Part shown: one piece after another, positions 1-64,000 of the stretch
Position numbering within the stretch: the stretch's first letter is position 1
Layout of the letters: each line of letters opens with the position of its first letter
DNA from: Thermincola carboxydiphila
GTDB lineage: Bacteria > Bacillota > Thermincolia > Thermincolales > UBA2595
Reading direction: 5' to 3'
Length of the DNA stretch: 64,000 nt
NCBI GenBank assembly: GCA_016841045.1
Contig: JAENZX010000005.1
Location: 1-64,000, forward strand
Position numbers and translations under genes: made by a program
The notes under the pieces: model-generated
The model's database searches: none
What the model was told of the DNA's origin: nothing
The model's input: only the letters and a program-made list of their open reading frames with translations

Positions 1-1278
1 ATATTTGATGAGAATGGAAATATTCAGGAATTAAGTCCAAGTGCATCCTAGGTTCTCGGAATTACAGCAGATGACGGTGTGGGCAACAATATAGAGTAAT
101 TATTTAATTTAAACAGCATGTGGGTACTGGATTAATCATCAAAAGATACCAGGGAAATAACATTAAGTCCGAAGAACAGTACATCACTTGTTAATGCCAG
201 GGCACGAAGGATTTATGGGCCCAACGGTAAGCCCGAAGGCCTTGTGGCGATAATTAGGGCTAACAGGGAAAAAGTAACCAGGGACAGTAAACTGGTACCG
301 GCTGTTCATGGAAAAGGGAATTCCATCCGTTTTACCTTTGATCAGATAATCGGACAGAATGAGTATCTCCAACAGGTAATAACCATGTGTAAAAAAGTTG
401 CCCGTAATAATTCCACAATATTGCTGAACGGTGAAACGGGAACGGGCAAAGAAATGATTGCCCAGTCTATCCACTATGAGAGTAATCGCTCAGAAGGACC
501 GTTTGTAGCTGTTAATTGTGCTGCTATTCCTGCAGAACTAATTGAAAGTGAGCTTTTTGGCTATGATGACGGGGCCTTTACCGGTGCACGTAAGGGAGGT
601 AGTCCCGGAAAATTTGAGTTGGCAAATGGAGGAACAATTTTCCTTGATGAAATAGGTGATATGTCTGCCCGAGCTCAGGTCAGCGTGCTCAGAGTTCTTC
701 AGGAAAAGCAGTTGTGCCGTATTGGTGGAAGACAAAGTAAACCTGTTGATGTAAGAGTTATTGCTGCGACTCACCGTAACCTGCAGGACATGGTTGAGAA
801 AGGATTATTCAGGCAGGACCTCTTTTTCAGGCTCAATGTTGTAAACATATATATCCCCCCTCTAAGAAACCGGAGGGGTGACGTTGAACTTCTTATGAAT
901 TACTTTATGGAGAAATACAAAAATATTTTAGGAAGACCTCAACTAAAAATATCCCGGGAAGCGATACAAAGGCTTTTGTCCTATAGCTGGCCGGGCAATG
1001 TACGTGAACTGGAGAATATAATTGAAGGTCTGGTAAACGTTGTGGAAGGGGAAATAATTTATCCGGAACATCTGCCCCAGGTGCTTACCGAAGATAATGC
1101 CAATTTTGTTTCTGTCAAAAAGGGAATGACCTTAAAAGATATGGAGAGGGAAGCAATAATTCAGGCTGTCAAAGATTGCGCAGGAAGCTTAAGTGCTGCA
1201 GCCCTTAAGCTTGATATAGGCAGAAGTACACTCTACCGAAAAATCAAAGAATATGAAATAGATCTAGAGAAATTATAA
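1..1278 (+). pseudogene. Decayed PAS / sigma-54 (AAA+) transcription activator
   Basis: Frame 1 reads continuously from the window edge and encodes the end of a PAS sensor domain, a sigma-54 interaction AAA+ domain and a Fis-type HTH. The PAS part has in-frame stops at 49-51, 97-99 and 133-135 and looks internally shortened. From the GTG at 244 onward the 344 codons are open: Walker A (GETGTGKE), the sigma-54-contacting GAFTGA loop, Walker B (FLDEIGD), the R-finger region and a C-terminal HTH (GRSTLYRKIKEYEI) are all intact. The gene begins upstream of the window. Most likely it is a pseudogene; an unregulated activator core made from the internal GTG is possible, but no convincing ribosome-binding site precedes it. 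Confidence 0.8.
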
Positions 1279-1299
1279 AGAATGGCTTAGAGCATTAAG

Positions 1300-1325
1300 A
1301 TGGCTGGGGGTTAAACCCCAGCCAT
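1300..1325. terminator. Hairpin terminator between convergent genes
   Basis: Perfect 10-bp inverted repeat (ATGGCTGGGG / CCCCAGCCAT) with a six-base loop, lying between the ends of the sigma-54 activator and the minus-strand gene at 1335. It could serve both directions. Confidence 0.7.
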
Positions 1326-1334
1326 TTATCAGTC

Positions 1335-1844
1335 TTATTCTTTATATATTGGAGGCGTATTCAGCCAGCCTTTAACTTTCGCAAACCTGACCAGTTTATC
1401 AAAAAGGAATAACTCTTCTGTCAAAAATTTCGTCATTTCCTGGCGCAATGGATCATTTGAGGTGATTGAACGACTCATTCTTGCCAAATAGTCTATGAAA
1501 GTCTGACACCCCTCAAAGATTTGAGAGAATATGAACTGGTCACTAAGTACAAGACTGTTAACACCCTGATTTATACTTTTAGGCGGCCTGTTTGGCATAG
1601 GCAGCTTATATAAATTCATCTGTCTCTCCAATTCGTTTATTTGCTTTTCTAAAAAATCTATACCATATTTAATCATAGCCTTAAGATCGGCGTCATGAGC
1701 GTAGTTCTGATAAATCTGTGTTTCCTCAATGCACTTATATCTGGCCACCAAAAGATCCCATAATAAAGAGGCCTCTAAAATATTTATGGTTGGTTTAATA
1801 GCCGTATCAGCGCTGCCGAAATGAATGTTGCCTATTTGAACCAT
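1335..1844 (-). CDS. DUF3231-like / spore-coat-type four-helix protein
   Basis: 169 aa, all alpha, with no membrane segment or signal peptide. The pattern of a helix with WDLLVARYKCIEETQIY, then a Pro-rich linker (LPMPNRPPKS) and further long helices, resembles the DUF3231 family (ferritin-like or CotF-like proteins of spore formers, function unproven). DUF3231 proteins often contain two such units of about 160 residues; here there is one. The ATG is preceded by AGAGGTGG on the minus strand. It is a single gene, convergent with the decayed activator. Family assignment is by eye. Confidence 0.6.
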   Translation of the reverse strand: MVQIGNIHFGSADTAIKPTINILEASLLWDLLVARYKCIEETQIYQNYAHDADLKAMIKYGIDFLEKQINELERQMNLYKLPMPNRPPKSINQGVNSLVLSDQFIFSQIFEGCQTFIDYLARMSRSITSNDPLRQEMTKFLTEELFLFDKLVRFAKVKGWLNTPPIYKE

Positions 1845-2211
1845 GCGACAACCACCTCTAATCTAATTCTTCGTTTGTTTAGTATTATTTGATTTTATTC
1901 GATGGTTTATTAGCGAATATACAAAAAAGAACTTGCATTCTTGATTTTATCCGATAACTGAATACCGCTAAGACTGCCACTTGGATAACGGTTTCTAAGT
2001 TCAGTGAAGTACTAAACTCCATTCTGACTCCATCCTGAACTAAGAATCCTGTTAATTAGAGATGGTTTGGGAAAAATAAAAAATATATAATTTTGGAATA
2101 CGGAAGGATTTAGCAATTTTATGTCAAAATATACGAGGATTTGTTCCCTTTGCGCCAAACATATGTTAGGAGATGAAATCTGACTTTAATAGTTGAAAGG
2201 TGGTTTAAAGA
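1845..2211. other. Intergenic region, divergent, 367 bp
   Basis: AT-rich spacer between two divergently transcribed genes; no supported gene. No preQ1 riboswitch fold was recognised ahead of queD. A segment at 2101-2135 (GGAAGGATTT...TATGTCAAAATAT) resembles a Spo0A-box-like motif (TGTCGAAA consensus) that also occurs before the giant cytochrome gene. Confidence 0.5.
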
Positions 2212-2592
2212 TTGTACGAGATTGCGGCTTTCGGGCATTTTGATGCAGCTCACTACCTTCGCGGATATGATGGCAAGTGTGCCAATATTCACGGGCACCG
2301 CTGGAAGGTGGAGATAACACTACAGGGTAGTGAATTGGACGAGCTTGGTATTCTAATTGATTTTATGGATGTTAAGAATATGCTTAAAGAGGTTCTTAAT
2401 ATTTTTGATCATAAAATGATAAATGATGTTGAGCCCTTTGATAAGCTTAATCCTACGGCAGAAAACATATCAAAGTTTATATATGACAGTATGGCCGAAA
2501 AGCTGAAGGACCAAATAGGAACACATATCATTATTGCCAGGGTAACGGTATGGGAGTCTGAATCAGCCAGCGCAGCATATTTTAAAAGTTGA
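2212..2592 (+). CDS. queD: 6-carboxy-5,6,7,8-tetrahydropterin synthase
   Basis: 126 aa QueD/PTPS-family enzyme that makes 6-carboxytetrahydropterin from dihydroneopterin triphosphate, the first committed step toward preQ0 and queuosine in tRNA. Visible signatures are the zinc histidines H14 (FDAAHYL), H27 and H29 (IHGHRW), the catalytic Cys23 (GKCANIHGH), and a C-terminal V-WES-SA substrate-binding segment. The start is a TTG with GAAAGGTGG about 8 nt upstream. queC follows with a short gap, so the two form an operon. The rest of the preQ0 pathway (queE, folE) is not in this window. Confidence 0.93.
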   Translation: MYEIAAFGHFDAAHYLRGYDGKCANIHGHRWKVEITLQGSELDELGILIDFMDVKNMLKEVLNIFDHKMINDVEPFDKLNPTAENISKFIYDSMAEKLKDQIGTHIIIARVTVWESESASAAYFKS

Positions 2593-2612
2593 TACAGGGA
2601 GGTCTGTATGAA

Positions 2613-3284
2613 ATGAAAGCAGTTGTCCTTTTATCGGGAGGATTGGATTCGACCGTATGTATGAGTGTTGCTAAAAAGGAGGGGTATGAACTTTTCCCAA
2701 TAAGTTTCTCTTATGGCCAAAGACATAACAGGGAATTAGAATGCGCAAAATCGGTGGCCAATTATTATAATGTTGATAAGCACCTCATAATAAACACCAA
2801 CATGGATGCAATAGGTGGAAGTGCCCTCACTGATGATATCGAGGTTCCGGAAGGTGATGAGAACAGGCAGGATATACCGGTAACCTATGTCCCGGCCAGG
2901 AACCTTATTTTTCTCAGTTACGCTCTTGGTTATGCTGAAGTTCTTGACGCGGCAAAGATATATATAGGTGTGAATGCTGTAGATTATTCTGGTTACCCTG
3001 ACTGTAGACCTGAGTTTATCGACCGGTTTCAAAACCTGGCGGATTATTCGACAAAAGCAGGCACACAGGATAGTAAGCACATAAAAGTTGAAACACCTCT
3101 AATACACCTTACGAAGGCGGAGATAATCACTCTTGGTATGAAAAACGATGCTCCCCTTAACCTGACTACCAGTTGCTACAGAGGCGGGGAATTGGCTTGT
3201 GGCACTTGTGACAGCTGTGTACTGCGTTTACGCGGCTTTAAGGAGGCAGGCTGTGAGGATCCTATTTTGTACCAGCAGCGATAG
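2613..3284 (+). CDS. queC: 7-cyano-7-deazaguanine synthase
   Basis: 223 aa QueC, converting 7-carboxy-7-deazaguanine to preQ0 with ATP and ammonia. The N-terminal PP-loop SGGLDS is present at residues 8-13, and the C-terminal zinc site is formed by the Cys residues of SCYRGGELACGTCDSC. I chose the ATG at 2613 because GGGAGG sits about 10 nt upstream and the protein then begins directly at the first strand (MKAVVLLSGG). An upstream in-frame start at 2589 would overlap queD and add eight unlikely residues. It belongs to the queD operon, with the putative selenoprotein gene 26 bp downstream. Confidence 0.95.
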   Translation: MKAVVLLSGGLDSTVCMSVAKKEGYELFPISFSYGQRHNRELECAKSVANYYNVDKHLIINTNMDAIGGSALTDDIEVPEGDENRQDIPVTYVPARNLIFLSYALGYAEVLDAAKIYIGVNAVDYSGYPDCRPEFIDRFQNLADYSTKAGTQDSKHIKVETPLIHLTKAEIITLGMKNDAPLNLTTSCYRGGELACGTCDSCVLRLRGFKEAGCEDPILYQQR

Positions 3285-3310
3285 CTTTAAGCGAAAGGAG
3301 TGAAATAGCT

Positions 3311-3640
3311 GTGAGTGAGAATACCATAACTGTTTTCGGTTCCAGAATTTTGGAAAATTGTAACCGTACTGGTTGAGGGCCTGTTCAGTCTCAGGCTGAG
3401 ACAGTCCGGGTTTTAGGTGAACTGCTAAAGAAAAAATACGGGGACAGGGTAAGTATAAGATATATGGATGTAATAGATGATGACATGGATCAGTATCCAG
3501 AAGTAGAAGAATATATCAGAAATGCTGGGATGAAACTGCCGCTGCTGGTTATAAACGATAAGATAATCCGTCCCGGAGCGGGGCTTAATTATTTAGAGAT
3601 TGAGGAAACAATTGAAGAAATGTTTGGAGGAAAACTTTAA
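3311..3640 (+). CDS. Putative selenoprotein, thioredoxin-fold
   Basis: Open frame of 109 codons from a GTG at 3311 (AAAGGAGTG upstream) to TAA at 3638-3640, interrupted only by a UGA at 3374-3376. Read as selenocysteine it gives residues CNRTGUGP with Cys17 and Sec22. The rest is a normal alpha/beta thioredoxin-like protein: strand TITVFGS, helix, strand VSIRYMDV, helix, a cis-Pro-type strand KLPLLVIND, then two helices. The overall order resembles YuzD/glutaredoxin-like proteins. Coding quality is the same on both sides of the UGA, and a SECIS-like hairpin follows it at the right distance. Probably co-transcribed with queDC and ended by the hairpin at 3641. The alternative is a recent nonsense mutation of a Cys codon. 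Function is unknown beyond likely redox chemistry. Confidence 0.7.
3374..3404 (+). promoter_or_regulatory. UGA codon plus SECIS-like stem-loop
   Basis: After the UGA (3374-3376) comes a stem GTCTC (3388-3392), loop AGGCT (3393-3397) and stem GAGAC (3398-3402). The loop starts at the 17th nucleotide after UGA and contains a GG, closely matching the E. coli fdhF SECIS, where the AGGUCU loop starts at nucleotide 18. This is the layout expected for SelB-dependent Sec insertion. Confidence 0.6.
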
Positions 3641-3664
3641 GGATGGCATCGCCATCCTTTTTTG
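3640..3664 (+). terminator. Rho-independent terminator
   Basis: AAGGATGGC-ATC-GCCATCCTT hairpin followed by a T-run, overlapping the stop of the putative selenoprotein gene and closing the queDC unit. Confidence 0.85.
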
Positions 3665-3732
3665 TTAATTGTTATTGGGCAAGTATGATTATGAATATAC
3701 TTGTAATAATCTAAATAGAAAGGCTGAGGGAG

Positions 3733-4203
3733 ATGCTGCGTAAAAAAAGTCGAAAAACGCTTGTAAAAAAGTGTCAAACTGCAGAGAATTTTGAGAAGTT
3801 AGTGAGAAGAATAACATTCTTAATAGTTGGTTCAGTCCTATTGATAACTGTTGCGACTGTGGGAGTTGTCGGATATACATTCTACAGGATTAACATGATA
3901 GTTACTGAGGTAAGTGAACCGCTAGCTCCACTCGTTCCCTTGGTCCGGGGTATTACAGATCCTTTGCAGGGAGCTGGGAAATCTAACAAGACGGTTTTAA
4001 GCCAGGATCGGGCAGAAGCATTCAGACAGTTGAAAGATAAAACTTTTGACCAAGCCCGTTCAACTCTTAAAAGAGGCAGGTCAGGATTATCTAAGATAGA
4101 ACGGTACTCACAGCAGCAGACGGAAAAAATTGAAAACAGCCTTGAACAGCTATCCAAATGGTGGGGCAGTAAGAAGAATCAACTAAAGGAAGGGGTATTA
4201 TAA
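3733..4203 (+). CDS. Small membrane protein, unknown
   Basis: 156 aa. A basic N-terminus is followed by one strong transmembrane helix (about residues 33-56, ITFLIVGSVLLITVATVGVV). A short region with Pro and hydrophobic residues comes next, then a charged, probably coiled-coil tail rich in Lys, Arg, Gln and Ser. The tail would lie on one side of the membrane. A GAGGGAG lies just before the ATG. I do not recognise the family. It stands alone between two terminators. Confidence 0.6.
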   Translation: MLRKKSRKTLVKKCQTAENFEKLVRRITFLIVGSVLLITVATVGVVGYTFYRINMIVTEVSEPLAPLVPLVRGITDPLQGAGKSNKTVLSQDRAEAFRQLKDKTFDQARSTLKRGRSGLSKIERYSQQQTEKIENSLEQLSKWWGSKKNQLKEGVL

Positions 4204-4264
4204 AAAGGTTTGACCCCAATTAATAATCTCTATTGGTTTGTGAAAAGAAACATTTTTCAACCAG

Positions 4265-4293
4265 TTGAATTAAACAAAAGAAGTAATTATAAT
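4265..4293 (+). promoter_or_regulatory. Sigma-A-type promoter
   Basis: TTGAAT (4265-4270), a 17-bp spacer and TATAAT (4288-4293), about 65 bp before the small gene at 4358. Confidence 0.6.
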
Positions 4294-4357
4294 AAGAACG
4301 TACCTTAATTTAACCTAGTTAAGGAAATTAATTAACATTAATGAAAGGGGTGTCTTT

Positions 4358-4525
4358 TTGGAAAGAGAACAAATTAAGAAAGAAGATTGTACGGGGTATT
4401 CCAAAAGATATCTAACAGAGTTGCGTGAAAAGTGGTTAAAGACCAAAAAAGAAGAAGCAGAGGTTAATTACTTCAATGCGGTAAGAGAGTACAATTACTC
4501 ACTGATTCTTGAAGGCGAAATTTAA
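4358..4525 (+). CDS. Small charged protein, unknown
   Basis: 55 aa from a TTG start with AAAGGGGTG upstream, preceded by a good promoter and followed by a terminator, which together support a real gene. The product is hydrophilic and helical (Lys/Glu rich, ending YNYSLILEGEI) with no recognisable domain. Confidence 0.55.
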   Translation: MEREQIKKEDCTGYSKRYLTELREKWLKTKKEEAEVNYFNAVREYNYSLILEGEI

Positions 4526-4586
4526 ATGCCTTCTTTACAATAATGCTTTCGACAATTGTTGCAGGTGAAAATTAAATAACGTCTCA

Positions 4587-4616
4587 AAAGACTGACAACC
4601 GTGTCAGTCTTTTTTT
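4587..4616 (+). terminator. Rho-independent terminator
   Basis: AAGACTGACA-ACCG-TGTCAGTCTT hairpin followed by seven Ts. Confidence 0.85.
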
Positions 4617-4653
4617 GTAATGAAACCACTTGATAATCAAGTTCTATGGGAAA

Positions 4654-5748
4654 TCATAACTGTTTTTCGTAAACTCTGAATATCTTGTCGATAGGAAGGC
4701 CGAATTCACGATTGATTAAGTTATTCATGGCGATATTGTTTTCAAGGATTACGGAGAATTCTACTGTTTCAAAACCTTTATTAAGGGAATCTTCTAAAGC
4801 CTGCAATCCCATTAGGGTTTCAATCCCTTTGCCCCGAAATTCCGGAATTACCCCAAGTACAGTCAGACGTAGTTTGGTCAATTTTTCTTCTAATTTATTA
4901 ACATTGCCCGAAATATATTGAGCAGGAATTTCTTTGCCGGAATAAATGTCGGGTACCGTTAGGAGAATTCCTACTGGATTGCGGTTGTTTAAAGCGACAT
5001 AGTTAAGATCGGTGTGAGACAGTCGGGAAAGGTTTTTGACCAAATGTGAAAATTCACCGTTTGTCATTGGTACGAAGCCCCACAGGTCTGAAAAGGCTTG
5101 GTTGTATATTTTTGCTAGAATGGCAGCCTTTTTTGAAGCAGGAATTTTGCTAAGCGAAATAACAGAAAGAGAGGGTCTTTTTTTTCTGATGATGTCTTGT
5201 ATACGGCGAGCGCGGTCAGGGATAGGTGTGTCTTTTGTAAATATATAGGAGTACAGGTCCATGACTTTTGCATATCCCGCCCCTTCAATCAAAGCCTGGT
5301 AATAATCTTTATTGTATGGTGTCATCACAGTGGGGCGGGAAAACCCCTGAACCAGAAGCCCGGCCTGGTAGTTGGTAGAATAATCTACAGGGCCTATTAA
5401 CTTTGAAAAACCCATCTTGCGTGCTGAGTCTTCTACAGCACATAATAGTTCAAGTGCAGTGTCAGGGTTATTTTCACATTCAAAGAACCCGAAAAATGCT
5501 GTTTTTTCTTTGTGTATTTTATTGTAGAGCTTATCAACGAAAAGGGCAATACGTCCAACCGGCCGTGAATCAGAGACAGCCAGGAATAGTTGGTTTGAAA
5601 TGTAACTGTTAGGACCTCTGCTAGGGTTAAAGTTTGATATGTCTCCACCAACCAGTGGGCTGACCCAGTTGGGATCGTCGCGGTATATTTGGATAGGCAG
5701 TTCAATAAACTGCTTTAAAAAATTTTTATTTTTAGGATGGATAATCAT
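4654..5748 (-). CDS. GNAT-like acyltransferase superfamily protein
   Basis: 364 aa. The N-terminal motif (FIELPIQIYRDDPNWVSPL) and the C-terminal GNAT core (LRLTVLGVIPEFRGKGIETLMGLQAL, with the acetyl-CoA-binding R-G-K-G turn) match a widespread family of about 370-aa uncharacterised acyl-CoA N-acyltransferase proteins. Substrate unknown. Full length for the family; no membrane segment. The ATG is preceded by GAGGAGA on the minus strand. It is the last gene of a short minus-strand run that begins near 6816, but a terminator at 5763-5791 probably separates it. Confidence 0.75.
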   Translation of the reverse strand: MIIHPKNKNFLKQFIELPIQIYRDDPNWVSPLVGGDISNFNPSRGPNSYISNQLFLAVSDSRPVGRIALFVDKLYNKIHKEKTAFFGFFECENNPDTALELLCAVEDSARKMGFSKLIGPVDYSTNYQAGLLVQGFSRPTVMTPYNKDYYQALIEGAGYAKVMDLYSYIFTKDTPIPDRARRIQDIIRKKRPSLSVISLSKIPASKKAAILAKIYNQAFSDLWGFVPMTNGEFSHLVKNLSRLSHTDLNYVALNNRNPVGILLTVPDIYSGKEIPAQYISGNVNKLEEKLTKLRLTVLGVIPEFRGKGIETLMGLQALEDSLNKGFETVEFSVILENNIAMNNLINREFGLPIDKIFRVYEKQL

Positions 5749-5762
5749 AAATATCTCCTCTG

Positions 5763-5791
5763 CAAAAACAATAGGGGCTTTTTCAGCCCCT
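5763..5791 (-). terminator. Rho-independent terminator (minus strand)
   Basis: AGGGGCT / AGCCCCT hairpin followed on the minus strand by a T-rich tract, downstream of the tiny gene at 5815-5916. Confidence 0.75.
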
Positions 5792-5814
5792 GTTTGTTTT
5801 TTTGTTTTAGTTAT

Positions 5815-5916
5815 TTAGCAGTCTACGTCGCCTAAAACGAGAAGAATCAGGATAAGGAACAGTACAAAAGCCCACTTATCATTAAATCCTCCACCAAGTC
5901 CGCCGGGTCCGCCCAT
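5815..5916 (-). CDS. Tiny Gly-rich hydrophobic peptide (YjcZ/sporulation-type)
   Basis: 33 aa: a glycine-rich head (MGGPGGLGGGFNDKW) followed by one hydrophobic helix (AFVLFLILILLVLG) and a DVDC tail. This is the layout of the small YjcZ-like proteins common in spore formers. An AAAGGAGGA lies 7-8 nt before the ATG on the minus strand, and a terminator follows. Real function unknown. Confidence 0.65.
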   Translation of the reverse strand: MGGPGGLGGGFNDKWAFVLFLILILLVLGDVDC

Positions 5917-6030
5917 TAATATTCCTCCTTTGTATGGTGTTTGTTGAATCCGCCGCTTAGCTTCGGCTTCATCCTAGTTCATACTACGCAGGAGTCTATA
6001 AAGTGTGCTTGTATAGATCAAAAGTGGAAA

Positions 6031-6056
6031 TAAAAAAAGCGGCACAACTGCCGCTT
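6031..6056 (-). terminator. Rho-independent terminator (minus strand)
   Basis: AAGCGGCA-CAAC-TGCCGCTT hairpin followed on the minus strand by a run of Ts, directly after the stop of the gene at 6064. Confidence 0.85.
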
Positions 6057-6063
6057 AATAAAT

Positions 6064-6816
6064 TCACTCAGATTCATCAAGGTTTTTGAAGACATTTTTA
6101 ACATTTCGGTCACAACTTTGCAGAAATTCGGGTAAACTTTGAGCAACAATTTCCTCAGCCTCTTCAACGACACTTGCCACAGCATGCAGATTCAGATTAA
6201 TCCCATGTTTTTTCAGGGTTTGTTTATGATATTTTCGAGCGAGTTCAAGGGGGGTTACTTCTTTCATCAATACATATTCTCCATATATTGGAAAGCTCAT
6301 AGCTATTTTAGCTGTGGAAACATCATAAAAGGGAGCAAGCACCTGGCTTAACGCCATTATCAAATCGACGTCGGAAAGAGCCTTTTCAAGTAAGCCATGA
6401 TACTCCGGTCGGTTTTTGTGAACCCATAATTCAGAACCCATTTCTACGAAATTATGAGCTTTCCACCAGCCCATTTCTTCAGGGATACCACAGAGGTTTA
6501 CGACCTTTTCAACGAGTGGTTTGGCAATTTCAAAAGCAAAACCTTTTTCATAATTCTCATACTTTTCATCACAGTAATAATCTAAGCCCTTAAGGTCTGT
6601 TGCGTGAGTTATGACCCCGCGGGAAAAGTCCCGGAAAACACCAACTCTCTTGAAGTAATTATGTAAAGCTTCGGAATTTTGATGAGTATCAGAATGGTTA
6701 AGAAAACCCGCGATAACAGTGTCTGGGAAAATAGCGCCAAGGACTACTTCATTACTGATATTTCCGAGCGTATCTCTGGCAAAACATAGGTGAGTGTAAG
6801 GAAACAAATTCAACAA
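6064..6816 (-). CDS. Possible zinc-dependent phospholipase C-like protein
   Basis: 250 aa, soluble, no signal peptide. An early GAIFPD motif, then H-x-D-x-H (HSDTH), ALHNYF and GVITHATD give a spacing of His and Asp residues reminiscent of zinc-dependent phospholipase C / P1-nuclease-like folds. I cannot confirm membership. Later segments are helical and acidic. The start is a TTG next to AGGAG on the minus strand; an adjacent second TTG is equally possible. Single gene, divergent from the FmdE gene. Confidence 0.5.
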   Translation of the reverse strand: MLNLFPYTHLCFARDTLGNISNEVVLGAIFPDTVIAGFLNHSDTHQNSEALHNYFKRVGVFRDFSRGVITHATDLKGLDYYCDEKYENYEKGFAFEIAKPLVEKVVNLCGIPEEMGWWKAHNFVEMGSELWVHKNRPEYHGLLEKALSDVDLIMALSQVLAPFYDVSTAKIAMSFPIYGEYVLMKEVTPLELARKYHKQTLKKHGINLNLHAVASVVEEAEEIVAQSLPEFLQSCDRNVKNVFKNLDESE

Positions 6817-6925
6817 CTCCTGTTCGATAAAATCAATAGTCGTGTGTTATTTCTACATAACATGAAATTTTCCTGTGTCTAAGCCAATGCCAATTTAAGG
6901 AATAGCCCTGAGAAACCATCATGTA

Positions 6926-6954
6926 TTGACATTTGCAAGGGTTAGGTCTAACAT
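6926..6954 (+). promoter_or_regulatory. Promoter with palindromic operator
   Basis: TTGACA (6926-6931), a 17-bp spacer and TAACAT (6949-6954). The palindrome GTTAG-GT-CTAAC (6941-6952) overlaps the -10 element, as expected of a repressor site for the FmdE-family gene 40 bp downstream. Confidence 0.6.
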
Positions 6955-6993
6955 ATATTTATACCCAGCAGGGGTATTGAAAGGGGGATCACT

Positions 6994-7530
6994 ATGTGTG
7001 TTGAAAAAAGTTCATGGGAAAAGGCTGTTGATTTCCACGGCCATGCCTGCCCAGGTCTGGCTATTGGCTACAAGGCCGCTCAGGCAGCTATTCAATATAT
7101 GGGGGATACCAGAGACACCGATGAGGAACTGGTAGCTGTTGTACAAAGCGATAATTGTTCTATTGACGCCATTCAGTCAGTTCTCGGCTGTACAGCCGGG
7201 AAAGGTAATCTTATCTTTAAAAACACAGGTAAAAATGTCTATACGGTTGGAAGGCGTTCAGATGGCCTGGCTGTAAGGATTTCTTTTAAGCCTGGTGCCA
7301 ACACCGGAAATTTCACCAAAGAAGAAAGGATGCAGCAGATACTTAATTCCCCTGTCGGAGATCTGTTTGACATCTGTGAAATTGAAATTGAACTGCCCAA
7401 AAAGGCTTCTTTGTTTCAATCAGTCATTTGTACCCAGTGTGGTGAAGGGGTTATGGAGCCAAAGGCGAGATTAAGGGAAGGAAAAGTAATCTGCCCGGAA
7501 TGTTTCGAAGAATATACCAGAGGTTGGTAG
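6994..7530 (+). CDS. FmdE-family protein with C-terminal zinc finger
   Basis: 178 aa. The N-terminal HGHACPG motif and the following NCSIDAIQSVLGCTAGKGNL segment are the signature of the FmdE family (named after formylmethanofuran dehydrogenase subunit E; in bacteria usually near molybdoenzymes or metal-uptake genes). The C-terminus has a CxxC...CxxC zinc ribbon (CTQCGEG...CPECFEE) at about residues 141-169, typical of this subfamily. The ATG is preceded by AAAGGGGG. A promoter with a palindrome lies upstream, so it is probably a regulated single-gene unit. No molybdoenzyme is encoded nearby, and the precise role is unknown. Confidence 0.85.
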   Translation: MCVEKSSWEKAVDFHGHACPGLAIGYKAAQAAIQYMGDTRDTDEELVAVVQSDNCSIDAIQSVLGCTAGKGNLIFKNTGKNVYTVGRRSDGLAVRISFKPGANTGNFTKEERMQQILNSPVGDLFDICEIEIELPKKASLFQSVICTQCGEGVMEPKARLREGKVICPECFEEYTRGW

Positions 7531-7641
7531 AACCTTGAAATCAATAGATTATGCGCTTTTTACCAGTAATCTTATATAGAATATGCATATTTAGGGTGTT
7601 ATAATGTTACGGTAGCAAAAATCAGAATGCGAGGTGACATT

Positions 7642-8412
7642 ATGCACCCTATACTTTTTCACATAGGCGGCCTGGAAGTCAGGGCCTGGGGTCTCATGGT
7701 TGCACTGGGAATACTGGCAGGATCCTTGGTAGCTGCCAGGTTGGCAAAGCGGGAAGGTCTGGATCAGGAATTGATTTATGACTACGTGATTTATGTAGTG
7801 ATAGTCGGCATTTTGGGAGCGCGGTTATGGGAAGTGATATTTTCTTTATCCAATTACTCTGCTGACCCTGCTTCAGCGCTTAAGTTCTGGGTAGGAGGTC
7901 TTTCTATCCAAGGGGCTGTGGCCAGTGGGCTTCTTTTTACGATATGGTTTATTAGAAAGCACAAAATTGATTTTTGGCGTTTTGCTGACTGTCTGGCACC
8001 AGGGCTTATCCTGGGTCAGGCCATTGGAAGAATTGGCTGTTTTTTAAACGGTGATGCTTACGGTATTCCAACCCAGAGCTGGATTGGAGTTATTTATAAA
8101 CCTGGCACGCCTGCTTTCGAAAATTACGGACCACTTCCTTTGGTACCTGCTGAGTTGTTTGAAGGAGCAGGGGACCTGATTATTTTCGGTATCCTGCTGT
8201 ACTTGTTCAGGCACAGGCCGTACAAGGGTTTTATAACTCTTATGTACTTTGTTTTGTATTCACTTCTAAGGTTCACTCTGGAATTCTGGAGGGGTGACAG
8301 CCTGCTGCTGGCAGATACGCTAAAAGCAGCCCAAGTCTCCAGCCTCGTTGTAGCAGCCGCTGCAGTAATTATAGCTGTGGTAAAGCTTAGGGCTTCGGGC
8401 AGCAAAGGCTAG
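7642..8412 (+). CDS. lgt: Prolipoprotein diacylglyceryl transferase
   Basis: 256 aa integral membrane enzyme that transfers diacylglycerol from phosphatidylglycerol to the lipobox Cys of prolipoproteins. The Lgt signature appears as AIGRIGCFLNGDAYG, preceded by GARLWEVIF and GGLSIQGAV, with seven predicted hydrophobic segments. I chose the ATG at 7642, which has GAGGTGA 5 nt upstream; the ATG at 7627 lies upstream of that ribosome-binding site. It serves lipoproteins such as the TAXI binding protein at 61.4 kb. Confidence 0.95.
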   Translation: MHPILFHIGGLEVRAWGLMVALGILAGSLVAARLAKREGLDQELIYDYVIYVVIVGILGARLWEVIFSLSNYSADPASALKFWVGGLSIQGAVASGLLFTIWFIRKHKIDFWRFADCLAPGLILGQAIGRIGCFLNGDAYGIPTQSWIGVIYKPGTPAFENYGPLPLVPAELFEGAGDLIIFGILLYLFRHRPYKGFITLMYFVLYSLLRFTLEFWRGDSLLLADTLKAAQVSSLVVAAAAVIIAVVKLRASGSKG

Positions 8413-8414
8413 TA

Positions 8415-8486
8415 AGTAGTGGGGAGTGGAGAGTGGGTATTACTGTAGTCTCCCCCCGGACACTACCCACTACCCACTCACCACTG
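8415..8486. repeat. Imperfect inverted repeat, GTGGGGAGTGG-type
   Basis: A G-rich arm (GTAGTGGGGAGTGGAGAGTG) and a C-rich arm (ACTACCCACTACCCACTCACC) can fold into an imperfect hairpin just after lgt. It looks like a small interspersed palindromic repeat or a degenerate terminator; only one copy is in the window. Confidence 0.5.
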
Positions 8487-8521
8487 ATTTAAAATTCCAG
8501 ATATAAGTAAGAAAAAGGCCC

Positions 8522-8550
8522 TTGATTTTAGTTTTGTATTCTGTTATAAT
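8522..8550 (+). promoter_or_regulatory. tRNA-Leu promoter
   Basis: TTGATT (8522-8527), a 17-bp spacer and TATAAT (8545-8550), 35 bp before the tRNA. Confidence 0.65.
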
Positions 8551-8585
8551 CAATATTGCTCGTGACAAAAATGAGCACTCCAAAT

Positions 8586-8668
8586 GCGGTCGTGGCGGAA
8601 CTGGCAGACGCGCACGTTTGAGGGGCGTGTGAGTAATCGTATGGGTTCAAGTCCCATCGACCGCACCA
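8586..8668 (+). tRNA. tRNA-Leu (anticodon GAG)
   Basis: 83 nt including an encoded CCA. Acceptor stem GCGGTCG/CGACCGC, anticodon stem CACGT/GCGTG with loop TTGAGGG (anticodon GAG), variable arm, T-arm ATGGG-TTCAAGT-CCCAT. It is complete, but its 3' half was supplied by the island: the displaced original 3' half is at 24447-24508 and differs at three positions in and next to the variable arm. Confidence 0.95.
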
Positions 8669-8675
8669 AATTTAA
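8614..8675 (+). repeat. attL: island end in the tRNA-Leu 3' half
   Basis: 62-bp direct repeat matching 24447-24508 with three mismatches, running from the anticodon arm through the CCA end to AAATTTAA. It sits next to the integrase gene, the classical layout of a tRNA-integrated element. Confidence 0.9.
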
Positions 8676-8683
8676 TTATTATC

Positions 8684-8728
8684 AACCTCTGCAGTTTTTG
8701 ATTTTCAAAAACACGCAGGGGTTTTTTA
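8684..8728 (+). terminator. Terminator after tRNA-Leu (island copy)
   Basis: AACCTCTGC...GCAGGGGTT imperfect hairpin with an inner TTTTTG/CAAAAA stem, followed by six Ts. It replaces the original tRNA terminator that now lies at 24513-24555. Confidence 0.7.
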
Positions 8729-8817
8729 TTTGGGTCGTGTGAACTGTGCGTGTACTAAAAAATCGTGTGAACTAAAAACGTGCGAACTTCTCCCAAACAA
8801 AAAAAGGGGGAATAGAG

Positions 8818-9810
8818 ATGGCAAGAACTAAAGGTCAACCCAAAAGAAGGGGTAAGATTGACTTTACACAGACAGAACAATTTAAAACTGTACCTTTGGA
8901 GAAGGGGGGAGATGATTTTGATTACTGTGTTCGAATCTTCCTTGATGAACTGGATTTGAAAAACCTATCCTATCATACCAAAAGATGGCATAGGGAGAAC
9001 CTAAACGGAGTTAAAAGGGCATTGGATAAACTGGAGTTATCTTCGAGACCTGTAGAAATTACAGACAAGACCCTAAAACAATGTATTCTCTATTGGAAAA
9101 GGGATTTAGCACAATCACCAACAACAATAAACCACAGAATAAGAAGTCTAAAACAACTCTATTTATTTTTAAATAAAGAAGGAATAGTGAACACCAACCC
9201 TGCAATACCTCTCGAAAAGTTAAAATCACAAAAGGTCATTATAAAACCTTTCGAAGAAGAACAATTACATAAGATTTTAGCACAACCTGATAAGTCAACG
9301 TTTGTTGGGTTTAGGGACTATACTATAATGTTGGTGCTCCTTGATACAGGCACGAGGTTAATTGAGTTACAGAACATTAAGATTCCTGACATTGACCTGA
9401 AGGGAAATAAGATACTTGTTTTTGGTAAAGGGGCGAAGGAGCGGGAAGTAGTTTTTCAGGGTACTACTAAACAATATTTGCGTAGGTACATCTCAGTTCG
9501 AGGTGACCTTGACCATGACTACTTGTGGGTATCAGATAGGAACGAACCTATGACAAGAAGGAATATTCAGCAACGATTAAAGATATATGGTAGAATGGCA
9601 GGTATAACTAACATAAGGGTTTCGCCACATACTTTTAGACACACGAGTGCTAAGTTATATATAAAAAGAGGTGGAGACATTCTTAGCCTTCAGAAGTTAT
9701 TGGGACATTCTTCGTTAGATATGGTTCGCCATTACGTGAATTTATGGGGTTCTGACCTTCAACAAATGCACAAGAAGTTCAGTCCTGTAGAGGGATTGCT
9801 TAATAATTAA
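8818..9810 (+). CDS. Tyrosine-type site-specific integrase
   Basis: 330 aa. The N-terminal SAM-like core-binding domain (about residues 35-130) is followed by the catalytic domain with Arg in TGTRLIEL, Lys in GKGAKER, HTFRH (H-x-x-R), LGHSS and the nucleophilic Tyr in RHYVN. All catalytic residues are present. GGGGGAATAGAG precedes the ATG. Placed 150 bp from attL, it is the obvious candidate for integration and excision at tRNA-Leu. A short hairpin follows the gene. Confidence 0.93.
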   Translation: MARTKGQPKRRGKIDFTQTEQFKTVPLEKGGDDFDYCVRIFLDELDLKNLSYHTKRWHRENLNGVKRALDKLELSSRPVEITDKTLKQCILYWKRDLAQSPTTINHRIRSLKQLYLFLNKEGIVNTNPAIPLEKLKSQKVIIKPFEEEQLHKILAQPDKSTFVGFRDYTIMLVLLDTGTRLIELQNIKIPDIDLKGNKILVFGKGAKEREVVFQGTTKQYLRRYISVRGDLDHDYLWVSDRNEPMTRRNIQQRLKIYGRMAGITNIRVSPHTFRHTSAKLYIKRGGDILSLQKLLGHSSLDMVRHYVNLWGSDLQQMHKKFSPVEGLLNN

Positions 9811-9832
9811 ATGGTAATGAGAAAGCATAAAA

Positions 9833-9852
9833 CCCCGACTAAAAGGTCGGGG
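9833..9852 (+). terminator. Hairpin after integrase
   Basis: CCCCGAC-TAAAAG-GTCGGGG stem-loop 20 bp after the integrase stop. It has no long T-run, so termination may be partial. Confidence 0.6.
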
Positions 9853-10134
9853 TAATTTCATAATATTACCAATGTAATTAATGTTGACAAGACATTTAAC
9901 CAATGTTAAACTAGTCATTTGCCAAGGGGGGCATTACATAGCAAAAGTACTGTAAGTACTTAAATTACGGTATAACGCACGTGAATAATAGATTGTTAAA
10001 ATCTATTTTTAAATATCCATAGTTTCGGCATCTTATGCTTTAAGGGGGTTGAATACTAAGTTGTTTAAAGTTTAGCATGTAGAGAAAATTCAGAACTAAT
10101 CGATATCACAATAATATCTAAGCGAGGAGAAGTA
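9853..10134 (+). promoter_or_regulatory. Regulatory spacer with promoter and dyads
   Basis: No gene seen. TTGACA (9884-9889), a 17-bp spacer and TAAACT (9907-9912) form a good promoter. It is followed by a doubled palindrome AGTACT-GTA-AGTACT (9945-9959) that could be a repressor site. The leader is long (about 215 nt) before the HTH gene at 10135. Confidence 0.5.
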
Positions 10135-10563
10135 ATGATGAACGAAAAAAATACTATGGAAATGGCAACTGAAACAAATGAAGAAATGTATCTTGAGAAT
10201 TTAATAAAAGAATACGGCAAACCTTTGATTCTCGATGAAAGTTTTTTTGCGGATGAACCTGTATATCAACCATGCCATGATTTATACGATTTGTTTAAAG
10301 ATTTTAAGACTTGTATGGGAGTTACTTTGGATTTCAATAAACTGACTCCTAAAGAACTTAAAATCTTGTGGTGGCATGAAGGTTATAACGATACTCAAAT
10401 AGCAAGGTTATTTGGGGTATCTACTAAAAAAGTTATTAACAAAAGAGAAGAATGGGAAATTGATATAAATAATTTGAAAAGAGAGTTGATAAAGGAAATA
10501 GGACTTAAATGGGCATTGAGGGTTCGAGAATTGGAGGATGAGATTAAACTCCTAACAGCCTAA
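10135..10563 (+). CDS. Small HTH protein of the island
   Basis: 142 aa, acidic. Residues 80-115 (LTPKELKILWWHEGYNDTQIARLFGVS) form a convincing helix-turn-helix of the sigma-70 region 4 / YlxM type, followed by a charged helical tail. The ribosome-binding site GAGGAG precedes two adjacent ATG codons (10135, 10138); either may be used. Probably a DNA-binding regulator or replication accessory of the island. The next gene follows within 75 bp on the same strand. Confidence 0.6.
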   Translation: MMNEKNTMEMATETNEEMYLENLIKEYGKPLILDESFFADEPVYQPCHDLYDLFKDFKTCMGVTLDFNKLTPKELKILWWHEGYNDTQIARLFGVSTKKVINKREEWEIDINNLKRELIKEIGLKWALRVRELEDEIKLLTA

Positions 10564-10634
10564 GAATTTAAAATGATAAATAAAATAACTTGATACCTAA
10601 TAACCTTAAAATAATTTTAATTAGGAGTGTAGCA

Positions 10635-11102
10635 ATGAGTAAAAAAATGTATTTGGCATGTAATGTAGAGAATCCTGAGAAAGCATATGTAGTTAGGGAA
10701 AATAACATTGAAAAGGCAACTAAAATGCTTTATAAAAAAGAACTGGATAATGAGGATGCTTTTTTTAAGTTGATAGATTATTATTTTGTTAAATTTCATA
10801 CGGACGAATCTGGTTATCTTTTTGATGGTATAGATGAAGATGAAGTCGACGAATTTTATCAAATATGGTGGTACGATGCGTGGAAGTTACTGGAGAAGAA
10901 CACTGAAATATTCTTCAAAGATTATCCAGAATGGGCAGAAATTTATTCAATAGGTTGTTCTAATTTTGAAACACCAAGGGAACATCTAGAGTATGCTGTA
11001 GACATGTGGGTATACATGTACCAAGAGGCATTTGGGCATGAATGGATTATTAAAGAAATACAGTCACCAATCTTACAAGAACCTAATGTAGTGAATTTAT
11101 AA
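10635..11102 (+). CDS. Unknown acidic island protein
   Basis: 155 aa, soluble, rich in Glu, Asp and aromatic residues (YQIWWYDAW, MWVYMYQEAFG). I chose the ATG at 10635 because TTAGGAG lies 8 nt upstream; a longer reading from 10590 lacks a ribosome-binding site. No recognised domain. Confidence 0.55.
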   Translation: MSKKMYLACNVENPEKAYVVRENNIEKATKMLYKKELDNEDAFFKLIDYYFVKFHTDESGYLFDGIDEDEVDEFYQIWWYDAWKLLEKNTEIFFKDYPEWAEIYSIGCSNFETPREHLEYAVDMWVYMYQEAFGHEWIIKEIQSPILQEPNVVNL

Positions 11103-11134
11103 AATTAATCTTGTTTCTTAACAGATTACATATC

Positions 11135-11159
11135 AGGGGTTACCAAAAAAGTAACCCCT
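11135..11159 (+). terminator. Hairpin ahead of helicase-like gene
   Basis: Perfect 9-bp stem AGGGGTTAC / GTAACCCCT with loop CAAAAAA, followed by a moderately T-rich stretch; closes the two-gene unit or attenuates transcription into the next one. Confidence 0.6.
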
Positions 11160-11192
11160 AATTACTTTTATAAGGAGGTGAAACACAGAACA

Positions 11193-11246
11193 ATGCTTCA
11201 ACCAAGGGAGCTGATTATTTCTAACCTTCTCGAATCTATGATTTGA
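11193..11246 (+). CDS. Possible 17-aa leader peptide
   Basis: ATG-initiated 17-codon frame (MLQPRELIISNLLESMI) behind an AAGGAGG that is rather far away (about 14 nt). It ends 13 bp before the TTG start of the helicase-like gene, so it could be a translated leader. Weak evidence. Confidence 0.25.
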   Translation: MLQPRELIISNLLESMI

Positions 11247-11259
11247 GGAGGAAATTATA

Positions 11260-13053
11260 TTGAGAAACTTTAACCCAATAGCAATAGCAAGTACTGAAAA
11301 GATGGCTCAAGATTATGAAATTAAAAACGATAAGAGGTTGAAACAACTCACCTATGTATCACATGTAATATGCCAATATAGTACACCAAGGGACTTATTT
11401 AATGTTTTAGACCCTGAATGTACGGCAGGTAAATCGGTTATTGTTTGTTACACTATTGCGGAACTTTACCTTAAAACTAGAGAAACCACTGGTACGGTAA
11501 TAGTTAAGAATTTTGATTTAGAAGTGAATCAAACAGTTAACAGAATAAATCAATTGACTGCTGAACGGACTGCAATAGGTATATCCGCAAGTAACTGGAA
11601 GGATGAGAGGAGCAACTTAGACCAGTACCATACGGTAGTAATTACTCACTCAAGGTATTGGCAGTTACTGAAAAACAAGGAACTAGATAAATTCTTAAAG
11701 TTCTATCGGGGTATCGAGAGAAGGAATTTCATTGTTGATGAGTACTGCGACTTGGCAAAGAAGAAATCCTTTGGAGTACAAAAACCAGAGAAATTATCTA
11801 AGCCAGTTCCCGAAGAATTTGAATATCTAGATGAGTTGTCAAAGTTGCTCGACAGAGAACCACGAAAAGATTTTGATTTATTGATTGAGCCCATAGTAAA
11901 AGAAGTCTCTCTGCATCGACACGAAGAAAAGAAAATGTTTTTTGCTAAGTTTCAGTTTAATAAAGTCCTGTTTAACAGGGTAAAAAGTTTGGTGAAGGCA
12001 AACTTCAAGGGTGCAAGTGGAGTAAGCAAGAACCAATTCCTTAATAGGTTAGAAGATATTAGTTTGCTACTGCGATATGGTGGAGTCATTAATAACAACA
12101 CGATATCCTTTTGCGACCCTAGTGTACGGTATATGGGTTTCTCAAATAACATCATCTTGGATGCGAACGGTGGATTTGACCACAAGTACGCATTAAATGA
12201 AAAACTGAAAGTCATACCTCAGGGAAACTTCAGGGACTTCTCTCAAGCGAAAATCTACATGTACAGGGTTAATAGTAGCAAAAATGGCATTAAAAAGGCT
12301 ATTAACTACTTTAAGGAATGTGGAAAGTTGATGGCAAAACATGTTGGCAATAACGACAAGGCATTGGTGGTTATTCATAAGGAGTTTATGGATGCTTCTG
12401 ATTTTGAACAACATATTTTACCTTTAACCAAGAATCATAGTATTTCAGTTGATTGGTACGGAAACCTTCAAGGTAAAAACGATTACGGCAATTTCAACAA
12501 AGTCTTTATCTTAGGCACACCTCGCAACAATAGTGTTGACTACGTATTGCAGTATCATTACCATACCCTCAAACCAATTAACAAACAAAGAACTCTTAGG
12601 ATGGTAGGTAATGGTGAAACTTATGCCTTCAAGAATAGAGACATGGACAAGTTGAGGATTACTCAGAGTGCAGGTGATATCTATCAAGCAATTTTAAGGA
12701 TAGACAGAAACAGAGAGAGTTTCACAGGTGAGATTTTCCTGATGTGCAAGGATTCTGATGTAGAGAAACTAATTTTGAAGCAGTTCAAAGGCAATATCAA
12801 GAAGATAACGAAATCTCTTGATATTAAGTACGACAAGGATGCCCCACCGAAACCTGAGGATTATCCAACTAAACTTATACAATTGGTAAGTCAACTGGTT
12901 TCAGGGGTTTACAAAAAGAAGTGGCTTAGGGAGCAAATAGGGTATTCTGACAGCAAAAAGTTCAATGAGAGAGTACTGAAACATGCCGATGTACTGTCCT
13001 ATTTTAAGGCGAGAGGCATTAAAACTGTATACCACGACATCATCATCCCTTAA
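11260..13053 (+). CDS. SF2 helicase-like ATPase of the island
   Basis: 597 aa. A Walker A-like element (ECTAGKSVIV, about residue 55), a DExx Walker B (RNFIVDEYCD), a second RecA-like half with VFILGTPRNN, and a motif VI-like stretch (GDIYQAILRIDRNRE) indicate a superfamily 2 helicase/translocase of a divergent type. The C-terminal 70 residues are basic. TTG start with GAGGAGG 9 nt upstream. As the only large enzyme beside the integrase, and lying just upstream of a dyad-rich noncoding region, it may act in replication of the excised element. A defence role cannot be excluded. No nuclease motif was seen. Confidence 0.6.
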   Translation: MRNFNPIAIASTEKMAQDYEIKNDKRLKQLTYVSHVICQYSTPRDLFNVLDPECTAGKSVIVCYTIAELYLKTRETTGTVIVKNFDLEVNQTVNRINQLTAERTAIGISASNWKDERSNLDQYHTVVITHSRYWQLLKNKELDKFLKFYRGIERRNFIVDEYCDLAKKKSFGVQKPEKLSKPVPEEFEYLDELSKLLDREPRKDFDLLIEPIVKEVSLHRHEEKKMFFAKFQFNKVLFNRVKSLVKANFKGASGVSKNQFLNRLEDISLLLRYGGVINNNTISFCDPSVRYMGFSNNIILDANGGFDHKYALNEKLKVIPQGNFRDFSQAKIYMYRVNSSKNGIKKAINYFKECGKLMAKHVGNNDKALVVIHKEFMDASDFEQHILPLTKNHSISVDWYGNLQGKNDYGNFNKVFILGTPRNNSVDYVLQYHYHTLKPINKQRTLRMVGNGETYAFKNRDMDKLRITQSAGDIYQAILRIDRNRESFTGEIFLMCKDSDVEKLILKQFKGNIKKITKSLDIKYDKDAPPKPEDYPTKLIQLVSQLVSGVYKKKWLREQIGYSDSKKFNERVLKHADVLSYFKARGIKTVYHDIIIP

Positions 13054-13562
13054 CCATCAAACACTATCTTGTACAAGCAAATATACTGTCGTATATTTAC
13101 TCTATTTTTGCTAACGCAAAAACTCTGAAATGTTTTTAAAATCCTGAATCCCTTGCGTACCAAGACTTGAGGATACAATGTCCCCTTCATCTTATAAAAG
13201 AATTACTATTATAGGGTTTGGGGGACTTTAAGCCTCAATCCTTTATATACCAAGAATTTCGAACACATGGATTTTTTCTGCGTTAGCGAAAAATGAACTT
13301 TAAGTTTTTGCGACAGCAGAAACTTGAAGTTATCACGGAGTGAAGATTGTGTCTCTGGATGAATAAATTTAGTAAATACTTTTAGATAAAGATGCAATTA
13401 TTTTTGGTAGTAATTACTAAAAGGGTAAATAGTTATCTTACGGAATTAGAATAAAGTGGTACGGTATGGAATTGTTCCGTAAAATCTTAATGATTGACCG
13501 TTGTTAATATCCTGTTCTCTACGATGATTTATCTTTAGGTTAAATTGGATGGAGTTATGTAA
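13054..13562. other. Noncoding dyad cluster, 509 bp
   Basis: No supported gene. Dyads in order: AAATATAC-TGTC-GTATATTT (13079-13098), TTTTTGC-TAAC-GCAAAAA (13105-13122), an inverted partner TTTTTCTGCGTTAGCGAAAAA (13271-13291), and AAGTTT...AAACTT (about 13302-13325). Two related direct segments, one near 13147 and one near 13237, share ATCC.TT...TACCAAGA. The density of AT-rich dyads and direct repeats beside a helicase gene is compatible with a replication origin or a recombination/regulatory region. Confidence 0.5.
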
Positions 13563-14126
13563 ATGAGTAATGACAAAATTAACTTGACAGGTTTGTTAGG
13601 AAATTTCTTAGGATTTATATTCTTGCTGTTTTCAATATTCTTCTTCCTGCAAGGATGCTATGAGGGTTATAAGGAAATTAAAGCAGACGAAGAATTTAAG
13701 AAAACTGCCGAGTATCAAATGATGATAAAGGAACAAGAAGCAAAAGAAAAAGCCGAAAAAGAGAGGATAGCACAGGATAAGGCTAAACGTGAAGCAGAAA
13801 AAGCACAAGCAGAGATGGCACAAGCACTATCAGGACAGGATAACACAGAATGGGCAAGAGGGAATATACATGCCATTGCACATCGTTATGCTGAAGGAGA
13901 AATTGCAAGGAGATTAAAACTACCGAAAACAGCAAGGTTTGTTTCAGAGGACGATATAGAGATATACAGAATAGACGAGAATACATATACATTGTGGGGA
14001 TGGATAGATACTGAAAACCCTCCTTATTTTGGGTACTATACAAGAACTCATCATTGGTATGTAAAAATGAGAATGGAGGAAGATGGCTGGAAATACTTAG
14101 AGGTTATCATAAGAAACGAGAATTAG
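13563..14126 (+). CDS. Membrane-anchored coiled-coil protein, unknown
   Basis: 187 aa. One transmembrane helix (about residues 10-30, LLGNFLGFIFLLFSIFFFLQG), a long Lys/Glu/Ala coiled coil (residues 40-90) and a C-terminal beta-rich domain of about 80 residues (YTLWGWIDTENPPYFGYYTRTHHWYVKMR). The TM helix is followed by Cys31, but this is not a typical lipobox. Start ATG at 13563; weak ribosome-binding site. Ended by a strong terminator. Family unknown. Confidence 0.6.
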   Translation: MSNDKINLTGLLGNFLGFIFLLFSIFFFLQGCYEGYKEIKADEEFKKTAEYQMMIKEQEAKEKAEKERIAQDKAKREAEKAQAEMAQALSGQDNTEWARGNIHAIAHRYAEGEIARRLKLPKTARFVSEDDIEIYRIDENTYTLWGWIDTENPPYFGYYTRTHHWYVKMRMEEDGWKYLEVIIRNEN

Positions 14127-14132
14127 TTAATA

Positions 14133-14157
14133 AAACCTGCTTCTGGCAGGTTTTTTG
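14133..14157 (+). terminator. Rho-independent terminator
   Basis: AAACCTGC-TTCTG-GCAGGTTT hairpin with a T-run. Confidence 0.85.
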
Positions 14158-14365
14158 TTATGAATAAAATTAGTATTTTACCAATTTTAATGAGAAGCCA
14201 AGTTCAACTGATTTAGATTGCCTTCTGCTTCTCTGTTCTGAAGATACTGGATGGTGAGGAATGATTTACCTACCTGAAATAGTGGTGTTAGGATGGATGT
14301 CTGATATCAATAATGGTATAATAATATATTACATAATTACAAAATCACTACAGGGGTAAATGCCA

Positions 14366-14656
14366 ATGTTAAATATATTGCTTCAGTTCTTTGCAAAAGT
14401 TACAAGCAAGACTTTTGGACAACCCATTGAGACTAAGGTGGGTGGGAAGAAAGTTAAAATCAGGGTAGATGCAGAACCTGATTCTAAGTCCATTCATATC
14501 CAATCAGGTCGTGGTCGCAGGTCGAGGATTAAAATTCAAATAAACCCGACACAACCCCTCGAACCGCAGATACCTAAGAACCTAAATCTTACAGAGAATC
14601 AAAAAAGAGAGTTGTTACATATACTGGAACAAGCTGTTAGGTTCTTGGACAGTTAG
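14366..14656 (+). CDS. Small basic protein, unknown
   Basis: 96 aa, basic. The N-terminus is amphipathic (LNILLQFFAKVTSK), followed by a Lys/Arg-rich middle (GGKKVKIRVD, SGRGRRSRIKIQI) and a helical C-terminus. Two ATGs (14360, 14366) lie after AGGGGT; spacing favours the second. Might bind nucleic acid, but no known domain is visible. Confidence 0.5.
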   Translation: MLNILLQFFAKVTSKTFGQPIETKVGGKKVKIRVDAEPDSKSIHIQSGRGRRSRIKIQINPTQPLEPQIPKNLNLTENQKRELLHILEQAVRFLDS

Positions 14657-14850
14657 GAGGATTTAAGAAATTAAATTCGAAATAATTGTGAGAAGATGTT
14701 ACCCATTGGGAAATGTATCAGGCTGTCTGAAAGTACTATTATTGAATAATAATATATTAGACAATGGTATTTTATGGACAGATAAAAAATAATGTACTTA
14801 TTTTAAACTTGTGATAAGCCATTACGCATACAATGGCACAGGAGGTCACT

Positions 14851-15420
14851 ATGAAAATTTTCTTGAATTTAACGAAACGAGATAATCTTCCAGATGTTAC
14901 AGATTTGACAACATATATTTGGGACAACAATAAGAGCATTTCCAGAGCAGGAGATTCGATTGACTTTAGAAAATGTACTTCATTAGCGTTAGCATGGGAT
15001 AAATGGATTGATGATACACGATGGAGTTGTCATCCGAAGTTTAAAGAATATATTTATTTTTGGTTTTTGCATACATCGCCTAACAACAGTACATTAATAA
15101 TAGAAATTGATGATGATGCTGTATTTGTAGATAAAAGAGCTTACTTTAGGGCAATTGAGTATATTGCAGAACAAACTAATGCAAAGATTAATTTAGGGAA
15201 CGAACTAGATAAGCAATTAGAAGATTACTTATATCACCATCAAACAGATAAAAAATTGAGGAGACAAATTCATAAACTATTAGAGGAACAAATACAAAAA
15301 AATAAAGTTGATTTTATTGAACGTAATGAATTTCATCAGCTGTTTAAGGAGTATTTAGAGACAACTTTTTCTGATGCTATTGACAGAAGTTTAGCCAATT
15401 TTTCTTGCAACACAGTATAA
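14851..15420 (+). CDS. Unknown island protein
   Basis: 189 aa, soluble, mixed alpha/beta. I chose the ATG at 14851 because AGGAGGT lies 5-6 nt upstream; an in-frame ATG at 14833 precedes that ribosome-binding site. The C-terminal half is strongly helical and charged. No recognised family. Confidence 0.6.
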   Translation: MKIFLNLTKRDNLPDVTDLTTYIWDNNKSISRAGDSIDFRKCTSLALAWDKWIDDTRWSCHPKFKEYIYFWFLHTSPNNSTLIIEIDDDAVFVDKRAYFRAIEYIAEQTNAKINLGNELDKQLEDYLYHHQTDKKLRRQIHKLLEEQIQKNKVDFIERNEFHQLFKEYLETTFSDAIDRSLANFSCNTV

Positions 15421-15727
15421 CAACTATATAATGGGGTTAAGTTAAACGAGTTTTTAATTGTTGTTTACGAATAAATTAAATTTTAGAGTCCAAAATTCAA
15501 TTTACAACAGGTGCTATATACCATGACTATAATTTTTTATATTTGTTGAAGTATGAAATAATTACATTTCTATTTGTATAAGTCATTAGGGTTAACCATT
15601 GCGGTTAACTCTTTTTTTATGCGTTAATAAAACTAGTATTTAGTTTACTGATGAAATACCAGAAGAAGGAAATGTAGTGCATTCTGTTGAAAACTTGGAA
15701 TAACAAAGTTATATAGGAGATAGGCAG
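15421..15727 (+). other. Intergenic with terminator
   Basis: 307 bp, AT-rich, no gene. A GGGTTAACC-ATTGC-GGTTAACTC hairpin with seven Ts at 15589-15618 is a clear intrinsic terminator. It lies about 170 bp after the preceding stop. Confidence 0.65.
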
Positions 15728-16339
15728 ATGAAAAATAAGTTGGGAATCGAAAACCGCACAGATTTATTTGATTGGGAAATAGGTTATTTCATTGATGAAG
15801 TAAGACATCATAATATTTCGGTGGACTATAAAAAAATTGATGACTTAGAGTTCTATCACTCAATTGAATGGCTTATACCTCCTGCTATCGTATTTTTCAT
15901 TTCCAAACCTTTTATTGAATCATTTCTCCAAGAAGCAGGAAAGGATGCATATATAGGCTTAAAATCATCAATCAAAAAACTGCTTAACAAAAGCAAATCG
16001 GAGGAATTTAAGTATTTTAATTCGTCAGGTAAAAGCATAAATGCTAGTCATATTGGTCTTTTAGTTGAACTTGAAGAGATTAGGGTTACATTAAAGATTA
16101 ATTTTCCTCCCGATTTAACGGATGAAGATGCGATTGATAAGTTATTTGAATGTTTAAGTCCTGTCAATCGTAGTGTTTTGGTCAACATGGTTCGGGATTT
16201 TGTACTTCAATGTGAGTTTCCTAAAAAATTTCCTGCAAAAGAAGCATACCTCGAATATAACAACGAATCAGGCGAATGGGAATGTTTTGACATAATTCAG
16301 AAGGTAAAGGAAATGAGGTTAAGTCAGAAAGATAAATAG
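15728..16339 (+). CDS. Unknown protein with one hydrophobic segment
   Basis: 203 aa. A single hydrophobic stretch at about residues 50-72 (LIPPAIVFFISKPFIESFL) separates a short acidic N-terminus from a larger charged domain. GGAG lies about 10 nt before the ATG. No family recognised. It is followed within 70 bp by another single-TM protein, so the two may work together at the membrane. Confidence 0.55.
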   Translation: MKNKLGIENRTDLFDWEIGYFIDEVRHHNISVDYKKIDDLEFYHSIEWLIPPAIVFFISKPFIESFLQEAGKDAYIGLKSSIKKLLNKSKSEEFKYFNSSGKSINASHIGLLVELEEIRVTLKINFPPDLTDEDAIDKLFECLSPVNRSVLVNMVRDFVLQCEFPKKFPAKEAYLEYNNESGEWECFDIIQKVKEMRLSQKDK

Positions 16340-16409
16340 AACTACACATTATAGTTAAATAAAGCCTTGGTAAATCCAAGGTTTTTGACTTGAGAGGTGG
16401 GTAATTCTT

Positions 16410-16889
16410 ATGACTGATTATGAAAAGTGGTCGGTATTAGGACAATGGATGAGTGGTATTGGGACTATTGTTGTTTCAATTGTTTTAGGTATCATTACAT
16501 ATAAAATATCTAAGAAACAGGTTGAATTATCAAAAAACAATTTGAAAATTGAACTATATAAGCAGAGATATGACATTTATTATAGATTGGAAGGCATTTT
16601 AAGAGGTATCATCTCAGCGAACGGCACAATAAAAGATGAATCATTATATGAAGTAGCAATAATTCGTGATGAAGTGATGTTCTTGTTTGACAAAGAAATA
16701 CATGATTACTTGTTACAAATAATTAATAAGATCGAAAAGATAAATCCGTATTATTACGACAAAAAAAAGGATGACAATTATTACGAATTACAAGGTTGGT
16801 TTATGAACCAGTTTGCAGAGAAAAAAGAATTGAGAGAGAAATTTAAACGATATCTAAATTTAAGTAATTATGGCTTATCAAAGGAATAG
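16410..16889 (+). CDS. Single-TM protein with cytoplasmic helical tail
   Basis: 159 aa. Residues 10-32 (WMSGIGTIVVSIVLGIITYKI) form a membrane anchor, followed by a Lys-rich juxtamembrane helix and a helical domain. This layout is common in accessory-region proteins of unknown function. GAGAGGTGG precedes the ATG. Convergent with the 398-aa gene across a hairpin. Confidence 0.55.
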   Translation: MTDYEKWSVLGQWMSGIGTIVVSIVLGIITYKISKKQVELSKNNLKIELYKQRYDIYYRLEGILRGIISANGTIKDESLYEVAIIRDEVMFLFDKEIHDYLLQIINKIEKINPYYYDKKKDDNYYELQGWFMNQFAEKKELREKFKRYLNLSNYGLSKE

Positions 16890-16912
16890 AGTTTGTACGG
16901 ATTGAATAAAAC

Positions 16913-16946
16913 AAGGCTACGCATCTTATCGATGTAGTAGCCTTTA
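16913..16946. terminator. Bidirectional hairpin terminator
   Basis: AAGGCTAC...GTAGCCTT stem with an inner GCATC/GATGT pairing, and T-rich on the plus side, between converging genes. Confidence 0.6.
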
Positions 16947-17162
16947 TTGTTATAAAATCAGGCTTTTGTGAAAAGGGTTATAGTTGAAAGAGTTGATTTT
17001 CTGGTATTCTTAATCCTTACTTTCCCAAGGGTTTCAGGATTGGAGTTTTGAACCAAATTGCTAATTTTGCCCTGTAACGAGTTCCAATTTTGAGGGCAAG
17101 GGTACACATACCTAATTTAATTACAAACCTTTAAAATGCCTAAAAAGCCGTTGCAAAAGTAT

Positions 17163-18359
17163 TCAACTAACTTCTAATTCACATTGTTTAACCATTTGAA
17201 TTAGTTCCCATTCAATGGCTTTCTGTAGAAAAACCGTAGTTGTATCAAAACTAGTTAAATTCTTTTGATAAGGTTTAAGCCAGAAATCACTTCTTCCTTT
17301 TAGGTTATCTATTCCGTTTTGCTTAACAATGGTTTTTATGGTATCTACATCAACTTTAATGGAGGAATATTTTTCGTAAATGAATCTAATAAACTCCGTT
17401 CCGTTGGTCAAGTAAAACGAATTTAAGAAATCTTGCATTCGATTCATAAGTTTTTGTTCATATCCGCTATTTATGGACTTTTCCTTCCATTGGGAACCGA
17501 TAATGTAAAATATATCTTGAGCCTCAAAATGGGAATTGTCGCATTTTAGTAAAGTATTAGCAAGGTCTGCTACTGAAATCAGGAATTTTTCAACGATAGG
17601 TGTTTCACTACTATTCTGATATGTTTGGTTACGTTCATTCCTGTACTTCACTAGTTTCTTTAAGTACAGCCACGATTTACTATAATCTTTGACTGAATGA
17701 TATATTAAATATAAAATTAAGGCTAATTTATCTTTTTCAGAAACAAATTTATCATTTATCTCAAAAATATCTTCGTGTAAATAATGTTCAAACAGATTGT
17801 TGATTTGGATTTCAAATGTTTGAATATCTCTGTTTTTAAAAAAATCTTTAATTGCATCATCTATAAGGTGACTGACATAACCTGTATAGTTTTCTTCAAA
17901 CAAATGATGTTTTTCGTTAAATGCTTGAGGATTAATATGCTTTTTTTGCATTACTCGACTACGGAACCATTTATATCTATTGTCTTTATCTCTATAATGG
18001 TAACCCACTAACTCGCCGTTGTGTTCTTTTATCCTTGGTTCTTTGAAATCAATGCTATTAATATCAGGTTTTCCGTCAATCACCTTAATGGTTATTCTCA
18101 TTCTAAAATCGTATTCACTTGGGTCTATTTTCGAACTGTCAACATTATTTATATCTTCGCACGAGCAATATTCTTTAATATCACTCATACATAAATTGAA
18201 TTTCATTTCTCGTAAGTTATGACTAAATGGGATTTCTATATATTTTGTACTTGGTTTGAAACTTAGATTATTTAATTCTACAGATAACTTATCTAATAGT
18301 ATTGGGTATCCATTGCTTAAGACTTCTCTTAAAACACTCACAAAACCTGAATCAAACAT
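17163..18359 (-). CDS. Unknown 398-aa protein
   Basis: Soluble, alpha-rich protein with a cluster of Cys residues near residues 57-67 (CMSDIKEYCSC) and many charged residues; no transmembrane segment and no catalytic motif that I recognise. The ATG has AAAGGATGTG upstream on the minus strand. It is transcribed divergently from the TPR-DUF2971 gene across a 200-bp promoter region, so the pair could be jointly controlled. Confidence 0.6.
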   Translation of the reverse strand: MFDSGFVSVLREVLSNGYPILLDKLSVELNNLSFKPSTKYIEIPFSHNLREMKFNLCMSDIKEYCSCEDINNVDSSKIDPSEYDFRMRITIKVIDGKPDINSIDFKEPRIKEHNGELVGYHYRDKDNRYKWFRSRVMQKKHINPQAFNEKHHLFEENYTGYVSHLIDDAIKDFFKNRDIQTFEIQINNLFEHYLHEDIFEINDKFVSEKDKLALILYLIYHSVKDYSKSWLYLKKLVKYRNERNQTYQNSSETPIVEKFLISVADLANTLLKCDNSHFEAQDIFYIIGSQWKEKSINSGYEQKLMNRMQDFLNSFYLTNGTEFIRFIYEKYSSIKVDVDTIKTIVKQNGIDNLKGRSDFWLKPYQKNLTSFDTTTVFLQKAIEWELIQMVKQCELEVS

Positions 18360-18561
18360 ATTTACACATCCTTTGCATTAGCTGTTAAATTAATGATATA
18401 GTACATAAATATTCCAGTCAATGTGACCTCGATTAGTTTGAGTCAAAAGACTATGAGATATGGACTGTTTGTAGTTGAGAGCAGGAAAACTGTATACGGT
18501 TATAGAAAATTTTAACAGTAATAACTTTTATAGAGAAAACAGTTGAAGGTGGTTTTTTTGT

Positions 18562-20253
18562 ATGAAAGAAATTTCTGCACAAAAAGAATGGAAGTTGGCA
18601 GAAGAAGAATTTAGAAATAATGATTATATCTCGCAATTGTATCATTTATATAATGTCTTAAAGAATATCCCTATTGATAACGATGACTCAATATGCAGAA
18701 TTAATTCTTTGCGAGAGTTAGTGTTTAGTTCTTTGGAAATGAAAGAATTAGAGTTATTAATGAAAGAAAACATTTACAAAACATCACACAAATTAGATAT
18801 AAGTAAAACGGAGTTGATGATGGAACTTAAACCCATAGAATTATTAAATGAATTTAGGTTACTTCTTTTGTTCCAGTATGATGATTTTTCTATATTGAAC
18901 AAACAAGATTTCTTTAATTTACTGGAGCAAGTCAATAAGTATGAGGAGTTAAATTTTTGGTTTGACTATTTATTGTTACATGACCCATTAGATAGCGAGG
19001 TTATTTTTAAAAAGGCATTAATTTATTATGGTGAAGGGAAGTATAAAGAAGCAATACATCTAGTTGACAAAATAAAAAATGACATTTATCTAGAAAAAAT
19101 TAAAATAAATTGTTTGATTAAAATAGAGGCATTCGAAGAGGCACTTGGTGTCATTAAAGCATCAAAAGTAATGGTTGAAGAAGATAATTATATACAGAAA
19201 ATTAGAGTTCTAGAAGAAAAGAATTTGATACTTAAAGATTGTGAAGATGAATTTAAAGAATTATATATAAAAGGAATAAGTGAGTACTTGGAAGATGGAA
19301 GAATTAATATCTTAGCAAGTTCGCCATACATTCAAAAATACTTATCTCAAGACGCCGAGGAGATATATCATTACTCCGATGTGAATGGTATGTTGGGTGT
19401 AATAGATAATCAGCAATTTTGGGCTACTAAGAACGATTTTCTTAACGATTACAAAGAACATAATTTCATAATTGACATTTTAGGAAAAGTCACCAACCAA
19501 TCAGTTGGAATAGAACTAGATAATATAAAAAAAGCAATTAAAAGGTACTTTGACAGCATTTCATACAAGAAAAATATTGAAAAATCTAATGATATGTTAG
19601 ATGAATTTATAGACGATGATATTTTAAAAGATTATCTTAATGAAGTGTATCTAATATCTAATTCTACCAATCCTGATAATTTGACTTTGTGGGGAAATTA
19701 TTCTAATTTTGTAGGTTATAACATTGGATTTAATAGAAAATCTCTTATATCTGATATAAAAAGTATGAAAGGTGATAAATCTTACAACTATGTAGTTGAA
19801 GGTAAGGTTAAATACTTGGCTGAAAAAGAAGAGTCGAACATAGTTAGCGAATTGATAAATGAAATTTATAATGACCTAAAAAGAAAAAATGTAAAAGATT
19901 ATCTAATCACTAAGGTAATAATTGCTCATTTATTATTAATTAGCAACTTCATAAAACATTCCTCAATGAGCCATGAGGAAGAATACAGAATATTGTTTAT
20001 TAAAACGAGGAAAGACAGCATAGTAAACTATATGAATGAAGTAATTCAGTCAAAAATTAGAGTAAAGGGGAGTTCTCTAGTTCCATTTATTGTAGTTCCT
20101 ATAAATAATAAGTCGTCACTAAGAAGTGTGACAATTGGACCAACAAATAATATGGATATATCCGAAAAAGGTGTTGTATATTTGCTTCAAAAGAAAGGTT
20201 ATGGAGAATGTGTATCAATGGTCAATAAAAGTAAAATTACTTTAAGATATTAA
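18562..20253 (+). CDS. TPR-like / DUF2971 fusion protein
   Basis: 563 aa. The N-terminal 240 residues are helical with TPR-like repeats (ALIYYGEGKYKEAIHLVDKI). From about residue 260 a DUF2971-like domain follows: IYHYSDVNGMLGVIDN...FWATKNDFLNDYKE, then ISNSTNPDNLTLWGNYSN, GYNIGFN, and the terminal EEEYRILF. These correspond to the family's conserved W/F-S-x-x-x-x-F-ND, S-x-x-x-DN-LMW-x-Y and E-EYR motifs. DUF2971 is uncharacterised and frequent in accessory regions. TPR modules suggest partner recognition. GAAGGTGG precedes the ATG. Confidence 0.65.
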   Translation: MKEISAQKEWKLAEEEFRNNDYISQLYHLYNVLKNIPIDNDDSICRINSLRELVFSSLEMKELELLMKENIYKTSHKLDISKTELMMELKPIELLNEFRLLLLFQYDDFSILNKQDFFNLLEQVNKYEELNFWFDYLLLHDPLDSEVIFKKALIYYGEGKYKEAIHLVDKIKNDIYLEKIKINCLIKIEAFEEALGVIKASKVMVEEDNYIQKIRVLEEKNLILKDCEDEFKELYIKGISEYLEDGRINILASSPYIQKYLSQDAEEIYHYSDVNGMLGVIDNQQFWATKNDFLNDYKEHNFIIDILGKVTNQSVGIELDNIKKAIKRYFDSISYKKNIEKSNDMLDEFIDDDILKDYLNEVYLISNSTNPDNLTLWGNYSNFVGYNIGFNRKSLISDIKSMKGDKSYNYVVEGKVKYLAEKEESNIVSELINEIYNDLKRKNVKDYLITKVIIAHLLLISNFIKHSSMSHEEEYRILFIKTRKDSIVNYMNEVIQSKIRVKGSSLVPFIVVPINNKSSLRSVTIGPTNNMDISEKGVVYLLQKKGYGECVSMVNKSKITLRY

Positions 20254-20846
20254 CGTAGTAGCCTTGATATCTTTTTATTTGAAGAATTGAACATTTTAGC
20301 ATTTATGTGTCCCATAGATAGCAGTAAGTTATTGCTCGATACCGTTCAGGGGTATATTGCTCTATTCTAAAATAAACAAGGCTTTCTGTCTAACTGAGAG
20401 TAAGGTAGGGTCTGGACTTATCATAATAATTCGATTTAATCGGCTTAAATGGGCAAATATGAGGGGATTTGAGGAGTGACCATCGATTGCCGAAAGAATT
20501 TTAGGTACTCTCCGACAGGGTACAATTCAGCAGGAAGGAACTTAAGTTATAAGGGAAAAATAGTTGAAGGGTTTCTATTAGACATATATCTCTTACAATA
20601 CCTTTCAACTATCTCCTGATGAGTGAGAGTAGTATCTTTGTGATGAAATCACAATAAAACAGACCTGAAATTATTATGGATACAGTTTTTGTGAGATAAT
20701 AGGGCAGTTTCTGCTCCTTTTTGCTTTCAAACCTATAACATCTCTATCCATAATGCTTATTATGAGTAAACATTATGTTGCCAGTTTCCTCTTTTGGTGG
20801 TATAATTAACTATAGTAAGACATGCCATTACAGGAGGAAAGCACCA
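20254..20846 (+). other. Noncoding region before second recombinase
   Basis: About 590 bp without a supported gene. It holds a long-range inverted repeat ATAGTTGAAGGG ... CCTTTCAACTAT around 20568-20613 with an AT-rich loop, several short palindromes, and at its end the recombinase promoter. The rest shows nothing I can name. Confidence 0.5.
20778..20806 (+). promoter_or_regulatory. Promoter of second tyrosine recombinase
   Basis: TTGCCA (20778-20783), a 17-bp spacer and TATAAT (20801-20806). Its position supports the recombinase start at 20847 rather than an upstream in-frame ATG at 20775. Confidence 0.7.
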
Positions 20847-21707
20847 ATGACAACTAATGAATTGCTTCAGCAGTACCAAGATGAATTGATTCGGCAGGAC
20901 AAATCAGATAATACAATTGCCTCCTATATGCTTGACCTGAAATCATTTATTAAGTGGTATGAGGAAAGCACTAACGAAGGTATTGAGAAGTTAATTGCCT
21001 TAGACTTAAAAGACTATAGAGGGTTCTTGATGGCTAACGGTGCTAAGGTTGCAACTGTGAACCGTAAAGTTGCCAGTATAAATAAGTATGTTGAGTGGTT
21101 GAATGTTAGAGGGGTTCTGGATAAGCAACTGAAACTGAAGCAAATCAAGAGGTCAGCCTCAGAGCAACAGTTCAAGGGTCTTGATTCCAAGGAACTGAAG
21201 GCACTCAGGAAGGAAGTACATAGGAACGGCAACAAGAGAGATATATTTATGTTCGAGTTGCTGATTAATACAGGTATTAGGGTTTCAGAACTCTGTGACA
21301 TTAAGTTCGATTCGATAGAGGTTTCAGAACGCAAAGGAACTCTGTCAATCATCGGCAAAGGAATGAAGCAAAGGACTGTAGCATTAAATAAGGATGTCAG
21401 GGATGCTTACGAGGATTATATAAAGGCAAGACCTGTAACATCTTGTGATTACCTTTTTGTTGGTCAGAGAGGGCAACTGACAAGGAATGGAGTATTTAAG
21501 ACCCTGAAGAAGTATGCAGACAGAGTTGGAGTTGAAGTTAGTCCTCATTGCCTGAGGCACAGCCTAGCGAGGCATTTACTTGAATCAGGAACTGATATAA
21601 CAACTGTTCAGGGTATTTTGGGGCATGAGAGGTTAGAAACTACTGCAATTTATACAAAGTCCACTCAGGAAAAAATGAATCAGGTTTTAGAAACTGTAAA
21701 CTGGTGA
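20847..21707 (+). CDS. XerC/D-like tyrosine recombinase
   Basis: 286 aa, compact XerCD-type. An N-terminal core-binding domain (LLQQYQDELIRQDKSDNTI) is followed by catalytic residues in TGIRVSELC (Arg), GKGMKQR (Lys), HCLRH (H-x-x-R), LGHERL and AIYTKS (Tyr). The start ATG has AGGAGG about 11 nt upstream. It is distinct from the 330-aa integrase near attL, so the island carries two recombinases; this one may resolve multimers or move a nested unit. Confidence 0.9.
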   Translation: MTTNELLQQYQDELIRQDKSDNTIASYMLDLKSFIKWYEESTNEGIEKLIALDLKDYRGFLMANGAKVATVNRKVASINKYVEWLNVRGVLDKQLKLKQIKRSASEQQFKGLDSKELKALRKEVHRNGNKRDIFMFELLINTGIRVSELCDIKFDSIEVSERKGTLSIIGKGMKQRTVALNKDVRDAYEDYIKARPVTSCDYLFVGQRGQLTRNGVFKTLKKYADRVGVEVSPHCLRHSLARHLLESGTDITTVQGILGHERLETTAIYTKSTQEKMNQVLETVNW

Positions 21708-21836
21708 TAATACCAGGTTTTCTTTTTGCTTAGGGGTGGGGGGTAGTTTACAACCAAAAATCTAATTGAACTTCGAAAGCAGAGGGTAGTAGATACACTT
21801 CCCAACTATGCAAAAAGACCGATTCCTCGGTCTTTA
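21702..21836. repeat. Duplicated intergenic module, copy A
   Basis: Contains in order an ACTGGT...ACCAGGT terminator after the recombinase, a G-run (GGGGTGGGGGG), an AGTAGATA.ACTTC.CAACTATG segment, and a minus-strand terminator AAAGACCGA-TTCC-TCGGTCTTT (21813-21835). The same order recurs at 23396-23530, so the convergent-terminator module has been duplicated. Confidence 0.65.
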
Positions 21837-21840
21837 ATCT

Positions 21841-22065
21841 TTACCTTTGAAGTTTTTCCATCATGGCACACAAATCAGACATCTTAATTCTTAAAGCCTT
21901 ACAAATCCTATTTATACTGATAAGCGAAATATTCTTAGCACCACGTTCAACATCCGAAATATAGGTGCGACTTAAATCCGCAAGTTCGGCTAAATCCTCT
22001 TGTGTTAGATTGCGTTTAAGTCTATATTCTCTTACTGCTAAACCAAAGTAATATTTAATGTCCAT
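21841..22065 (-). CDS. Small Xre-family regulator
   Basis: 74 aa helix-turn-helix of the Cro/C1 (HTH_3) type: LTQEDLAELADLSRTYISDVERG followed by ISLISINRICKALRI. Start uncertain: ATG at 22065 or a TTG at 22104 (adding 13 residues); neither has a strong ribosome-binding site. Likely controls island genes. A promoter for the opposite strand begins about 45 bp upstream, so it may regulate the divergent small gene. Confidence 0.8.
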   Translation of the reverse strand: MDIKYYFGLAVREYRLKRNLTQEDLAELADLSRTYISDVERGAKNISLISINRICKALRIKMSDLCAMMEKLQR

Positions 22066-22110
22066 AAGACAAGTTTTAATGCAAAGGGGCAAAATGTCTA
22101 TCAACTACGA

Positions 22111-22139
22111 ATGACATTTGGTGGTCTGTGTGATATAAT
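22111..22139 (+). promoter_or_regulatory. Strong promoter
   Basis: ATGACA (22111-22116), a 17-bp spacer and TATAAT (22134-22139). A hairpin terminator begins only about 16 bp after the -10 element. Confidence 0.65.
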
Positions 22140-22155
22140 CAATCCAGAAAGTAGA

Positions 22156-22192
22156 AGAATTGGTTTCCAAGTGAACCAGTTCTTTATTTTTT
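22156..22192 (+). terminator. Leader terminator / attenuator
   Basis: AGAATTGGTT-TCCAAGTG-AACCAGTTCT hairpin followed by a T-rich run (TTTATTTTTTT), placed between the promoter and the small gene at 22209. Transcripts would end after about 45 nt unless read through. Confidence 0.65.
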
Positions 22193-22208
22193 TACAGGGG
22201 GAGATTTA

Positions 22209-22439
22209 ATGTCAGATAAACAGCATGGTTATAGGGTAGAAAAACCAAGACAAAGATTAAGTGAACAGCCAGTTGATTACATAACACCTAACGGAATCAA
22301 AGTCATCAAATCAAATGACCCATCGCCCGATGCATGTCGAAGATTCATCAGAATTCTATTAGCAATAGATGCAAGAAACAGATATAAGGCTAATCAACAT
22401 AAAGATAACCAAGGAGAGTGCAACAATGACGGAAAATAA
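22209..22439 (+). CDS. Small hydrophilic protein, unknown
   Basis: 76 aa. GGGGGAG precedes the ATG. It carries a short conserved-looking segment, DYITPNGIKVIKS...SPDACRRFIRILLAI, that is repeated in degraded form in the next, overlapping pseudogene. This shows that the segment is a real protein family, not chance. Function unknown. Confidence 0.6.
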   Translation: MSDKQHGYRVEKPRQRLSEQPVDYITPNGIKVIKSNDPSPDACRRFIRILLAIDARNRYKANQHKDNQGECNNDGK

Positions 22440-22590
22440 CGACCACAACAAAGAGCAGAGTGACCAGATGATGTATTTATATCACCAAGCGGAATAAGGT
22501 TTACGGCTAATAATAGTTTCATCACAAGAAGCATGTAAGCAGTTTATTAGGGTGATATTGGAGATTAGAGGAAAATACGGAATTGAATAA
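22426..22590 (+). pseudogene. Frameshifted paralogue of the preceding gene
   Basis: ATG at 22426 (AAGGAGAG upstream) opens MTENNDHNKEQSDQ. After a shift the sequence reads ISPSGIRFTANNS, and after a second shift SQEACKQFIRVILEI, matching ITPNGIKVIKSND and SPDACRRFIRILLAI of the gene at 22209. Two frameshifts make it nonfunctional. Confidence 0.65.
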
Positions 22591-22625
22591 AATGATAGAG
22601 GTAGAGTATGTAGGAGGTATAACTG

Positions 22626-23387
22626 TTGAAAAAATTTCTGCTATTTATTTTGATTGTTTCTGTCGTTGTGAGTTCTCTTTACTTTCTTAAAGAAAGAAAC
22701 AAGAGCATTACTGAATCAAAATACCAAACAGTATCAGCGTTGATTAAGCAAGAAAAGTGGAACGAGGCATCGGTTATTTTGGATGAGATTTCTTATTATA
22801 AAGATGTAAATTCGTTGAAAGAACTTGTTGACGGTAAAAAGGCTGAGTGGGAAGAACAAGAATTCAAAAGAAAACAGGAGCATCAAATTGAAAATGCTTT
22901 TGCAAAGATTGTTGCTTTGATTAAGAGTAAAAAATATGATGAAGCAGGTCAAGAGTTATTAAATAAAGATGACATGTACATGAAAATGACGGATATTCCT
23001 CACGAAAAAAGAGAAGAAATCTATAATACCATTTTGTTCTATACATCTGCACTAATTGATTATAGTAAAGGGAATATTATAAGGGCAAAGGATTCGCTAG
23101 TATATATTTCTCCTGACTATGATGACCTTTTGGGAACTGAAATACAAGGTTTTGCAAATCAAATAATTGATATGTCAGAATGGAGTGAAAGGTATTGGGC
23201 AATACAAAAAATCAGCACTCCACCTGCTATTGGTATGACCGCAGAAGAAGTTAGAAGTTCAAATTGGGGTGAGCCTAAAGATATCAATAGAACTACAGCA
23301 ACTTACGGAGTCCATGAACAATGGGTTTATTCAGCAGATAGATATATTTACTTTGAAGATGGTGTGGTTACTGCAATTCAGGATTAA
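22626..23387 (+). CDS. Membrane-anchored TPR-like protein with BamE-like C-terminus
   Basis: 253 aa. The N-terminal hydrophobic helix (residues 3-21) acts as signal anchor. The middle is helical and TPR-like (IKQEKWNEASVILDEISYYKDV; IKSKKYDEAGQELLNK). The last 55 residues (IGMTAEEVRSSNWGEPKDIN...WVYSADRYIYFEDGVVTAIQ) look like the SmpA/OmlA (BamE)-type fold. TTG start with TAGGAGGT upstream. Likely extracytoplasmic; function unknown. Confidence 0.65.
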   Translation: MKKFLLFILIVSVVVSSLYFLKERNKSITESKYQTVSALIKQEKWNEASVILDEISYYKDVNSLKELVDGKKAEWEEQEFKRKQEHQIENAFAKIVALIKSKKYDEAGQELLNKDDMYMKMTDIPHEKREEIYNTILFYTSALIDYSKGNIIRAKDSLVYISPDYDDLLGTEIQGFANQIIDMSEWSERYWAIQKISTPPAIGMTAEEVRSSNWGEPKDINRTTATYGVHEQWVYSADRYIYFEDGVVTAIQD

Positions 23388-23395
23388 TTTCAGGA

Positions 23396-23530
23396 CTGGT
23401 GATGAGCCAGTTCTTTTTGTTCGATGAGGGGTGGGGGGGGGGTTACAATTAAATTTTGTGTTGTTTTATTGATTGCTGTTGCAGTAGATAAACTTCTCAA
23501 CTATGAAAAGAGACCGATGAATCGGTCTTA
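23396..23530. repeat. Duplicated intergenic module, copy B
   Basis: Same order as 21702-21836: ACTGG-TGATGAG-CCAGT terminator with T-run, a G-rich run (GAGGGGTGGGGGGGGG), AGTAGATAAACTTCTCAACTATG, then the minus-strand terminator AGACCGAT-GAA-TCGGTCTT closing the gene at 23540. Confidence 0.65.
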
Positions 23531-23539
23531 AAAATTAGA

Positions 23540-24202
23540 TTATATCAGTTCTGTCGATAACTTGGTCATATCGTTAGCAAGATGTTCTAGTGTAAGTTTG
23601 AGACTCTTTTTATCCAAGTTACTCAATAAATTAAGTAAATCATTATCCACATCTATTTTGATATCAAGTTCGTTACAGAGACTCATTATATGTTTATACC
23701 ATAAGTCTATATTGTTTGGGTCGAAGTTTAGATTTTTGATTAAGGCTATAGCAACTTCTTCAAAATTCTTTAAATTCCGTTCATTTCTATTCTTAATAAT
23801 TGCTAAGACTGTTTCTTTTTGACCTTCTTCGGTAAGACTTGATATGTCTGTTTTGCAGTCTGCGGTGCTTATGTCATTGGCATGGGATTTAAGGATGTGA
23901 CCCTTGTGATGTTCGTTGACGAGATATTGTTTAATAGAAGGCAGTAGGTTTGTGTCGTTTATTATTTCCTCGACCGATTTTGGAGGGATTTTTAAGTCTT
24001 TATCTTCTAAAGTTAGTGTAAGGAGCTTCCTTTTATCTTTAGACAAGATAACCAATGTCCTGAAAGCCTCTCCTTTGGTCTCTTTTACTTCATCTAAAGC
24101 CTGTTGGCAGTAATCTAGTAATCTTTCTTTTTGCTCATCCGTTAACTTCTTTATCTCATCTAATGAACCCTTAACAGTATTGTTTGTACCCTTACTGACC
24201 AT
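23540..24202 (-). CDS. Unknown soluble helical protein
   Basis: 220 aa, charged and helical throughout (Leu/Lys/Glu rich), no membrane segment and no recognised domain. The ATG has GGGGGTG about 10 nt upstream on the minus strand. It is the last gene of the island before attR. Confidence 0.55.
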   Translation of the reverse strand: MVSKGTNNTVKGSLDEIKKLTDEQKERLLDYCQQALDEVKETKGEAFRTLVILSKDKRKLLTLTLEDKDLKIPPKSVEEIINDTNLLPSIKQYLVNEHHKGHILKSHANDISTADCKTDISSLTEEGQKETVLAIIKNRNERNLKNFEEVAIALIKNLNFDPNNIDLWYKHIMSLCNELDIKIDVDNDLLNLLSNLDKKSLKLTLEHLANDMTKLSTELI

Positions 24203-24446
24203 GTTTTATTACACCCCCTTCTAAAAGATATGGGAGGTGAAAGTTGTCCTATAACCAAGCATTACAAATTCTCTACTTGCTTTAATGAAATAAAGTAATT
24301 ATACTGGTCTTAGGAGAGTTCGCTAATAACGGTTTTTAAAGTGATGCGTATGAAAAATTAAGGAAAATTACGCACTTTGGCAACATTCTTAACTCTTTTA
24401 CAACAAGGGACAGAATGGATTTTCTAAATACCTAAATCAAAGACTA
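24203..24446. other. Island right edge, noncoding
   Basis: No gene. AT-rich promoter region of the minus-strand gene leading up to attR. Confidence 0.5.
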
Positions 24447-24508
24447 ACGTTTGAGGGGCGTGTGGGCAACCGTATGGGTTCAAGTCCCATCGACCGCACC
24501 AAATTTAA
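24447..24508 (+). repeat. attR: displaced tRNA-Leu 3' half
   Basis: Repeat of 8614-8675, starting in the anticodon arm and ending in AAATTTAA. It differs only at three positions of the variable-arm region (GTGGGCAACCG versus GTGAGTAATCG). It has no 5' half and cannot be a functional tRNA. Confidence 0.9.
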
Positions 24509-24512
24509 GAGC

Positions 24513-24555
24513 AAAACCTTGCTAATTCGAATGGAATTAGCAAGGTTTTTTACTT
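24513..24555 (+). terminator. Original tRNA-Leu terminator
   Basis: Perfect 16-bp stem from 24513-24528 and 24534-24549 (AAAACCTTGC... / ...GCAAGGTTTT) plus a T-run, left behind next to attR when the island inserted. Confidence 0.85.
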
Positions 24556-24580
24556 TCGAGCATATTTTGTGCTTGCAGGG

Positions 24581-24687
24581 AAAAATGCCAACCTGGCGTC
24601 GTTGTGCGGGGCGGCGCAATCCTCACCGTACCACCAGTACGCCTCCGGTTGCACCGCCCCGGACGCCTAGCCAGAACGGCATTTTTT
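24581..24687. repeat. GC-rich palindromic element
   Basis: A 107-bp imperfect palindrome: outer arms AAAAATGCC / GGCATTTTT, middle GGGGCGG / CCGCCCC, apex CGTAC-CACCA-GTACG. It is much more GC-rich than its surroundings. Looks like a REP/MITE-type repeat. Its right end abuts the headless toxin remnant. Confidence 0.6.
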
Positions 24688-24693
24688 CAGTTT

Positions 24694-24720
24694 AGGGTCG
24701 TAACTAAAGAAAAACAGTAG
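24694..24720 (+). pseudogene. C-terminal remnant of a holin-like toxin
   Basis: Codons RVVTKEKQ-stop match the last codons (VVTKGKQ-stop) of the intact toxin at 25891. The N-terminal two thirds is missing, replaced at the junction by the GC-rich palindrome. Confidence 0.55.
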
Positions 24721-24832
24721 CCCTCCCTGCTTGAAGGCTACTGTTTTCAACCATAACTTATGACCGTCCATTTGGCGGAAGCTGTATCCCGAGGTGTTCC
24801 CGCACCTCGGTTTTAGCTTTTATGCCTTAAAA
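24697..24832 (+). repeat. Toxin/antitoxin 3' module, copy 1
   Basis: About 130 bp aligned with 25954-26087: toxin tail, AAACAGTAG...CTACTGTTT stem, CAACCATAACTTATGACCG, then CCGAGGTG-TTCC-CGCACCTCGG terminator-like hairpin. It also lies downstream of the minus-strand Xre gene at 24838. Confidence 0.7.
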
Positions 24833-24837
24833 TGTTT

Positions 24838-25155
24838 TTATTTTTTATACTTATATATTGCTTTTGCAACATCATGAAGCATGCATATTTCCTGTTCAGT
24901 CCTATCATTAATTAAGGAGATTAACTTCTCAACCTCAGCATTAGATTTTCTTTTGCCATAAACCAAGTAATCAAGAGATACTCCCAATACCTTTGCAATA
25001 CTGACCAATGTTTCCAAACTTAACTTTCTGTCGCCCCGTTCAATTTGTCCCATAAAGCTGGGTGAAATATTTGCTTTTTCCGCTAAGGCTTCCTGGGTTA
25101 TGTTTATATTTATGCGTTCCTGCCTAATCCGGCTTCCTAATAAGATATAATCCAC
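24838..25155 (-). CDS. Xre-family transcriptional regulator
   Basis: 105 aa. The N-terminal HTH_3 domain (LGSRIRQERININITQEALAEKANI..SFMGQIERGDR) is of the SinR/Cro type, followed by LETLVSIAKVLGVSLDYLVYG and a charged helical tail. GTG start with AAGGGGTGG upstream on the minus strand. Local regulator beside the toxin modules. Confidence 0.85.
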   Translation of the reverse strand: MDYILLGSRIRQERININITQEALAEKANISPSFMGQIERGDRKLSLETLVSIAKVLGVSLDYLVYGKRKSNAEVEKLISLINDRTEQEICMLHDVAKAIYKYKK

Positions 25156-25316
25156 TCACTTCCACCCCTTTATATAAATATAAAGGCTGGGGACTGACAA
25201 CTAAATATGCTGTAAGCATTAAAAATCATTGCCAAAAGCGTTTAAATTTAATATAATAGGTCTCAAGTATCCAAATGTTTCCTTGTGATAAATAACAAAC
25301 AAAGGAGGCACTCTTA

Positions 25317-25589
25317 TTGTTCCGAAACTTCCTTTTTTCATACCTTATAAGACCGCGAAATGTCCGTGGAGCAGGTAAGTTGTTATACCGGTTCTCGACT
25401 TTAGCTAATAGCAGCTACTCAGTCTGGACAATTAAAAAGATGTGTAAGAGACTTATCGTACTTATAAACGATGATGAGGATGTAGTTGCAGCGATAACTA
25501 CAGCTAATGGCAATATTCTTTACCTCCATCCACGGACCCGAGGAGGAATAAATATTTTGTGGAAACGCCAAACCGAAGGGGGAGCATAA
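25317..25589 (+). CDS. Small unknown protein
   Basis: 90 aa from a TTG with AAAGGAGG 9 nt upstream. Basic N-terminus, then a compact alpha/beta-like segment (CKRLIVLINDDEDVVAAITTANGNILYLHPRTRGG). No family recognised. Confidence 0.5.
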   Translation: MFRNFLFSYLIRPRNVRGAGKLLYRFSTLANSSYSVWTIKKMCKRLIVLINDDEDVVAAITTANGNILYLHPRTRGGINILWKRQTEGGA

Positions 25590-25642
25590 CTGGTTGAATT
25601 GAAGTTAACTTTACATTAGATACAGTGTACGCAAAGGGTAAA

Positions 25643-25840
25643 ATGGTTGGTAATTACAAATCTCGCCGCAGCTCAAACAACTTTACAATGTGGCAGTTGA
25701 ATTGGAATGGAGAGTTATATTCAGTTTTTATCCATAATAACGAGAACGAAATAGTTATAATATACAATTCTTCAGCCAACAAGATGGTGTATATGTGCAC
25801 AGTGTCTCAATTAGAATTGAATGACTTATATGTTATATAA
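25643..25840 (+). CDS. Small unknown protein
   Basis: 65 aa, beta-rich (MWQLNWNGELYSVFIHNNENEIVIIYNS). The start is uncertain: ATG at 25643 with AAAGGG just upstream, or a GTG at 25625. Follows the previous gene by about 50 bp. Confidence 0.45.
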   Translation: MVGNYKSRRSSNNFTMWQLNWNGELYSVFIHNNENEIVIIYNSSANKMVYMCTVSQLELNDLYVI

Positions 25841-25890
25841 GCGAAAATATTTTAAGTTATGTAGAATTGATAGAGGTATAACTGAACCTT

Positions 25891-25977
25891 ATGACTGTTT
25901 TTGAGAGTTTAACACTGATGATTGCTTTTGCTTCATTGACCGTTTCAATTATAGTCGTAACAAAAGGAAAACAGTAG
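25891..25977 (+). CDS. Holin-like type I toxin peptide
   Basis: 28 aa: MTVFESLTLMIAFASLTVSI followed by IVVTKGKQ. A short polar start, one hydrophobic helix and a basic tail match the putative holin-like toxin family (Hol_Tox) of Firmicutes, whose members begin MTxxESLxLMI. A GAGGT lies about 14 nt upstream. A terminator-like hairpin at 26046-26072 follows. The 3' end is predicted to be overlapped by an antisense antitoxin RNA. Family assignment is by pattern. Confidence 0.7.
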   Translation: MTVFESLTLMIAFASLTVSIIVVTKGKQ

Positions 25978-26075
25978 CCCCCCAGCTAAGGAATCTACTG
26001 TTTTCAAACATAACCTATGACCGCTCATTTTGCCGAGGTTGTACCCCGAGGTGTTCACGCACCTCGGTTTTTAGT
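25970..26075 (-). ncRNA. Candidate antisense antitoxin RNA
   Basis: The stem AAAACAGTAG...CTACTGTTTT (about 25968-26004) followed on the minus strand by a T-rich tract could terminate an RNA transcribed from right to left and overlapping the toxin 3' end. On the plus strand, CCGAGGTG...CACCTCGG (26046-26072, T-run) would terminate the toxin mRNA. The convergent layout is typical of type I systems; no clear minus-strand promoter was identified. Confidence 0.4.
26046..26072 (+). terminator. Terminator of toxin mRNA
   Basis: CCGAGGTG-TTCACG-CACCTCGG hairpin followed by TTTTT. Confidence 0.75.
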
Positions 26076-26320
26076 TTACGCCTTATTTGGTTACTGGTAT
26101 ATACAGAAAATGGAAGTAAAACAACATAAACTAAACTTCAAAACCATGAGAAGCTATATAAATTATTTGCCTACTAAGGACATTGAACGGTTAGAGATTC
26201 CCTATTAGAGAAAAAAAACGAAATTTTTGTAAATTTTGGAGGGAAATTATTTATTTCGTCGAAAATACCAAAAACAATGAGCTTTTTTAAGCTATTTAAT
26301 ATTTTTGAGAGAGGTTACCG
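26073..26320. other. Leader region of the giant cytochrome gene
   Basis: No supported gene. Contains GGAGGGAAATTATTTATTTCGTCGAAAAT-type sequence (26239-26266) resembling a Spo0A box, then a small GAGCTTTTTTAAGCT hairpin, before GAGAGGT at the start of the giant gene. Confidence 0.4.
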
Positions 26321-29300
26321 ATGTTACCACGATTTTACAGGCCCTTTTTATTAATACTACTTTCGCTTTTTATCATAGGCATATCGTACACTTTATATGA
26401 CAGATTTGAGCGAGCTTCTGCTGAAGGTCAAGCTTCTGTTGAAGAGCAGGTTTATGCCCATGTTTACAACCCCCATGGTGATTACAATCGTGTCACCTCT
26501 AATTGTGCTATGTGCCATACAGCTCATAGGGCTAAATCAAATCCACTTTTATTGTTGGAGAATCAGCGGGTAACATGTTATTCCTGTCATGATGGCACCA
26601 ACAACAGCCCTGATATTAGGCACCAATTTGGTGAAAACACTATTGGCAGTTCCGTTTATGCTGTATCTGGTTCGTTTCATCCGGTTCCCCAGCAGGGTTC
26701 TACAGGTGTAAAGCTGCTTTGTACTACATGCCATGACCCCCACCTCGAACCTGACCCTGAAGGCACTGCAAGCCTGCTGGCCGTCGGGGAAGAGGTTTAT
26801 TCTTCGGGCAATGCTGTATGTGGAAATTGCCATGGACCTGATTCCACAGTCGCAGGGGGGGATATGCTGACATCCTTTGTGGGTACCCCACATGATGTGG
26901 ATATGACCGTACCATTATCTGGTACCCAGATAAAGTGTTCCCGCTGCCACCAGCCCCATGGTTCCCCGTACAATTTTCTTCTTAGAAGCTTAATAACTGG
27001 TGAAGATGGTGTTGCCAGGGAAGTGACAGGAAATGATAATACATTGTGTTTTGGATGTCATACCGACAAGGGCGGAAAGTTTCCCGGAAAGGCTGTGTAC
27101 GATACCACTTACCATGGAACAAAGCAATCTTCCACTGTTTCTCGTACGGTATATTCCGGCACTTCTTATTCCCCCGGGCAGTGTGCTAACTGTCACGAAC
27201 CCCATGGTAAAACCGGAATTTCATATTACAGGCGGGCAGAGGGGAATAATCTTTGTACAACATGCCATGATGATAGTTCTGTTCTCCGTCCCGACGATTA
27301 TTCATATCGTGGTATTGACGTTTACCAGGATACACCCCATGCCAGTGCCAGCGCTGATAATTCGCCTGTTTCTTTCACGTATACTATAAATTCCGAAGGC
27401 TCACTAGCCTGGGAGTCTGCAGGCTCGGCTGCACAGGCGCCCACCCCGTCAGATCCTGGTACCCCGGCTACAGGGTTACAGTCAGGTAATGTCAAGAATA
27501 CCGATTCAGCCTTCTGGTCTACTGGTTTGACCGCCACTCAAGATTATTATAATTATCAGATGTATAAATTTCATGTTAACCAGGCTTTGGCAGATGTCAG
27601 GCGGCTTGTTGGAAAGTGGACTGGATACGGAGAACCTACTATTAATCATCCAACAGACCTGCTGATATGGAACAGGAATCAGCTGGCCTGGGAACAACTG
27701 GCAAGCGGCCAGTTGGGAGACCCGGCTAACCCGGGTACCCTGAATTGGACGATTACTACCTCCAGTTTCGAAGACTATCTTGACAACAATAATGATGTTT
27801 ATTTACTGGCCAGGGCTAAGCATGACAATACACCTCCCGTTATTTCGCCCGGCTGGGGCCCATTGTATAATACAACTTCCCACTGGAATGATATTGGGTG
27901 GACAACCGACGAAAATGCCACCTCCTTTGTGGAGTATGGCACTACCCCTGCATACGGAAATATCGCTGGCAATGACAACCTTGTAAAAGCTCATGCTGTC
28001 AGACTATCAGGACTCACTGCGGGCCAAACCTATTACTACCGCATTCGAACTACTGATGCTCTAGGCAATCAAACCTTACAGTCAGGCTCTTTTGTTGCTA
28101 AAAGTGGAAATCCGAAACTGCATACTGTAGCTGATCTAGCACAGGAAGCTAACTATAATTTCACAATTAATTTTAGCTGGGATCCGACAGTTGACCCTGA
28201 CGGAAACCCTGTTACTTATGATTTGCAGCTTAGTAAGGTGCCAGACTTTTCTAGTATTCATCAGCAGTTACTAGACACCAGCTCTACTAACTGGACTACA
28301 ACAGTAACACACGTTGGAAACGATGTACCGAATACCTGGTACTGGCGTGTAAGATCCAAAGACAGTTACGGCTCAGTTTCAGACTGGTCATCAGGCAGCT
28401 TTCAGACCTGGGCCTGGTCCTGCCCCATTTTGTATACATGGGATGGGGAAAAATTCCGTTTTAACACAGACATAGTGGCAGGTTCTAATATAGGCTTGGA
28501 ATTGGCCCCTGGAAAATACCTGGAACCCACTCCAAACGAACAGGTTGCTATTCCCGGAGAGTTCCTTAAAGAAAAAGACCGGAAATATACCATCAAAATA
28601 AAAAATGAACAGAATGAAGTAGACTATATTGATAACCTTGTCTTACAGGCAATTGACCATCCCTTAGGTACCAAGATAGGTCTGAATGATTTTGTCCGGC
28701 ATAAAGAACCGCATAAAATATACACCTACAGTGATAATGTAAAACCAGTCAAACGTGCAACTTACATAAAGAACCCCTCCTGGTCCGGGGGTGAAATTGG
28801 CTCACCAGTTGATGTAACGGAATTAGTCAGCAAAACTGACAACCGTCATACCATTGGAGCATTATTTGACGATAATCAGTATGAATTGGATCTGGGTGAA
28901 TTAAATGACGCTAAAGAAATTAAGCTGGTTATTAAAGGCTGGACAGAGTTTGCCACTTCTGAGGAGAGGGTGCAGCGGGTAGAAAAGGCGGCTGAAGGTA
29001 TTAAGACAGCTCCCAGGCTCCTGGAAGTCTTGCAGCCCGACGGGTCTTGGAAGACTGAGGTGATCATGCACATCCCGGGCTATACTAAGACGGCAGTCCT
29101 TGACTTAACCGGGAAATTTCCCGCAGGCACAAAAAAATATATAGTGCGTCTTAGGGGACTGTATCGACCTCATATTGATTTCATAGGTGTAGATACCACT
29201 AGACAGGCTGATGTTAAAGTAGTCGACCTGAAAATGCAGGAAGCTATCCTTGGCTATAACCAGCCATCCAGTTATGTTAAATACCCGTCGCCAAATTTTG

Positions 29301-32300
29301 ATTACAGGAACAAGCGTTCCTCCGGTTTATGGATTCATGAGGGCAAATTTACCAGATATGGTGATGTCCTGCCCTTGGTTGGTGCAATAAATGACAAGCT
29401 GGTCATCATGGATACCGGGGACGAGCTGACAGTTTCTTTTAAAGCCCTGCCTCCACCGGCTCCCGGTATGACACGTTCTTTTGTCCTGAAGCCATGGGCC
29501 TATTATAAAGAGTTATCAGAAGCCAAGGTGGACCCCATTCCTTTTAGGGCTATGGATATCTCAAAGTACCCGGAATCACTGGGTGAATATCCAGATGAAC
29601 TGAAACGGTATGTGAAAGAATGGAACACCAGAGAACATAAATTGGAGAACGGCCGTATCACTGCCCCTGAAAGAGGAGCTGTTGCATATTCTTTTGGTGC
29701 TGCTGGCTGGTCTGAGAAAGACACCGGTATCCTGGGTATAATCAAGAAATTCATAAGAAAGTTGATCGCTCTATTACAGCGAACATGGGACAGGATATTT
29801 GGAGCTTCTGAAAAAACTATACCTACCAAAGAAACTACGGAAACTCAACAAACTTCGGAGGGTAAAAGGCATTTCTCTCTTAACACCGACTACATAGAAC
29901 TGGAAGTGCGGGCAACAGATCCTTCTATTCCTAACGGCTATTGCGGTATCTGCCATAATCCGCACGGTAGAGATGACGGGACCGGAAACCCGATTCCGAA
30001 ACAACTGCAGGAGAGTCAGGCTACCGGTTGCTTCGGTGATGGCCTTGGCTGCCATAGTGACCCGACCAAGTCTGTCTCAGGGATTGATATTGAAGAGAAA
30101 TTTACTGCAGGACCCAATAGAACGGCCCGGCACAGCATCAACTCCACAGAACAAAATGCCGGGGGAACCAAGGTTCAGTGTACCAACTGTCATGACCCTC
30201 ATGTAAACGATGCTGTAAACAAGACGGTTGACCCTGATGACCGTTATACAGTACTGGACCAGTGGGTCGACAGGGGAATCAAAGATTATGTTAATAATGA
30301 CGGAACACTTTATGTGCTGGCAAAGGCCAAACATGACGGGACACCTCCGGTATTAAGCAATGTATCCCATACGGTAAGCAGCGCAGCATATAACGCTACG
30401 ATAACCTGGACTGCCAATGAGAAATCTACCAGGCAGGTACAATGGGGGACAACTGTTGGGGAATATACTTATTCACAAGGAAGCTCAAGCGCTTTGTACG
30501 GTTCAGCCACATCGGCTTCACATTCTATCACATTAAATAATCTGGAAATCGGTGTGAATTATTACTACCGGGCTAAATCGGCCGATGCTCTTGGAAATAC
30601 CGCTTATTCAAGCAGCGGGATGTTCAAACTTTCAGCGCCACCCGGAGCACCCTCCAGTTTGCGAAACATCCCGCAACCTCTGCCGATAGGTAGCCCTACA
30701 CAGGCAGTACGTTTGGAATGGGACCCGGCTTTGGACCCTGACGGGGATGAGGTGATGTACCTCGTTTCAGTAACTAATCAGACTACTTTACAATCGTTTA
30801 ATTCCGGCTGGCTGCCTGCTGGCCAGACCTATTGGGATACTAGTATAACAAACCTCAATCTGAATACTTACGAATGGAAGGTTAAGGCCAAAGATGTGTA
30901 TGGAGCCGAGGGCCCTTACTCTACGACAGCTCACTTTGACCACGACGGTGGGGCATCCTGTCCCAATCTTTATGTCTGGAACGGAACGAAGTATGAGTTT
31001 ATCACAGATCTTGCGGGGTCAAACGTAGGACTTGAAGTCAGGCCAGGTAAGTTTGCCGAAATCTACCCAGATCTCCCTGTGCCTATTCCCTGGAATAAAC
31101 TCCAGGAAAAAGATGGACAGTATACTATCAAACTTAAATCGGAACGGGATGAAGTAGACTACATTGATTACGCAGGACTGCAGGCCGTTGACCACCCTGA
31201 AGGTACCCGTATTGCTATTAATGATTTGGTAAGGGGTAGACAACCAATCAAGGTTTACTCCTATAGCGCAGATATCAAACCTGTCCGAAAGGCTACTTAT
31301 GTAAACAATCCAGTCTATAGTGGAGGAAAACCCTGGGCCCCGGTTGATATAACCGAATTAGTCAGCAAGGTAGACGATAGGCATGCTAAAGGTTCATACG
31401 GGGATGACAACCAGTTCACCTTTGACCTTGGCGATTTAAGCGGCGCAAAAGAAATTAAGCTGGTTGTTACGGGCTGGACTGAATTCACAAATTATTTGGA
31501 GCGAAAGGCAGACCGAGCGCGGAAGACTAAAAAAGCCCGCCACTTTCTGGAAGTTCTTCAACCGGACGGCACCTGGAAGCGGGAAGATATAAAACAAATC
31601 AACGGTATGACCAAGACTTCTGTTGTTGATCTCACCGGCAAATTCGGAAAAGGAACAAAGGAATATATTGTTCGGTTAAGAGGAATGCATAGGCCCCATA
31701 TTGATTTCGTGGGGGTCGATACAACACCTCAGGCTGAATTGAAAATCACTGATCTGGAGATGTTAGATGCCAGGTTGGACTACCATGGCATCTCAAAATC
31801 AACCAAGTACCCAAAACCAAATTTTGATTACTACCAAATGGATGAAAACGTGCTCTTGCATGAAGGTAAGTTTACCAGGTACGGTGATGTTATACCGCTG
31901 GTGAAAGAGGTAGATGATAAACTGGTAGTCATGGATTCAGGTGATGAACTGACCCTTAACTTCAAAGCACTGCCGCCTCCGGCGCCAGGAATGACCAGAT
32001 CCTTTATCCTTAAACCATGGGTTTATTATAAGGAATATGAATTGGCTAAGGCCGAGCCCCTGCCATTCAGGGGGATGGATATGTCCCAGCTTCCCGAATC
32101 ACTGGGTGAATACCCCACTGAATTGGAAAACTACGTCAGGGAATGGAATACGAGGGACCACACTATTAAAATAAGTTTTTGGCAGAAGATTGAAAAATAT
32201 TGGGATACCTTCATGCAATTTTTGAAGAACTTCGCACGGGCCGCCAAAAACTTTATAGCGAATTTGGACCTTGAGACAGAAACACGGTCAAAGGTGAGTT

Positions 32301-33316
32301 ATAACAAGACTTTGCAGAGGGCTCATTCAAAAGAGCCTCCAGCTGAGTCGTTGGAACTGCCCGAGCACTATTCACTAAACACTAACTATCTGAGTGTCAA
32401 CATCGGAACATATAATGAAGGTGCAATATCTTACTACCCCAATTCTCCAACAACTGAAGCGTGGGAAAGCAATACAATGCCTACCTTCGAAACCCCAGGA
32501 TACCCGGCCAGTAATACTCAGAAGGACGGAGCTTCTATACCTGGGGATGGCGAGTGGTGGTCAACAGACCGGGCCACAACAGAAGGTTCTTACAATTATC
32601 AGCTTTATAAGTTCCGGTTTAACGAAGCGTTGTCTTCAGTTAATCGTTTATCTGTTAAGTGGGTAGGGTATGGGGAGCCTACCCCGGACCATGAGACTGC
32701 AGTATATATCTGGAACTTCACTACCCAGTCCTGGCAGCAGTTGGGTTCTGGGCAGTATAATAATGATACCAACGTCAAATTCTTCCGAAACAAAGAGAAT
32801 TCTGCTTTCTGTAATAGGTGTCATGATAATGCAGCCCCCACCGGTGTCCTGATGGGGACAACTCCACCGGCTAATATGTCGATAAGCGCTGCTAACAATT
32901 ACCATGGCGATTATGCGGGCGCCAAAGGTCATGTACTGGACCCGTATGTAACGGGGAGCAGCAGGTTAGCCTGTGATGACTGCCACGACCCTCACGGGAG
33001 TTCAAATATTTACCACTTAAGGGAAACGGTCAATGGGAACAACGGGATTTCAGTAACACAGGCTGACGGTACAGGAGCCAAGCCCTTTTGTCAATCCTGC
33101 CATACAGGGGATATAATGAATGACTGGCACAAATCCTGTGTCGACTGTCATAGTTTCCAATCGGGAGGACATGGAGAGTATCCCCCGGTTTTAGAGGAAT
33201 CCATGATTTCAAACTGTTTCAGGTGCCATGGCCATGATAAACAGTGGTATGGGCATACTTCGTGCAGCAGCTGCCATGGAGGCACTCCCGACCATAACTA
33301 CCAAAAGACGTTCTAA
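26321..33316 (+). CDS. Giant secreted multiheme c-type cytochrome (16 CXXCH)
   Basis: 2331 aa, exported by an N-terminal signal/anchor helix (residues 6-30). Eight CXXCH motifs lie at residues 62-316, two at about 1208 and 1287, and six at 2164-2319: 16 in all, plus an unusual CX6CH (CFGDGLGCH, residue 1237). Several are the CxxCHDPH/CxxCHxPHG type seen in doubled-CXXCH and octahaem-like proteins. Between the haem clusters are paired fibronectin-III-like domains (about 507-697 and 1345-1540). A domain of about 400 residues is present twice (about 699-1107 and 1546-1947; shared DITELVSK, KPWxYYKE, SLGEYP motifs). GAGAGGT precedes the ATG; a strong terminator follows. Inferred role: a cell-surface electron conduit. 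No sortase or SLH anchor seen. Confidence 0.9.
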   Translation: MLPRFYRPFLLILLSLFIIGISYTLYDRFERASAEGQASVEEQVYAHVYNPHGDYNRVTSNCAMCHTAHRAKSNPLLLLENQRVTCYSCHDGTNNSPDIRHQFGENTIGSSVYAVSGSFHPVPQQGSTGVKLLCTTCHDPHLEPDPEGTASLLAVGEEVYSSGNAVCGNCHGPDSTVAGGDMLTSFVGTPHDVDMTVPLSGTQIKCSRCHQPHGSPYNFLLRSLITGEDGVAREVTGNDNTLCFGCHTDKGGKFPGKAVYDTTYHGTKQSSTVSRTVYSGTSYSPGQCANCHEPHGKTGISYYRRAEGNNLCTTCHDDSSVLRPDDYSYRGIDVYQDTPHASASADNSPVSFTYTINSEGSLAWESAGSAAQAPTPSDPGTPATGLQSGNVKNTDSAFWSTGLTATQDYYNYQMYKFHVNQALADVRRLVGKWTGYGEPTINHPTDLLIWNRNQLAWEQLASGQLGDPANPGTLNWTITTSSFEDYLDNNNDVYLLARAKHDNTPPVISPGWGPLYNTTSHWNDIGWTTDENATSFVEYGTTPAYGNIAGNDNLVKAHAVRLSGLTAGQTYYYRIRTTDALGNQTLQSGSFVAKSGNPKLHTVADLAQEANYNFTINFSWDPTVDPDGNPVTYDLQLSKVPDFSSIHQQLLDTSSTNWTTTVTHVGNDVPNTWYWRVRSKDSYGSVSDWSSGSFQTWAWSCPILYTWDGEKFRFNTDIVAGSNIGLELAPGKYLEPTPNEQVAIPGEFLKEKDRKYTIKIKNEQNEVDYIDNLVLQAIDHPLGTKIGLNDFVRHKEPHKIYTYSDNVKPVKRATYIKNPSWSGGEIGSPVDVTELVSKTDNRHTIGALFDDNQYELDLGELNDAKEIKLVIKGWTEFATSEERVQRVEKAAEGIKTAPRLLEVLQPDGSWKTEVIMHIPGYTKTAVLDLTGKFPAGTKKYIVRLRGLYRPHIDFIGVDTTRQADVKVVDLKMQEAILGYNQPSSYVKYPSPNFDYRNKRSSGLWIHEGKFTRYGDVLPLVGAINDKLVIMDTGDELTVSFKALPPPAPGMTRSFVLKPWAYYKELSEAKVDPIPFRAMDISKYPESLGEYPDELKRYVKEWNTREHKLENGRITAPERGAVAYSFGAAGWSEKDTGILGIIKKFIRKLIALLQRTWDRIFGASEKTIPTKETTETQQTSEGKRHFSLNTDYIELEVRATDPSIPNGYCGICHNPHGRDDGTGNPIPKQLQESQATGCFGDGLGCHSDPTKSVSGIDIEEKFTAGPNRTARHSINSTEQNAGGTKVQCTNCHDPHVNDAVNKTVDPDDRYTVLDQWVDRGIKDYVNNDGTLYVLAKAKHDGTPPVLSNVSHTVSSAAYNATITWTANEKSTRQVQWGTTVGEYTYSQGSSSALYGSATSASHSITLNNLEIGVNYYYRAKSADALGNTAYSSSGMFKLSAPPGAPSSLRNIPQPLPIGSPTQAVRLEWDPALDPDGDEVMYLVSVTNQTTLQSFNSGWLPAGQTYWDTSITNLNLNTYEWKVKAKDVYGAEGPYSTTAHFDHDGGASCPNLYVWNGTKYEFITDLAGSNVGLEVRPGKFAEIYPDLPVPIPWNKLQEKDGQYTIKLKSERDEVDYIDYAGLQAVDHPEGTRIAINDLVRGRQPIKVYSYSADIKPVRKATYVNNPVYSGGKPWAPVDITELVSKVDDRHAKGSYGDDNQFTFDLGDLSGAKEIKLVVTGWTEFTNYLERKADRARKTKKARHFLEVLQPDGTWKREDIKQINGMTKTSVVDLTGKFGKGTKEYIVRLRGMHRPHIDFVGVDTTPQAELKITDLEMLDARLDYHGISKSTKYPKPNFDYYQMDENVLLHEGKFTRYGDVIPLVKEVDDKLVVMDSGDELTLNFKALPPPAPGMTRSFILKPWVYYKEYELAKAEPLPFRGMDMSQLPESLGEYPTELENYVREWNTRDHTIKISFWQKIEKYWDTFMQFLKNFARAAKNFIANLDLETETRSKVSYNKTLQRAHSKEPPAESLELPEHYSLNTNYLSVNIGTYNEGAISYYPNSPTTEAWESNTMPTFETPGYPASNTQKDGASIPGDGEWWSTDRATTEGSYNYQLYKFRFNEALSSVNRLSVKWVGYGEPTPDHETAVYIWNFTTQSWQQLGSGQYNNDTNVKFFRNKENSAFCNRCHDNAAPTGVLMGTTPPANMSISAANNYHGDYAGAKGHVLDPYVTGSSRLACDDCHDPHGSSNIYHLRETVNGNNGISVTQADGTGAKPFCQSCHTGDIMNDWHKSCVDCHSFQSGGHGEYPPVLEESMISNCFRCHGHDKQWYGHTSCSSCHGGTPDHNYQKTF

Positions 33317-33323
33317 ATTAATG

Positions 33324-33367
33324 AAAACAGAGAACGCCAGCCTTGCGCCTGGCGTTCTCTGTTTTTC
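33324..33367 (+). terminator. Strong rho-independent terminator
   Basis: Seventeen-bp perfect stem (AAAACAGAGAACGCCAG / CTGGCGTTCTCTGTTTT) with a T-run. Confidence 0.92.
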
Positions 33368-33472
33368 GTGCTTCCCTTACACGATAGAACCTTGTTGGGC
33401 GACAAATTACGACATGGTTTTTGGGACTTTTGATTATAGTAATTGTTATAATTTTTGGTATATAATTGAGTA

Positions 33473-35098
33473 TTGGGGGGGGTATTGATTAGTAATTCTT
33501 GCAACACAGCAAATTGTTTACTTATGAGAATTCTACATGGCGAACATGAGTCATTGGTCGAAAGGAAGTTTTGTCAGTCTACTGGTAGTCAATTAACTTG
33601 CATTGTGAATGCCAGACCTTATTACAATAGTTTTGGGCAGATTGTTGGAATTATTCAGGAACTTACTGATGTAACCAAATTAAAACGAGCAGAATCAGCT
33701 TTAAATGATACCAAAGTAAAATTCGAACGTTACATTGAAAAATCCCCGGACGGAATATTTGTTGTTAATGGGCAGGGTGATTATGTAGATGTAAATCCTC
33801 GTGGTTGTTATATGTTGGGATACACTAAAGAAGAATTGTTGAAAATGAATATTAGAGACATTTCTCTACCTAATGATGGAGCAATGCATTTCAAAAAGTT
33901 AAAGCAAACTGGTGAGATTACAGAGGAAAGATATCTTCTTAAAAAGGATGGTACTAGAGTACCTGTAGAATTAAAAGGAGTCTCATTGGGTAATGATTTA
34001 TATATGGCATATGCTCGTGATATTTCAGAAAGAAAGCAATTTGAAAATGCTTTACGAAAAAGTGAAGAACAGTATCGTGTGATTTTTGATAACTCGCCAT
34101 TAGGGGTTTTCCACTTTAACCAAGTAGGGGTTATCACCCATTCAAATGAAAGGGTAATTGAAATTTTGGGTTCTACCAGAGAAAAAATCATTGGATTCAA
34201 TATGTTAACAGATGTGCATAATGTTGAAATGAAGTTTGCCTTGGAAACTGCTTTAGCAGGTAGAGTTGGCTATTATGAAGGTAATTATACTTCAGTAACA
34301 GGAGGCAAAAATATATATTTGAAAGCATTATTCAATCGTATAACCTCTGAAACAGGTGAGTTTTTGGGAGGTGTAGCGATTTACGAAGATTTGACAGAAA
34401 AGAAGAATTTTGAAAAAGAGTTGGCAAGGTTGGATACATTGAACATGGTAGGTCAGATTGCATCAAGTATTGGACACGAGGTTCGAAATCCAATGACTAC
34501 AGTCAAAGGATTTCTTAGGTTACTCGCTAATAAAGAAACGGAAGACAAGAAGAAAGAGTATTATGACCTGATGGTCGATGAAATCAACAGAGCTAATTCG
34601 ATTATAACTGAATTTCTCACCTTGGCAAGAGATAGGCGAGTTGAAATGCAACCTGCGTCTCTAAATGTAATAATAAATGCCCTGTTTCCTCTGCTAAGTG
34701 CTGATGCGACTGAACACGATAAACGCATAATACATAATAAAGGGGACATACCGAACATTCCTTTTAGTGAAAAAGAGATTCGTCAACTTATACTAAACCT
34801 TGTTAGAAATGCTTTGGAAGCAACACCTCTAAAAGGAGTTGTTACGATTAGTACTTATGTTGGCGATGGTGATGTAGTTTTATCTGTTGAGGATGAGGGA
34901 ACAGGGATTCCGCCTGAGATACAGGAAAAGATTGGCAGACCATTCATAACTACAAAAGATAATGGAACTGGTTTGGGGTTATCGATCTGCTATAGCATTG
35001 CTCATAAGCATGGTGCGAAAATTGATTATAAAACAGGTTCTGCAGGGACTTCTTTTTATGTAAGATTTAAAATACATCAAAAACAAATACAAGGATAG
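33473..35098 (+). CDS. Soluble PAS histidine kinase 1 (sporulation-kinase-like)
   Basis: 541 aa, no transmembrane segment. A partial PAS C-terminus (residues 25-70), two full PAS domains (about 75-190 and 195-310), then HisKA with the phospho-acceptor His in SIGHEVRNPMTTVKGF and an HATPase_c domain (N box LNLVRNALEA, G1 VEDEGTGIP, G2 TGLGLS). The H-box and orphan status resemble Bacillus KinA-type kinases of the sporulation phosphorelay. The start is unclear: TTG at 33473 or 33485, or ATG at 33524. The first PAS lacks its N-terminal half, so the gene may be 5'-truncated. First of three tandem paralogues; no response regulator nearby. Confidence 0.85.
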   Translation: MGGVLISNSCNTANCLLMRILHGEHESLVERKFCQSTGSQLTCIVNARPYYNSFGQIVGIIQELTDVTKLKRAESALNDTKVKFERYIEKSPDGIFVVNGQGDYVDVNPRGCYMLGYTKEELLKMNIRDISLPNDGAMHFKKLKQTGEITEERYLLKKDGTRVPVELKGVSLGNDLYMAYARDISERKQFENALRKSEEQYRVIFDNSPLGVFHFNQVGVITHSNERVIEILGSTREKIIGFNMLTDVHNVEMKFALETALAGRVGYYEGNYTSVTGGKNIYLKALFNRITSETGEFLGGVAIYEDLTEKKNFEKELARLDTLNMVGQIASSIGHEVRNPMTTVKGFLRLLANKETEDKKKEYYDLMVDEINRANSIITEFLTLARDRRVEMQPASLNVIINALFPLLSADATEHDKRIIHNKGDIPNIPFSEKEIRQLILNLVRNALEATPLKGVVTISTYVGDGDVVLSVEDEGTGIPPEIQEKIGRPFITTKDNGTGLGLSICYSIAHKHGAKIDYKTGSAGTSFYVRFKIHQKQIQG

Positions 35099-35185
35099 GT
35101 ATGCTAGTTCTAAATAATCTAGCATAATAGCTGAAATTGTAGATGTATTTCTATATTCTTTGGTTTTTTTGAGGGGGTATCAATA

Positions 35186-36679
35186 TTGATAGCTGAAGAC
35201 AACGTTTCTTTAGCAGGTGACTATTTCGACGCTTACATTCGTGATATAGCGGAGCGGAAACTAACTGAAGAAGCTTTGGCTGAAGTCCAGCGTAAATTTA
35301 GATTATACGTTGATAAGTCACCTGATGGAATCTTTGTTGTTAATAGTAAAGGAAAGTATGTTGATGTTAATCCAGCAGCCTGTTCACTGATAGGGTACCC
35401 CCGAAAAGATTTACTTCAAATGGAAATTAGTGATATTGGTTCAGAGGAGAACATAAAGAGTTTTGAAACGCTAAAAAAAACCGGTGAATTTATAAAAAAA
35501 GAAACAGTGCTTATCAGAAAGGATGGTACCCCTATAAATGTTGAGATAAAAGCTGTGTCTTTAGGAAATGGTCTTTATATGGCGTATGTCAATGACATCA
35601 CTGAGCGAAAATCGGCAGAAATAAAGATACGTGAATCTGAAAGACTATTCTCCAAAGTGTTTCATTCAAATCCGAATGCCCTGGCCATTATAACATTATC
35701 TGATGGGACATACATTGATGTTAATGAAAGCTTCTTACGGCTGCATGAATATAAACGTGATGAAGTAATCGGACGGACATCTTACGAACTCAAGATTTGG
35801 CGCAGTTCACAGAGACGAGAGCAATTGCTGACGGTTGAAGAAAAGGTGAAAAATTTCGAAGTCGATTTATATAGTAAGAGCGGAAAAAAATTAACAGGCT
35901 TATACTCGTTGGAGAAAATAGAGTGGAATGGTAAAGAATGCGCTATAGCGTGTTTCAACGATTTAACTGATAAGAAAAAGGTAGAAGAGGAAATTGCTCG
36001 ATTGGACCGTCTAAACCTAATTGGTGAAATGTCGGCAAGTATTGGCCATGAAGTTAGGAATCCGATGACCACAGTTAAAGGATTCTTACAACTGATAGGA
36101 AGAGAAGAGACGGATAACCGAAAACAACAATATTATGATTTAATGATTGAGGAGCTTGACAGAGCTAATGCAATTATTACCGAGTTTCTTTCTTTAGCCA
36201 AAGACAAAATTGTCAAGATGCAGTCTAACTCGTTAAATACACTAATAGATACGCTGCATCCATTATTATTAAGTGATGCAATTAAACAAGATAAGATGCT
36301 AACGCTCAGTAAGGGAGATATTCCCAATATCCTCATGGATGATAAAGAAATGCGACAACTTATAATGAACCTTGCCAGAAACGGCTTAGAATCCATGTCG
36401 GCAGGTGGTACTTTAACAATTGGCACTTATAGCGCAAATAATGAAGTCGTACTATTTGTCAAAGATGAAGGTTCTGGAATAAGATCTGAAATACTTGAAA
36501 AGTTAGGCAATCCGTTTTTTACTACCAAAGACACTGGGACAGGCTTAGGTCTTGCTGTTTCCTATAGTATCGCTGATAGGCATAATGCAACGATAGATAT
36601 ACAAACAGGTTTGACAGGGACTACCTTTTATGTAAGATTTAAATTCATAAACCCAAATAGGGTAGAACAGGTATGTTAA
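35186..36679 (+). CDS. Soluble PAS histidine kinase 2
   Basis: 497 aa. A short remnant of a preceding PAS end (DAYIRDIAERK), two PAS domains (about 30-145 and 150-270), HisKA (ASIGHEVRNPMTTVKGF) and HATPase_c (LNLARNGLES; VKDEGSGI; GTGLGLAVSY). TTG start with GAGGGGG upstream. Closely related to the neighbours on both sides; its second PAS (HSNPNALAIITLSDGTYIDVNES) is nearly the same as that of kinase 3. Followed by a terminator. Confidence 0.9.
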   Translation: MIAEDNVSLAGDYFDAYIRDIAERKLTEEALAEVQRKFRLYVDKSPDGIFVVNSKGKYVDVNPAACSLIGYPRKDLLQMEISDIGSEENIKSFETLKKTGEFIKKETVLIRKDGTPINVEIKAVSLGNGLYMAYVNDITERKSAEIKIRESERLFSKVFHSNPNALAIITLSDGTYIDVNESFLRLHEYKRDEVIGRTSYELKIWRSSQRREQLLTVEEKVKNFEVDLYSKSGKKLTGLYSLEKIEWNGKECAIACFNDLTDKKKVEEEIARLDRLNLIGEMSASIGHEVRNPMTTVKGFLQLIGREETDNRKQQYYDLMIEELDRANAIITEFLSLAKDKIVKMQSNSLNTLIDTLHPLLLSDAIKQDKMLTLSKGDIPNILMDDKEMRQLIMNLARNGLESMSAGGTLTIGTYSANNEVVLFVKDEGSGIRSEILEKLGNPFFTTKDTGTGLGLAVSYSIADRHNATIDIQTGLTGTTFYVRFKFINPNRVEQVC

Positions 36680-36683
36680 ATTG

Positions 36684-36713
36684 AATCCTCCGCCATATTG
36701 GCAGAGGATTTTG
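36684..36713 (+). terminator. Rho-independent terminator
   Basis: AATCCTCCGCCA-TAT-TGGCAGAGGATT hairpin followed by TTTGG; ends kinase 2. Confidence 0.75.
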
Positions 36714-36847
36714 GTTTGTCAGGTGCTGGATATTAAATTATTAGAAATTTTGGTTTTTATTTACAGATTTCGACAAGGTTTTTACGACTAGAGATTAAAT
36801 AATCACTTATAATATTGTTTGTGTACTTATATTTAGTGGTTTGATCT

Positions 36848-37969
36848 TTGAAGAGATTAGAGTTTTACACAATTAGAGATGAGGAGAGTTTTGAGCTAAT
36901 GAGAGTGGAAACGCTTGAGAAGTATAACGAGAACTTATTTTTTAAAGCCTTTCATTCAAATCCTAATTCTATGGCTGTTCTGACATTCCCTGAAGGAATA
37001 TGCATTGATGTAAATGAAAGTTTCTTAAGGCTGCATGAATATTCACGAGATGAAGTTATTGGGCAGACAATTAACCAGTTAAAAATATGGGGTAGTTTTG
37101 GTAAATGGAAACAATTGCTGCAACAGCTTGAAGTTGGAGGCTCGGTAAAAAATTACGATATTGATTTATATACCAAGAGCAGAAAAAAATTAATAGGTTT
37201 ACTCTCCCTTGAAAGAATAGATTTGAATGGGAGAAAATGTACCTTAGGTTGTTTCAATGATTTAACTGAAAGGAAAAAGATAGAAGAGGAAATGACTAGA
37301 TTGGATCGTTTAAATCTCATTGGTGAAATGTCCGTAAATATTGGTCATGAAGTTAGGAATCCCATGACCACAGTTAGGGGATTCTTACAGCTTATGGGAA
37401 GCGAAGAGACTAGCGTCCAAAAAAAGTATTACTATGAAATGATGATAGAGGAACTTGATAAAGCAAATGAAATAATCACTGAATTTCTATCTTTAGCAAA
37501 AGATAAAATGGTTAAGTTGAAACTAAAGTCGTTAAACACACTAATAAGTACGCTATATCCATTATTATCAAGTGACGCTGTTAAGCAAAAAAAGAGAATT
37601 TTGCTTAGCCAGGGAGTTATTCCAGATATTCCTTTAGATGATAAAGAGATGAAACAACTTATTATTAACCTTGTCAAAAATGGACTAGAATCCATGCGTT
37701 CAGGTGGTACTGTAACAATTGGCACCTATATTCAGGATCACCAAGTTGTACTGTTTGTCGAAGATGAAGGAGATGGAATAAGACCAGAAATATTTGATAA
37801 GTTAGGCACTCCCTTTGTTACTACTAAGGACAATGGAACAGGCTTAGGTCTTGCTGTTTCCTATAGTATAGCTAATAGGCATAATGCAACCATTGACTTC
37901 AAAACAGGTTCTTCGGGTACTACTTTTTATCTGAGGTTTAAATTAAATCAAAATCAAACTGAACAATAA
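36848..37969 (+). CDS. Soluble PAS histidine kinase 3
   Basis: 373 aa with one PAS domain (about 30-145), HisKA (VNIGHEVRNPMTTVRGF) and HATPase_c (INLVKNGLES; VEDEGDGI; GTGLGLAVSY). It looks like kinase 2 lacking the first PAS. TTG start with only a weak ribosome-binding site. All catalytic motifs are intact. Confidence 0.88.
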   Translation: MKRLEFYTIRDEESFELMRVETLEKYNENLFFKAFHSNPNSMAVLTFPEGICIDVNESFLRLHEYSRDEVIGQTINQLKIWGSFGKWKQLLQQLEVGGSVKNYDIDLYTKSRKKLIGLLSLERIDLNGRKCTLGCFNDLTERKKIEEEMTRLDRLNLIGEMSVNIGHEVRNPMTTVRGFLQLMGSEETSVQKKYYYEMMIEELDKANEIITEFLSLAKDKMVKLKLKSLNTLISTLYPLLSSDAVKQKKRILLSQGVIPDIPLDDKEMKQLIINLVKNGLESMRSGGTVTIGTYIQDHQVVLFVEDEGDGIRPEIFDKLGTPFVTTKDNGTGLGLAVSYSIANRHNATIDFKTGSSGTTFYLRFKLNQNQTEQ

Positions 37970-37977
37970 ACTAGGAC

Positions 37978-38018
37978 AAAAAGCTTTGCCGATTTGTAAA
38001 AATCAGCAAAGCTTTTTT
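37978..38018 (+). terminator. Strong rho-independent terminator
   Basis: AAAAAGCTTTGC...GCAAAGCTTTTTT with inner GATTT/AAATC pairing; ends the kinase cluster. Confidence 0.9.
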
Positions 38019-38031
38019 GTATACTGGGAGG

Positions 38032-38313
38032 CTATTTTATTTCAAGCTCTTTGTTTAAAAGCACTTCCTCTAAATAATCATGATTGGATATGCCGACAGT
38101 TTTACCGTCGAGTTCCCTGACATTATTGATATTGGGATTGCTAACCAGCAGGTATGTCCGGTTTTGGAGCGAACTGGCTATAATTCTATATTTGTCACTG
38201 CCACCCCATTGGGTGGTTTCTGTCATATAAGGGACAAAATTAGCTGTATACAGATAAAAGAAATCAATGTCTCCCTGATCCATTCCTGTAATAAAATACC
38301 ATTGCTATTTATG
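38032..38313 (-). pseudogene. Fragment of an ABC substrate-binding protein
   Basis: Minus-strand frame QWYFITGMDQGDIDFF through NRTYLLVSNPNINNVRELDG and KTVGISNHDYLEEVLLNKEL resembles the middle of NMT1/SsuA-type (nitrate, sulfonate or thiamine-precursor) binding proteins. The N- and C-terminal parts are missing and a stop precedes the fragment. Remnant only. Confidence 0.6.
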
Positions 38314-38372
38314 GTTAAGCACTTGATATTGCGTTTGTTAATTTGGGGGAATTTGTCTATCGGACGAATATC

Positions 38373-38401
38373 TTGACAGATCAATGAATAACATCTAATA
38401 A
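38373..38401 (+). promoter_or_regulatory. Promoter of the decahaem gene
   Basis: TTGACA (38373-38378), a 17-bp spacer and TAATAA (38396-38401), 67 bp before the ATG. Confidence 0.65.
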
Positions 38402-38467
38402 AAGTATGTCAAATAACAGCGAAGGGAGGATAGGAGTTTTTTAATTAGTAAAGGGGGAAGGGCCTCC

Positions 38468-40963
38468 ATGTTAAAAAGAATATTTGTTATTATAGTTACC
38501 AGCTTACTAATAACCGCTCCGGTAATTATGATAGCTTCCAATGAAGCTGAAGCGGTTAGCCCCTTGGTTCTCAGCAATCCAACTCCCGCAGATGGTTCCG
38601 TTGTAACTGAGTCAACAGGACAAATTAAGGTTAGGTTTGAGGATGACCCGGCCGTGAAGGTGCAGCTAACAGATGTTGTATTAAGAGTAGATGATAAAAT
38701 TGTTAACCATACAATAACTTATGACTCAACTGTAGTTTACGATTCGTGCGGTACTCCAAGTTCGGTATACAGTTACAACAAGGGGTGGATTGTCGGCCCG
38801 GTTATGACGAGCGGTGTTCATACCGTATCTGTTACAATTACGGATATTGTTGGTAATACAGCAGTGCTTAACTGGCAGTATGCAATGGATGCCTTTGAAA
38901 TAACCACGGACCCTAAGAATAATGATAAGGTTGCAACTTTAAATCCTCAAATTACTGTTAATGCGGCAAACTTAAACTCCAAAGATACCGACGATATAAA
39001 TGCAACAATAAAAGTGAACGGTACAAACAGACCTGTCACAATAAAAAGAATCGATAAAGATCACTGGACAGTAACGACTAATGTATATAACCTCGAAAAC
39101 CAAGCTCCGGTTAATGTGTCAGGAAACATATCCAATAGCCGTGGTGTAAGTAAAAGCTATAGTTTTGTGTTTACACCAAGTTTATCACCACCAACTTTAA
39201 ACGTTGCACACGTTAAACCAGATACTGTGTATACGAAACTTACAAGATATAATGAGAGATTCGTAAGGCTGGTCTGGGTGGACCAGGATGGTATTGACCC
39301 GGCAACTTTGGTTATGACAGTAAATCAGCAGCCTGTTGAAGCAGCAGTTGAGGGTGATTCCATAATTGGTCCTGAGCTAGAGAACGGTACATATACAATA
39401 AGTGTAAAAATCAAAGACAAAATTGGTAATGAAGCAAGTAAAACGTATAATGTTACCTTTAAAGTGCCTCCGATGCTTTTAAAGCCTGCGAATCTATACA
39501 CTTCGTTACAGCCGCTGCTGACATTCCCACTTGATGTAATGGGAACAGGATTGGATCCCGCTAAAACTGTTCTTAGCGTAGATGGAAAACAGTATCCGGT
39601 TACTATTAGCGGAGAAACCATAACTTCTCAGATGCCGAAGATGGCAAATGAAACTGACCATACAGTCTCTTTGGTAGCGGTTGATAATGAGGGTTTAAGT
39701 TCTAGTTTTAGTCTGCAGTTTGGAGTAAATACTTTTGGGGAGATGCCGTTTAATAACAACGGTTGTACAGGATGTCATAATTCACGATACTATAGTGAGC
39801 AGAATAAGTGGATACATACTAAAAGTCCCGACCAGGAGGCAATTGCATTGCAGGTTGGAATGACCGATCCAATCAATTGCGGGCATTGCCACGAAATAGC
39901 ATGGCAGATGATGACTCAGGAAAACTATTGTTATTATTGTCACGATGTAGTTGATACCTCTGATCCACATAAAACTACCGCTAATGAAACCAGCCCGATT
40001 CCACCTGTGCCTGCTTTAAAGAGACCGGGCACAGACTGTGTAAACTGTCACACTACTCTTAGCAGGGTTCCAGAAGAATGGTGGCCTGGGGCCTTTACAC
40101 TGCCGGTAGGTTTTAACTACACCTATGACCCGGCAGAAAGCACAGAATATCCGTATAAACATTTGATCTATTCTTCACATCAAACTGTTTATGAATCAGT
40201 ATATGGTAACTGCAAGAGCTGCCATAGTTCAAATCTTACCAGAACACATAATAATAAGAAGTCGAAAACCACCGGCGAATTGATGGACTGCGGAACCTGC
40301 CACCTTTCCAACGATACCTTGGTCAAAAATGCCATAGCCAATAACCAGACCCAGTGTTCAGCATGTCATAACACTCAACAGGGTCACGAAGAACTTCATA
40401 CCGGTAGTTTAGATAGTAAATGCACCACATGCCACAAAACGACCCTGACTCAGGATCATCTTACCAGATCAGATAGCAGTGGTAATACATATACTTGCAG
40501 TACTTGTCATAACAGTACAGATAAAAAAGTTGTCCGGACCATTGCTGAAGGAAGTTTGAATTGCGCAGGGTGCCATCTTAGCGGACATAATTTACAGCTA
40601 AGTGATGAAGTGCCTTCTGATATACCACTCTACGAGGGACTTTTATGGAGTTCTCCCGTTGAAGCGGGTCTTTTTACGGGGGACCTTGGCATACCTTCCA
40701 ATTACGAAACTGGTCAGGTAATTTCATCCTCAAGGAAGATAGGTGTCACTGCTTCTGACGTATGGGCATTTTATAGTGAGCGCCTTACGAATGGAGGTTG
40801 GAAGTCCAGTTCAAATGCTCCCGCTGCCGATGACGATTACTTCTCAGCTGAATTTGTGAAGGGAAATCGGTATGTAACTGTAAAATGGTACAGCACAATA
40901 AATAGTGATGGAACAGGTCAGGCATCGACATATGGTGCAAGAATAGAACTTTGGTACAAATAA
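38468..40963 (+). CDS. Secreted decahaem cytochrome with Ig-like domains
   Basis: 831 aa. Cleavable signal peptide (residues 4-33, ending EAEA). Four Ig-like/bacterial beta-sandwich domains span about 35-430 (PADGSVV..., AMDAFEITTDPKNND..., HVKPDTVYTKL..., PANLYTSLQPLLTFP). Ten CXXCH motifs lie between residues 433 and 703 (CTGCH, CGHCH, CYYCH, CVNCH, CKSCH, CGTCH, CSACH, CTTCH, CSTCH, CAGCH). A C-terminal domain of about 120 residues lacks haems. AAGGGGGAAGGG precedes the ATG and a terminator follows. Inferred function: cell-surface electron transfer, possibly with the giant cytochrome. Confidence 0.9.
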   Translation: MLKRIFVIIVTSLLITAPVIMIASNEAEAVSPLVLSNPTPADGSVVTESTGQIKVRFEDDPAVKVQLTDVVLRVDDKIVNHTITYDSTVVYDSCGTPSSVYSYNKGWIVGPVMTSGVHTVSVTITDIVGNTAVLNWQYAMDAFEITTDPKNNDKVATLNPQITVNAANLNSKDTDDINATIKVNGTNRPVTIKRIDKDHWTVTTNVYNLENQAPVNVSGNISNSRGVSKSYSFVFTPSLSPPTLNVAHVKPDTVYTKLTRYNERFVRLVWVDQDGIDPATLVMTVNQQPVEAAVEGDSIIGPELENGTYTISVKIKDKIGNEASKTYNVTFKVPPMLLKPANLYTSLQPLLTFPLDVMGTGLDPAKTVLSVDGKQYPVTISGETITSQMPKMANETDHTVSLVAVDNEGLSSSFSLQFGVNTFGEMPFNNNGCTGCHNSRYYSEQNKWIHTKSPDQEAIALQVGMTDPINCGHCHEIAWQMMTQENYCYYCHDVVDTSDPHKTTANETSPIPPVPALKRPGTDCVNCHTTLSRVPEEWWPGAFTLPVGFNYTYDPAESTEYPYKHLIYSSHQTVYESVYGNCKSCHSSNLTRTHNNKKSKTTGELMDCGTCHLSNDTLVKNAIANNQTQCSACHNTQQGHEELHTGSLDSKCTTCHKTTLTQDHLTRSDSSGNTYTCSTCHNSTDKKVVRTIAEGSLNCAGCHLSGHNLQLSDEVPSDIPLYEGLLWSSPVEAGLFTGDLGIPSNYETGQVISSSRKIGVTASDVWAFYSERLTNGGWKSSSNAPAADDDYFSAEFVKGNRYVTVKWYSTINSDGTGQASTYGARIELWYK

Positions 40964-40974
40964 ACTAAAACTAC

Positions 40975-41006
40975 AAAATGGAGTGTCTCAGACACTCCAT
41001 TTTAGC
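40975..41006 (+). terminator. Rho-independent terminator
   Basis: AAAATGGAGTGTC-TCA-GACACTCCATTTT perfect 13-bp stem. Confidence 0.85.
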
Positions 41007-41034
41007 TTTCCTATATCCCTTCTTCACCTCTGCT

Positions 41035-41060
41035 CAACGGTGTCATCCAACGGTGTCATC
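41035..41060. repeat. 13-bp tandem duplication
   Basis: CAACGGTGTCATC occurs twice back to back in the intergenic space before the HAD gene end. Confidence 0.8.
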
Positions 41061-41077
41061 CGGAAGTTGTTAGACGG

Positions 41078-41716
41078 TTAAGGTGTTAGAATAAGATCTG
41101 TTAATTGGTTCCAATTTTCAATGATGTAATCTGGTTTGTATTGTAGGGCATCTTCATTATTACCGGCACCCCAGGTGACGTACGCTACCGGAATTCCTGC
41201 GCTTTTGGCAGCAACTAAATCGGGAGGACTGTCACCTATGAATAACGTTTCTTCTTTAGAGGCTGATAATAATTCAAGTGCCTTAATTAGGGGATCGGGA
41301 TGTGGTTTGTGATTAGCTGCGTCATCAACAGTAATAATTACATCCATAAGAGTAGTTATTTCCAAAAAGTCCAAACAAGCCATTGCACCTGCACGGGTCT
41401 TGGAAGTTACGATTCCCAAGCGGAAACTGTGGCTTTTTAACAATTCCAGCAGTTCCCTGGTACCCGGGAACATCTCCATCAGTTTGTTATGTTCGCTTAG
41501 GTAATGCTTCATAAAAGATGTCAGAAATTCTTTTACTCTTTTTTCGGCATATATTTTTGCGCTTTCTTTGACAGGTAAAGTTGAGAGATTGGTCATATGA
41601 GTTTCATCCCATGGAATCCCCATATCCCCGAAGACATTTTGAAAAGTCTTTTTAAGCAAAGGCATGGAATTGGCTATAGTGCCGTCTAAATCAAATAAAA
41701 TTACTTTGAAACACAT
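41078..41716 (-). CDS. HAD-superfamily phosphatase (phosphoglycolate phosphatase/PpaX-like)
   Basis: 212 aa. Motif I VILFDLDGTIANS (nucleophile Asp and acid/base Asp), motif II VTSKTRA, motif III KPHPDP and motif IV FIGDSPPDLVAAKSAG are all present, with an alpha-helical cap between motifs I and II, as in the Gph/PpaX/beta-phosphoglucomutase subfamily. Substrate not determinable. I chose the ATG at 41716 because AGGAGG lies 5 nt upstream on the minus strand; an upstream ATG at 41755 has none. Confidence 0.85.
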   Translation of the reverse strand: MCFKVILFDLDGTIANSMPLLKKTFQNVFGDMGIPWDETHMTNLSTLPVKESAKIYAEKRVKEFLTSFMKHYLSEHNKLMEMFPGTRELLELLKSHSFRLGIVTSKTRAGAMACLDFLEITTLMDVIITVDDAANHKPHPDPLIKALELLSASKEETLFIGDSPPDLVAAKSAGIPVAYVTWGAGNNEDALQYKPDYIIENWNQLTDLILTP

Positions 41717-41830
41717 GTTGGCCTCCTGTATAAAACGTGATACTTTATTATACATTAATTTTCCATAAGCAAAATAGTCCCGAAGCGTATATATTAGTTA
41801 TTTTGGCGGTCAAGTTGGCTCATAAACGTG

Positions 41831-41868
41831 ATAAAAACCATGTTGATGAAGGTCAACGTGGTTTTTAT
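41831..41868 (-). terminator. Hairpin terminator
   Basis: ATAAAAACCATGTTGA / TCAACGTGGTTTTTAT, 16-bp stem with one G-U pair, downstream of the tiny minus-strand gene at 41888. Confidence 0.75.
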
Positions 41869-41887
41869 ATGATCATCCTTGGGCAGT

Positions 41888-41992
41888 TTAACCGTCCAGG
41901 CCAAGAATAATTATTATTAGAATTATTGCTGTTGCTCCAAATCTGAATTTTAATTTAAACCAGTAGTCTTCCGTTTTAATACATTTTGCCAT
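41888..41992 (-). CDS. Tiny hydrophobic peptide
   Basis: 34 aa: MAKCIKTEDYWFKLKFRFGA then a hydrophobic helix TAIILIIIILGLDG. CAGGGGGTG lies 8 nt before the ATG and a terminator follows. Same general layout as the YjcZ-like peptide at 5815. Confidence 0.6.
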   Translation of the reverse strand: MAKCIKTEDYWFKLKFRFGATAIILIIIILGLDG

Positions 41993-42226
41993 TAATTCAC
42001 CCCCTGTATAGGCTTAGTAGGGAATCTTATTAATTATACGAAGTGGGAGTTGTATTTTTTGGGGTAATTTGTCGAAGACAAAATTTACCGGTAGGCATGA
42101 GGACCAGTTAAAACTGTGATTTTGACCGATTAAAGGCTAAAACTGACACTTTAGAGTTTAAGTAGAGTAATACCATCAATTTCATGATAAAATTAGGACA
42201 AGAATTTCGTTTGGGACGTGGAATCA

Positions 42227-42406
42227 ATGAATACTAAAGAAAAATGTTTTTTACCTACCAGAAAGGAAATTAGTTACCTGGATAGTCACGACAAGCCCTG
42301 TGAGAAGAAGAATGCTTTTAGAATTATCGTAAAAGAGTATGACATTCATGGCAAGCTGATAAAATGCTTAATGTCAATAGACCCGAGCAAGGGTAAACTG
42401 CAGTAA
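42227..42406 (+). CDS. Small unknown protein
   Basis: 59 aa, charged, possibly one beta-sheet domain (FRIIVKEYDIHGKLIKCLMS). The start is ATG 42227 or GTG 42218; ribosome-binding site weak. No family recognised. Confidence 0.45.
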   Translation: MNTKEKCFLPTRKEISYLDSHDKPCEKKNAFRIIVKEYDIHGKLIKCLMSIDPSKGKLQ

Positions 42407-42574
42407 ACTTTTTAATAATATTTTTAAGTTAAGTAGAAGAGCCGGCCGCAGAATTGGCAGGCTTTTGTTTTTTGGCCTGAGTTAATAACTATTGAAATAG
42501 ATGATTGAATTATGTTATCGTTAATTAAGCGAAAGCAGTTTTTCGTACGAAAAATTTTGATAAGGAGCGGGTTT

Positions 42575-42781
42575 ATGATTCCATTTTTTGGGTTAATTGC
42601 TTTGGGGTTACTGGTTGGCGCATATTTCACTCGTGGACGGACACGTTTCATGCTGATACTGCTCTTGCTGGCAATGGTGCAGCTAAAGTCAATGGCTATT
42701 GCTATGAAAATTTTTAGTATTACAGTGATTGTCATTGTAATAGTATATTTTTTTTGGCCCAGGAAGAAAAAAACCGGTTAA
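42575..42781 (+). CDS. Small membrane protein
   Basis: 68 aa. Hydrophobic stretches at residues 2-17 and 24-58 (MLILLLLAMVQ..., IFSITVIVIVIVYFFW) predict two or three membrane passes, ending in a basic tail. I chose the ATG at 42575 with AAGGAGCGG upstream. Terminator directly after. Unknown function. Confidence 0.5.
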   Translation: MIPFFGLIALGLLVGAYFTRGRTRFMLILLLLAMVQLKSMAIAMKIFSITVIVIVIVYFFWPRKKKTG

Positions 42782-42784
42782 ATG

Positions 42785-42812
42785 ACCCTGCTGCATATGG
42801 CAGGGTTTTTTA
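42785..42812 (+). terminator. Rho-independent terminator
   Basis: ACCCTGC-TGCATATG-GCAGGGT with six Ts. Confidence 0.88.
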
Positions 42813-42881
42813 TTGCCTAGGATTCTTAGAATAGTCATAAATTTTATTTCTAGCCCTATTGATAATCATAATATCGACTGC

Positions 42882-42895
42882 TTGTGATTTCACAA
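42882..42895. promoter_or_regulatory. 14-bp palindrome upstream of NapH-like gene
   Basis: TTGTGATTTCACAA, perfect. Half-sites look like Crp/Fnr or Rex sites (TTGTGA/TCACAA) but the 2-bp spacer is too short for either, so the binding protein is uncertain. Confidence 0.35.
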
Positions 42896-43056
42896 AATAG
42901 TCACAATTTGCTCCTCAAACTGTAACATTTACTTATTATGATAGAAAAAGATGTAAGCGGAGAGGGGGGCTTTTAGTGCTGTAGCTTTGGCAATTAAAGA
43001 ATTAGTTGTGATTAGTATGTAAGTAAAAACCCACTTAAGCGGAGGGAAAGAAACTA

Positions 43057-43848
43057 ATGAAAAAGCTTACAAATATAAGGTTATTGAGTCAGGTTTTAAT
43101 TGTTGCAATCATTTCATACATTGGTGTGAGGCATCAAATTGTTGGTGGGGGACCTAACGGCTCGGCGCCGCTTGACAGTTACTGCCCCTTCGGGGGAATT
43201 GAGACCGCATTTGCATATTTTCAGACGGGGCAGTTTTTAGATAAGACCAACGTATCAAATTTTGTTCTGCTTATTTCGGTTTTGATTATGTCGTTTATAG
43301 CAGGATCAGCATTCTGTAGTTGGCTTTGTCCTTTGGGGGCGATACAGGAATGGTTGGCTAAGCTGGGCAAAAGGTTTTTTGGACGAACCTATTCTTTTCC
43401 AATGTCAATACATAAGTCACTTAGGCATTTAAGGTTTGTAACTCTTTTGGCAATAGTGTACCTTACAGTTCAGGGATCCCGTTTGGTATTCGAGGAATAC
43501 GACCCGTTCAAGATCCTATTTCATTTTAACTTTGAAACAACCACAGCAATTGTAATTTTCTGTATTACCATTGTATTGTCACTGTTAATTGACCGGTTTT
43601 GGTGTAAATACCTATGTCCCCTTGGAGCAGTTTTCAGTTTGGCAGGAAGGTTTAATTTAATTAACATTAGGCGTAATACAGATCTGTGTGTCGAGTGTGG
43701 GACTTGTACAAAGAAGTGCCCAATGAATATAGAGGTGACAAAGGTTACTAATATCCCGGCAGATGAATGCGTTAAGTGCCTTGAATGCATTAGTACATGC
43801 CCAAAAAGTGATGCATTGGTACTGACTGTGGGAGGTAGTAGAAAATGA
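43057..43848 (+). CDS. NapH/CcoG-like membrane polyferredoxin
   Basis: 263 aa with four or five transmembrane helices. Two CxxxCP-type motifs face one side of the membrane (FCSWLCPLGAIQEW, WCKYLCPLGAVFS), and a C-terminal domain has two [4Fe-4S] motifs (CVECGTCTKKCP and CVKCLECISTCP). This is the NapH family, which takes electrons from the quinol pool toward periplasmic or extracytoplasmic cytochromes. GGAGGG lies upstream of the ATG. The next gene overlaps by 4 bp (ATGA), indicating translational coupling. Likely part of the route to the multiheme cytochromes. Confidence 0.88.
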   Translation: MKKLTNIRLLSQVLIVAIISYIGVRHQIVGGGPNGSAPLDSYCPFGGIETAFAYFQTGQFLDKTNVSNFVLLISVLIMSFIAGSAFCSWLCPLGAIQEWLAKLGKRFFGRTYSFPMSIHKSLRHLRFVTLLAIVYLTVQGSRLVFEEYDPFKILFHFNFETTTAIVIFCITIVLSLLIDRFWCKYLCPLGAVFSLAGRFNLINIRRNTDLCVECGTCTKKCPMNIEVTKVTNIPADECVKCLECISTCPKSDALVLTVGGSRK

Positions 43849-44462
43849 AAATTAAAAACTGGGTATTACCGTTGGTTGTTTTTGCTGCTTTTTGGGGTGT
43901 TATTGGGTTTAGTATGGCTACAGGCACCTGGCAGACAAAACAAACAAATGATGATGTTACAGTCATGTCCTCAGAAGACCTAAAGGGATGGATGACCTTA
44001 GAAGATCTATCAGTCTATACAAAAGTAACTCCCTATGAGGTAATCAAAGTTCTTGGAATTCCTGAAACTACCGCTCATAATAAGAAGCTTAAGGATATAG
44101 CTGCTGAATTAGGTGTTGAGACAGACGATTTAAAGAAGAGGCTGGACCAATTCTTTATAGGCAGTGGAAATGGGCAGCCTGCAAAGGAAGAGGCGACCTC
44201 TGAGGGACCTGCAGCTCCGACTGCTGCAACCGACGGAGGTGTAGAGCATAGTGAAGAAGCCTATGGAACAGAGAAAGCTATCAAAGGTTCTATGAATCTG
44301 TTACAAGTTGAAAAAACAACAGGAGTACCTGTTACATTTATATGTGAAAAAGTAGGGCTGCCTATAGATGTGGACAGAAATGTCCCTATGAGGGACCTTA
44401 CACAAATATATAACTTTGAGGTATCAGAGGTTAGAGAAGCGGTTGCTATATATAAAAAATAA
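43845..44462 (+). CDS. Membrane-anchored protein with two similar helical domains
   Basis: 205 aa. One N-terminal transmembrane helix (residues 5-25). A domain of about 60 residues occurs twice: residues 46-105 (LKGWMTLEDLSVYTKVTPYEVIKVLGIP) and 145-205 (IKGSMNLLQVEKTTGVPVTFICEKVGLP). They are joined by a Pro/Ala/Glu-rich linker. Both copies share the KG-M-L-x-x-V-x-x-x-T-x-V-P-x-x-x-I-x-x-x-x-G-x-P pattern. Overlaps the NapH-like gene by 4 bp, so it is probably its partner subunit. Function not known. Confidence 0.7.
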   Translation: MKIKNWVLPLVVFAAFWGVIGFSMATGTWQTKQTNDDVTVMSSEDLKGWMTLEDLSVYTKVTPYEVIKVLGIPETTAHNKKLKDIAAELGVETDDLKKRLDQFFIGSGNGQPAKEEATSEGPAAPTAATDGGVEHSEEAYGTEKAIKGSMNLLQVEKTTGVPVTFICEKVGLPIDVDRNVPMRDLTQIYNFEVSEVREAVAIYKK

Positions 44463-44675
44463 AAGTGATATACAAAAACTGATTTGGTTTAACTCAGACA
44501 AGCAGGTTGTTGAATATAATAGTAGTGAGATGAATTCTATAATTAAAAAATCTTTATTTTACTCAAAGAATTAAAAGGAAAAATCATAAATGCAACGAAA
44601 TCAATAAATAATAACTAAATAAAAAAATTAAAAACTTAATATGGAAGGTCGTACAAATTTAAGGAGGGCTTAGCG

Positions 44676-44981
44676 ATGTGTGATTATTATTTTGATGAGG
44701 ACCACGGTATAGCCTACAAGATCGACTCCGTCAACGCGGCCATTGTTGGCGGGGGAGAAGGAAGTCCGACGGAAATTTTGGTACACACAGACGTGAAGGT
44801 GACTAACATTAAAAAGGAAAAAGTTCGCCGGACCTTAGCAGAATCCTTTTCAGGCACTCAATACGACCTTGATTCAGCAAAAAAAATTTTCGCAGAGAAA
44901 CTCATGAAAAGACTTACTTACGTTGCAAAGCCGATATCGGAAGAGGAATATCAAAAAATCAAGTCAAGATTTGAAGCATAA
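44676..44981 (+). CDS. Small unknown protein
   Basis: 101 aa, soluble, alpha/beta (MCDYYFDEDHGIAYKIDSVNA, then ILVHTDVKVTNIKKEKVRR and a helical end). Strong AAGGAGGG before the ATG and a hairpin after the stop support a real single-gene unit. No family recognised. Confidence 0.6.
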   Translation: MCDYYFDEDHGIAYKIDSVNAAIVGGGEGSPTEILVHTDVKVTNIKKEKVRRTLAESFSGTQYDLDSAKKIFAEKLMKRLTYVAKPISEEEYQKIKSRFEA

Positions 44982-44988
44982 CAAAACG

Positions 44989-45010
44989 AGGGTGACAGTA
45001 GTCACCCTCT
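44989..45010 (+). terminator. Hairpin terminator
   Basis: GAGGGTGAC-AGTA-GTCACCCTC perfect 9-bp stem 8 bp after the stop; no T-run. Confidence 0.6.
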
Positions 45011-45044
45011 ACGCTGTTTAAACATGAATTAAAGTGTGAGGAAA

Positions 45045-45722
45045 ATGTCAGACTTACAGAAATGGGTAAAGAAAAAACTTCAAAAACAAATTTACACACT
45101 GTTAGAGAACACTACCGTCCGCTCTCACAGCCTTGATTTTGTTGACGTACAAAGCAATGACAAGAATTTTTTCCTGGTTGGCTGTGGCTGCAGTTCTGCT
45201 GTTTTCAGGTCAAAGGACTTCCCGGGAATTGCTGTTAAGGTATATTCGAAAGCCTATAGGGAAGAAGTCATGGAAGAGACTATGGCCTACAAAAAGGTAA
45301 GGGGATTACATTACTTTCCCAAACTATATTTGTATGGCAACAATTTCCTGGCAATTGAATTTATCGAAGGAAAAAGCCTTTACGAATGCCTTATTGAAGG
45401 AATTGAAATTTCTGATGAAGTAATGAATCAAGTGGATGAAGCTATAATATTAGCCAGGGAGCGGGGACTGATACCATCCGATATTCACTTTAAGAATGTA
45501 ATTCTTACAAATAACGGAATACGGCTGGTTGACCTTTCCGATTACTTAGCTGCAGAACATGTATCTCGTTGGGACAGGCTGAAATTCTTTTATAAAGCAG
45601 TCTATAAACCATTTTTGAAAGGTACTCGGATTCCCAAGAAGGTAGTAGATTTTGCACGGAAACTTTTCAAACTCATAGAAAATACGCTGGAGCGATTAAT
45701 AGAACTGGTTAAGAGAGTTTAA
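45045..45722 (+). CDS. Protein kinase-like protein (small, RIO/lipopolysaccharide-kinase type)
   Basis: 225 aa. Kinase-fold motifs: a modified glycine loop (LVGCGCSSAVFRSKD), the ATP-lysine in IAVKVY, an alpha-C Glu (EETMAYKKV), a catalytic loop SDIHFKNV in place of HRDxxxxN, and a metal-binding VDLSDY in place of DFG. About 225 residues is short, as in RIO-like or KdkA-like small-molecule/protein kinases. I chose the ATG at 45045 with GTGAGG upstream. Substrate unknown. Terminator overlaps the stop codon. Confidence 0.7.
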   Translation: MSDLQKWVKKKLQKQIYTLLENTTVRSHSLDFVDVQSNDKNFFLVGCGCSSAVFRSKDFPGIAVKVYSKAYREEVMEETMAYKKVRGLHYFPKLYLYGNNFLAIEFIEGKSLYECLIEGIEISDEVMNQVDEAIILARERGLIPSDIHFKNVILTNNGIRLVDLSDYLAAEHVSRWDRLKFFYKAVYKPFLKGTRIPKKVVDFARKLFKLIENTLERLIELVKRV

Positions 45723-45737
45723 AGACTCTCTTTTTTG
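45712..45737 (+). terminator. Rho-independent terminator
   Basis: AGAGAGT-TTAAAG-ACTCTCT with six Ts, overlapping the end of the kinase-like gene. Confidence 0.85.
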
Positions 45738-45745
45738 TTTTTTAA

Positions 45746-45775
45746 TTGACGCAATAAAGTTAACAATGATAGAAT
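45746..45775 (+). promoter_or_regulatory. Promoter of tetR
   Basis: TTGACG (45746-45751), an 18-bp spacer and TAGAAT (45770-45775), upstream of the TetR gene. Confidence 0.55.
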
Positions 45776-45830
45776 ATGACTGGAGCCAAAAATGACTGAA
45801 GTCAACTTGATGGGTGCGGGGGTGTTTGTT

Positions 45831-46424
45831 ATGCAGGAAACGTCCAGGAGGGTCCGTAAAAAAGAGGAGACCAGGAAAAAAATTTTGGATGCCGCATCGA
45901 AGCTGTTTCTTGAAAACGGATTTTTGAGTACTACTGTTGATGAGATTACTGGTTTGGCCGATGTAGGTAAGGGGACGTTTTATAATTATTTTGCCACAAA
46001 GGAAGCGGTTCTTTGTGAGTTAATGGATAACATAAGTAGAAACCGTGCTAATGTAATCTGGCCAGCAGTAATGGAATGCGATGATACCAGGAAAAGACTT
46101 ATTAAGTCTTTTGAGAGCATATGCTCGTGGGTAGAAAAATATCCTGAACTTATTAAAAGCTATATGGGGGAACAGATAAAAGTCAATACCGAGCGAAAAT
46201 CGTCTCATATGGAAATATACTTCGCGGAAATTTTGAAAATGGGACAGGAAGCCGGTGATATAAGGAATGATTTGGATATAAATCAGATGGTTATGTATTT
46301 GGACGGCATTTTTTTGATGGAGCTGCTTCAATGGTATGAAAGTGGTGCCAAATCCAGGTTGATTGAAAAAGTCATGCAGAGTGTGGATTTTTTCCTAATA
46401 GGAGCATTAAGTACAGATCTATAG
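45831..46424 (+). CDS. TetR-family transcriptional regulator
   Basis: 197 aa. The N-terminal TetR HTH is typical (RKKILDAASKLFLENGFLSTTVDEI...ADVGKGTFYNYFATKEAVL), followed by a helical ligand-binding domain. I chose the ATG at 45831 with GGGGGTG upstream; an in-frame ATG at 45792 has no ribosome-binding site. It is 22 bp ahead of the PEP-synthase-like gene, so it likely regulates that gene and itself. Confidence 0.88.
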   Translation: MQETSRRVRKKEETRKKILDAASKLFLENGFLSTTVDEITGLADVGKGTFYNYFATKEAVLCELMDNISRNRANVIWPAVMECDDTRKRLIKSFESICSWVEKYPELIKSYMGEQIKVNTERKSSHMEIYFAEILKMGQEAGDIRNDLDINQMVMYLDGIFLMELLQWYESGAKSRLIEKVMQSVDFFLIGALSTDL

Positions 46425-46446
46425 TATTGGGTTATTGGAGGATTCT

Positions 46447-48960
46447 ATGGCTAATTATATATACTGGCTAAAAGACATACATCAATACGATATTGCAGCG
46501 GTTGGGGGCAAGGCTTCAAATCTTGGAGACATGGCAAGAGGCTTAATTGTTCCGCCTGGTTTTTGTTTGTCAACCCAGGCATATCATGATAATATCACTC
46601 ATTTTAAAATAGACGCCCATATTCAGGAAAAGTTGGCCAATTCAGGCGTAAATGAATTACAGGAAGCAGAAAAGATAAGTGAGGATATCTCAGATATTAT
46701 AGTAAAGACACCTCTGCTGCCTGAAATAGAACATGAGGTTGCTGACGCTTTTAGGAAACTTTCTGGAGAAAACCATAATTTCCTTGTAGCTGTAAGGTCG
46801 TCTGCTACTGCGGAAGATTTGGAGGATGCATCCTTTGCTGGTCAGCAGGAAACATTTTTGAATATAAGCGGAATAGACGAAGTTATACTAAATATAAAAA
46901 AGTGCTGGGCTTCCCTGTGGACTCCCAGAGCAATACATTACAGAAGCCGTAGGGGATTTGACCACGGCTCGGTAAAAATGGGTGTAATTATTCAGGAAAT
47001 GGTTCCGGCCACTATTTCCGGTGTTATGTTTACTGCTAATCCGGTTAGTAATTCCAGAAGCGAGATAAGGATCGAAGCTGTCCGAGGACTGGGAGAGCAG
47101 TTGGTGAGCGGGATGTCAGCCGGTGATGTGTACATTCTGAGTAAAAGTGAAACAAATGTTGATATAAAGTCAAAGGAAATTACAGATCCTTCACAGGGTC
47201 AAATGTTAAATGACTATGAACTCAGAGAATTAGCCCATGCCGGGCTGAAGATAGAAGTCTATTACGAAAATTTTATGGATATAGAGTGGGCCTATTCCAA
47301 GGGTAAATTTTATTTTCTTCAAGCCAGACCCATCAGTACATTAGCGGATGAAGAACTACCTGTTCTCGATGTGAAAAAGATTAACAGGTTACAGAGAGAA
47401 GTATATGAGTGGGTTGCGGAGAGATTTCCAGAACCGATCCATCCTATTGACGGCATAGTTGTCAAATTATTGTTCATGGCCCAGTTTGAAGCTATGCAGC
47501 AATTTGGATATGACATTGACGTAATGGATTGGAGCAAGATAGAAAGGGGAATTTTCCCCGAGTTTTTTGAACCACCACGCATTCATGGAGGGATTAAACG
47601 TATTTGGCCTTACCTTAGACTTGGGCGAACCCTAAAATCGGACCCTGCTGAGGAATGGAACAAAGAACAGGTATATCTGCTTGATATGCTCAAGAAATTG
47701 AGGGGCCGGGATATGTCAGGCCTCCCCTATGAAATTATTACCGATTATATAACCGAAGCCTTCAATCATCTTCATTTCTTTACGGTTATGCGATACCGGT
47801 ACTTTGCTCAGAACAGGGTTCCCACTGTCCTGCTTAGTAAATTCTTAAAATTTCTGTTTAAGGAGCAGGGAACCGAGATATATGATAAACTCCATGCCGG
47901 TGTGGAAAATGTTACCCTTGAGTTGAACAGGGCCCTTTACAAACTTGCCTCAGAAGCTCGGGAGAACTCTGAGGTTGAACAACTATTTTCGGAATACGAT
48001 CCGGAAAAGATATTGGAAGACCTATCTCTGGTCAGGGGTGGTAAAGAATTCTTAGATAAATTTTATGCATTCCTGAGCTCTTATGGAGATAGAGAGACCA
48101 CAATGGGCTTGGGGGGTATTGCTTCTGCTACTTGGCAGGATTCTCCTGAAATAGTCCTCGGCATTATAAAAGCTACTCTCAGCGAAGAATCAGGAGTTGA
48201 GGCTGACCGACAGAAGCAGAGGGCGGAAAAGATGAAGCAAGCAGAGGAAAGACTCTACAGCAGGTTATCGAGAGGGATTTGGGCTTTAATTCCCATAAAA
48301 TCGTTAATAAAAAAAATAATAGCTCACTCCCGCAGTTTTACGGCGTTTCGTGAGAACAGCCATTATGATGTAACAAGGGGACTTCATGTCTTCAGAATTT
48401 TGTTTATTGAAGTTGGTAGAAGGTTTGTCCGCAAAGGAATTCTAAAGGATGAGACCGATATTTTTTATCTAGACTATTTCGAAGTCAAAGAAATTATATC
48501 CACTATTTATTTTGGAATAGAAGACGTGAATACTAAGGCGCTGAACAAAAAAATAGAAATCAGAAAAGAAGAGCGGCTAAGAAGAATAAATAGGTGGCGT
48601 CTCAGGAACATAAAAATGGACGAAACCGGCTCAATTAAAGGTGTTCCGGCAAGCATGGGGATTGTTTCAGGGGTAGTGAAAATCATCAAAGACCCAGGTG
48701 AGTTCTATAAGCTGAAACAAGGGGATATCCTGGTGGCTCCATATACTAACCCGGCGTGGACTCCGCTATTTAGCACTGCCGCGGGACTGGTTGCCGAGAC
48801 GGGCGGTGTTGCGTCTCATGCTGCCATTATCGCAAGGGAATACGGTATTCCGGCTGTGATGGGTGTAGTAAAAGCAACTGAAATCTTCACTGACGGAGAA
48901 ATCATAACCATAAACGGAGCCACCGGCACTATTATAAAGGGGAAGATGCAGGAGGGGTAA
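46447..48960 (+). CDS. PEP synthase-like / rifampicin phosphotransferase-like protein
   Basis: 837 aa. An N-terminal ATP-grasp (PPDK_N) domain spans about 1-310 (AAVGGKASNLG, VAVRSSATAEDLEDASFAGQQETFLN, RIEAVRGLGEQLVSG, DIEWAYSKGKFYFLQARPI). A long middle helical region follows (330-710). The mobile phosphohistidine domain is at the C-terminus, with TGGVASHAAIIAREYGIPAV carrying the His. This domain order (ATP-grasp, middle, His) lacks the C-terminal PEP-binding barrel of true PEP synthase and matches rifampicin phosphotransferase (Rph)-like proteins of about 860 aa. I chose the ATG at 46447 (GGAGG 5 nt upstream). Follows a TetR gene; the substrate could be a drug or another small molecule. 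Confidence 0.8.
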   Translation: MANYIYWLKDIHQYDIAAVGGKASNLGDMARGLIVPPGFCLSTQAYHDNITHFKIDAHIQEKLANSGVNELQEAEKISEDISDIIVKTPLLPEIEHEVADAFRKLSGENHNFLVAVRSSATAEDLEDASFAGQQETFLNISGIDEVILNIKKCWASLWTPRAIHYRSRRGFDHGSVKMGVIIQEMVPATISGVMFTANPVSNSRSEIRIEAVRGLGEQLVSGMSAGDVYILSKSETNVDIKSKEITDPSQGQMLNDYELRELAHAGLKIEVYYENFMDIEWAYSKGKFYFLQARPISTLADEELPVLDVKKINRLQREVYEWVAERFPEPIHPIDGIVVKLLFMAQFEAMQQFGYDIDVMDWSKIERGIFPEFFEPPRIHGGIKRIWPYLRLGRTLKSDPAEEWNKEQVYLLDMLKKLRGRDMSGLPYEIITDYITEAFNHLHFFTVMRYRYFAQNRVPTVLLSKFLKFLFKEQGTEIYDKLHAGVENVTLELNRALYKLASEARENSEVEQLFSEYDPEKILEDLSLVRGGKEFLDKFYAFLSSYGDRETTMGLGGIASATWQDSPEIVLGIIKATLSEESGVEADRQKQRAEKMKQAEERLYSRLSRGIWALIPIKSLIKKIIAHSRSFTAFRENSHYDVTRGLHVFRILFIEVGRRFVRKGILKDETDIFYLDYFEVKEIISTIYFGIEDVNTKALNKKIEIRKEERLRRINRWRLRNIKMDETGSIKGVPASMGIVSGVVKIIKDPGEFYKLKQGDILVAPYTNPAWTPLFSTAAGLVAETGGVASHAAIIAREYGIPAVMGVVKATEIFTDGEIITINGATGTIIKGKMQEG

Positions 48961-49567
48961 TATTAAAAGCATAAATATTGTAATCAAAGCGGTCCTGTTT
49001 TATCGGGACCCTTTGTTCTTTTATCCCCCACCCCTCTTGAACCAGTCTTTCCACAAACGCAAGGCCTTCAAGACGACCGGCATCACACATAAGTATCTTT
49101 CCGCCTGGCTTTAGACTTTGCAGGAAAATTTTCTTCAGGTAAGGATTGAGTACAGGGTGATACATGATGTCGGAACCAATTATTAGGTCGAAGGTTTCAG
49201 TTATGTCAAAGTTTCTCCAGTCAGCTACTGCTGTACGTATATTTTCAACATTATTCATTTTAGCAGTTTCCTGAGCAACTTTTAGTGCTTCAGACTCATA
49301 ATCAGTCTGAAGCACACTGGCACCCTTAAGCCCTGCTACAACTCCGGGTAGTCCCAGACCGGCGCCTAATTCTAACACGGATTTTCCGGCAAGATCCTCG
49401 CCTTCCCATAGCAGTCGGGCAAGGGCCAGGGCAGAGGGCCAAAGCTCAACCCAGAGAGGGGTTTCTTCTTCTGTCATGGAATCTGTTAAAATTTTTTCAC
49501 TGTTAGCGATTAAATTGATTTTCAGTTTAAGGTTTCCAATATCAATTAAAGTGGCATTTAGTTCGAT
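48932..49567 (-). CDS. SAM-dependent methyltransferase (Methyltransf_16-like)
   Basis: 211 aa. Class I methyltransferase with motif I VLELGAGLGLPGV, post-I VLQTDYESEAL, and DLIIGSDIMYHP (D-x-x-Y-H) as in lysine or nicotinamide N-methyltransferase-like proteins (METTL21/Nnt1 group). The ETPLWVELWPSALALARLL element before motif I is typical of that group. Start TTG 49567 with GAGGTG upstream; a GTG at 49579 overlaps the ribosome-binding site. Its 3' end overlaps the opposite-strand PEP-synthase-like gene by 29 bp. Confidence 0.8.
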   Translation of the reverse strand: MELNATLIDIGNLKLKINLIANSEKILTDSMTEEETPLWVELWPSALALARLLWEGEDLAGKSVLELGAGLGLPGVVAGLKGASVLQTDYESEALKVAQETAKMNNVENIRTAVADWRNFDITETFDLIIGSDIMYHPVLNPYLKKIFLQSLKPGGKILMCDAGRLEGLAFVERLVQEGWGIKEQRVPIKQDRFDYNIYAFNITPPASSPL

Positions 49568-49588
49568 CAAAGCTTTCACCTCATAATT

Positions 49589-49642
49589 ATTATATTAAAA
49601 AAATTATGTTTAAAAAAATTATATTAAAAAATCATGTTTGAA
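49589..49642. repeat. 29-bp tandem AT-rich repeat
   Basis: ATTATATTAAAAAA followed by TTATGTTTAA / TCATGTTTGA, two imperfect units in the 316-bp gap between the methyltransferase and marR genes. Confidence 0.6.
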
Positions 49643-49822
49643 GAAAGTTCATTAAAAACATATTCGGTTTGATTTTAGCATCGGAACGGCTGATTTGCGC
49701 TTTATTATTCGCGAATGGATGGTCTTTGAGGGGGAATGGTCGTTTTACGGATTAAATGGCTAAAAAACTAAACTAGCTTGCTCTTAGGTCCTTAAAATGG
49801 TTGTTTCGTAATTAAAATGGTA

Positions 49823-49867
49823 TTGACAAGGAATTACATGCTGGATTATTATTTAACTATGTTAAAT
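49823..49867 (+). promoter_or_regulatory. marR promoter and operator
   Basis: TTGACA (49823-49828), an 18-bp spacer and TATTAT (49847-49852), followed by the perfect palindrome ATTTAAC-TAT-GTTAAAT (49851-49867) over the expected transcription start. It is well placed for repression by the MarR protein encoded 17 bp downstream. Confidence 0.75.
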
Positions 49868-49883
49868 ATCGGGGAGAGGCAAA

Positions 49884-50441
49884 ATGGATAATAATTTTGT
49901 ACAAACATTAGACAGGGATATCGGTCTGTTCGTGGCTATAATCAGGGAACTTCTTTCACAGGGATTGGTGGAAGAAGTATGTGATGATCAGATTACTGCA
50001 GGACAGGTTCGATGCCTTTGTTTTATTTGGGCCCACGATAAAGTCACTGTGGGTGACATTGCCCGTGGAATGGGTATCAGTTACCCGGCTGCTACAAAGC
50101 TGATTACCCGGTTAGTTGAAAAAGGTTTGGTGGCTAGAAATCATGACCTTAAGGACAGGCGAAACATTTATATAGAAATCACCCCAGCGGGAACGGAACT
50201 TACGGCAAAAGTAAAACCTGAAAAAATTCGGCGTTTAGGATTACTGCTGGATAAACTTGCCCCCGACGATCTTCATAGTCTTCGCCGGGGAATCGAAGCA
50301 TTTCTTACAGCGGCTGTTACCGACGACGAATTATTTCAGCAAATCTGCCTGAACTGCGGAAAGGAACATGCTGAAGATTGTGTGCTGGCGAGTATTAAAT
50401 GCCGTAAGTTTACAGAAAATTTAGCATTATTCAAAAAATGA
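49884..50441 (+). CDS. MarR-family regulator with Cys-rich tail
   Basis: 185 aa. Winged-helix MarR core (VTVGDIARGMGISYPAATKLITRLVEKGLVARNHDLKDRRNIYIEITPAG) with the usual DxRxxxxxLT-like wing. The last 35 residues hold four cysteines (CLNCGKEHAEDCVLASIKC, C-x2-C-x7-C-x6-C) not usual in MarR, suggesting metal or Fe-S sensing. GGGGAGAGG precedes the ATG. First gene before nuoE-nuoF-nuoG-like; only 16 bp separate it from nuoE, so it probably controls the diaphorase operon from the upstream palindrome. Confidence 0.88.
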   Translation: MDNNFVQTLDRDIGLFVAIIRELLSQGLVEEVCDDQITAGQVRCLCFIWAHDKVTVGDIARGMGISYPAATKLITRLVEKGLVARNHDLKDRRNIYIEITPAGTELTAKVKPEKIRRLGLLLDKLAPDDLHSLRRGIEAFLTAAVTDDELFQQICLNCGKEHAEDCVLASIKCRKFTENLALFKK

Positions 50442-50457
50442 GGAAGGGGAGAGAACT

Positions 50458-51009
50458 ATGGAGTTAATGGAAGGCGAACTTGAAAAAATCACAGCCGAAG
50501 TGGAACAGGTGATTAAAGACCAGGGGACAGAGCGTGAAAGGTTAATCCCTATTCTACAGGGGGTTCAGGAAAAACTTGGTTATTTGCCTAAAGAGGCCAT
50601 GAAGAAGGTTGCAGAGGCTGTTGAGGTTTCCGAAGTGGAGATTTACGAGATAGCCACATTCTATAATCAGTTTCGTCTTAATCCGCCAGGAAAGCATCAG
50701 ATAAAGGTTTGTATGGGTACAGCGTGCCATATGACTGGCGGAAATATTATTATGGAGTCATTTGAAAGACGGCTTGATATTAAGGAAGGTGAAACAACCC
50801 CTGACCGGGAATTTAGTCTTGAACGGGTAGCCTGTGTAGGCTGCTGTGCCCTTGCCCCGGTAGTCGTTGTTGACGAAAATGTCGAAGCTAAAGTAAGACC
50901 GACAAGAGTTGATGGAATTTTATTAGGGTTTGATATGGAAAAGAAGGCTGCAGAAAAAGAAATGCAAAAGGCAGCTTCAGAACAGAAAACGCAAGAGGAA
51001 GAAGGTTAG
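50458..51009 (+). CDS. nuoE: NADH dehydrogenase 24-kDa (NuoE/HndA-like) subunit
   Basis: 183 aa. Thioredoxin-like [2Fe-2S] protein with ligands in CMGTACH and CVGCC, preceded by the NuoE helical domain (LIPILQGVQEKLGYLPKEAM...EIATFYNQF). The tail is Lys/Glu-rich. GAGGAAGGGGAGAG precedes the ATG. It forms the electron-entry module together with NuoF and the NuoG-like protein. Similar modules serve [FeFe]-hydrogenases, formate dehydrogenases or electron-bifurcating complexes; no catalytic partner is present here. Confidence 0.92.
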   Translation: MELMEGELEKITAEVEQVIKDQGTERERLIPILQGVQEKLGYLPKEAMKKVAEAVEVSEVEIYEIATFYNQFRLNPPGKHQIKVCMGTACHMTGGNIIMESFERRLDIKEGETTPDREFSLERVACVGCCALAPVVVVDENVEAKVRPTRVDGILLGFDMEKKAAEKEMQKAASEQKTQEEEG

Positions 51010-51014
51010 AGTCA

Positions 51015-52925
51015 ATGAGCGTATTAGGGACCGACACTCAAAAGACCTATCAGGAACTCAAAGATCAAGCGGTACAAGCTGTTGAAGGCCTTAACACAAA
51101 ATCCTACGTCTTGGTAGGTACCGCTACCTGTGGACGGGCCGCAGGTGCACTTAACGTTCTGGAAACCTTCCGCAGTGAAATTGGAAAGCATAATGTTGAT
51201 GCCGAGATAATTGAAGTAGGCTGTATGGGACATTGCTATGCTGAACCGATGGTAATCGTCTATAAACCAGGTTTTCCAAAGATTTGTTATGGTTCTGTGG
51301 ATGAAGGCATTGCTACCAGATTAGTTACAGACTTCCTGGTAAATGATGACCCGTGTTTTGATTTTGCTATGGCAGCACTAGAGCCCAATGATTTTTTTCC
51401 GACATTTGAAGATTTTCCACGTGGAGTTTATGAACAGAAAGTTGTCCTTTCTGACTGCGGACTAATTGCCCCGGATGACATTGAACAGTATATAGCCAGA
51501 GACGGTTACGGAGGTTTGGCGAAAGCTTTATCAAAGGAACCAGAACGGGTTATTACAGAAGTAAAAGATTCAAATCTTAGAGGCCGGGGAGGCGCTGGTT
51601 TTCCTACCGGTGTTAAATGGGAAATATGTAGAAATGCCGAGGGGGACACAAAGTATGTTATCTGCAACGCTGATGAGGGCGATCCCGGAGCGTTTATAGA
51701 CAGGGCTCTTCTTGAATCAAATCCGCATCAGCTAATCGAAGGGCTGGCAATTGCTGCATATGCTATTGGAGCAAGTCAGGGATACATTTATGTACGGGCT
51801 GAATACCCGCTGGCCATTGAAAGGCTAAAAACGGCCATCGGGCAGGCCAGGGAAAAAGGGATTATTGGCAATTCAGTCATGGGAAGCAATTTTAGTTTTG
51901 ATATCAAGATTTTCCAGGGTTCCGGAGCCTTTGTCTGTGGTGAGGAAACAGCATTAATTGCTTCCATAGAAGGAAATGCCGGAATTCCCAATCATCGTCC
52001 GCCATTCCCGGCTGTTTCTGGACTTCACGGAAAGCCTACCATAATAAACAATGTTAAGACCTTGTCTTATATAACCCATATTATCCGTAACGGAGCTGAA
52101 TGGTTTAAGAGTATAGGTACACCTGGTACTCCGGGCACAGCGGTTTTTGCCCTGGCCGGAAAGGTTGTTGGAACGGGCCTTGTTGAGGTTCCAATGGGAA
52201 CTACCATAAGAACCCTGATATATGACGTAGCTGACGGGATAAAGAACGAAAAGAACTTTAAAGCTGTTCAGATAGGTGGTCCTTCAGGCGGGTGTCTCCC
52301 TGAATCTTCCTTGGACCTTCCCATCGATTTTGATTCACTACAGCAGGCCGGTGCCATGATGGGTTCAGGTGGCCTTGTAGTCCTTGACGAAGAAGATTGT
52401 ATGGTTGAGATAGCAAGATTTTTCCTCGAATTTACCCAGAACGAGTCATGTGGTAAGTGTACCTTCTGCCGCCTGGGAACCAAGCAGATGCTTGATATAC
52501 TCACTGATATTACAAAAGGGAAAGGGAAACTTGAAGACATTGACCTACTGCTGGAGTTGGCGGTCGATATTAAAGCGGGTTCTTTATGTGCTTTGGGCAA
52601 GACTGCTCCTAATCCGGTGTTAACCACCATCAGGTTTTTCCGTGATGAGTATGAGGCACATATAACAGAAGGACGCTGTCCGGCTCTGATGTGCAAGGAG
52701 CTTATCACTTACGTCATAGATGAGAAAAAGTGCAGTAAATTATGTGACGCATGTATAGGAAGCTGCCCGGTTGAGGCTGTATATACTAGGTCTGATATGC
52801 TCAAAGATATCTATCTTGATAAGTGTGTCAAGTGTGACAACTGTTTGGTCACATGTCTGCCTCTTTACCAGGCTGTTATTAAAGTATCACCACCTATAGA
52901 GGCAGGGGGGAATCAAAATGGCTAA
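51015..52925 (+). CDS. nuoF: NADH dehydrogenase 51-kDa (NuoF/HndC-like) subunit
   Basis: 636 aa. N-terminal thioredoxin-like [2Fe-2S] domain (residues 30-110; Cys in ATCGRAAGA and GCMGHC). It is followed by the NuoF core with the NADH-binding RGRGGAGFPTG and FMN-binding ICNADEGDPGAF motifs and the N3-type [4Fe-4S] site ESCGKCTFCRLG. A C-terminal two-cluster ferredoxin domain follows; its first motif is the slightly unusual C-x3-C-x2-C-x3-CP (CSKLCDACIGSCP) and its second is CVKCDNCLVTC. This long form is typical of hydrogenase/formate dehydrogenase diaphorases of anaerobes. The next gene overlaps by 8 bp. Confidence 0.95.
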   Translation: MSVLGTDTQKTYQELKDQAVQAVEGLNTKSYVLVGTATCGRAAGALNVLETFRSEIGKHNVDAEIIEVGCMGHCYAEPMVIVYKPGFPKICYGSVDEGIATRLVTDFLVNDDPCFDFAMAALEPNDFFPTFEDFPRGVYEQKVVLSDCGLIAPDDIEQYIARDGYGGLAKALSKEPERVITEVKDSNLRGRGGAGFPTGVKWEICRNAEGDTKYVICNADEGDPGAFIDRALLESNPHQLIEGLAIAAYAIGASQGYIYVRAEYPLAIERLKTAIGQAREKGIIGNSVMGSNFSFDIKIFQGSGAFVCGEETALIASIEGNAGIPNHRPPFPAVSGLHGKPTIINNVKTLSYITHIIRNGAEWFKSIGTPGTPGTAVFALAGKVVGTGLVEVPMGTTIRTLIYDVADGIKNEKNFKAVQIGGPSGGCLPESSLDLPIDFDSLQQAGAMMGSGGLVVLDEEDCMVEIARFFLEFTQNESCGKCTFCRLGTKQMLDILTDITKGKGKLEDIDLLLELAVDIKAGSLCALGKTAPNPVLTTIRFFRDEYEAHITEGRCPALMCKELITYVIDEKKCSKLCDACIGSCPVEAVYTRSDMLKDIYLDKCVKCDNCLVTCLPLYQAVIKVSPPIEAGGNQNG

Positions 52926-53559
52926 TTCAGTTACTATTACCATAGATGGAAAACAGATATCGGCTGCAGAAGGTGATAAACTCCTTTGGGTTGCTCTGGA
53001 AAATGGGATTTATATTCCACATTTATGTGGAATAAAAGAAAAAGAAAAACCAGATGCAAGCTGTAGACTTTGTTTTGTAGAAGTTGAAGGAATGGCTAAT
53101 CCTGTAACTTCCTGCACCCTGCCGGTTACTGATGGAATGGTTGTTAAGACTCGGACAGAACGCGTTGACAGGTTAATTGCAACAGGATTTGAGCTTTTAT
53201 TGACAAACCACCGCTTGGGCTGTGCTAAATGCGCTAAGAATGGATCCTGCCAACTGCAGAAGATTGCTAAAGAGCGGGGACTGAAATTGAGATTAACCCG
53301 CCTACGGTCTGTATTAAAAGAAATGCAGACTGACGATAGTCTAGGTTCCGTAGCTTTTGATCCGTCCAGGTGTGTCCTGTGCGGTCAGTGCGTATGGGCG
53401 GACCGCAAAGAGAACAAGGGTAATATTGGCTTTATCAGAAGGGGTATTTCCCGTAAAGTATCCACCTTTGGTGAGGTTCCCCTTGCGGAATCCGGTTGTA
53501 CCCGTTGTGGCAAGTGTGTTGAGGTTTGTCCTGTAGGTGCTCTGGTAAAGAATAGCTAA
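52918..53559 (+). CDS. NuoG/HoxU-like iron-sulfur subunit (short)
   Basis: 213 aa. N-terminal [2Fe-2S] ferredoxin domain (CGIKEKEKPDASCRLC...SC), the NuoG-type His-Cys3 [4Fe-4S] region (HRLGCAKCAKNGSCQLQ), then a two-cluster ferredoxin domain. In the first ferredoxin motif the fourth ligand seems lost (CVLCGQCVWAD instead of CxxCxxCxxxC); the second (CTRCGKCVEVCP) is complete. No molybdopterin or hydrogenase domain follows, as in HoxU. Overlaps nuoF. Terminator follows. Confidence 0.88.
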   Translation: MANSVTITIDGKQISAAEGDKLLWVALENGIYIPHLCGIKEKEKPDASCRLCFVEVEGMANPVTSCTLPVTDGMVVKTRTERVDRLIATGFELLLTNHRLGCAKCAKNGSCQLQKIAKERGLKLRLTRLRSVLKEMQTDDSLGSVAFDPSRCVLCGQCVWADRKENKGNIGFIRRGISRKVSTFGEVPLAESGCTRCGKCVEVCPVGALVKNS

Positions 53560-53586
53560 AAAAAGGCAGCCCATGGCTGCCTTTTA
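53560..53586. terminator. Bidirectional terminator
   Basis: AAAAGGCAGC-CCAT-GGCTGCCTTTT between the diaphorase operon and the convergent small gene. Confidence 0.85.
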
Positions 53587-53589
53587 GAT

Positions 53590-53808
53590 TTAGCCTTTTT
53601 CTTTGTCCGACAGACCCCGGGAAGTGAGATTATTTGGCGGGGTTTTGTAGGGGTTGTTTTTCATAAACTCTTCCGAAGGTTCAAGGTCTTGTTTTCCTTC
53701 AACCACCATTTCTCCTTTGGTCTGCAGGTTTAATCCAGTAGGGTCACCAATACTGTAAAATTGCGGCCCTGCATCATCAGGCTGTTTGGAATGCTTACTT
53801 TTATCCAT
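53590..53808 (-). CDS. Small hydrophilic protein, unknown
   Basis: 72 aa, very polar and probably disordered (MDKSKHSKQPDDAGPQFYSIGD ... PSEEFMKNNPYKTPPNN). I chose the ATG at 53808 with GAGGTGA upstream on the minus strand. Resembles small acid- or spore-related proteins in composition only. Confidence 0.5.
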   Translation of the reverse strand: MDKSKHSKQPDDAGPQFYSIGDPTGLNLQTKGEMVVEGKQDLEPSEEFMKNNPYKTPPNNLTSRGLSDKEKG

Positions 53809-53914
53809 TATTGTCACCTCTTCTTTTGCACTTTACAATAGTTTGCCTACGTATTAAGATAATTATGATTTATTACAATAGATATTTTTCATTATCTAAG
53901 TGGGGTATGATAAA

Positions 53915-54433
53915 ATGTGTGTATCAATTGTTTTTGCCTTAAATCTTACAGAGTATGATGGCAAAGTTTTTATTGAGAAAATAAAGAAACTGGGAAATGA
54001 CTATCAATACGGTGTTGGCATAGGTTCTGAGAAACTGCATCCGGAGATTGCAGATACAGTGCCCATAATTTTATCAAAACCGGATGTAGTATTTGAAGTA
54101 CATGATATGGCAGAACAGCATTGTGCCTGTGACATTGATCAGGATATTAGAAATGGGAGTAGAACTGGCAGAAAAAGCAAATTTTTTGATTTCGTCAGGG
54201 AAATTGCTGAATTAGATGGTGTATCATCATTGTCTATCATGTTTTTTGAGGAGGCATTACCTGATGAAATTAATATTAGGAAACATTGCGGCAGTCTGGA
54301 GGAATTTGTGGAACTTCTCAACAGGTGGAATACGTGGCAGGTTGAGAGATATGAGCCTATTCGTGGTGCGTATGAAATTGCTGATTCAAGCCCCCTATTA
54401 TATACCTTTACCGAAAAAGCATTGCTTAATTAG
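53915..54433 (+). CDS. Unknown soluble protein
   Basis: 172 aa, alpha/beta (VSIVFALNLTEYDGKVFIEKI ...). A short Cys pair (HCACDIDQD) is the only notable motif. The start ATG at 53915 has GTGGGG about 10 nt upstream; a GTG at 53900 is the alternative. No family recognised. Confidence 0.5.
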   Translation: MCVSIVFALNLTEYDGKVFIEKIKKLGNDYQYGVGIGSEKLHPEIADTVPIILSKPDVVFEVHDMAEQHCACDIDQDIRNGSRTGRKSKFFDFVREIAELDGVSSLSIMFFEEALPDEINIRKHCGSLEEFVELLNRWNTWQVERYEPIRGAYEIADSSPLLYTFTEKALLN

Positions 54434-54472
54434 TCTGGCAACTTTAGCAATGAGGGAATAAATAATTGATGT

Positions 54473-54498
54473 ACCTCCAAAAATAACTTTTGGAGGTG
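54473..54498 (+). promoter_or_regulatory. Hairpin covering the ribosome-binding site
   Basis: Perfect 10-bp stem ACCTCCAAAA / TTTTGGAGGT with loop ATAAC. The 3' arm contains the GGAGGTG ribosome-binding site of the gene at 54506. May also act as terminator of the preceding gene (T-rich tail). Confidence 0.6.
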
Positions 54499-54505
54499 TT
54501 TTATT

Positions 54506-54790
54506 GTGGAAACATATGTTACTGGTAAAATAGGCAGGGATAAGGCTGAGAATGGGAGTATTAAGGGTGTAATTGATAGATTGTCACCGGTAGGTTACAA
54601 TTTTATCGAAAAAAATGACTACCTTGAATTCAACAAGGTTGGCAGGGTTGAGTCAGTAATAACTGAAATGGTTCCTGTTTGTGAGGATCATGGTCTTGAT
54701 GTGGAAGATTTTCATCTAATTGAGTATAGGAAAAGTGACGGTTTAGAAAGAAGCCGGTACGAAGATGGCAGGATTATCCGAAACAGATAA
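54506..54790 (+). CDS. Small unknown protein
   Basis: 94 aa, soluble. GTG start behind GGAGGTG that lies inside a hairpin, so translation is probably controlled. Sequence (METYVTGKIGRDKAENGSIKG, EMVPVCEDHGLDVEDFHLIEYRK) shows no family that I recognise. Confidence 0.5.
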   Translation: METYVTGKIGRDKAENGSIKGVIDRLSPVGYNFIEKNDYLEFNKVGRVESVITEMVPVCEDHGLDVEDFHLIEYRKSDGLERSRYEDGRIIRNR

Positions 54791-54850
54791 AGGTTTTTTA
54801 TGGTTTCCAGTACTTTGCTACTACACCTTAGGGTCATGACAAAGGCAGCT

Positions 54851-54899
54851 CCGCTTGTTAAAATGGAATCAGGAAGTTTGTGACCATTTTAACAAGTGG
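54851..54899 (+). promoter_or_regulatory. Long leader hairpin before decahaem gene
   Basis: Arms CTTGTTAAAATGG (54854-54866) and CCATTTTAACAAG (54884-54896), perfect over 13 bp and extendable by three pairs that include the GTGGGGG ribosome-binding site. No T-run, so it is likely an RNA regulatory structure or a protein-binding dyad. Confidence 0.6.
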
Positions 54900-54909
54900 G
54901 GGCATGAAT

Positions 54910-55905
54910 ATGGAACAAATTAAAACAGCGCCTTCTCCACAGGTTAAGACAAAAAGATATTTAATTGCCGCGGTACTTGGTATCGTGGTATTTGTTTTTA
55001 TAATGAGCTTATGGTACTATGTACCAAGTCTGGGTGCGGGGGAAGCAGGCTATTGTGCAAAGTGCCATGCCATGAAACCGGAATACCTGACATGGCAGCA
55101 ATCTAACCATTCACAGTTCCAGTGCAAAGAATGTCATAGAGAATCAGGGGTGTCTAATTTCATAAGTTACCAGGGAAGATTGGTTAAGGAAATTTTCTTT
55201 TACCGTTCCGGAAGTGATCCGCTAAAACAGATCAGTAATCCTGTGTCAAGCTCAGCGTGCCTGAAGTGCCATTCTGAAAACAGGAAGTACAGTCCTTCGT
55301 CAGATACGGTTATTCCTCACAGCAAGCATCAGAAAAAGGGGATAGAGTGTACTGCCTGCCACGCCGGCGTTGCTCATGGTCGAATTGTTGAACGGGGCAT
55401 GACCCAAAAACTACCTGCTGAAGACTGGAATATGAGTGTTGCTATTGAGCAAATGGATTTTAAATACACGACCCCAAGAATGGCCGTATGCCTAGATTGT
55501 CATGGAAAGCGTCAGGTAGAAATGACCTGTTCAGCCTGCCATTCAAAACAGATAATACCTGCAACCCATAAATCAGAAGGATGGGAGAGGCAGCACGGGC
55601 TTGCTGCCAAAGATGATTTTAAACCGTGTAATTTATGTCACGTCTATACTCTGAAAAAAACTGTTGATGTTAGTTCAATCTCACTTTCCGACTATATAAA
55701 ACAAAACAGTTATTGCTACAACTGCCATCTTACTAAACCTTCATCCCATAAGGAAGGTGGGTTTGGCGCAGTCCACGGCCAATTGGTCAAGTCGCGTGGA
55801 ATGAATAATTGTCTCGGGTGTCACGATATAAATGAGAGTAAAAAGACTAAAAACTCCGGACCAATTAACGAGGTATACTGTAATAAATGCCATTGGTTTA
55901 AATAA
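54910..55905 (+). CDS. NapC/NrfH-type membrane-anchored decahaem cytochrome
   Basis: 331 aa. An N-terminal transmembrane helix (about residues 17-38) is followed by ten CXXCH motifs: CAKCH, CKECH, CLKCH, CTACH, CLDCH, CSACH, CNLCH, CYNCH, CLGCH, CNKCH. The first is CAKCHAM, as in NrfH/NapC where Met ligates haem 1. NapC and NrfH have four haems; ten suggests an extended membrane quinol dehydrogenase/wire (comparable in principle to CymA- or ImcH-like proteins). ATG 54910 has GTGGGGG 8 nt upstream; ATG 54904 is also possible. Likely quinol oxidase for the extracellular electron chain. Confidence 0.85.
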   Translation: MEQIKTAPSPQVKTKRYLIAAVLGIVVFVFIMSLWYYVPSLGAGEAGYCAKCHAMKPEYLTWQQSNHSQFQCKECHRESGVSNFISYQGRLVKEIFFYRSGSDPLKQISNPVSSSACLKCHSENRKYSPSSDTVIPHSKHQKKGIECTACHAGVAHGRIVERGMTQKLPAEDWNMSVAIEQMDFKYTTPRMAVCLDCHGKRQVEMTCSACHSKQIIPATHKSEGWERQHGLAAKDDFKPCNLCHVYTLKKTVDVSSISLSDYIKQNSYCYNCHLTKPSSHKEGGFGAVHGQLVKSRGMNNCLGCHDINESKKTKNSGPINEVYCNKCHWFK

Positions 55906-55957
55906 ATTTGACGCAAATTTACAGCTTACGTAAATTACCTGTCATAACATTAGGCTT

Positions 55958-55974
55958 ATTAGGTAACACCTAAT
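55958..55974. promoter_or_regulatory. 17-bp palindrome
   Basis: ATTAGGT-AAC-ACCTAAT, perfect, between the decahaem gene and the Met/Pro-rich gene. Candidate operator. Confidence 0.4.
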
Positions 55975-56007
55975 CTAAGAAAGAAATTTCAAGGAGGGTG
56001 TTAGAAG

Positions 56008-56427
56008 ATGACCCAAGCCAAAAGATATCACCAATCTAACCAACAAAATACAATGGGCAACCAGATGCAGGGAACAACGGCCATGCCAATGATGTTTCCC
56101 ACCCCACCTGTGATGGTCCCTCCGGTGATGATGCCACCAGTGATGATGCCGCCTTTTATGGCTCCACCGGTAATGACCCCACCTGGAATGATGATGGCGG
56201 TTCCACCAATACCTGTGATGATACCCATTCCACAAATGATGATGCCAAACCAGCAGGGGATGCCAAACCAGCAGGGGGTGCCTAACCAACAAGGGATGCC
56301 AAACCAACAAGGGATGTCAAATCAGCAGGGGACGCAATACCAACAATCAATGCCACACCAACAGGAAATGCAGAACCAAAAAATTATGCCAAATCAGCAG
56401 ACCGCTCAAAATCAAACGCAGGGCTAA
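56008..56427 (+). CDS. Met/Pro/Gln-rich repetitive protein
   Basis: 139 aa of low complexity. Residues 28-75 are Met/Pro/Val (PPVMMPPVMMPPFMAPP); residues 78-135 are repeats of PNQQGM-type units; the ends are Gln/Asn-rich. No signal peptide. Composition resembles spore-coat or surface-structure proteins. AAGGAGGGTG before the ATG makes expression plausible. Methionine clusters can bind soft metals such as copper, but that is only a possibility. Confidence 0.6.
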   Translation: MTQAKRYHQSNQQNTMGNQMQGTTAMPMMFPTPPVMVPPVMMPPVMMPPFMAPPVMTPPGMMMAVPPIPVMIPIPQMMMPNQQGMPNQQGVPNQQGMPNQQGMSNQQGTQYQQSMPHQQEMQNQKIMPNQQTAQNQTQG

Positions 56428-56452
56428 GTCTACAAGAAGAATCTATAATAAA

Positions 56453-56500
56453 ACCACCTTCCAATTGAACTGATCCAGTTCGAGATGGAGGTGGTACTTT
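56453..56500. terminator. Bidirectional hairpin terminator
   Basis: Outer ACCACCT / AGGTGGT and inner TTGAACTG-ATC-CAGTTCGA pairing between convergent genes. Confidence 0.75.
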
Positions 56501-56515
56501 TATATTACTGCTTCA

Positions 56516-56887
56516 TTACTGATTGCTCTTTGAATCTCCAGACGGACTCTTTGTAGGTGGGGTTGCACTTTTAAGAGTATTGACAAATAAATCCATTGTC
56601 ATTCCGATTGAAGAACCAAGCTTCTCACCATATTCTCTTCCCATTGTGTTCCAGGTCTGTTCTCTTATATCATGAGGCTGGTATGAATACTGAAGATTAT
56701 CGGCAGTGGTGCCGGTAAACTGCTTTAAAGGGTTATTTATCAGTTGATCGTAGGCCATTAATCCATACTCTGAATACATTCCAATAAGCTTGCCTATATA
56801 GCTTCCAGTCGAAGCGCCCATTTGTTCCCAAAGACTTACAAGGTTTACTTCATTTTGATTTGTATTATCCTGATTTGAATTATCCAT
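56516..56887 (-). CDS. Small unknown protein
   Basis: 123 aa with Asn/Gln/Ser-rich ends and a helical middle containing Gly-rich turns (GASTGSYIGKLIGMYSEYG; LGSSIGMTMDLFVNTL). Might be surface- or spore-associated like its convergent neighbour. GAGGAGT precedes the ATG on the minus strand. Confidence 0.5.
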   Translation of the reverse strand: MDNSNQDNTNQNEVNLVSLWEQMGASTGSYIGKLIGMYSEYGLMAYDQLINNPLKQFTGTTADNLQYSYQPHDIREQTWNTMGREYGEKLGSSIGMTMDLFVNTLKSATPPTKSPSGDSKSNQ

Positions 56888-57104
56888 AACGACAACTCCT
56901 CTTTTTGTTACTCCAAATTGTTTTTATATTTTTATATATTGTTAGCTTTGGTCGGTCTATTTATAAGAGGTATTTATAGGTACGATAAACTTTACCTGTA
57001 AAAACAAAATGATGAAGCATACCCGTATAAAATATTACCGTTTCCAAAGACTAAGAAAGCAGTATTGAGAGTAGCCGAAACGATTGAAACCAGGAGGCAC
57101 AGAT

Positions 57105-57584
57105 ATGGGGCAAACTAACCTGACAATTGCCGATGTGGCGCAAATGGCGGTAGCCATGGAAACAAAAGGCATGCACTTTTACAATTGGGCGGCAACACAA
57201 TTTGATAATAGGCTTATACGAGATATATTCTTGAGGCTTTCAGAGGATGAAAAAGAACACGTAAAAGTATTTAAGAAGCTGCTTGGTCTGTCAAGTGCAG
57301 GACAGCAATTGAAGGTAGATTCCGGACGTTATTTAAAAATGATAGGACAAAGAGGGGATATTTTTCCTCAACACGGGGAAATTAACGATGTCAGTTCGCC
57401 GGCCGAAGCGTTATCACTGGGTATACAGGCTGAAAAAGATGCTATTCTAATGTACCAGGAATTATATAATGCATCAGAATCCGATGAAGTAAAAAAAGCA
57501 ATTGGGAAACTACTCGAAGAAGAAAAAATGCATCTAGTGGAACTACGTGATTACATGGATGAGTTAAAGCATTTTAATCATTAA
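57105..57584 (+). CDS. Ferritin-like/rubrerythrin-domain protein
   Basis: 159 aa. Two helix pairs with the Glu/His pattern of di-iron ferritin-like proteins (EMETKGMHFYNWAA...RLSEDEKEHVKVF and GIQAEKDAILMYQEL...LLEEEKMHLVELRDYM). It lacks the rubredoxin CxxC knob. Likely peroxide or iron handling. I chose the ATG at 57105 with AGGAGG upstream. Confidence 0.8.
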   Translation: MGQTNLTIADVAQMAVAMETKGMHFYNWAATQFDNRLIRDIFLRLSEDEKEHVKVFKKLLGLSSAGQQLKVDSGRYLKMIGQRGDIFPQHGEINDVSSPAEALSLGIQAEKDAILMYQELYNASESDEVKKAIGKLLEEEKMHLVELRDYMDELKHFNH

Positions 57585-57610
57585 AAAACACCCGCTATGG
57601 TGAACGGGTG
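57583..57610 (-). terminator. Terminator of the minus-strand cluster
   Basis: CACCCG / CGGGTG stem followed on the minus strand by six Ts; ends the iclR gene. The T-run overlaps the end of the ferritin-like gene. Confidence 0.7.
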
Positions 57611-57618
57611 ATCAAGAA

Positions 57619-58362
57619 TTAAACCTTAAACCGTTTTGATATTTCTTGAGCCGCAGAGATGACCAAATTGCTCAATTCTGTTATCCTATCGTCGGAAAAT
57701 CTGGTCTGCGGCCCGGCAATGCTCACGGCCGCTGCTTCGCGACCTGGATAATTGCTTACAAAAGCAGCAATAGCATTTACTCCATTACCCAATTCATCCC
57801 GTGACACCGCAAAACCTTTTTCGCGGCAGTCCTCTAATTGTTGTAAAAGTACGTCTACACTGGTTATAGTTTTATCTGTAAAGGCTTCTAAAGGCTGAAT
57901 TTTGGCCAGGATTTTCTGCAAACTTTTTTGGGAAAGATTGGCAAGCATAACTTTACCAGAAGAAGTGCAGTGTAGGGGCCCACGGGCCCCTACTCTAACA
58001 CCGCCGTGAATAGGTGAGGCCTCTATTTTTTCAAGATAGAGCACCTTATCATCATCCAAAACTGTAAAATTAACTGTTTCATTTGTTTTTTCTGCCAGCT
58101 CTTTAATCACCGGCAGAACGCAGCTCCTGATGCCGGATTTCTCCAGCATATCGTAACCCACCTTAAAAAACTTGTAGGACAACAGGTAATCACCAATCTC
58201 CGGATCTTGTTCCAAATAACCACTAGCTTCAAGGGTTTGAGCCAGTCGGCAGACAGTACTTTTGGGGATATCCAGTGCGGTACTGAGTTCTTTAATACTC
58301 ATCCTTCCTTTAAGGGCAATAGAGTCTACTATATCCATTGCTTTTTTAACTGAATTTATCAT
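57619..58362 (-). CDS. IclR-family transcriptional regulator
   Basis: 247 aa. N-terminal winged HTH (MSIKELSTALDIPKSTVCRLAQTLEASGYLEQD) and the C-terminal GAF-like IclR effector domain (LHCTSSGKVMLANL, GNGVNAIAAFV). I chose the ATG at 58362, preceded by GGGGATGGTG; an ATG at 58380 lacks a ribosome-binding site. Last gene of the decarboxylase/TRAP cluster, probably its ligand-responsive regulator. Confidence 0.88.
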   Translation of the reverse strand: MINSVKKAMDIVDSIALKGRMSIKELSTALDIPKSTVCRLAQTLEASGYLEQDPEIGDYLLSYKFFKVGYDMLEKSGIRSCVLPVIKELAEKTNETVNFTVLDDDKVLYLEKIEASPIHGGVRVGARGPLHCTSSGKVMLANLSQKSLQKILAKIQPLEAFTDKTITSVDVLLQQLEDCREKGFAVSRDELGNGVNAIAAFVSNYPGREAAAVSIAGPQTRFSDDRITELSNLVISAAQEISKRFKV

Positions 58363-58415
58363 AGTTTTCACCATCCCCATTGCAGGTTTGTTTTAGAAAT
58401 AAAAGCATTTGTATA

Positions 58416-60386
58416 CTATGCTTTTGTTACGGAATCTGCTGGTGTTATTGAATCGGCTTCTGTTATTGAATTAGAAGTCTTGTAAAAATAGTTAAAGGCT
58501 AGTAGAAGGACCAATAATACTAGTGCTACAATCCTGCTTTCCCATCCGGGGACGAAGAAGGCCAATGATGATACGAGATACAATATTCTTTCCACAACTT
58601 TTAAAGGACGGCGGAAATAGTTTTCTGCCGCTACGGCCAGGGCAAATACTGCCAATAAACCATCTATAATGCTGAATGCAACTTCTAGAGGTTGACCCAT
58701 GAACACCGTTGCCGGTTTATAAAGAAATATGAAGGGTACTATATACCCGGCGCTGGCCAGTTTCAGGGCCTGAACAGCCGTCTTAAACATTGGCGCTTTG
58801 GCGATGGACGCAGCAGCATAAACCGCCAGACATACCGGAGGGGTTAAAAAGGAATAGGCACCGAAGTAAAAGACAAAGAGATGGGCCAAAAGGGGCTCCA
58901 CACCCATCTTAACCATAGCCGGAGCAGCCAAAACACTGAGGAAAAGATAGGTGGCTGTAACAGGCATACCCATTCCCAGGATTGTACTGGCTATTGCGGT
59001 AAGAAATGCCAACAAAAGCAGGTTTCCACCACCAAGCTCGGTAAGGAGCCTGGAGAATGATAAGCCTAATCCTGTGTAGCTCATTACCCCGATTACCAGA
59101 CCTGCAGCTGCACAAACCACAGATATTTCCAGCATGCCGACAGTAGTATCTTCAAGCATCTTGGGTATTTTCTTCCAGTAATTACGTGTTGACGGCGAAA
59201 TCAAAGCAACAAGCATTAAGGAACCCAGAGAATACATAGCAGCTAATTCTGCCCTTAACCCCAGGCCAAAGAGGGCATAAATCAAAACTATTACCGGCGC
59301 TATGTAAACCCAACCAGTCTTTAAGGTATTCTTCCAAGTAGGTAGTTCTTCTTTAGGGATGCCTTTCATTCCTTCTTTTGCAGCCCTAAGATCAACCTGA
59401 ATAAATTGTCCCAGATAATATAACACCGCAGGAATAGCTGCAACTAAGGCCACCTGATAGTAAGGTAAACCCAGGAACTGCGCCATGATGAAGGCTGCGG
59501 CTCCCATAACCGGGGGCATGATGGTGCCCCCGGTAGAAGATACTGCTTCAACAGCACCTGAAAAATAAGCTGGGTAGCCGGTGCGTTTCATCAAAGGAAT
59601 GGTTACTACACCTATGGCGGCAACGTTTCCAACCGCATTACCTGAAAGTGTTCCAAACAAGGCGCTTGCCACAATGGCTATTTTAGCCGGACCTCCCCGG
59701 TACCTACCCATGCCAGCCTGGGCAACGTTCAAGAGAAACGAGGCACCGCCTGTACCAAAGAGAAACTGTCCAAAGAGCACAAAGGCCAATACCACCATAC
59801 CGGCAATTTGCAGGGCAGTACCAAAGACAAACTCTGAGCCCAAATAAAGCTGGTTTATTAGTCTGGGCCAGGTAATCTCCCTGGCAGCTAGAAAGCCTGG
59901 CAAAAGGTAGCCATACCTGCCGTACAGGGCGAATACAGCAATAATGATCAAGAGCGGCCAGCCTGTCAGTCGCCTTGTTGCTTCAAGGATGGCCAGTATT
60001 AATGAACTTCCGATAGCTACAGTTACGGGATCAACAACTCCGATTGACATAAGGAGCTGATCATAAAAGAATGCCACATATAAACCACCGCATACACTTA
60101 TACCAATGAACAGCCAGTCAAACCAGGGAACTGACTGGTTAGTATGACCTTTTTTAAAGGGGGCTGCAAGATAAATATAAGTAAGCACAAAACTCAGCAT
60201 TAAACCTAAAAATTGCTGCGGGTGTAAGCTTACACCGTTTATATAATAGGGTACATTCAATATAAAGGCTACTCCGGTAAGGGGAGTAAGAATGCCCATA
60301 GCAAGTTGCAGCTTTCTGCTAAAACCCGTGAGTTTCCGGAAACGTGATGATTCTTCTTCTAAATTTACTTCCTTCGCATCTAGCAT
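58416..60386 (-). CDS. Fused TRAP transporter permease (DctQ-DctM type)
   Basis: 656 aa, strongly hydrophobic, about 16-18 transmembrane segments. The architecture (short N-terminal 4-TM part, then a DctM-like body with TGYPAYFSGAVEAVSSTGGTIMPPVMGAAAF and LAHLFVFYFGAYSFLTPPVCLA) matches the fused TRAP permeases that work with TAXI binding proteins. Uses an ion gradient to import an organic acid or similar anion. GAAAGGGGG precedes the ATG on the minus strand; 21 bp separate it from the binding protein gene. Confidence 0.93.
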   Translation of the reverse strand: MLDAKEVNLEEESSRFRKLTGFSRKLQLAMGILTPLTGVAFILNVPYYINGVSLHPQQFLGLMLSFVLTYIYLAAPFKKGHTNQSVPWFDWLFIGISVCGGLYVAFFYDQLLMSIGVVDPVTVAIGSSLILAILEATRRLTGWPLLIIIAVFALYGRYGYLLPGFLAAREITWPRLINQLYLGSEFVFGTALQIAGMVVLAFVLFGQFLFGTGGASFLLNVAQAGMGRYRGGPAKIAIVASALFGTLSGNAVGNVAAIGVVTIPLMKRTGYPAYFSGAVEAVSSTGGTIMPPVMGAAAFIMAQFLGLPYYQVALVAAIPAVLYYLGQFIQVDLRAAKEGMKGIPKEELPTWKNTLKTGWVYIAPVIVLIYALFGLGLRAELAAMYSLGSLMLVALISPSTRNYWKKIPKMLEDTTVGMLEISVVCAAAGLVIGVMSYTGLGLSFSRLLTELGGGNLLLLAFLTAIASTILGMGMPVTATYLFLSVLAAPAMVKMGVEPLLAHLFVFYFGAYSFLTPPVCLAVYAAASIAKAPMFKTAVQALKLASAGYIVPFIFLYKPATVFMGQPLEVAFSIIDGLLAVFALAVAAENYFRRPLKVVERILYLVSSLAFFVPGWESRIVALVLLVLLLAFNYFYKTSNSITEADSITPADSVTKA

Positions 60387-60407
60387 TGGTTTTACCCCCT
60401 TTCCAAA

Positions 60408-61469
60408 TTACTTGGATAGAAGCTGCTGCTGCCGCTGCTCCATTTCTGCAGTCCAGAGCCCCTTTTCCTTATAAAATTTTACAGCACCCGGATGATATGG
60501 AATGGTAAAGTTTTTGTCAATAAAGTTTTCCGGTGTCCAGTCTTCTAAGTTCTTGTTAATAGCATTTAGGTCTTTATTTTTATCCCACAAAACCTTAACA
60601 ATATTATATACCATTGATTCCGGCAGACCTTCTCGACCAGCCAGATAGAAGGGGTAGCTCATCATATAAGTTTCCTCTTTGATTCCAACAAGTCCTTTGG
60701 CCGGCGAAACTTTAACAATTTCACATGGATAAGCTTCCTGAGTACGGCGAACTGCTTCCGGAGAGTTATCCATAGACAGGAAACGGGCACCTTTAATTGA
60801 ATCTAGTTCTGCAGTTACCCCCATACCCTGACTGACCTGGGCTACGTCAGCACGGCCTTCAATCAGAGACTTGACAGCATCCCCAATTTTAGGTACGGTA
60901 ATCATTTTTACATCTTTACTGGTTAGACCCTGGTTTGCCAGGAAGGCGTTACCCTGAGCAGTAATACCCGGGCTGCCTGCAATAGTTCCTACATATCGTT
61001 TGCCTTTGACCTCGGAGGCTTTACGGATACCTGAATCCTCAGCCACTAGTAAGCTGTTAATAGATCTGTGCCCGCTTGTTATCAGCATTAGCGGGAAGCC
61101 TTTTCCACCGGATATGGGGTCATAGCTTGATTTGCCCTCTCTTCCCATTTGGGCGTCCCAGTTACTTAGTACTCCCAGGTCCATTTCATTGGTGTTAAGC
61201 ATTGGCAGCCATTCTACCGGGCCTGTGGTAGCAATAGCCTTAACCTCCATTGATAAGCCACTGCTCAAAACTGTAGCCAATCCGGTACCCATGGTGTTAA
61301 CTATACTTCCAACTCCGTGGGTTCCCAAGGACAACATCTTGATTTGCTCTTCCTGATTTTTACCCTGATCCTGAGAATTGTTTTGATCTTGAGAAGCAGT
61401 ATTAGTGCCACAGCCCACCAATGTGAACATTAACAAAAAAGCCAAAATTATAATAACACTCTTTCGCAT
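60408..61469 (-). CDS. TAXI-family TRAP substrate-binding lipoprotein
   Basis: 353 aa. Signal peptide with lipobox LVGC (lipidated Cys20), a Gln/Asn-rich linker, then a TAXI-type periplasmic-binding fold (LSLGTHGVGSIVNTMGTGLATVL...). The family carries glutamate/2-oxoglutarate-like or other carboxylates. Lipidation would need lgt (at 7.6 kb). AAAAGGAGG precedes the ATG on the minus strand. Pairs with the fused permease. Confidence 0.92.
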   Translation of the reverse strand: MRKSVIIILAFLLMFTLVGCGTNTASQDQNNSQDQGKNQEEQIKMLSLGTHGVGSIVNTMGTGLATVLSSGLSMEVKAIATTGPVEWLPMLNTNEMDLGVLSNWDAQMGREGKSSYDPISGGKGFPLMLITSGHRSINSLLVAEDSGIRKASEVKGKRYVGTIAGSPGITAQGNAFLANQGLTSKDVKMITVPKIGDAVKSLIEGRADVAQVSQGMGVTAELDSIKGARFLSMDNSPEAVRRTQEAYPCEIVKVSPAKGLVGIKEETYMMSYPFYLAGREGLPESMVYNIVKVLWDKNKDLNAINKNLEDWTPENFIDKNFTIPYHPGAVKFYKEKGLWTAEMEQRQQQLLSK

Positions 61470-61510
61470 AAAAAATCCTCCTTTTAACGTATTATAGTAA
61501 ATTTAATAAT

Positions 61511-61663
61511 TTATCCGCGATCGTCAATCCACGGACTTTGTTCAACTTGGAACTGGTCCCCACAAAAGGGGCAGTGAAGGTCAATTCCGGCATAACGCAT
61601 TTCATAGTCACAGAAGAACTTACCGCTGCAATCGGGGCATTCCACCCAAAATATTCTATCCAT
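61511..61663 (-). CDS. 50-aa zinc-ribbon protein, possible decarboxylase subunit D-like
   Basis: Frame of 50 codons on the minus strand: MDRIFWVECPDCSGKFFCDY then EMRYAGIDLHCPFCGDQFQVE. Two CxxC pairs (CPDC, CPFC) 22 residues apart form a zinc ribbon. AAAAGGAGG precedes the ATG, which is only 5 bp after the UbiD stop, so the two are co-translated. Small zinc-ribbon 'D' subunits (VdcD/BsdD) accompany UbiD-type phenolic acid decarboxylases; this one is shorter and not clearly homologous, so the role is inferred from position. Confidence 0.7.
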   Translation of the reverse strand: MDRIFWVECPDCSGKFFCDYEMRYAGIDLHCPFCGDQFQVEQSPWIDDRG

Positions 61664-61668
61664 ATCAT

Positions 61669-63063
61669 TTACCTCCTTTTATCCAGCCAAACTTTCGGAT
61701 CTACGGCCTTGAGGGCTTCAGGCGGTACTCTAAAGGTTGACGGGAAAGGTTTACTTAAGGGTTTGGTCGCATCAATTATTACTTTATCAGCCCCCATTTC
61801 ACTGGTGAAAACTGTACTGCCGGCATTAGTGATTAGAGTAACATCTTTATGGGGATTAACCATGGTTAGAATAGCCCAAATAACTTCTTGTTCATTGAAG
61901 ACATCAATATCATCGTCGACCACCACGATTACCCTATAGGTCCAAGCTTCGTTCAGAGCTACTAAGGCAGCTTGTTTAGCCTGGTAATCCTTGGTCTTTT
62001 TGATTGAAATATAGCAGGCCAATCGGCCAATTCCGGACAGGGTGTTGTGAACAGCAGTTACATTTCCTACCTTGGACTGAAGTGTGTTATAGACACTACC
62101 TTCCTTGGGAATTGCTCCTAGGTTCCAGTGCCCTTGATGACCAGAGAAAATATCCTGCATTATGGCTTGCTGTTTCCTTGTTATTGCCTTAATCTGCATC
62201 GCTTGGCGTAGACATTGTGCCTGATACTGCCTGGTCACTTCACCAAAGGGATCCACAACTTCTTTTACCCCGGGAAGCAGTTCACCTTCAATTATGATTT
62301 CAGCATCTGCCGGCACGAGGAAATCTTCACCCCAAGTGACAGAGGGTGCTAACCTTAGGGGTTCGCCAAGAAAACCTCCGACCAGCTCATAATCATCTCT
62401 TTCAAAAGCGGTAAGAGAGAGGCTGCCAAGGTAAAAAGCCGGGTGGTGTCCTAAAATAGAAATTATCGGAGCAGGTTTGCCTAATTCGTTATAACGGTTG
62501 ACAATACGCTCTAAGTGAGGAGAGTGAATGGACACGCCCATATAATCCGGTTTCCCTTTGTAGAAGTTTTTGATAAAACTGACATCATAACTGCCGGTGT
62601 CAGGGTCTTTCATACAACAGGTCATGGTGAGAACAGGTCCCATATCCATTTCATAATGCCGTACAATAGGCAGCAGACCTACGTCTATATCACTGCCGAT
62701 TTGAACTACTTCCTGTACAGGCACCGAACTTCTGATAATTTCAGGTGAGATGGACAGGTTTTCCCGGCGCGCATACTCGAGACTTAAAGGCATCTTACTG
62801 TCGGCAGGGTTCATTCCAAGAGCCAGTGCACAAAGCTCTCTGGTTACAAAGACATTAGATACCAACTTTATTCCTGAAGGATGTCCGTAGACATTTGCAG
62901 GGTCATTGAATAAAACTGCTGTAAAATTATTTTCTTTATTCATATTTTCCAATAGGCCAGTTACCTCAAATTGTGCTGGCTTGATAGGCTTGGATACAGT
63001 ATCCAGTGTGGAAGGATGATGTTCTTGTAAAAAATTCAAAAAACTGCTTAAATCTTTTGCCAC
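61669..63063 (-). CDS. UbiD-family prFMN-dependent decarboxylase
   Basis: 464 aa, full length for the family. N-terminal region VFVTRELCALALGM, then VVDPFGEVTRQYQ with the family's conserved acidic residue, then the hexamerisation/active-site end (VVVDDDIDVFNEQEVIWAI, DKVIIDATKP). UbiD enzymes use prenylated FMN (made by UbiX, not seen here) to decarboxylate aromatic or alpha,beta-unsaturated acids. GTG start with AAAAGGAGG upstream on the minus strand. Context with TRAP uptake suggests catabolism of an imported acid. Confidence 0.92.
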   Translation of the reverse strand: MAKDLSSFLNFLQEHHPSTLDTVSKPIKPAQFEVTGLLENMNKENNFTAVLFNDPANVYGHPSGIKLVSNVFVTRELCALALGMNPADSKMPLSLEYARRENLSISPEIIRSSVPVQEVVQIGSDIDVGLLPIVRHYEMDMGPVLTMTCCMKDPDTGSYDVSFIKNFYKGKPDYMGVSIHSPHLERIVNRYNELGKPAPIISILGHHPAFYLGSLSLTAFERDDYELVGGFLGEPLRLAPSVTWGEDFLVPADAEIIIEGELLPGVKEVVDPFGEVTRQYQAQCLRQAMQIKAITRKQQAIMQDIFSGHQGHWNLGAIPKEGSVYNTLQSKVGNVTAVHNTLSGIGRLACYISIKKTKDYQAKQAALVALNEAWTYRVIVVVDDDIDVFNEQEVIWAILTMVNPHKDVTLITNAGSTVFTSEMGADKVIIDATKPLSKPFPSTFRVPPEALKAVDPKVWLDKRR

Positions 63064-63444
63064 ATTTAATACCTCCTTTTATAATGAATGTTCAGTGAAT
63101 AATTTTTTGCTTAATTGACCCTCCTTTCGCGTTCCGTATTATGCAATGCTGTTCCGTTTTTTGGAGAATAAAAAACAAGATGCAATATAAATTTATTTCA
63201 GTATATGTCTGCATCCTGTTCTCGACAAGGTATATGAAGTTAATGGGATAAAATGAAGGTTCTTTGGTTTAACAGGTAATTATAATGGAATCTACCTTTA
63301 TTTTGCACGATAAATCTTTAATCGCCAGGATGAATAGCAGTTCAGTCCCTGATTAATTTAATTCAGTCAAAAAATCTTACCACTTAGTGGAAGTTATACC
63401 ATAAGATTCAACAAAATGTCTCACACTCTTACACATATAAGCAA
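63064..63444. other. Regulatory spacer upstream of ubiD
   Basis: 381 bp, no gene. Contains ACGGAAC (minus strand) twice, 20 bp apart (63131-63137 and 63151-63157), i.e. two helical turns, and an imperfect dyad GATGCA...TGCATC (63179-63215). Both are candidate IclR sites. No unambiguous promoter recognised. Confidence 0.45.
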
Positions 63445-64000
63445 TTATGAAAAAACAGGGATAATTACTGCTTCGGGTTTTTTTAATATTTCCGGGTTTG
63501 TTAAAGGGTTTTCGTTTATACAGCACCAAAAAGGCTGTTTATTAACAGAAATTGTGCCCAGGGATTGGTCCTTACCAATAATTCCGGCAGATATTGAAGT
63601 AGCCATCTTTAAGATTGTGAGATTATCAAGTCCGGCTTCAGAATAAAACTTAAGCTCGTCATGATATGAATACCCATGAGCAACCTGGTTAGCCCCGGCA
63701 TCGGTACCAATACCTAATGTTAAGCCTAATTCATAAGCTTCATGAACCATTGCCAACTGACGTTCAAAAGACCTCTTTATAATATCGAGGTCAGCTCCTG
63801 GATAAGGGATACGTTTTTCCTTAATTAAGTTACCCAGCGGAGCAAGAGTAGGCACCCAGGCTGTTTTGTGTTTTTTCATTAACTCTAACTGGTTTCGCTC
63901 CAGAAAATAACCGTGTTCAACTGAATCAACTCCAGCCAAAGCTGAGATTTCAACTGCCTGGGCCGAACTGGCGTGTGCCATCACTTTTAAGCCAAGTGAA
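63445..64000 (-). CDS. Amidohydrolase, C-terminal part (cut by window edge)
   Basis: About 185 residues on the minus strand, open to the window end. HASSAQAVEISALAGVDSVEHGYFLERN, then LGIGTDAGA and LTILKMATSISAGIIG are typical of imidazolonepropionase/prolidase-like metal-dependent amidohydrolases (metal His in KVMAHA and VEHG, catalytic Asp in GTDA). The C-terminus after the GI.GKDQSLGTIS segment is rather short. The 5' end lies beyond position 64000. Confidence 0.85.
   Translation of the reverse strand, partial: SLGLKVMAHASSAQAVEISALAGVDSVEHGYFLERNQLELMKKHKTAWVPTLAPLGNLIKEKRIPYPGADLDIIKRSFERQLAMVHEAYELGLTLGIGTDAGANQVAHGYSYHDELKFYSEAGLDNLTILKMATSISAGIIGKDQSLGTISVNKQPFWCCINENPLTNPEILKKPEAVIIPVFS

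Follow-up and report, generated by a model that had tools for sequence, protein, structure and literature searches.

A probable selenoprotein of the DUF1462 (YuzD)/ArsD superfamily encoded beside queDC in Thermincola carboxydiphila

A small gene directly downstream of queD and queC in Thermincola carboxydiphila almost certainly encodes a selenoprotein, in which an in-frame UGA is read as selenocysteine (Sec). The gene was identified in a 64,000-nucleotide stretch of the genome (contig JAENZX010000005.1, positions 1 to 64,000, forward strand), which is referred to here as the window. We estimate a probability of about 0.9 for Sec decoding of the UGA together with placement of the product in the DUF1462 (YuzD)/ArsD superfamily; judged by sequence comparison, the protein is a member of a Sec-rich branch of that superfamily. 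The frame translates as VSENTITVFGSRILENCNRTG-U-GPVQSQAETV...GGKL-stop and contains exactly one in-frame stop, the UGA at codon 22 (Table 1). An earlier note, made from the letters of the window only, had described a 109-codon frame with a single UGA and protein-like sequence on both sides as a probable new selenoprotein 3' of queDC, and this description has held up through comparison with other genomes, which supplied the conservation of the UGA, a bacterial SECIS hairpin, the Sec machinery, the exchange of Sec for Cys and the family assignment. The selenoprotein gene would be the last gene of the queD-queC unit. Because the terminator begins on the frame's own TAA, the transcription unit closes with the read-through frame and not at the UGA.

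Table 1. Coordinates of the queD-queC-selenoprotein cluster and of other features of the window
Feature	Position	Strand	Remarks
queD (6-pyruvoyl tetrahydropterin synthase family), opening the conserved queD-queC-selenoprotein cluster	2212..2592	+	PF01242, 1.1e-39
queC	2589..3284	+	PF06508, 1.1e-77; ends 26 nt from selenoprotein start
Shine-Dalgarno-like AAAGGAG	3294..3300	+	read from sequence; 10 nt 5' of GTG
Selenoprotein gene (probable)	3311..3640	+	109 residues, Sec22, GTG start, TAA stop; PF07315 above gathering score
Codon of Cys17, candidate resolving Cys of Cx4U	3359..3361	+	invariant in A1; on first Cys of 1xg8 CxxC and on ArsD C13
UGA, probably read as Sec22	3374..3376	+	UGA or Cys in homologs; on second Cys of 1xg8 CxxC and on ArsD C18
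Bacterial SECIS hairpin GTCTC-AGGCT-GAGAC (stem-loop-stem)	3388..3402	+	11 nt after UGA; covariation, frozen synonymous sites
Pro77, cis-Pro position of thioredoxin fold	3539..3541	+	LP pair invariant in A1, P in A2
Intrinsic terminator	3639..3659	+	first bases on TAA stop; z -3.94
tRNA-Leu(gag)	8586..8668		at integrative element
Likely integrative element	8614..24508		about 15.8 kb between repeats
Direct repeats of tRNA-Leu 3' part	8614..8675 and 24447..24508		62 nt, 95% identical
Integrase	8818..9810		of integrative element
563-aa ORF	18562..20253		within integrative element; PADLOC candidate defence model PDC-S31, 7.6e-12
Very long ORF	26321..33316		2331 aa
Two 300-nt direct repeats	35821..37419		77% identical, 1299 bases apart

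Homologs of the frame were sought by a six-frame search of 101 relatives. Five same-family (Thermincolaceae) orthologs were recovered at full length with 63-66% identity, and in all five a lone UGA occupies the same position and the queD-queC-selenoprotein order is kept; UGA was also present in more than 15 further, more distant relatives. In a phylum sample of 398 genomes, family relatives were detected in 85 genomes and the UGA form in about 43 (about one in nine), a tally made by hand in which one of 44 TGA-flagged genomes (G102) was removed because its TGA is the terminal stop. The earlier note had proposed searching for homologs with Cys or UGA at position 22; both were found, in alignments that span the UGA, and the Cys ortholog L121 reads CFSGGCGP at the place of the window protein's CNRTGUGP. 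A 68-row tree requires 13 changes of the Sec/Cys label, at least seven of them on well-supported branches, and the clade of the window gene comprises 26 Sec sequences and one Cys sequence (support 99/88). The length of the loop varies as well, being Cx4U in most members, Cx3U in L038, and CxxU in L027, L031 and L101; genome G056 has a CxxU copy. In a second clade, Sec appears to occupy the first loop position and Cys the second, as read from a gapped alignment that is uncertain there. Separately, CYGU or CHGU loops were seen in high-GC relatives (L104, L105, L107 and L109), and adjacent CU (APCUPPD) in a divergent group with weak scores (L111 and L112). Pyrrolysine insertion at an in-frame TAG, considered for some relatives, was rejected, as the TAGs read were terminal stops. 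No relative was found in the plasmid and phage collections.

The DUF1462/YuzD model PF07315 matches the window protein with 26.3 bits, against a gathering cut-off of 25, and 15 of the 22 members of A2 at E <= 0.1. A profile search retrieved Staphylococcus aureus SA0798 (PDB 1xg8) over nearly the whole length (E 2e-8), and the profile alignment sets Cys17 and Sec22 on the two cysteines of its CxxC. DUF1462 has been assigned to the thioredoxin clan (PMC3091736). AlphaFold2, run on the alignment, predicted a thioredoxin-like fold (pLDDT 83), and a Foldseek search with this model placed ArsD at the top, with 1xg8 also among the first matches (6.6e-5). The YuzD-type proteins compared have CxxC and no Sec, whereas in the window protein the motif is CxxxxU, the loop is two residues longer, and a SECIS is present in addition. 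ArsD (PF06953, NF033727) resembles the window protein in its fold and in its Cx4(C/U)GP loop: profile-profile comparison with the ArsD proteins of the sampled genomes gave a probability of 95.8, with Cx4UGP lying on C13-x4-C18-GP. Both structural remarks of the earlier note, a thioredoxin fold and a CX4U spacing other than the usual CXXU, agree with these results; the unusual spacing is explained by its equality to C13-x4-C18 of the related ArsD, and sister proteins have CxxU and Cx3U.

As for function, we lean slightly toward selenol-thiol redox exchange, on the basis of the fold and of the neighbours of paralogs. SelB would insert Sec at position 22 of the 109-residue thioredoxin-fold protein, directed by the hairpin that starts 11 nt 3' of the UGA. 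We infer that a reversible selenenylsulfide (Cx4U) links Cys17 to Sec22 at the N-terminal end of the first helix, opposite Pro77, the cis geometry of which is presumed from the family, so that the protein may act as a small selenol-thiol oxidoreductase. Its reduction would probably be carried out by a TrxB-type reductase, a partner suggested by the trxB genes beside paralogs. In one paralog branch (L040 and L046-L050), a gene for a TrxB-type pyridine-nucleotide disulfide oxidoreductase lies beside the paralog in six of six loci; an FmdB-type zinc ribbon (PF09723) is also encoded there, and some loci have a ferredoxin as well. L040 itself (G000:C3, 8281-8602) gives the source genome another selenoprotein of this superfamily, with a Cx3U loop, and has trxB, a ferredoxin, a rhodanese lipoprotein and an FmdB-type zinc ribbon nearby. 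The window gene has queDC as its only constant neighbours, and no redox gene adjoins it. A functional link to queuosine found no support, as queDC adjoins the gene only in Thermincolaceae and neither queC nor queD lies by the other relatives examined.

The same selenoprotein might instead bind and hand over soft metal(loid)s such as arsenic, selenium or mercury as an ArsD-like chaperone, which we regard as possible but rather unlikely; the Cys17-Sec22 pair would be used in either case. In ArsD, C12, C13 and C18 bind arsenite. Besides the profile-profile and Foldseek matches to ArsD described above, the surroundings of other clades speak for such a role, with relatives sharing ars operons. UGA-containing genes lie 1-11 bp 3' of arsD-arsA-arsA, as the last gene of the unit, in L054 and L155; L053 lies 6 bp 5' of a PF01758 (SBF/ACR3-type) permease, and L056 and L146 adjoin ArsR and CsoR-type repressors. 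The window protein itself, however, lacks the C12 ligand and retains just two chalcogen ligands, C17 and U22, as the equivalents of C13 and C18. Its score against the Pfam ArsD model (PF06953) is 14.9 bits, below the cut-off of 27, and NF033727 was not matched, there being no NCBIfam hit for the window protein at E <= 1. ArsD was not found in the source genome, where the gene adjoins queDC in place of ars genes and is not encoded with an ArsA ATPase, and the close paralog branch adjoins trxB. The ArsD-like proteins of L054 (6970-7306) and L155 (6204-6537) are in their own right possible candidates for Sec proteins of arsenic handling.

A post-UGA alignment gave a usable pattern; an alignment with 18 members yielded none, and the pattern obtained with nine members was limited to Cys codons at the UGA site. 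The hairpin core CTC-NGGNN-GAG (CUC-NGGNN-GAG in RNA) is invariant in 22 relatives, and compensatory double changes occur in three stem pairs (G-C/A-U; A-U/G-C/C-G/U-A; U-A/A-U). Among these relatives, whose kinship means that the sequences are not independent, 21 cells were doubly changed, compared with 6.2 in shuffles, and stem covariation was 0.346, compared with 0.141 after shuffling; the covariation signal collapsed in a control in which the pairing partners were shifted by 1-3 columns. Third codon positions are frozen as well: codon +5 always ends in T, codon +6 always ends in G across Gln, Leu and Pro, and codon +8 is GAG in 22/22, whereas at +7 Glu is encoded by GAA and by GAG about equally often. 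Constraint on the protein alone would leave such synonymous sites free. Taken singly, the window hairpin is not significantly stable (minimum-free-energy z -0.38; p about 0.14 against synonymous shuffles); it is the comparative evidence that makes it convincing. RF00031 gave no match anywhere, controls included, and is uninformative because it models the eukaryotic SECIS. The earlier note had likened the distance from the UGA to that of Escherichia coli fdhF, and 11 nt was indeed measured in both the window gene and K-12 fdhF; both have a G in the apical loop, although the stem sequence differs and the loop is GGUCU in fdhF and AGGCU here. Two sister lineages (L019 and L060) have the usual hairpin disrupted but share a conserved one, CTCACC-GGTYT-GGTGAG (loop GGTTT or GGTCT), about 25-30 nt 3' of the UGA, which gives the impression of a SECIS that has shifted.

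Under ordinary gene calling, the UGA 21 codons after the GTG start would be a true stop that closes a 21-codon leader or a dead frame, and the remainder would be a relic that is not translated or a peptide with a start of its own. We consider this very improbable. Downstream of the UGA, dN was 0.10-0.23 with dS of at least 0.85 and often saturated, and the region is, on this comparison, under purifying selection at the protein level; together with the alignment of homologs, this bears out protein-like sequence on both sides of the UGA. The retention of the UGA across genera, the Cys found there in homologs, the terminator that lies only past the TAA and the covariation of the SECIS likewise argue against a true stop.

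The Sec reading is further supported by the machinery of the source genome, in which selC (73.9 bits), selA (635), selB (360) and selD (400) were all found, as the earlier note had suggested checking; selD itself carries one in-frame TGA. A strong tRNA-Sec match was present in 42 of 44 TGA-flagged genomes, whereas the whole sample has 256 such genomes in 398 (Fisher p 3.8e-7, a tally that includes G102), and in 41 of the 43 UGA-bearing genomes after G102 was dropped. The two UGA-bearing genomes without a strong match (G025 and G146) both have SelA, and hence tRNA-Sec or SelA is present in 43 of 43 within the 398-genome sample. Readthrough of the UGA as another amino acid, by near-cognate Trp or a suppressor, could be entertained because decoding is not visible in sequence alone, but no result favours it, and it is highly unlikely given that the alternative residue at the site is Cys, that Sec genes occur in every UGA-bearing genome and that the SECIS lies at the fdhF distance. 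A sequencing error or a pseudogene with a point mutation would be conceivable in a draft assembly of 75 contigs, but is the least credible explanation, as the same UGA recurs in five independent same-family assemblies and many others.

The family is probably new as a selenoprotein family. No model of NCBIfam (June 2026) reached its cut-off, and PF07315, YuzD and ArsD are absent from Table 1 of a 2026 review of 119 prokaryotic selenoprotein families (PMC13188914). A literature search, which was not exhaustive, returned no paper that joins a selenoprotein with DUF1462, YuzD or ArsD. Compared by description, the nearest inventory entry is the Brachyspira pair Sec.1/Sec.2, which are likewise small thioredoxin-domain selenoproteins overlooked by annotation; they differ in their domain (PF13192, with no match for the window protein) and in the place of Sec, which lies in an N-terminal extension as CxU/UxC (PMC5330540).

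More tentatively, these proteins may form a large ArsD/YuzD-like selenoprotein superfamily in which Sec replaces an arsenic-ligand Cys, with Sec metallochaperones or reductases of arsenic operons and thioredoxin-reductase-coupled branches, two Sec positions in the loop and repeated Sec/Cys exchange. The selenoprotein family described here ties Sec chemistry to arsenic operons and to thioredoxin reductase, and through it DUF1462, a family of unknown function, gains a testable redox or metalloid role. The fixed hairpin with its frozen synonymous sites offers a clean model for the evolution of a bacterial SECIS within a coding region. These data suggest that the selenoprotein family is common in anaerobic Firmicutes, where standard annotation would miss or truncate its members.
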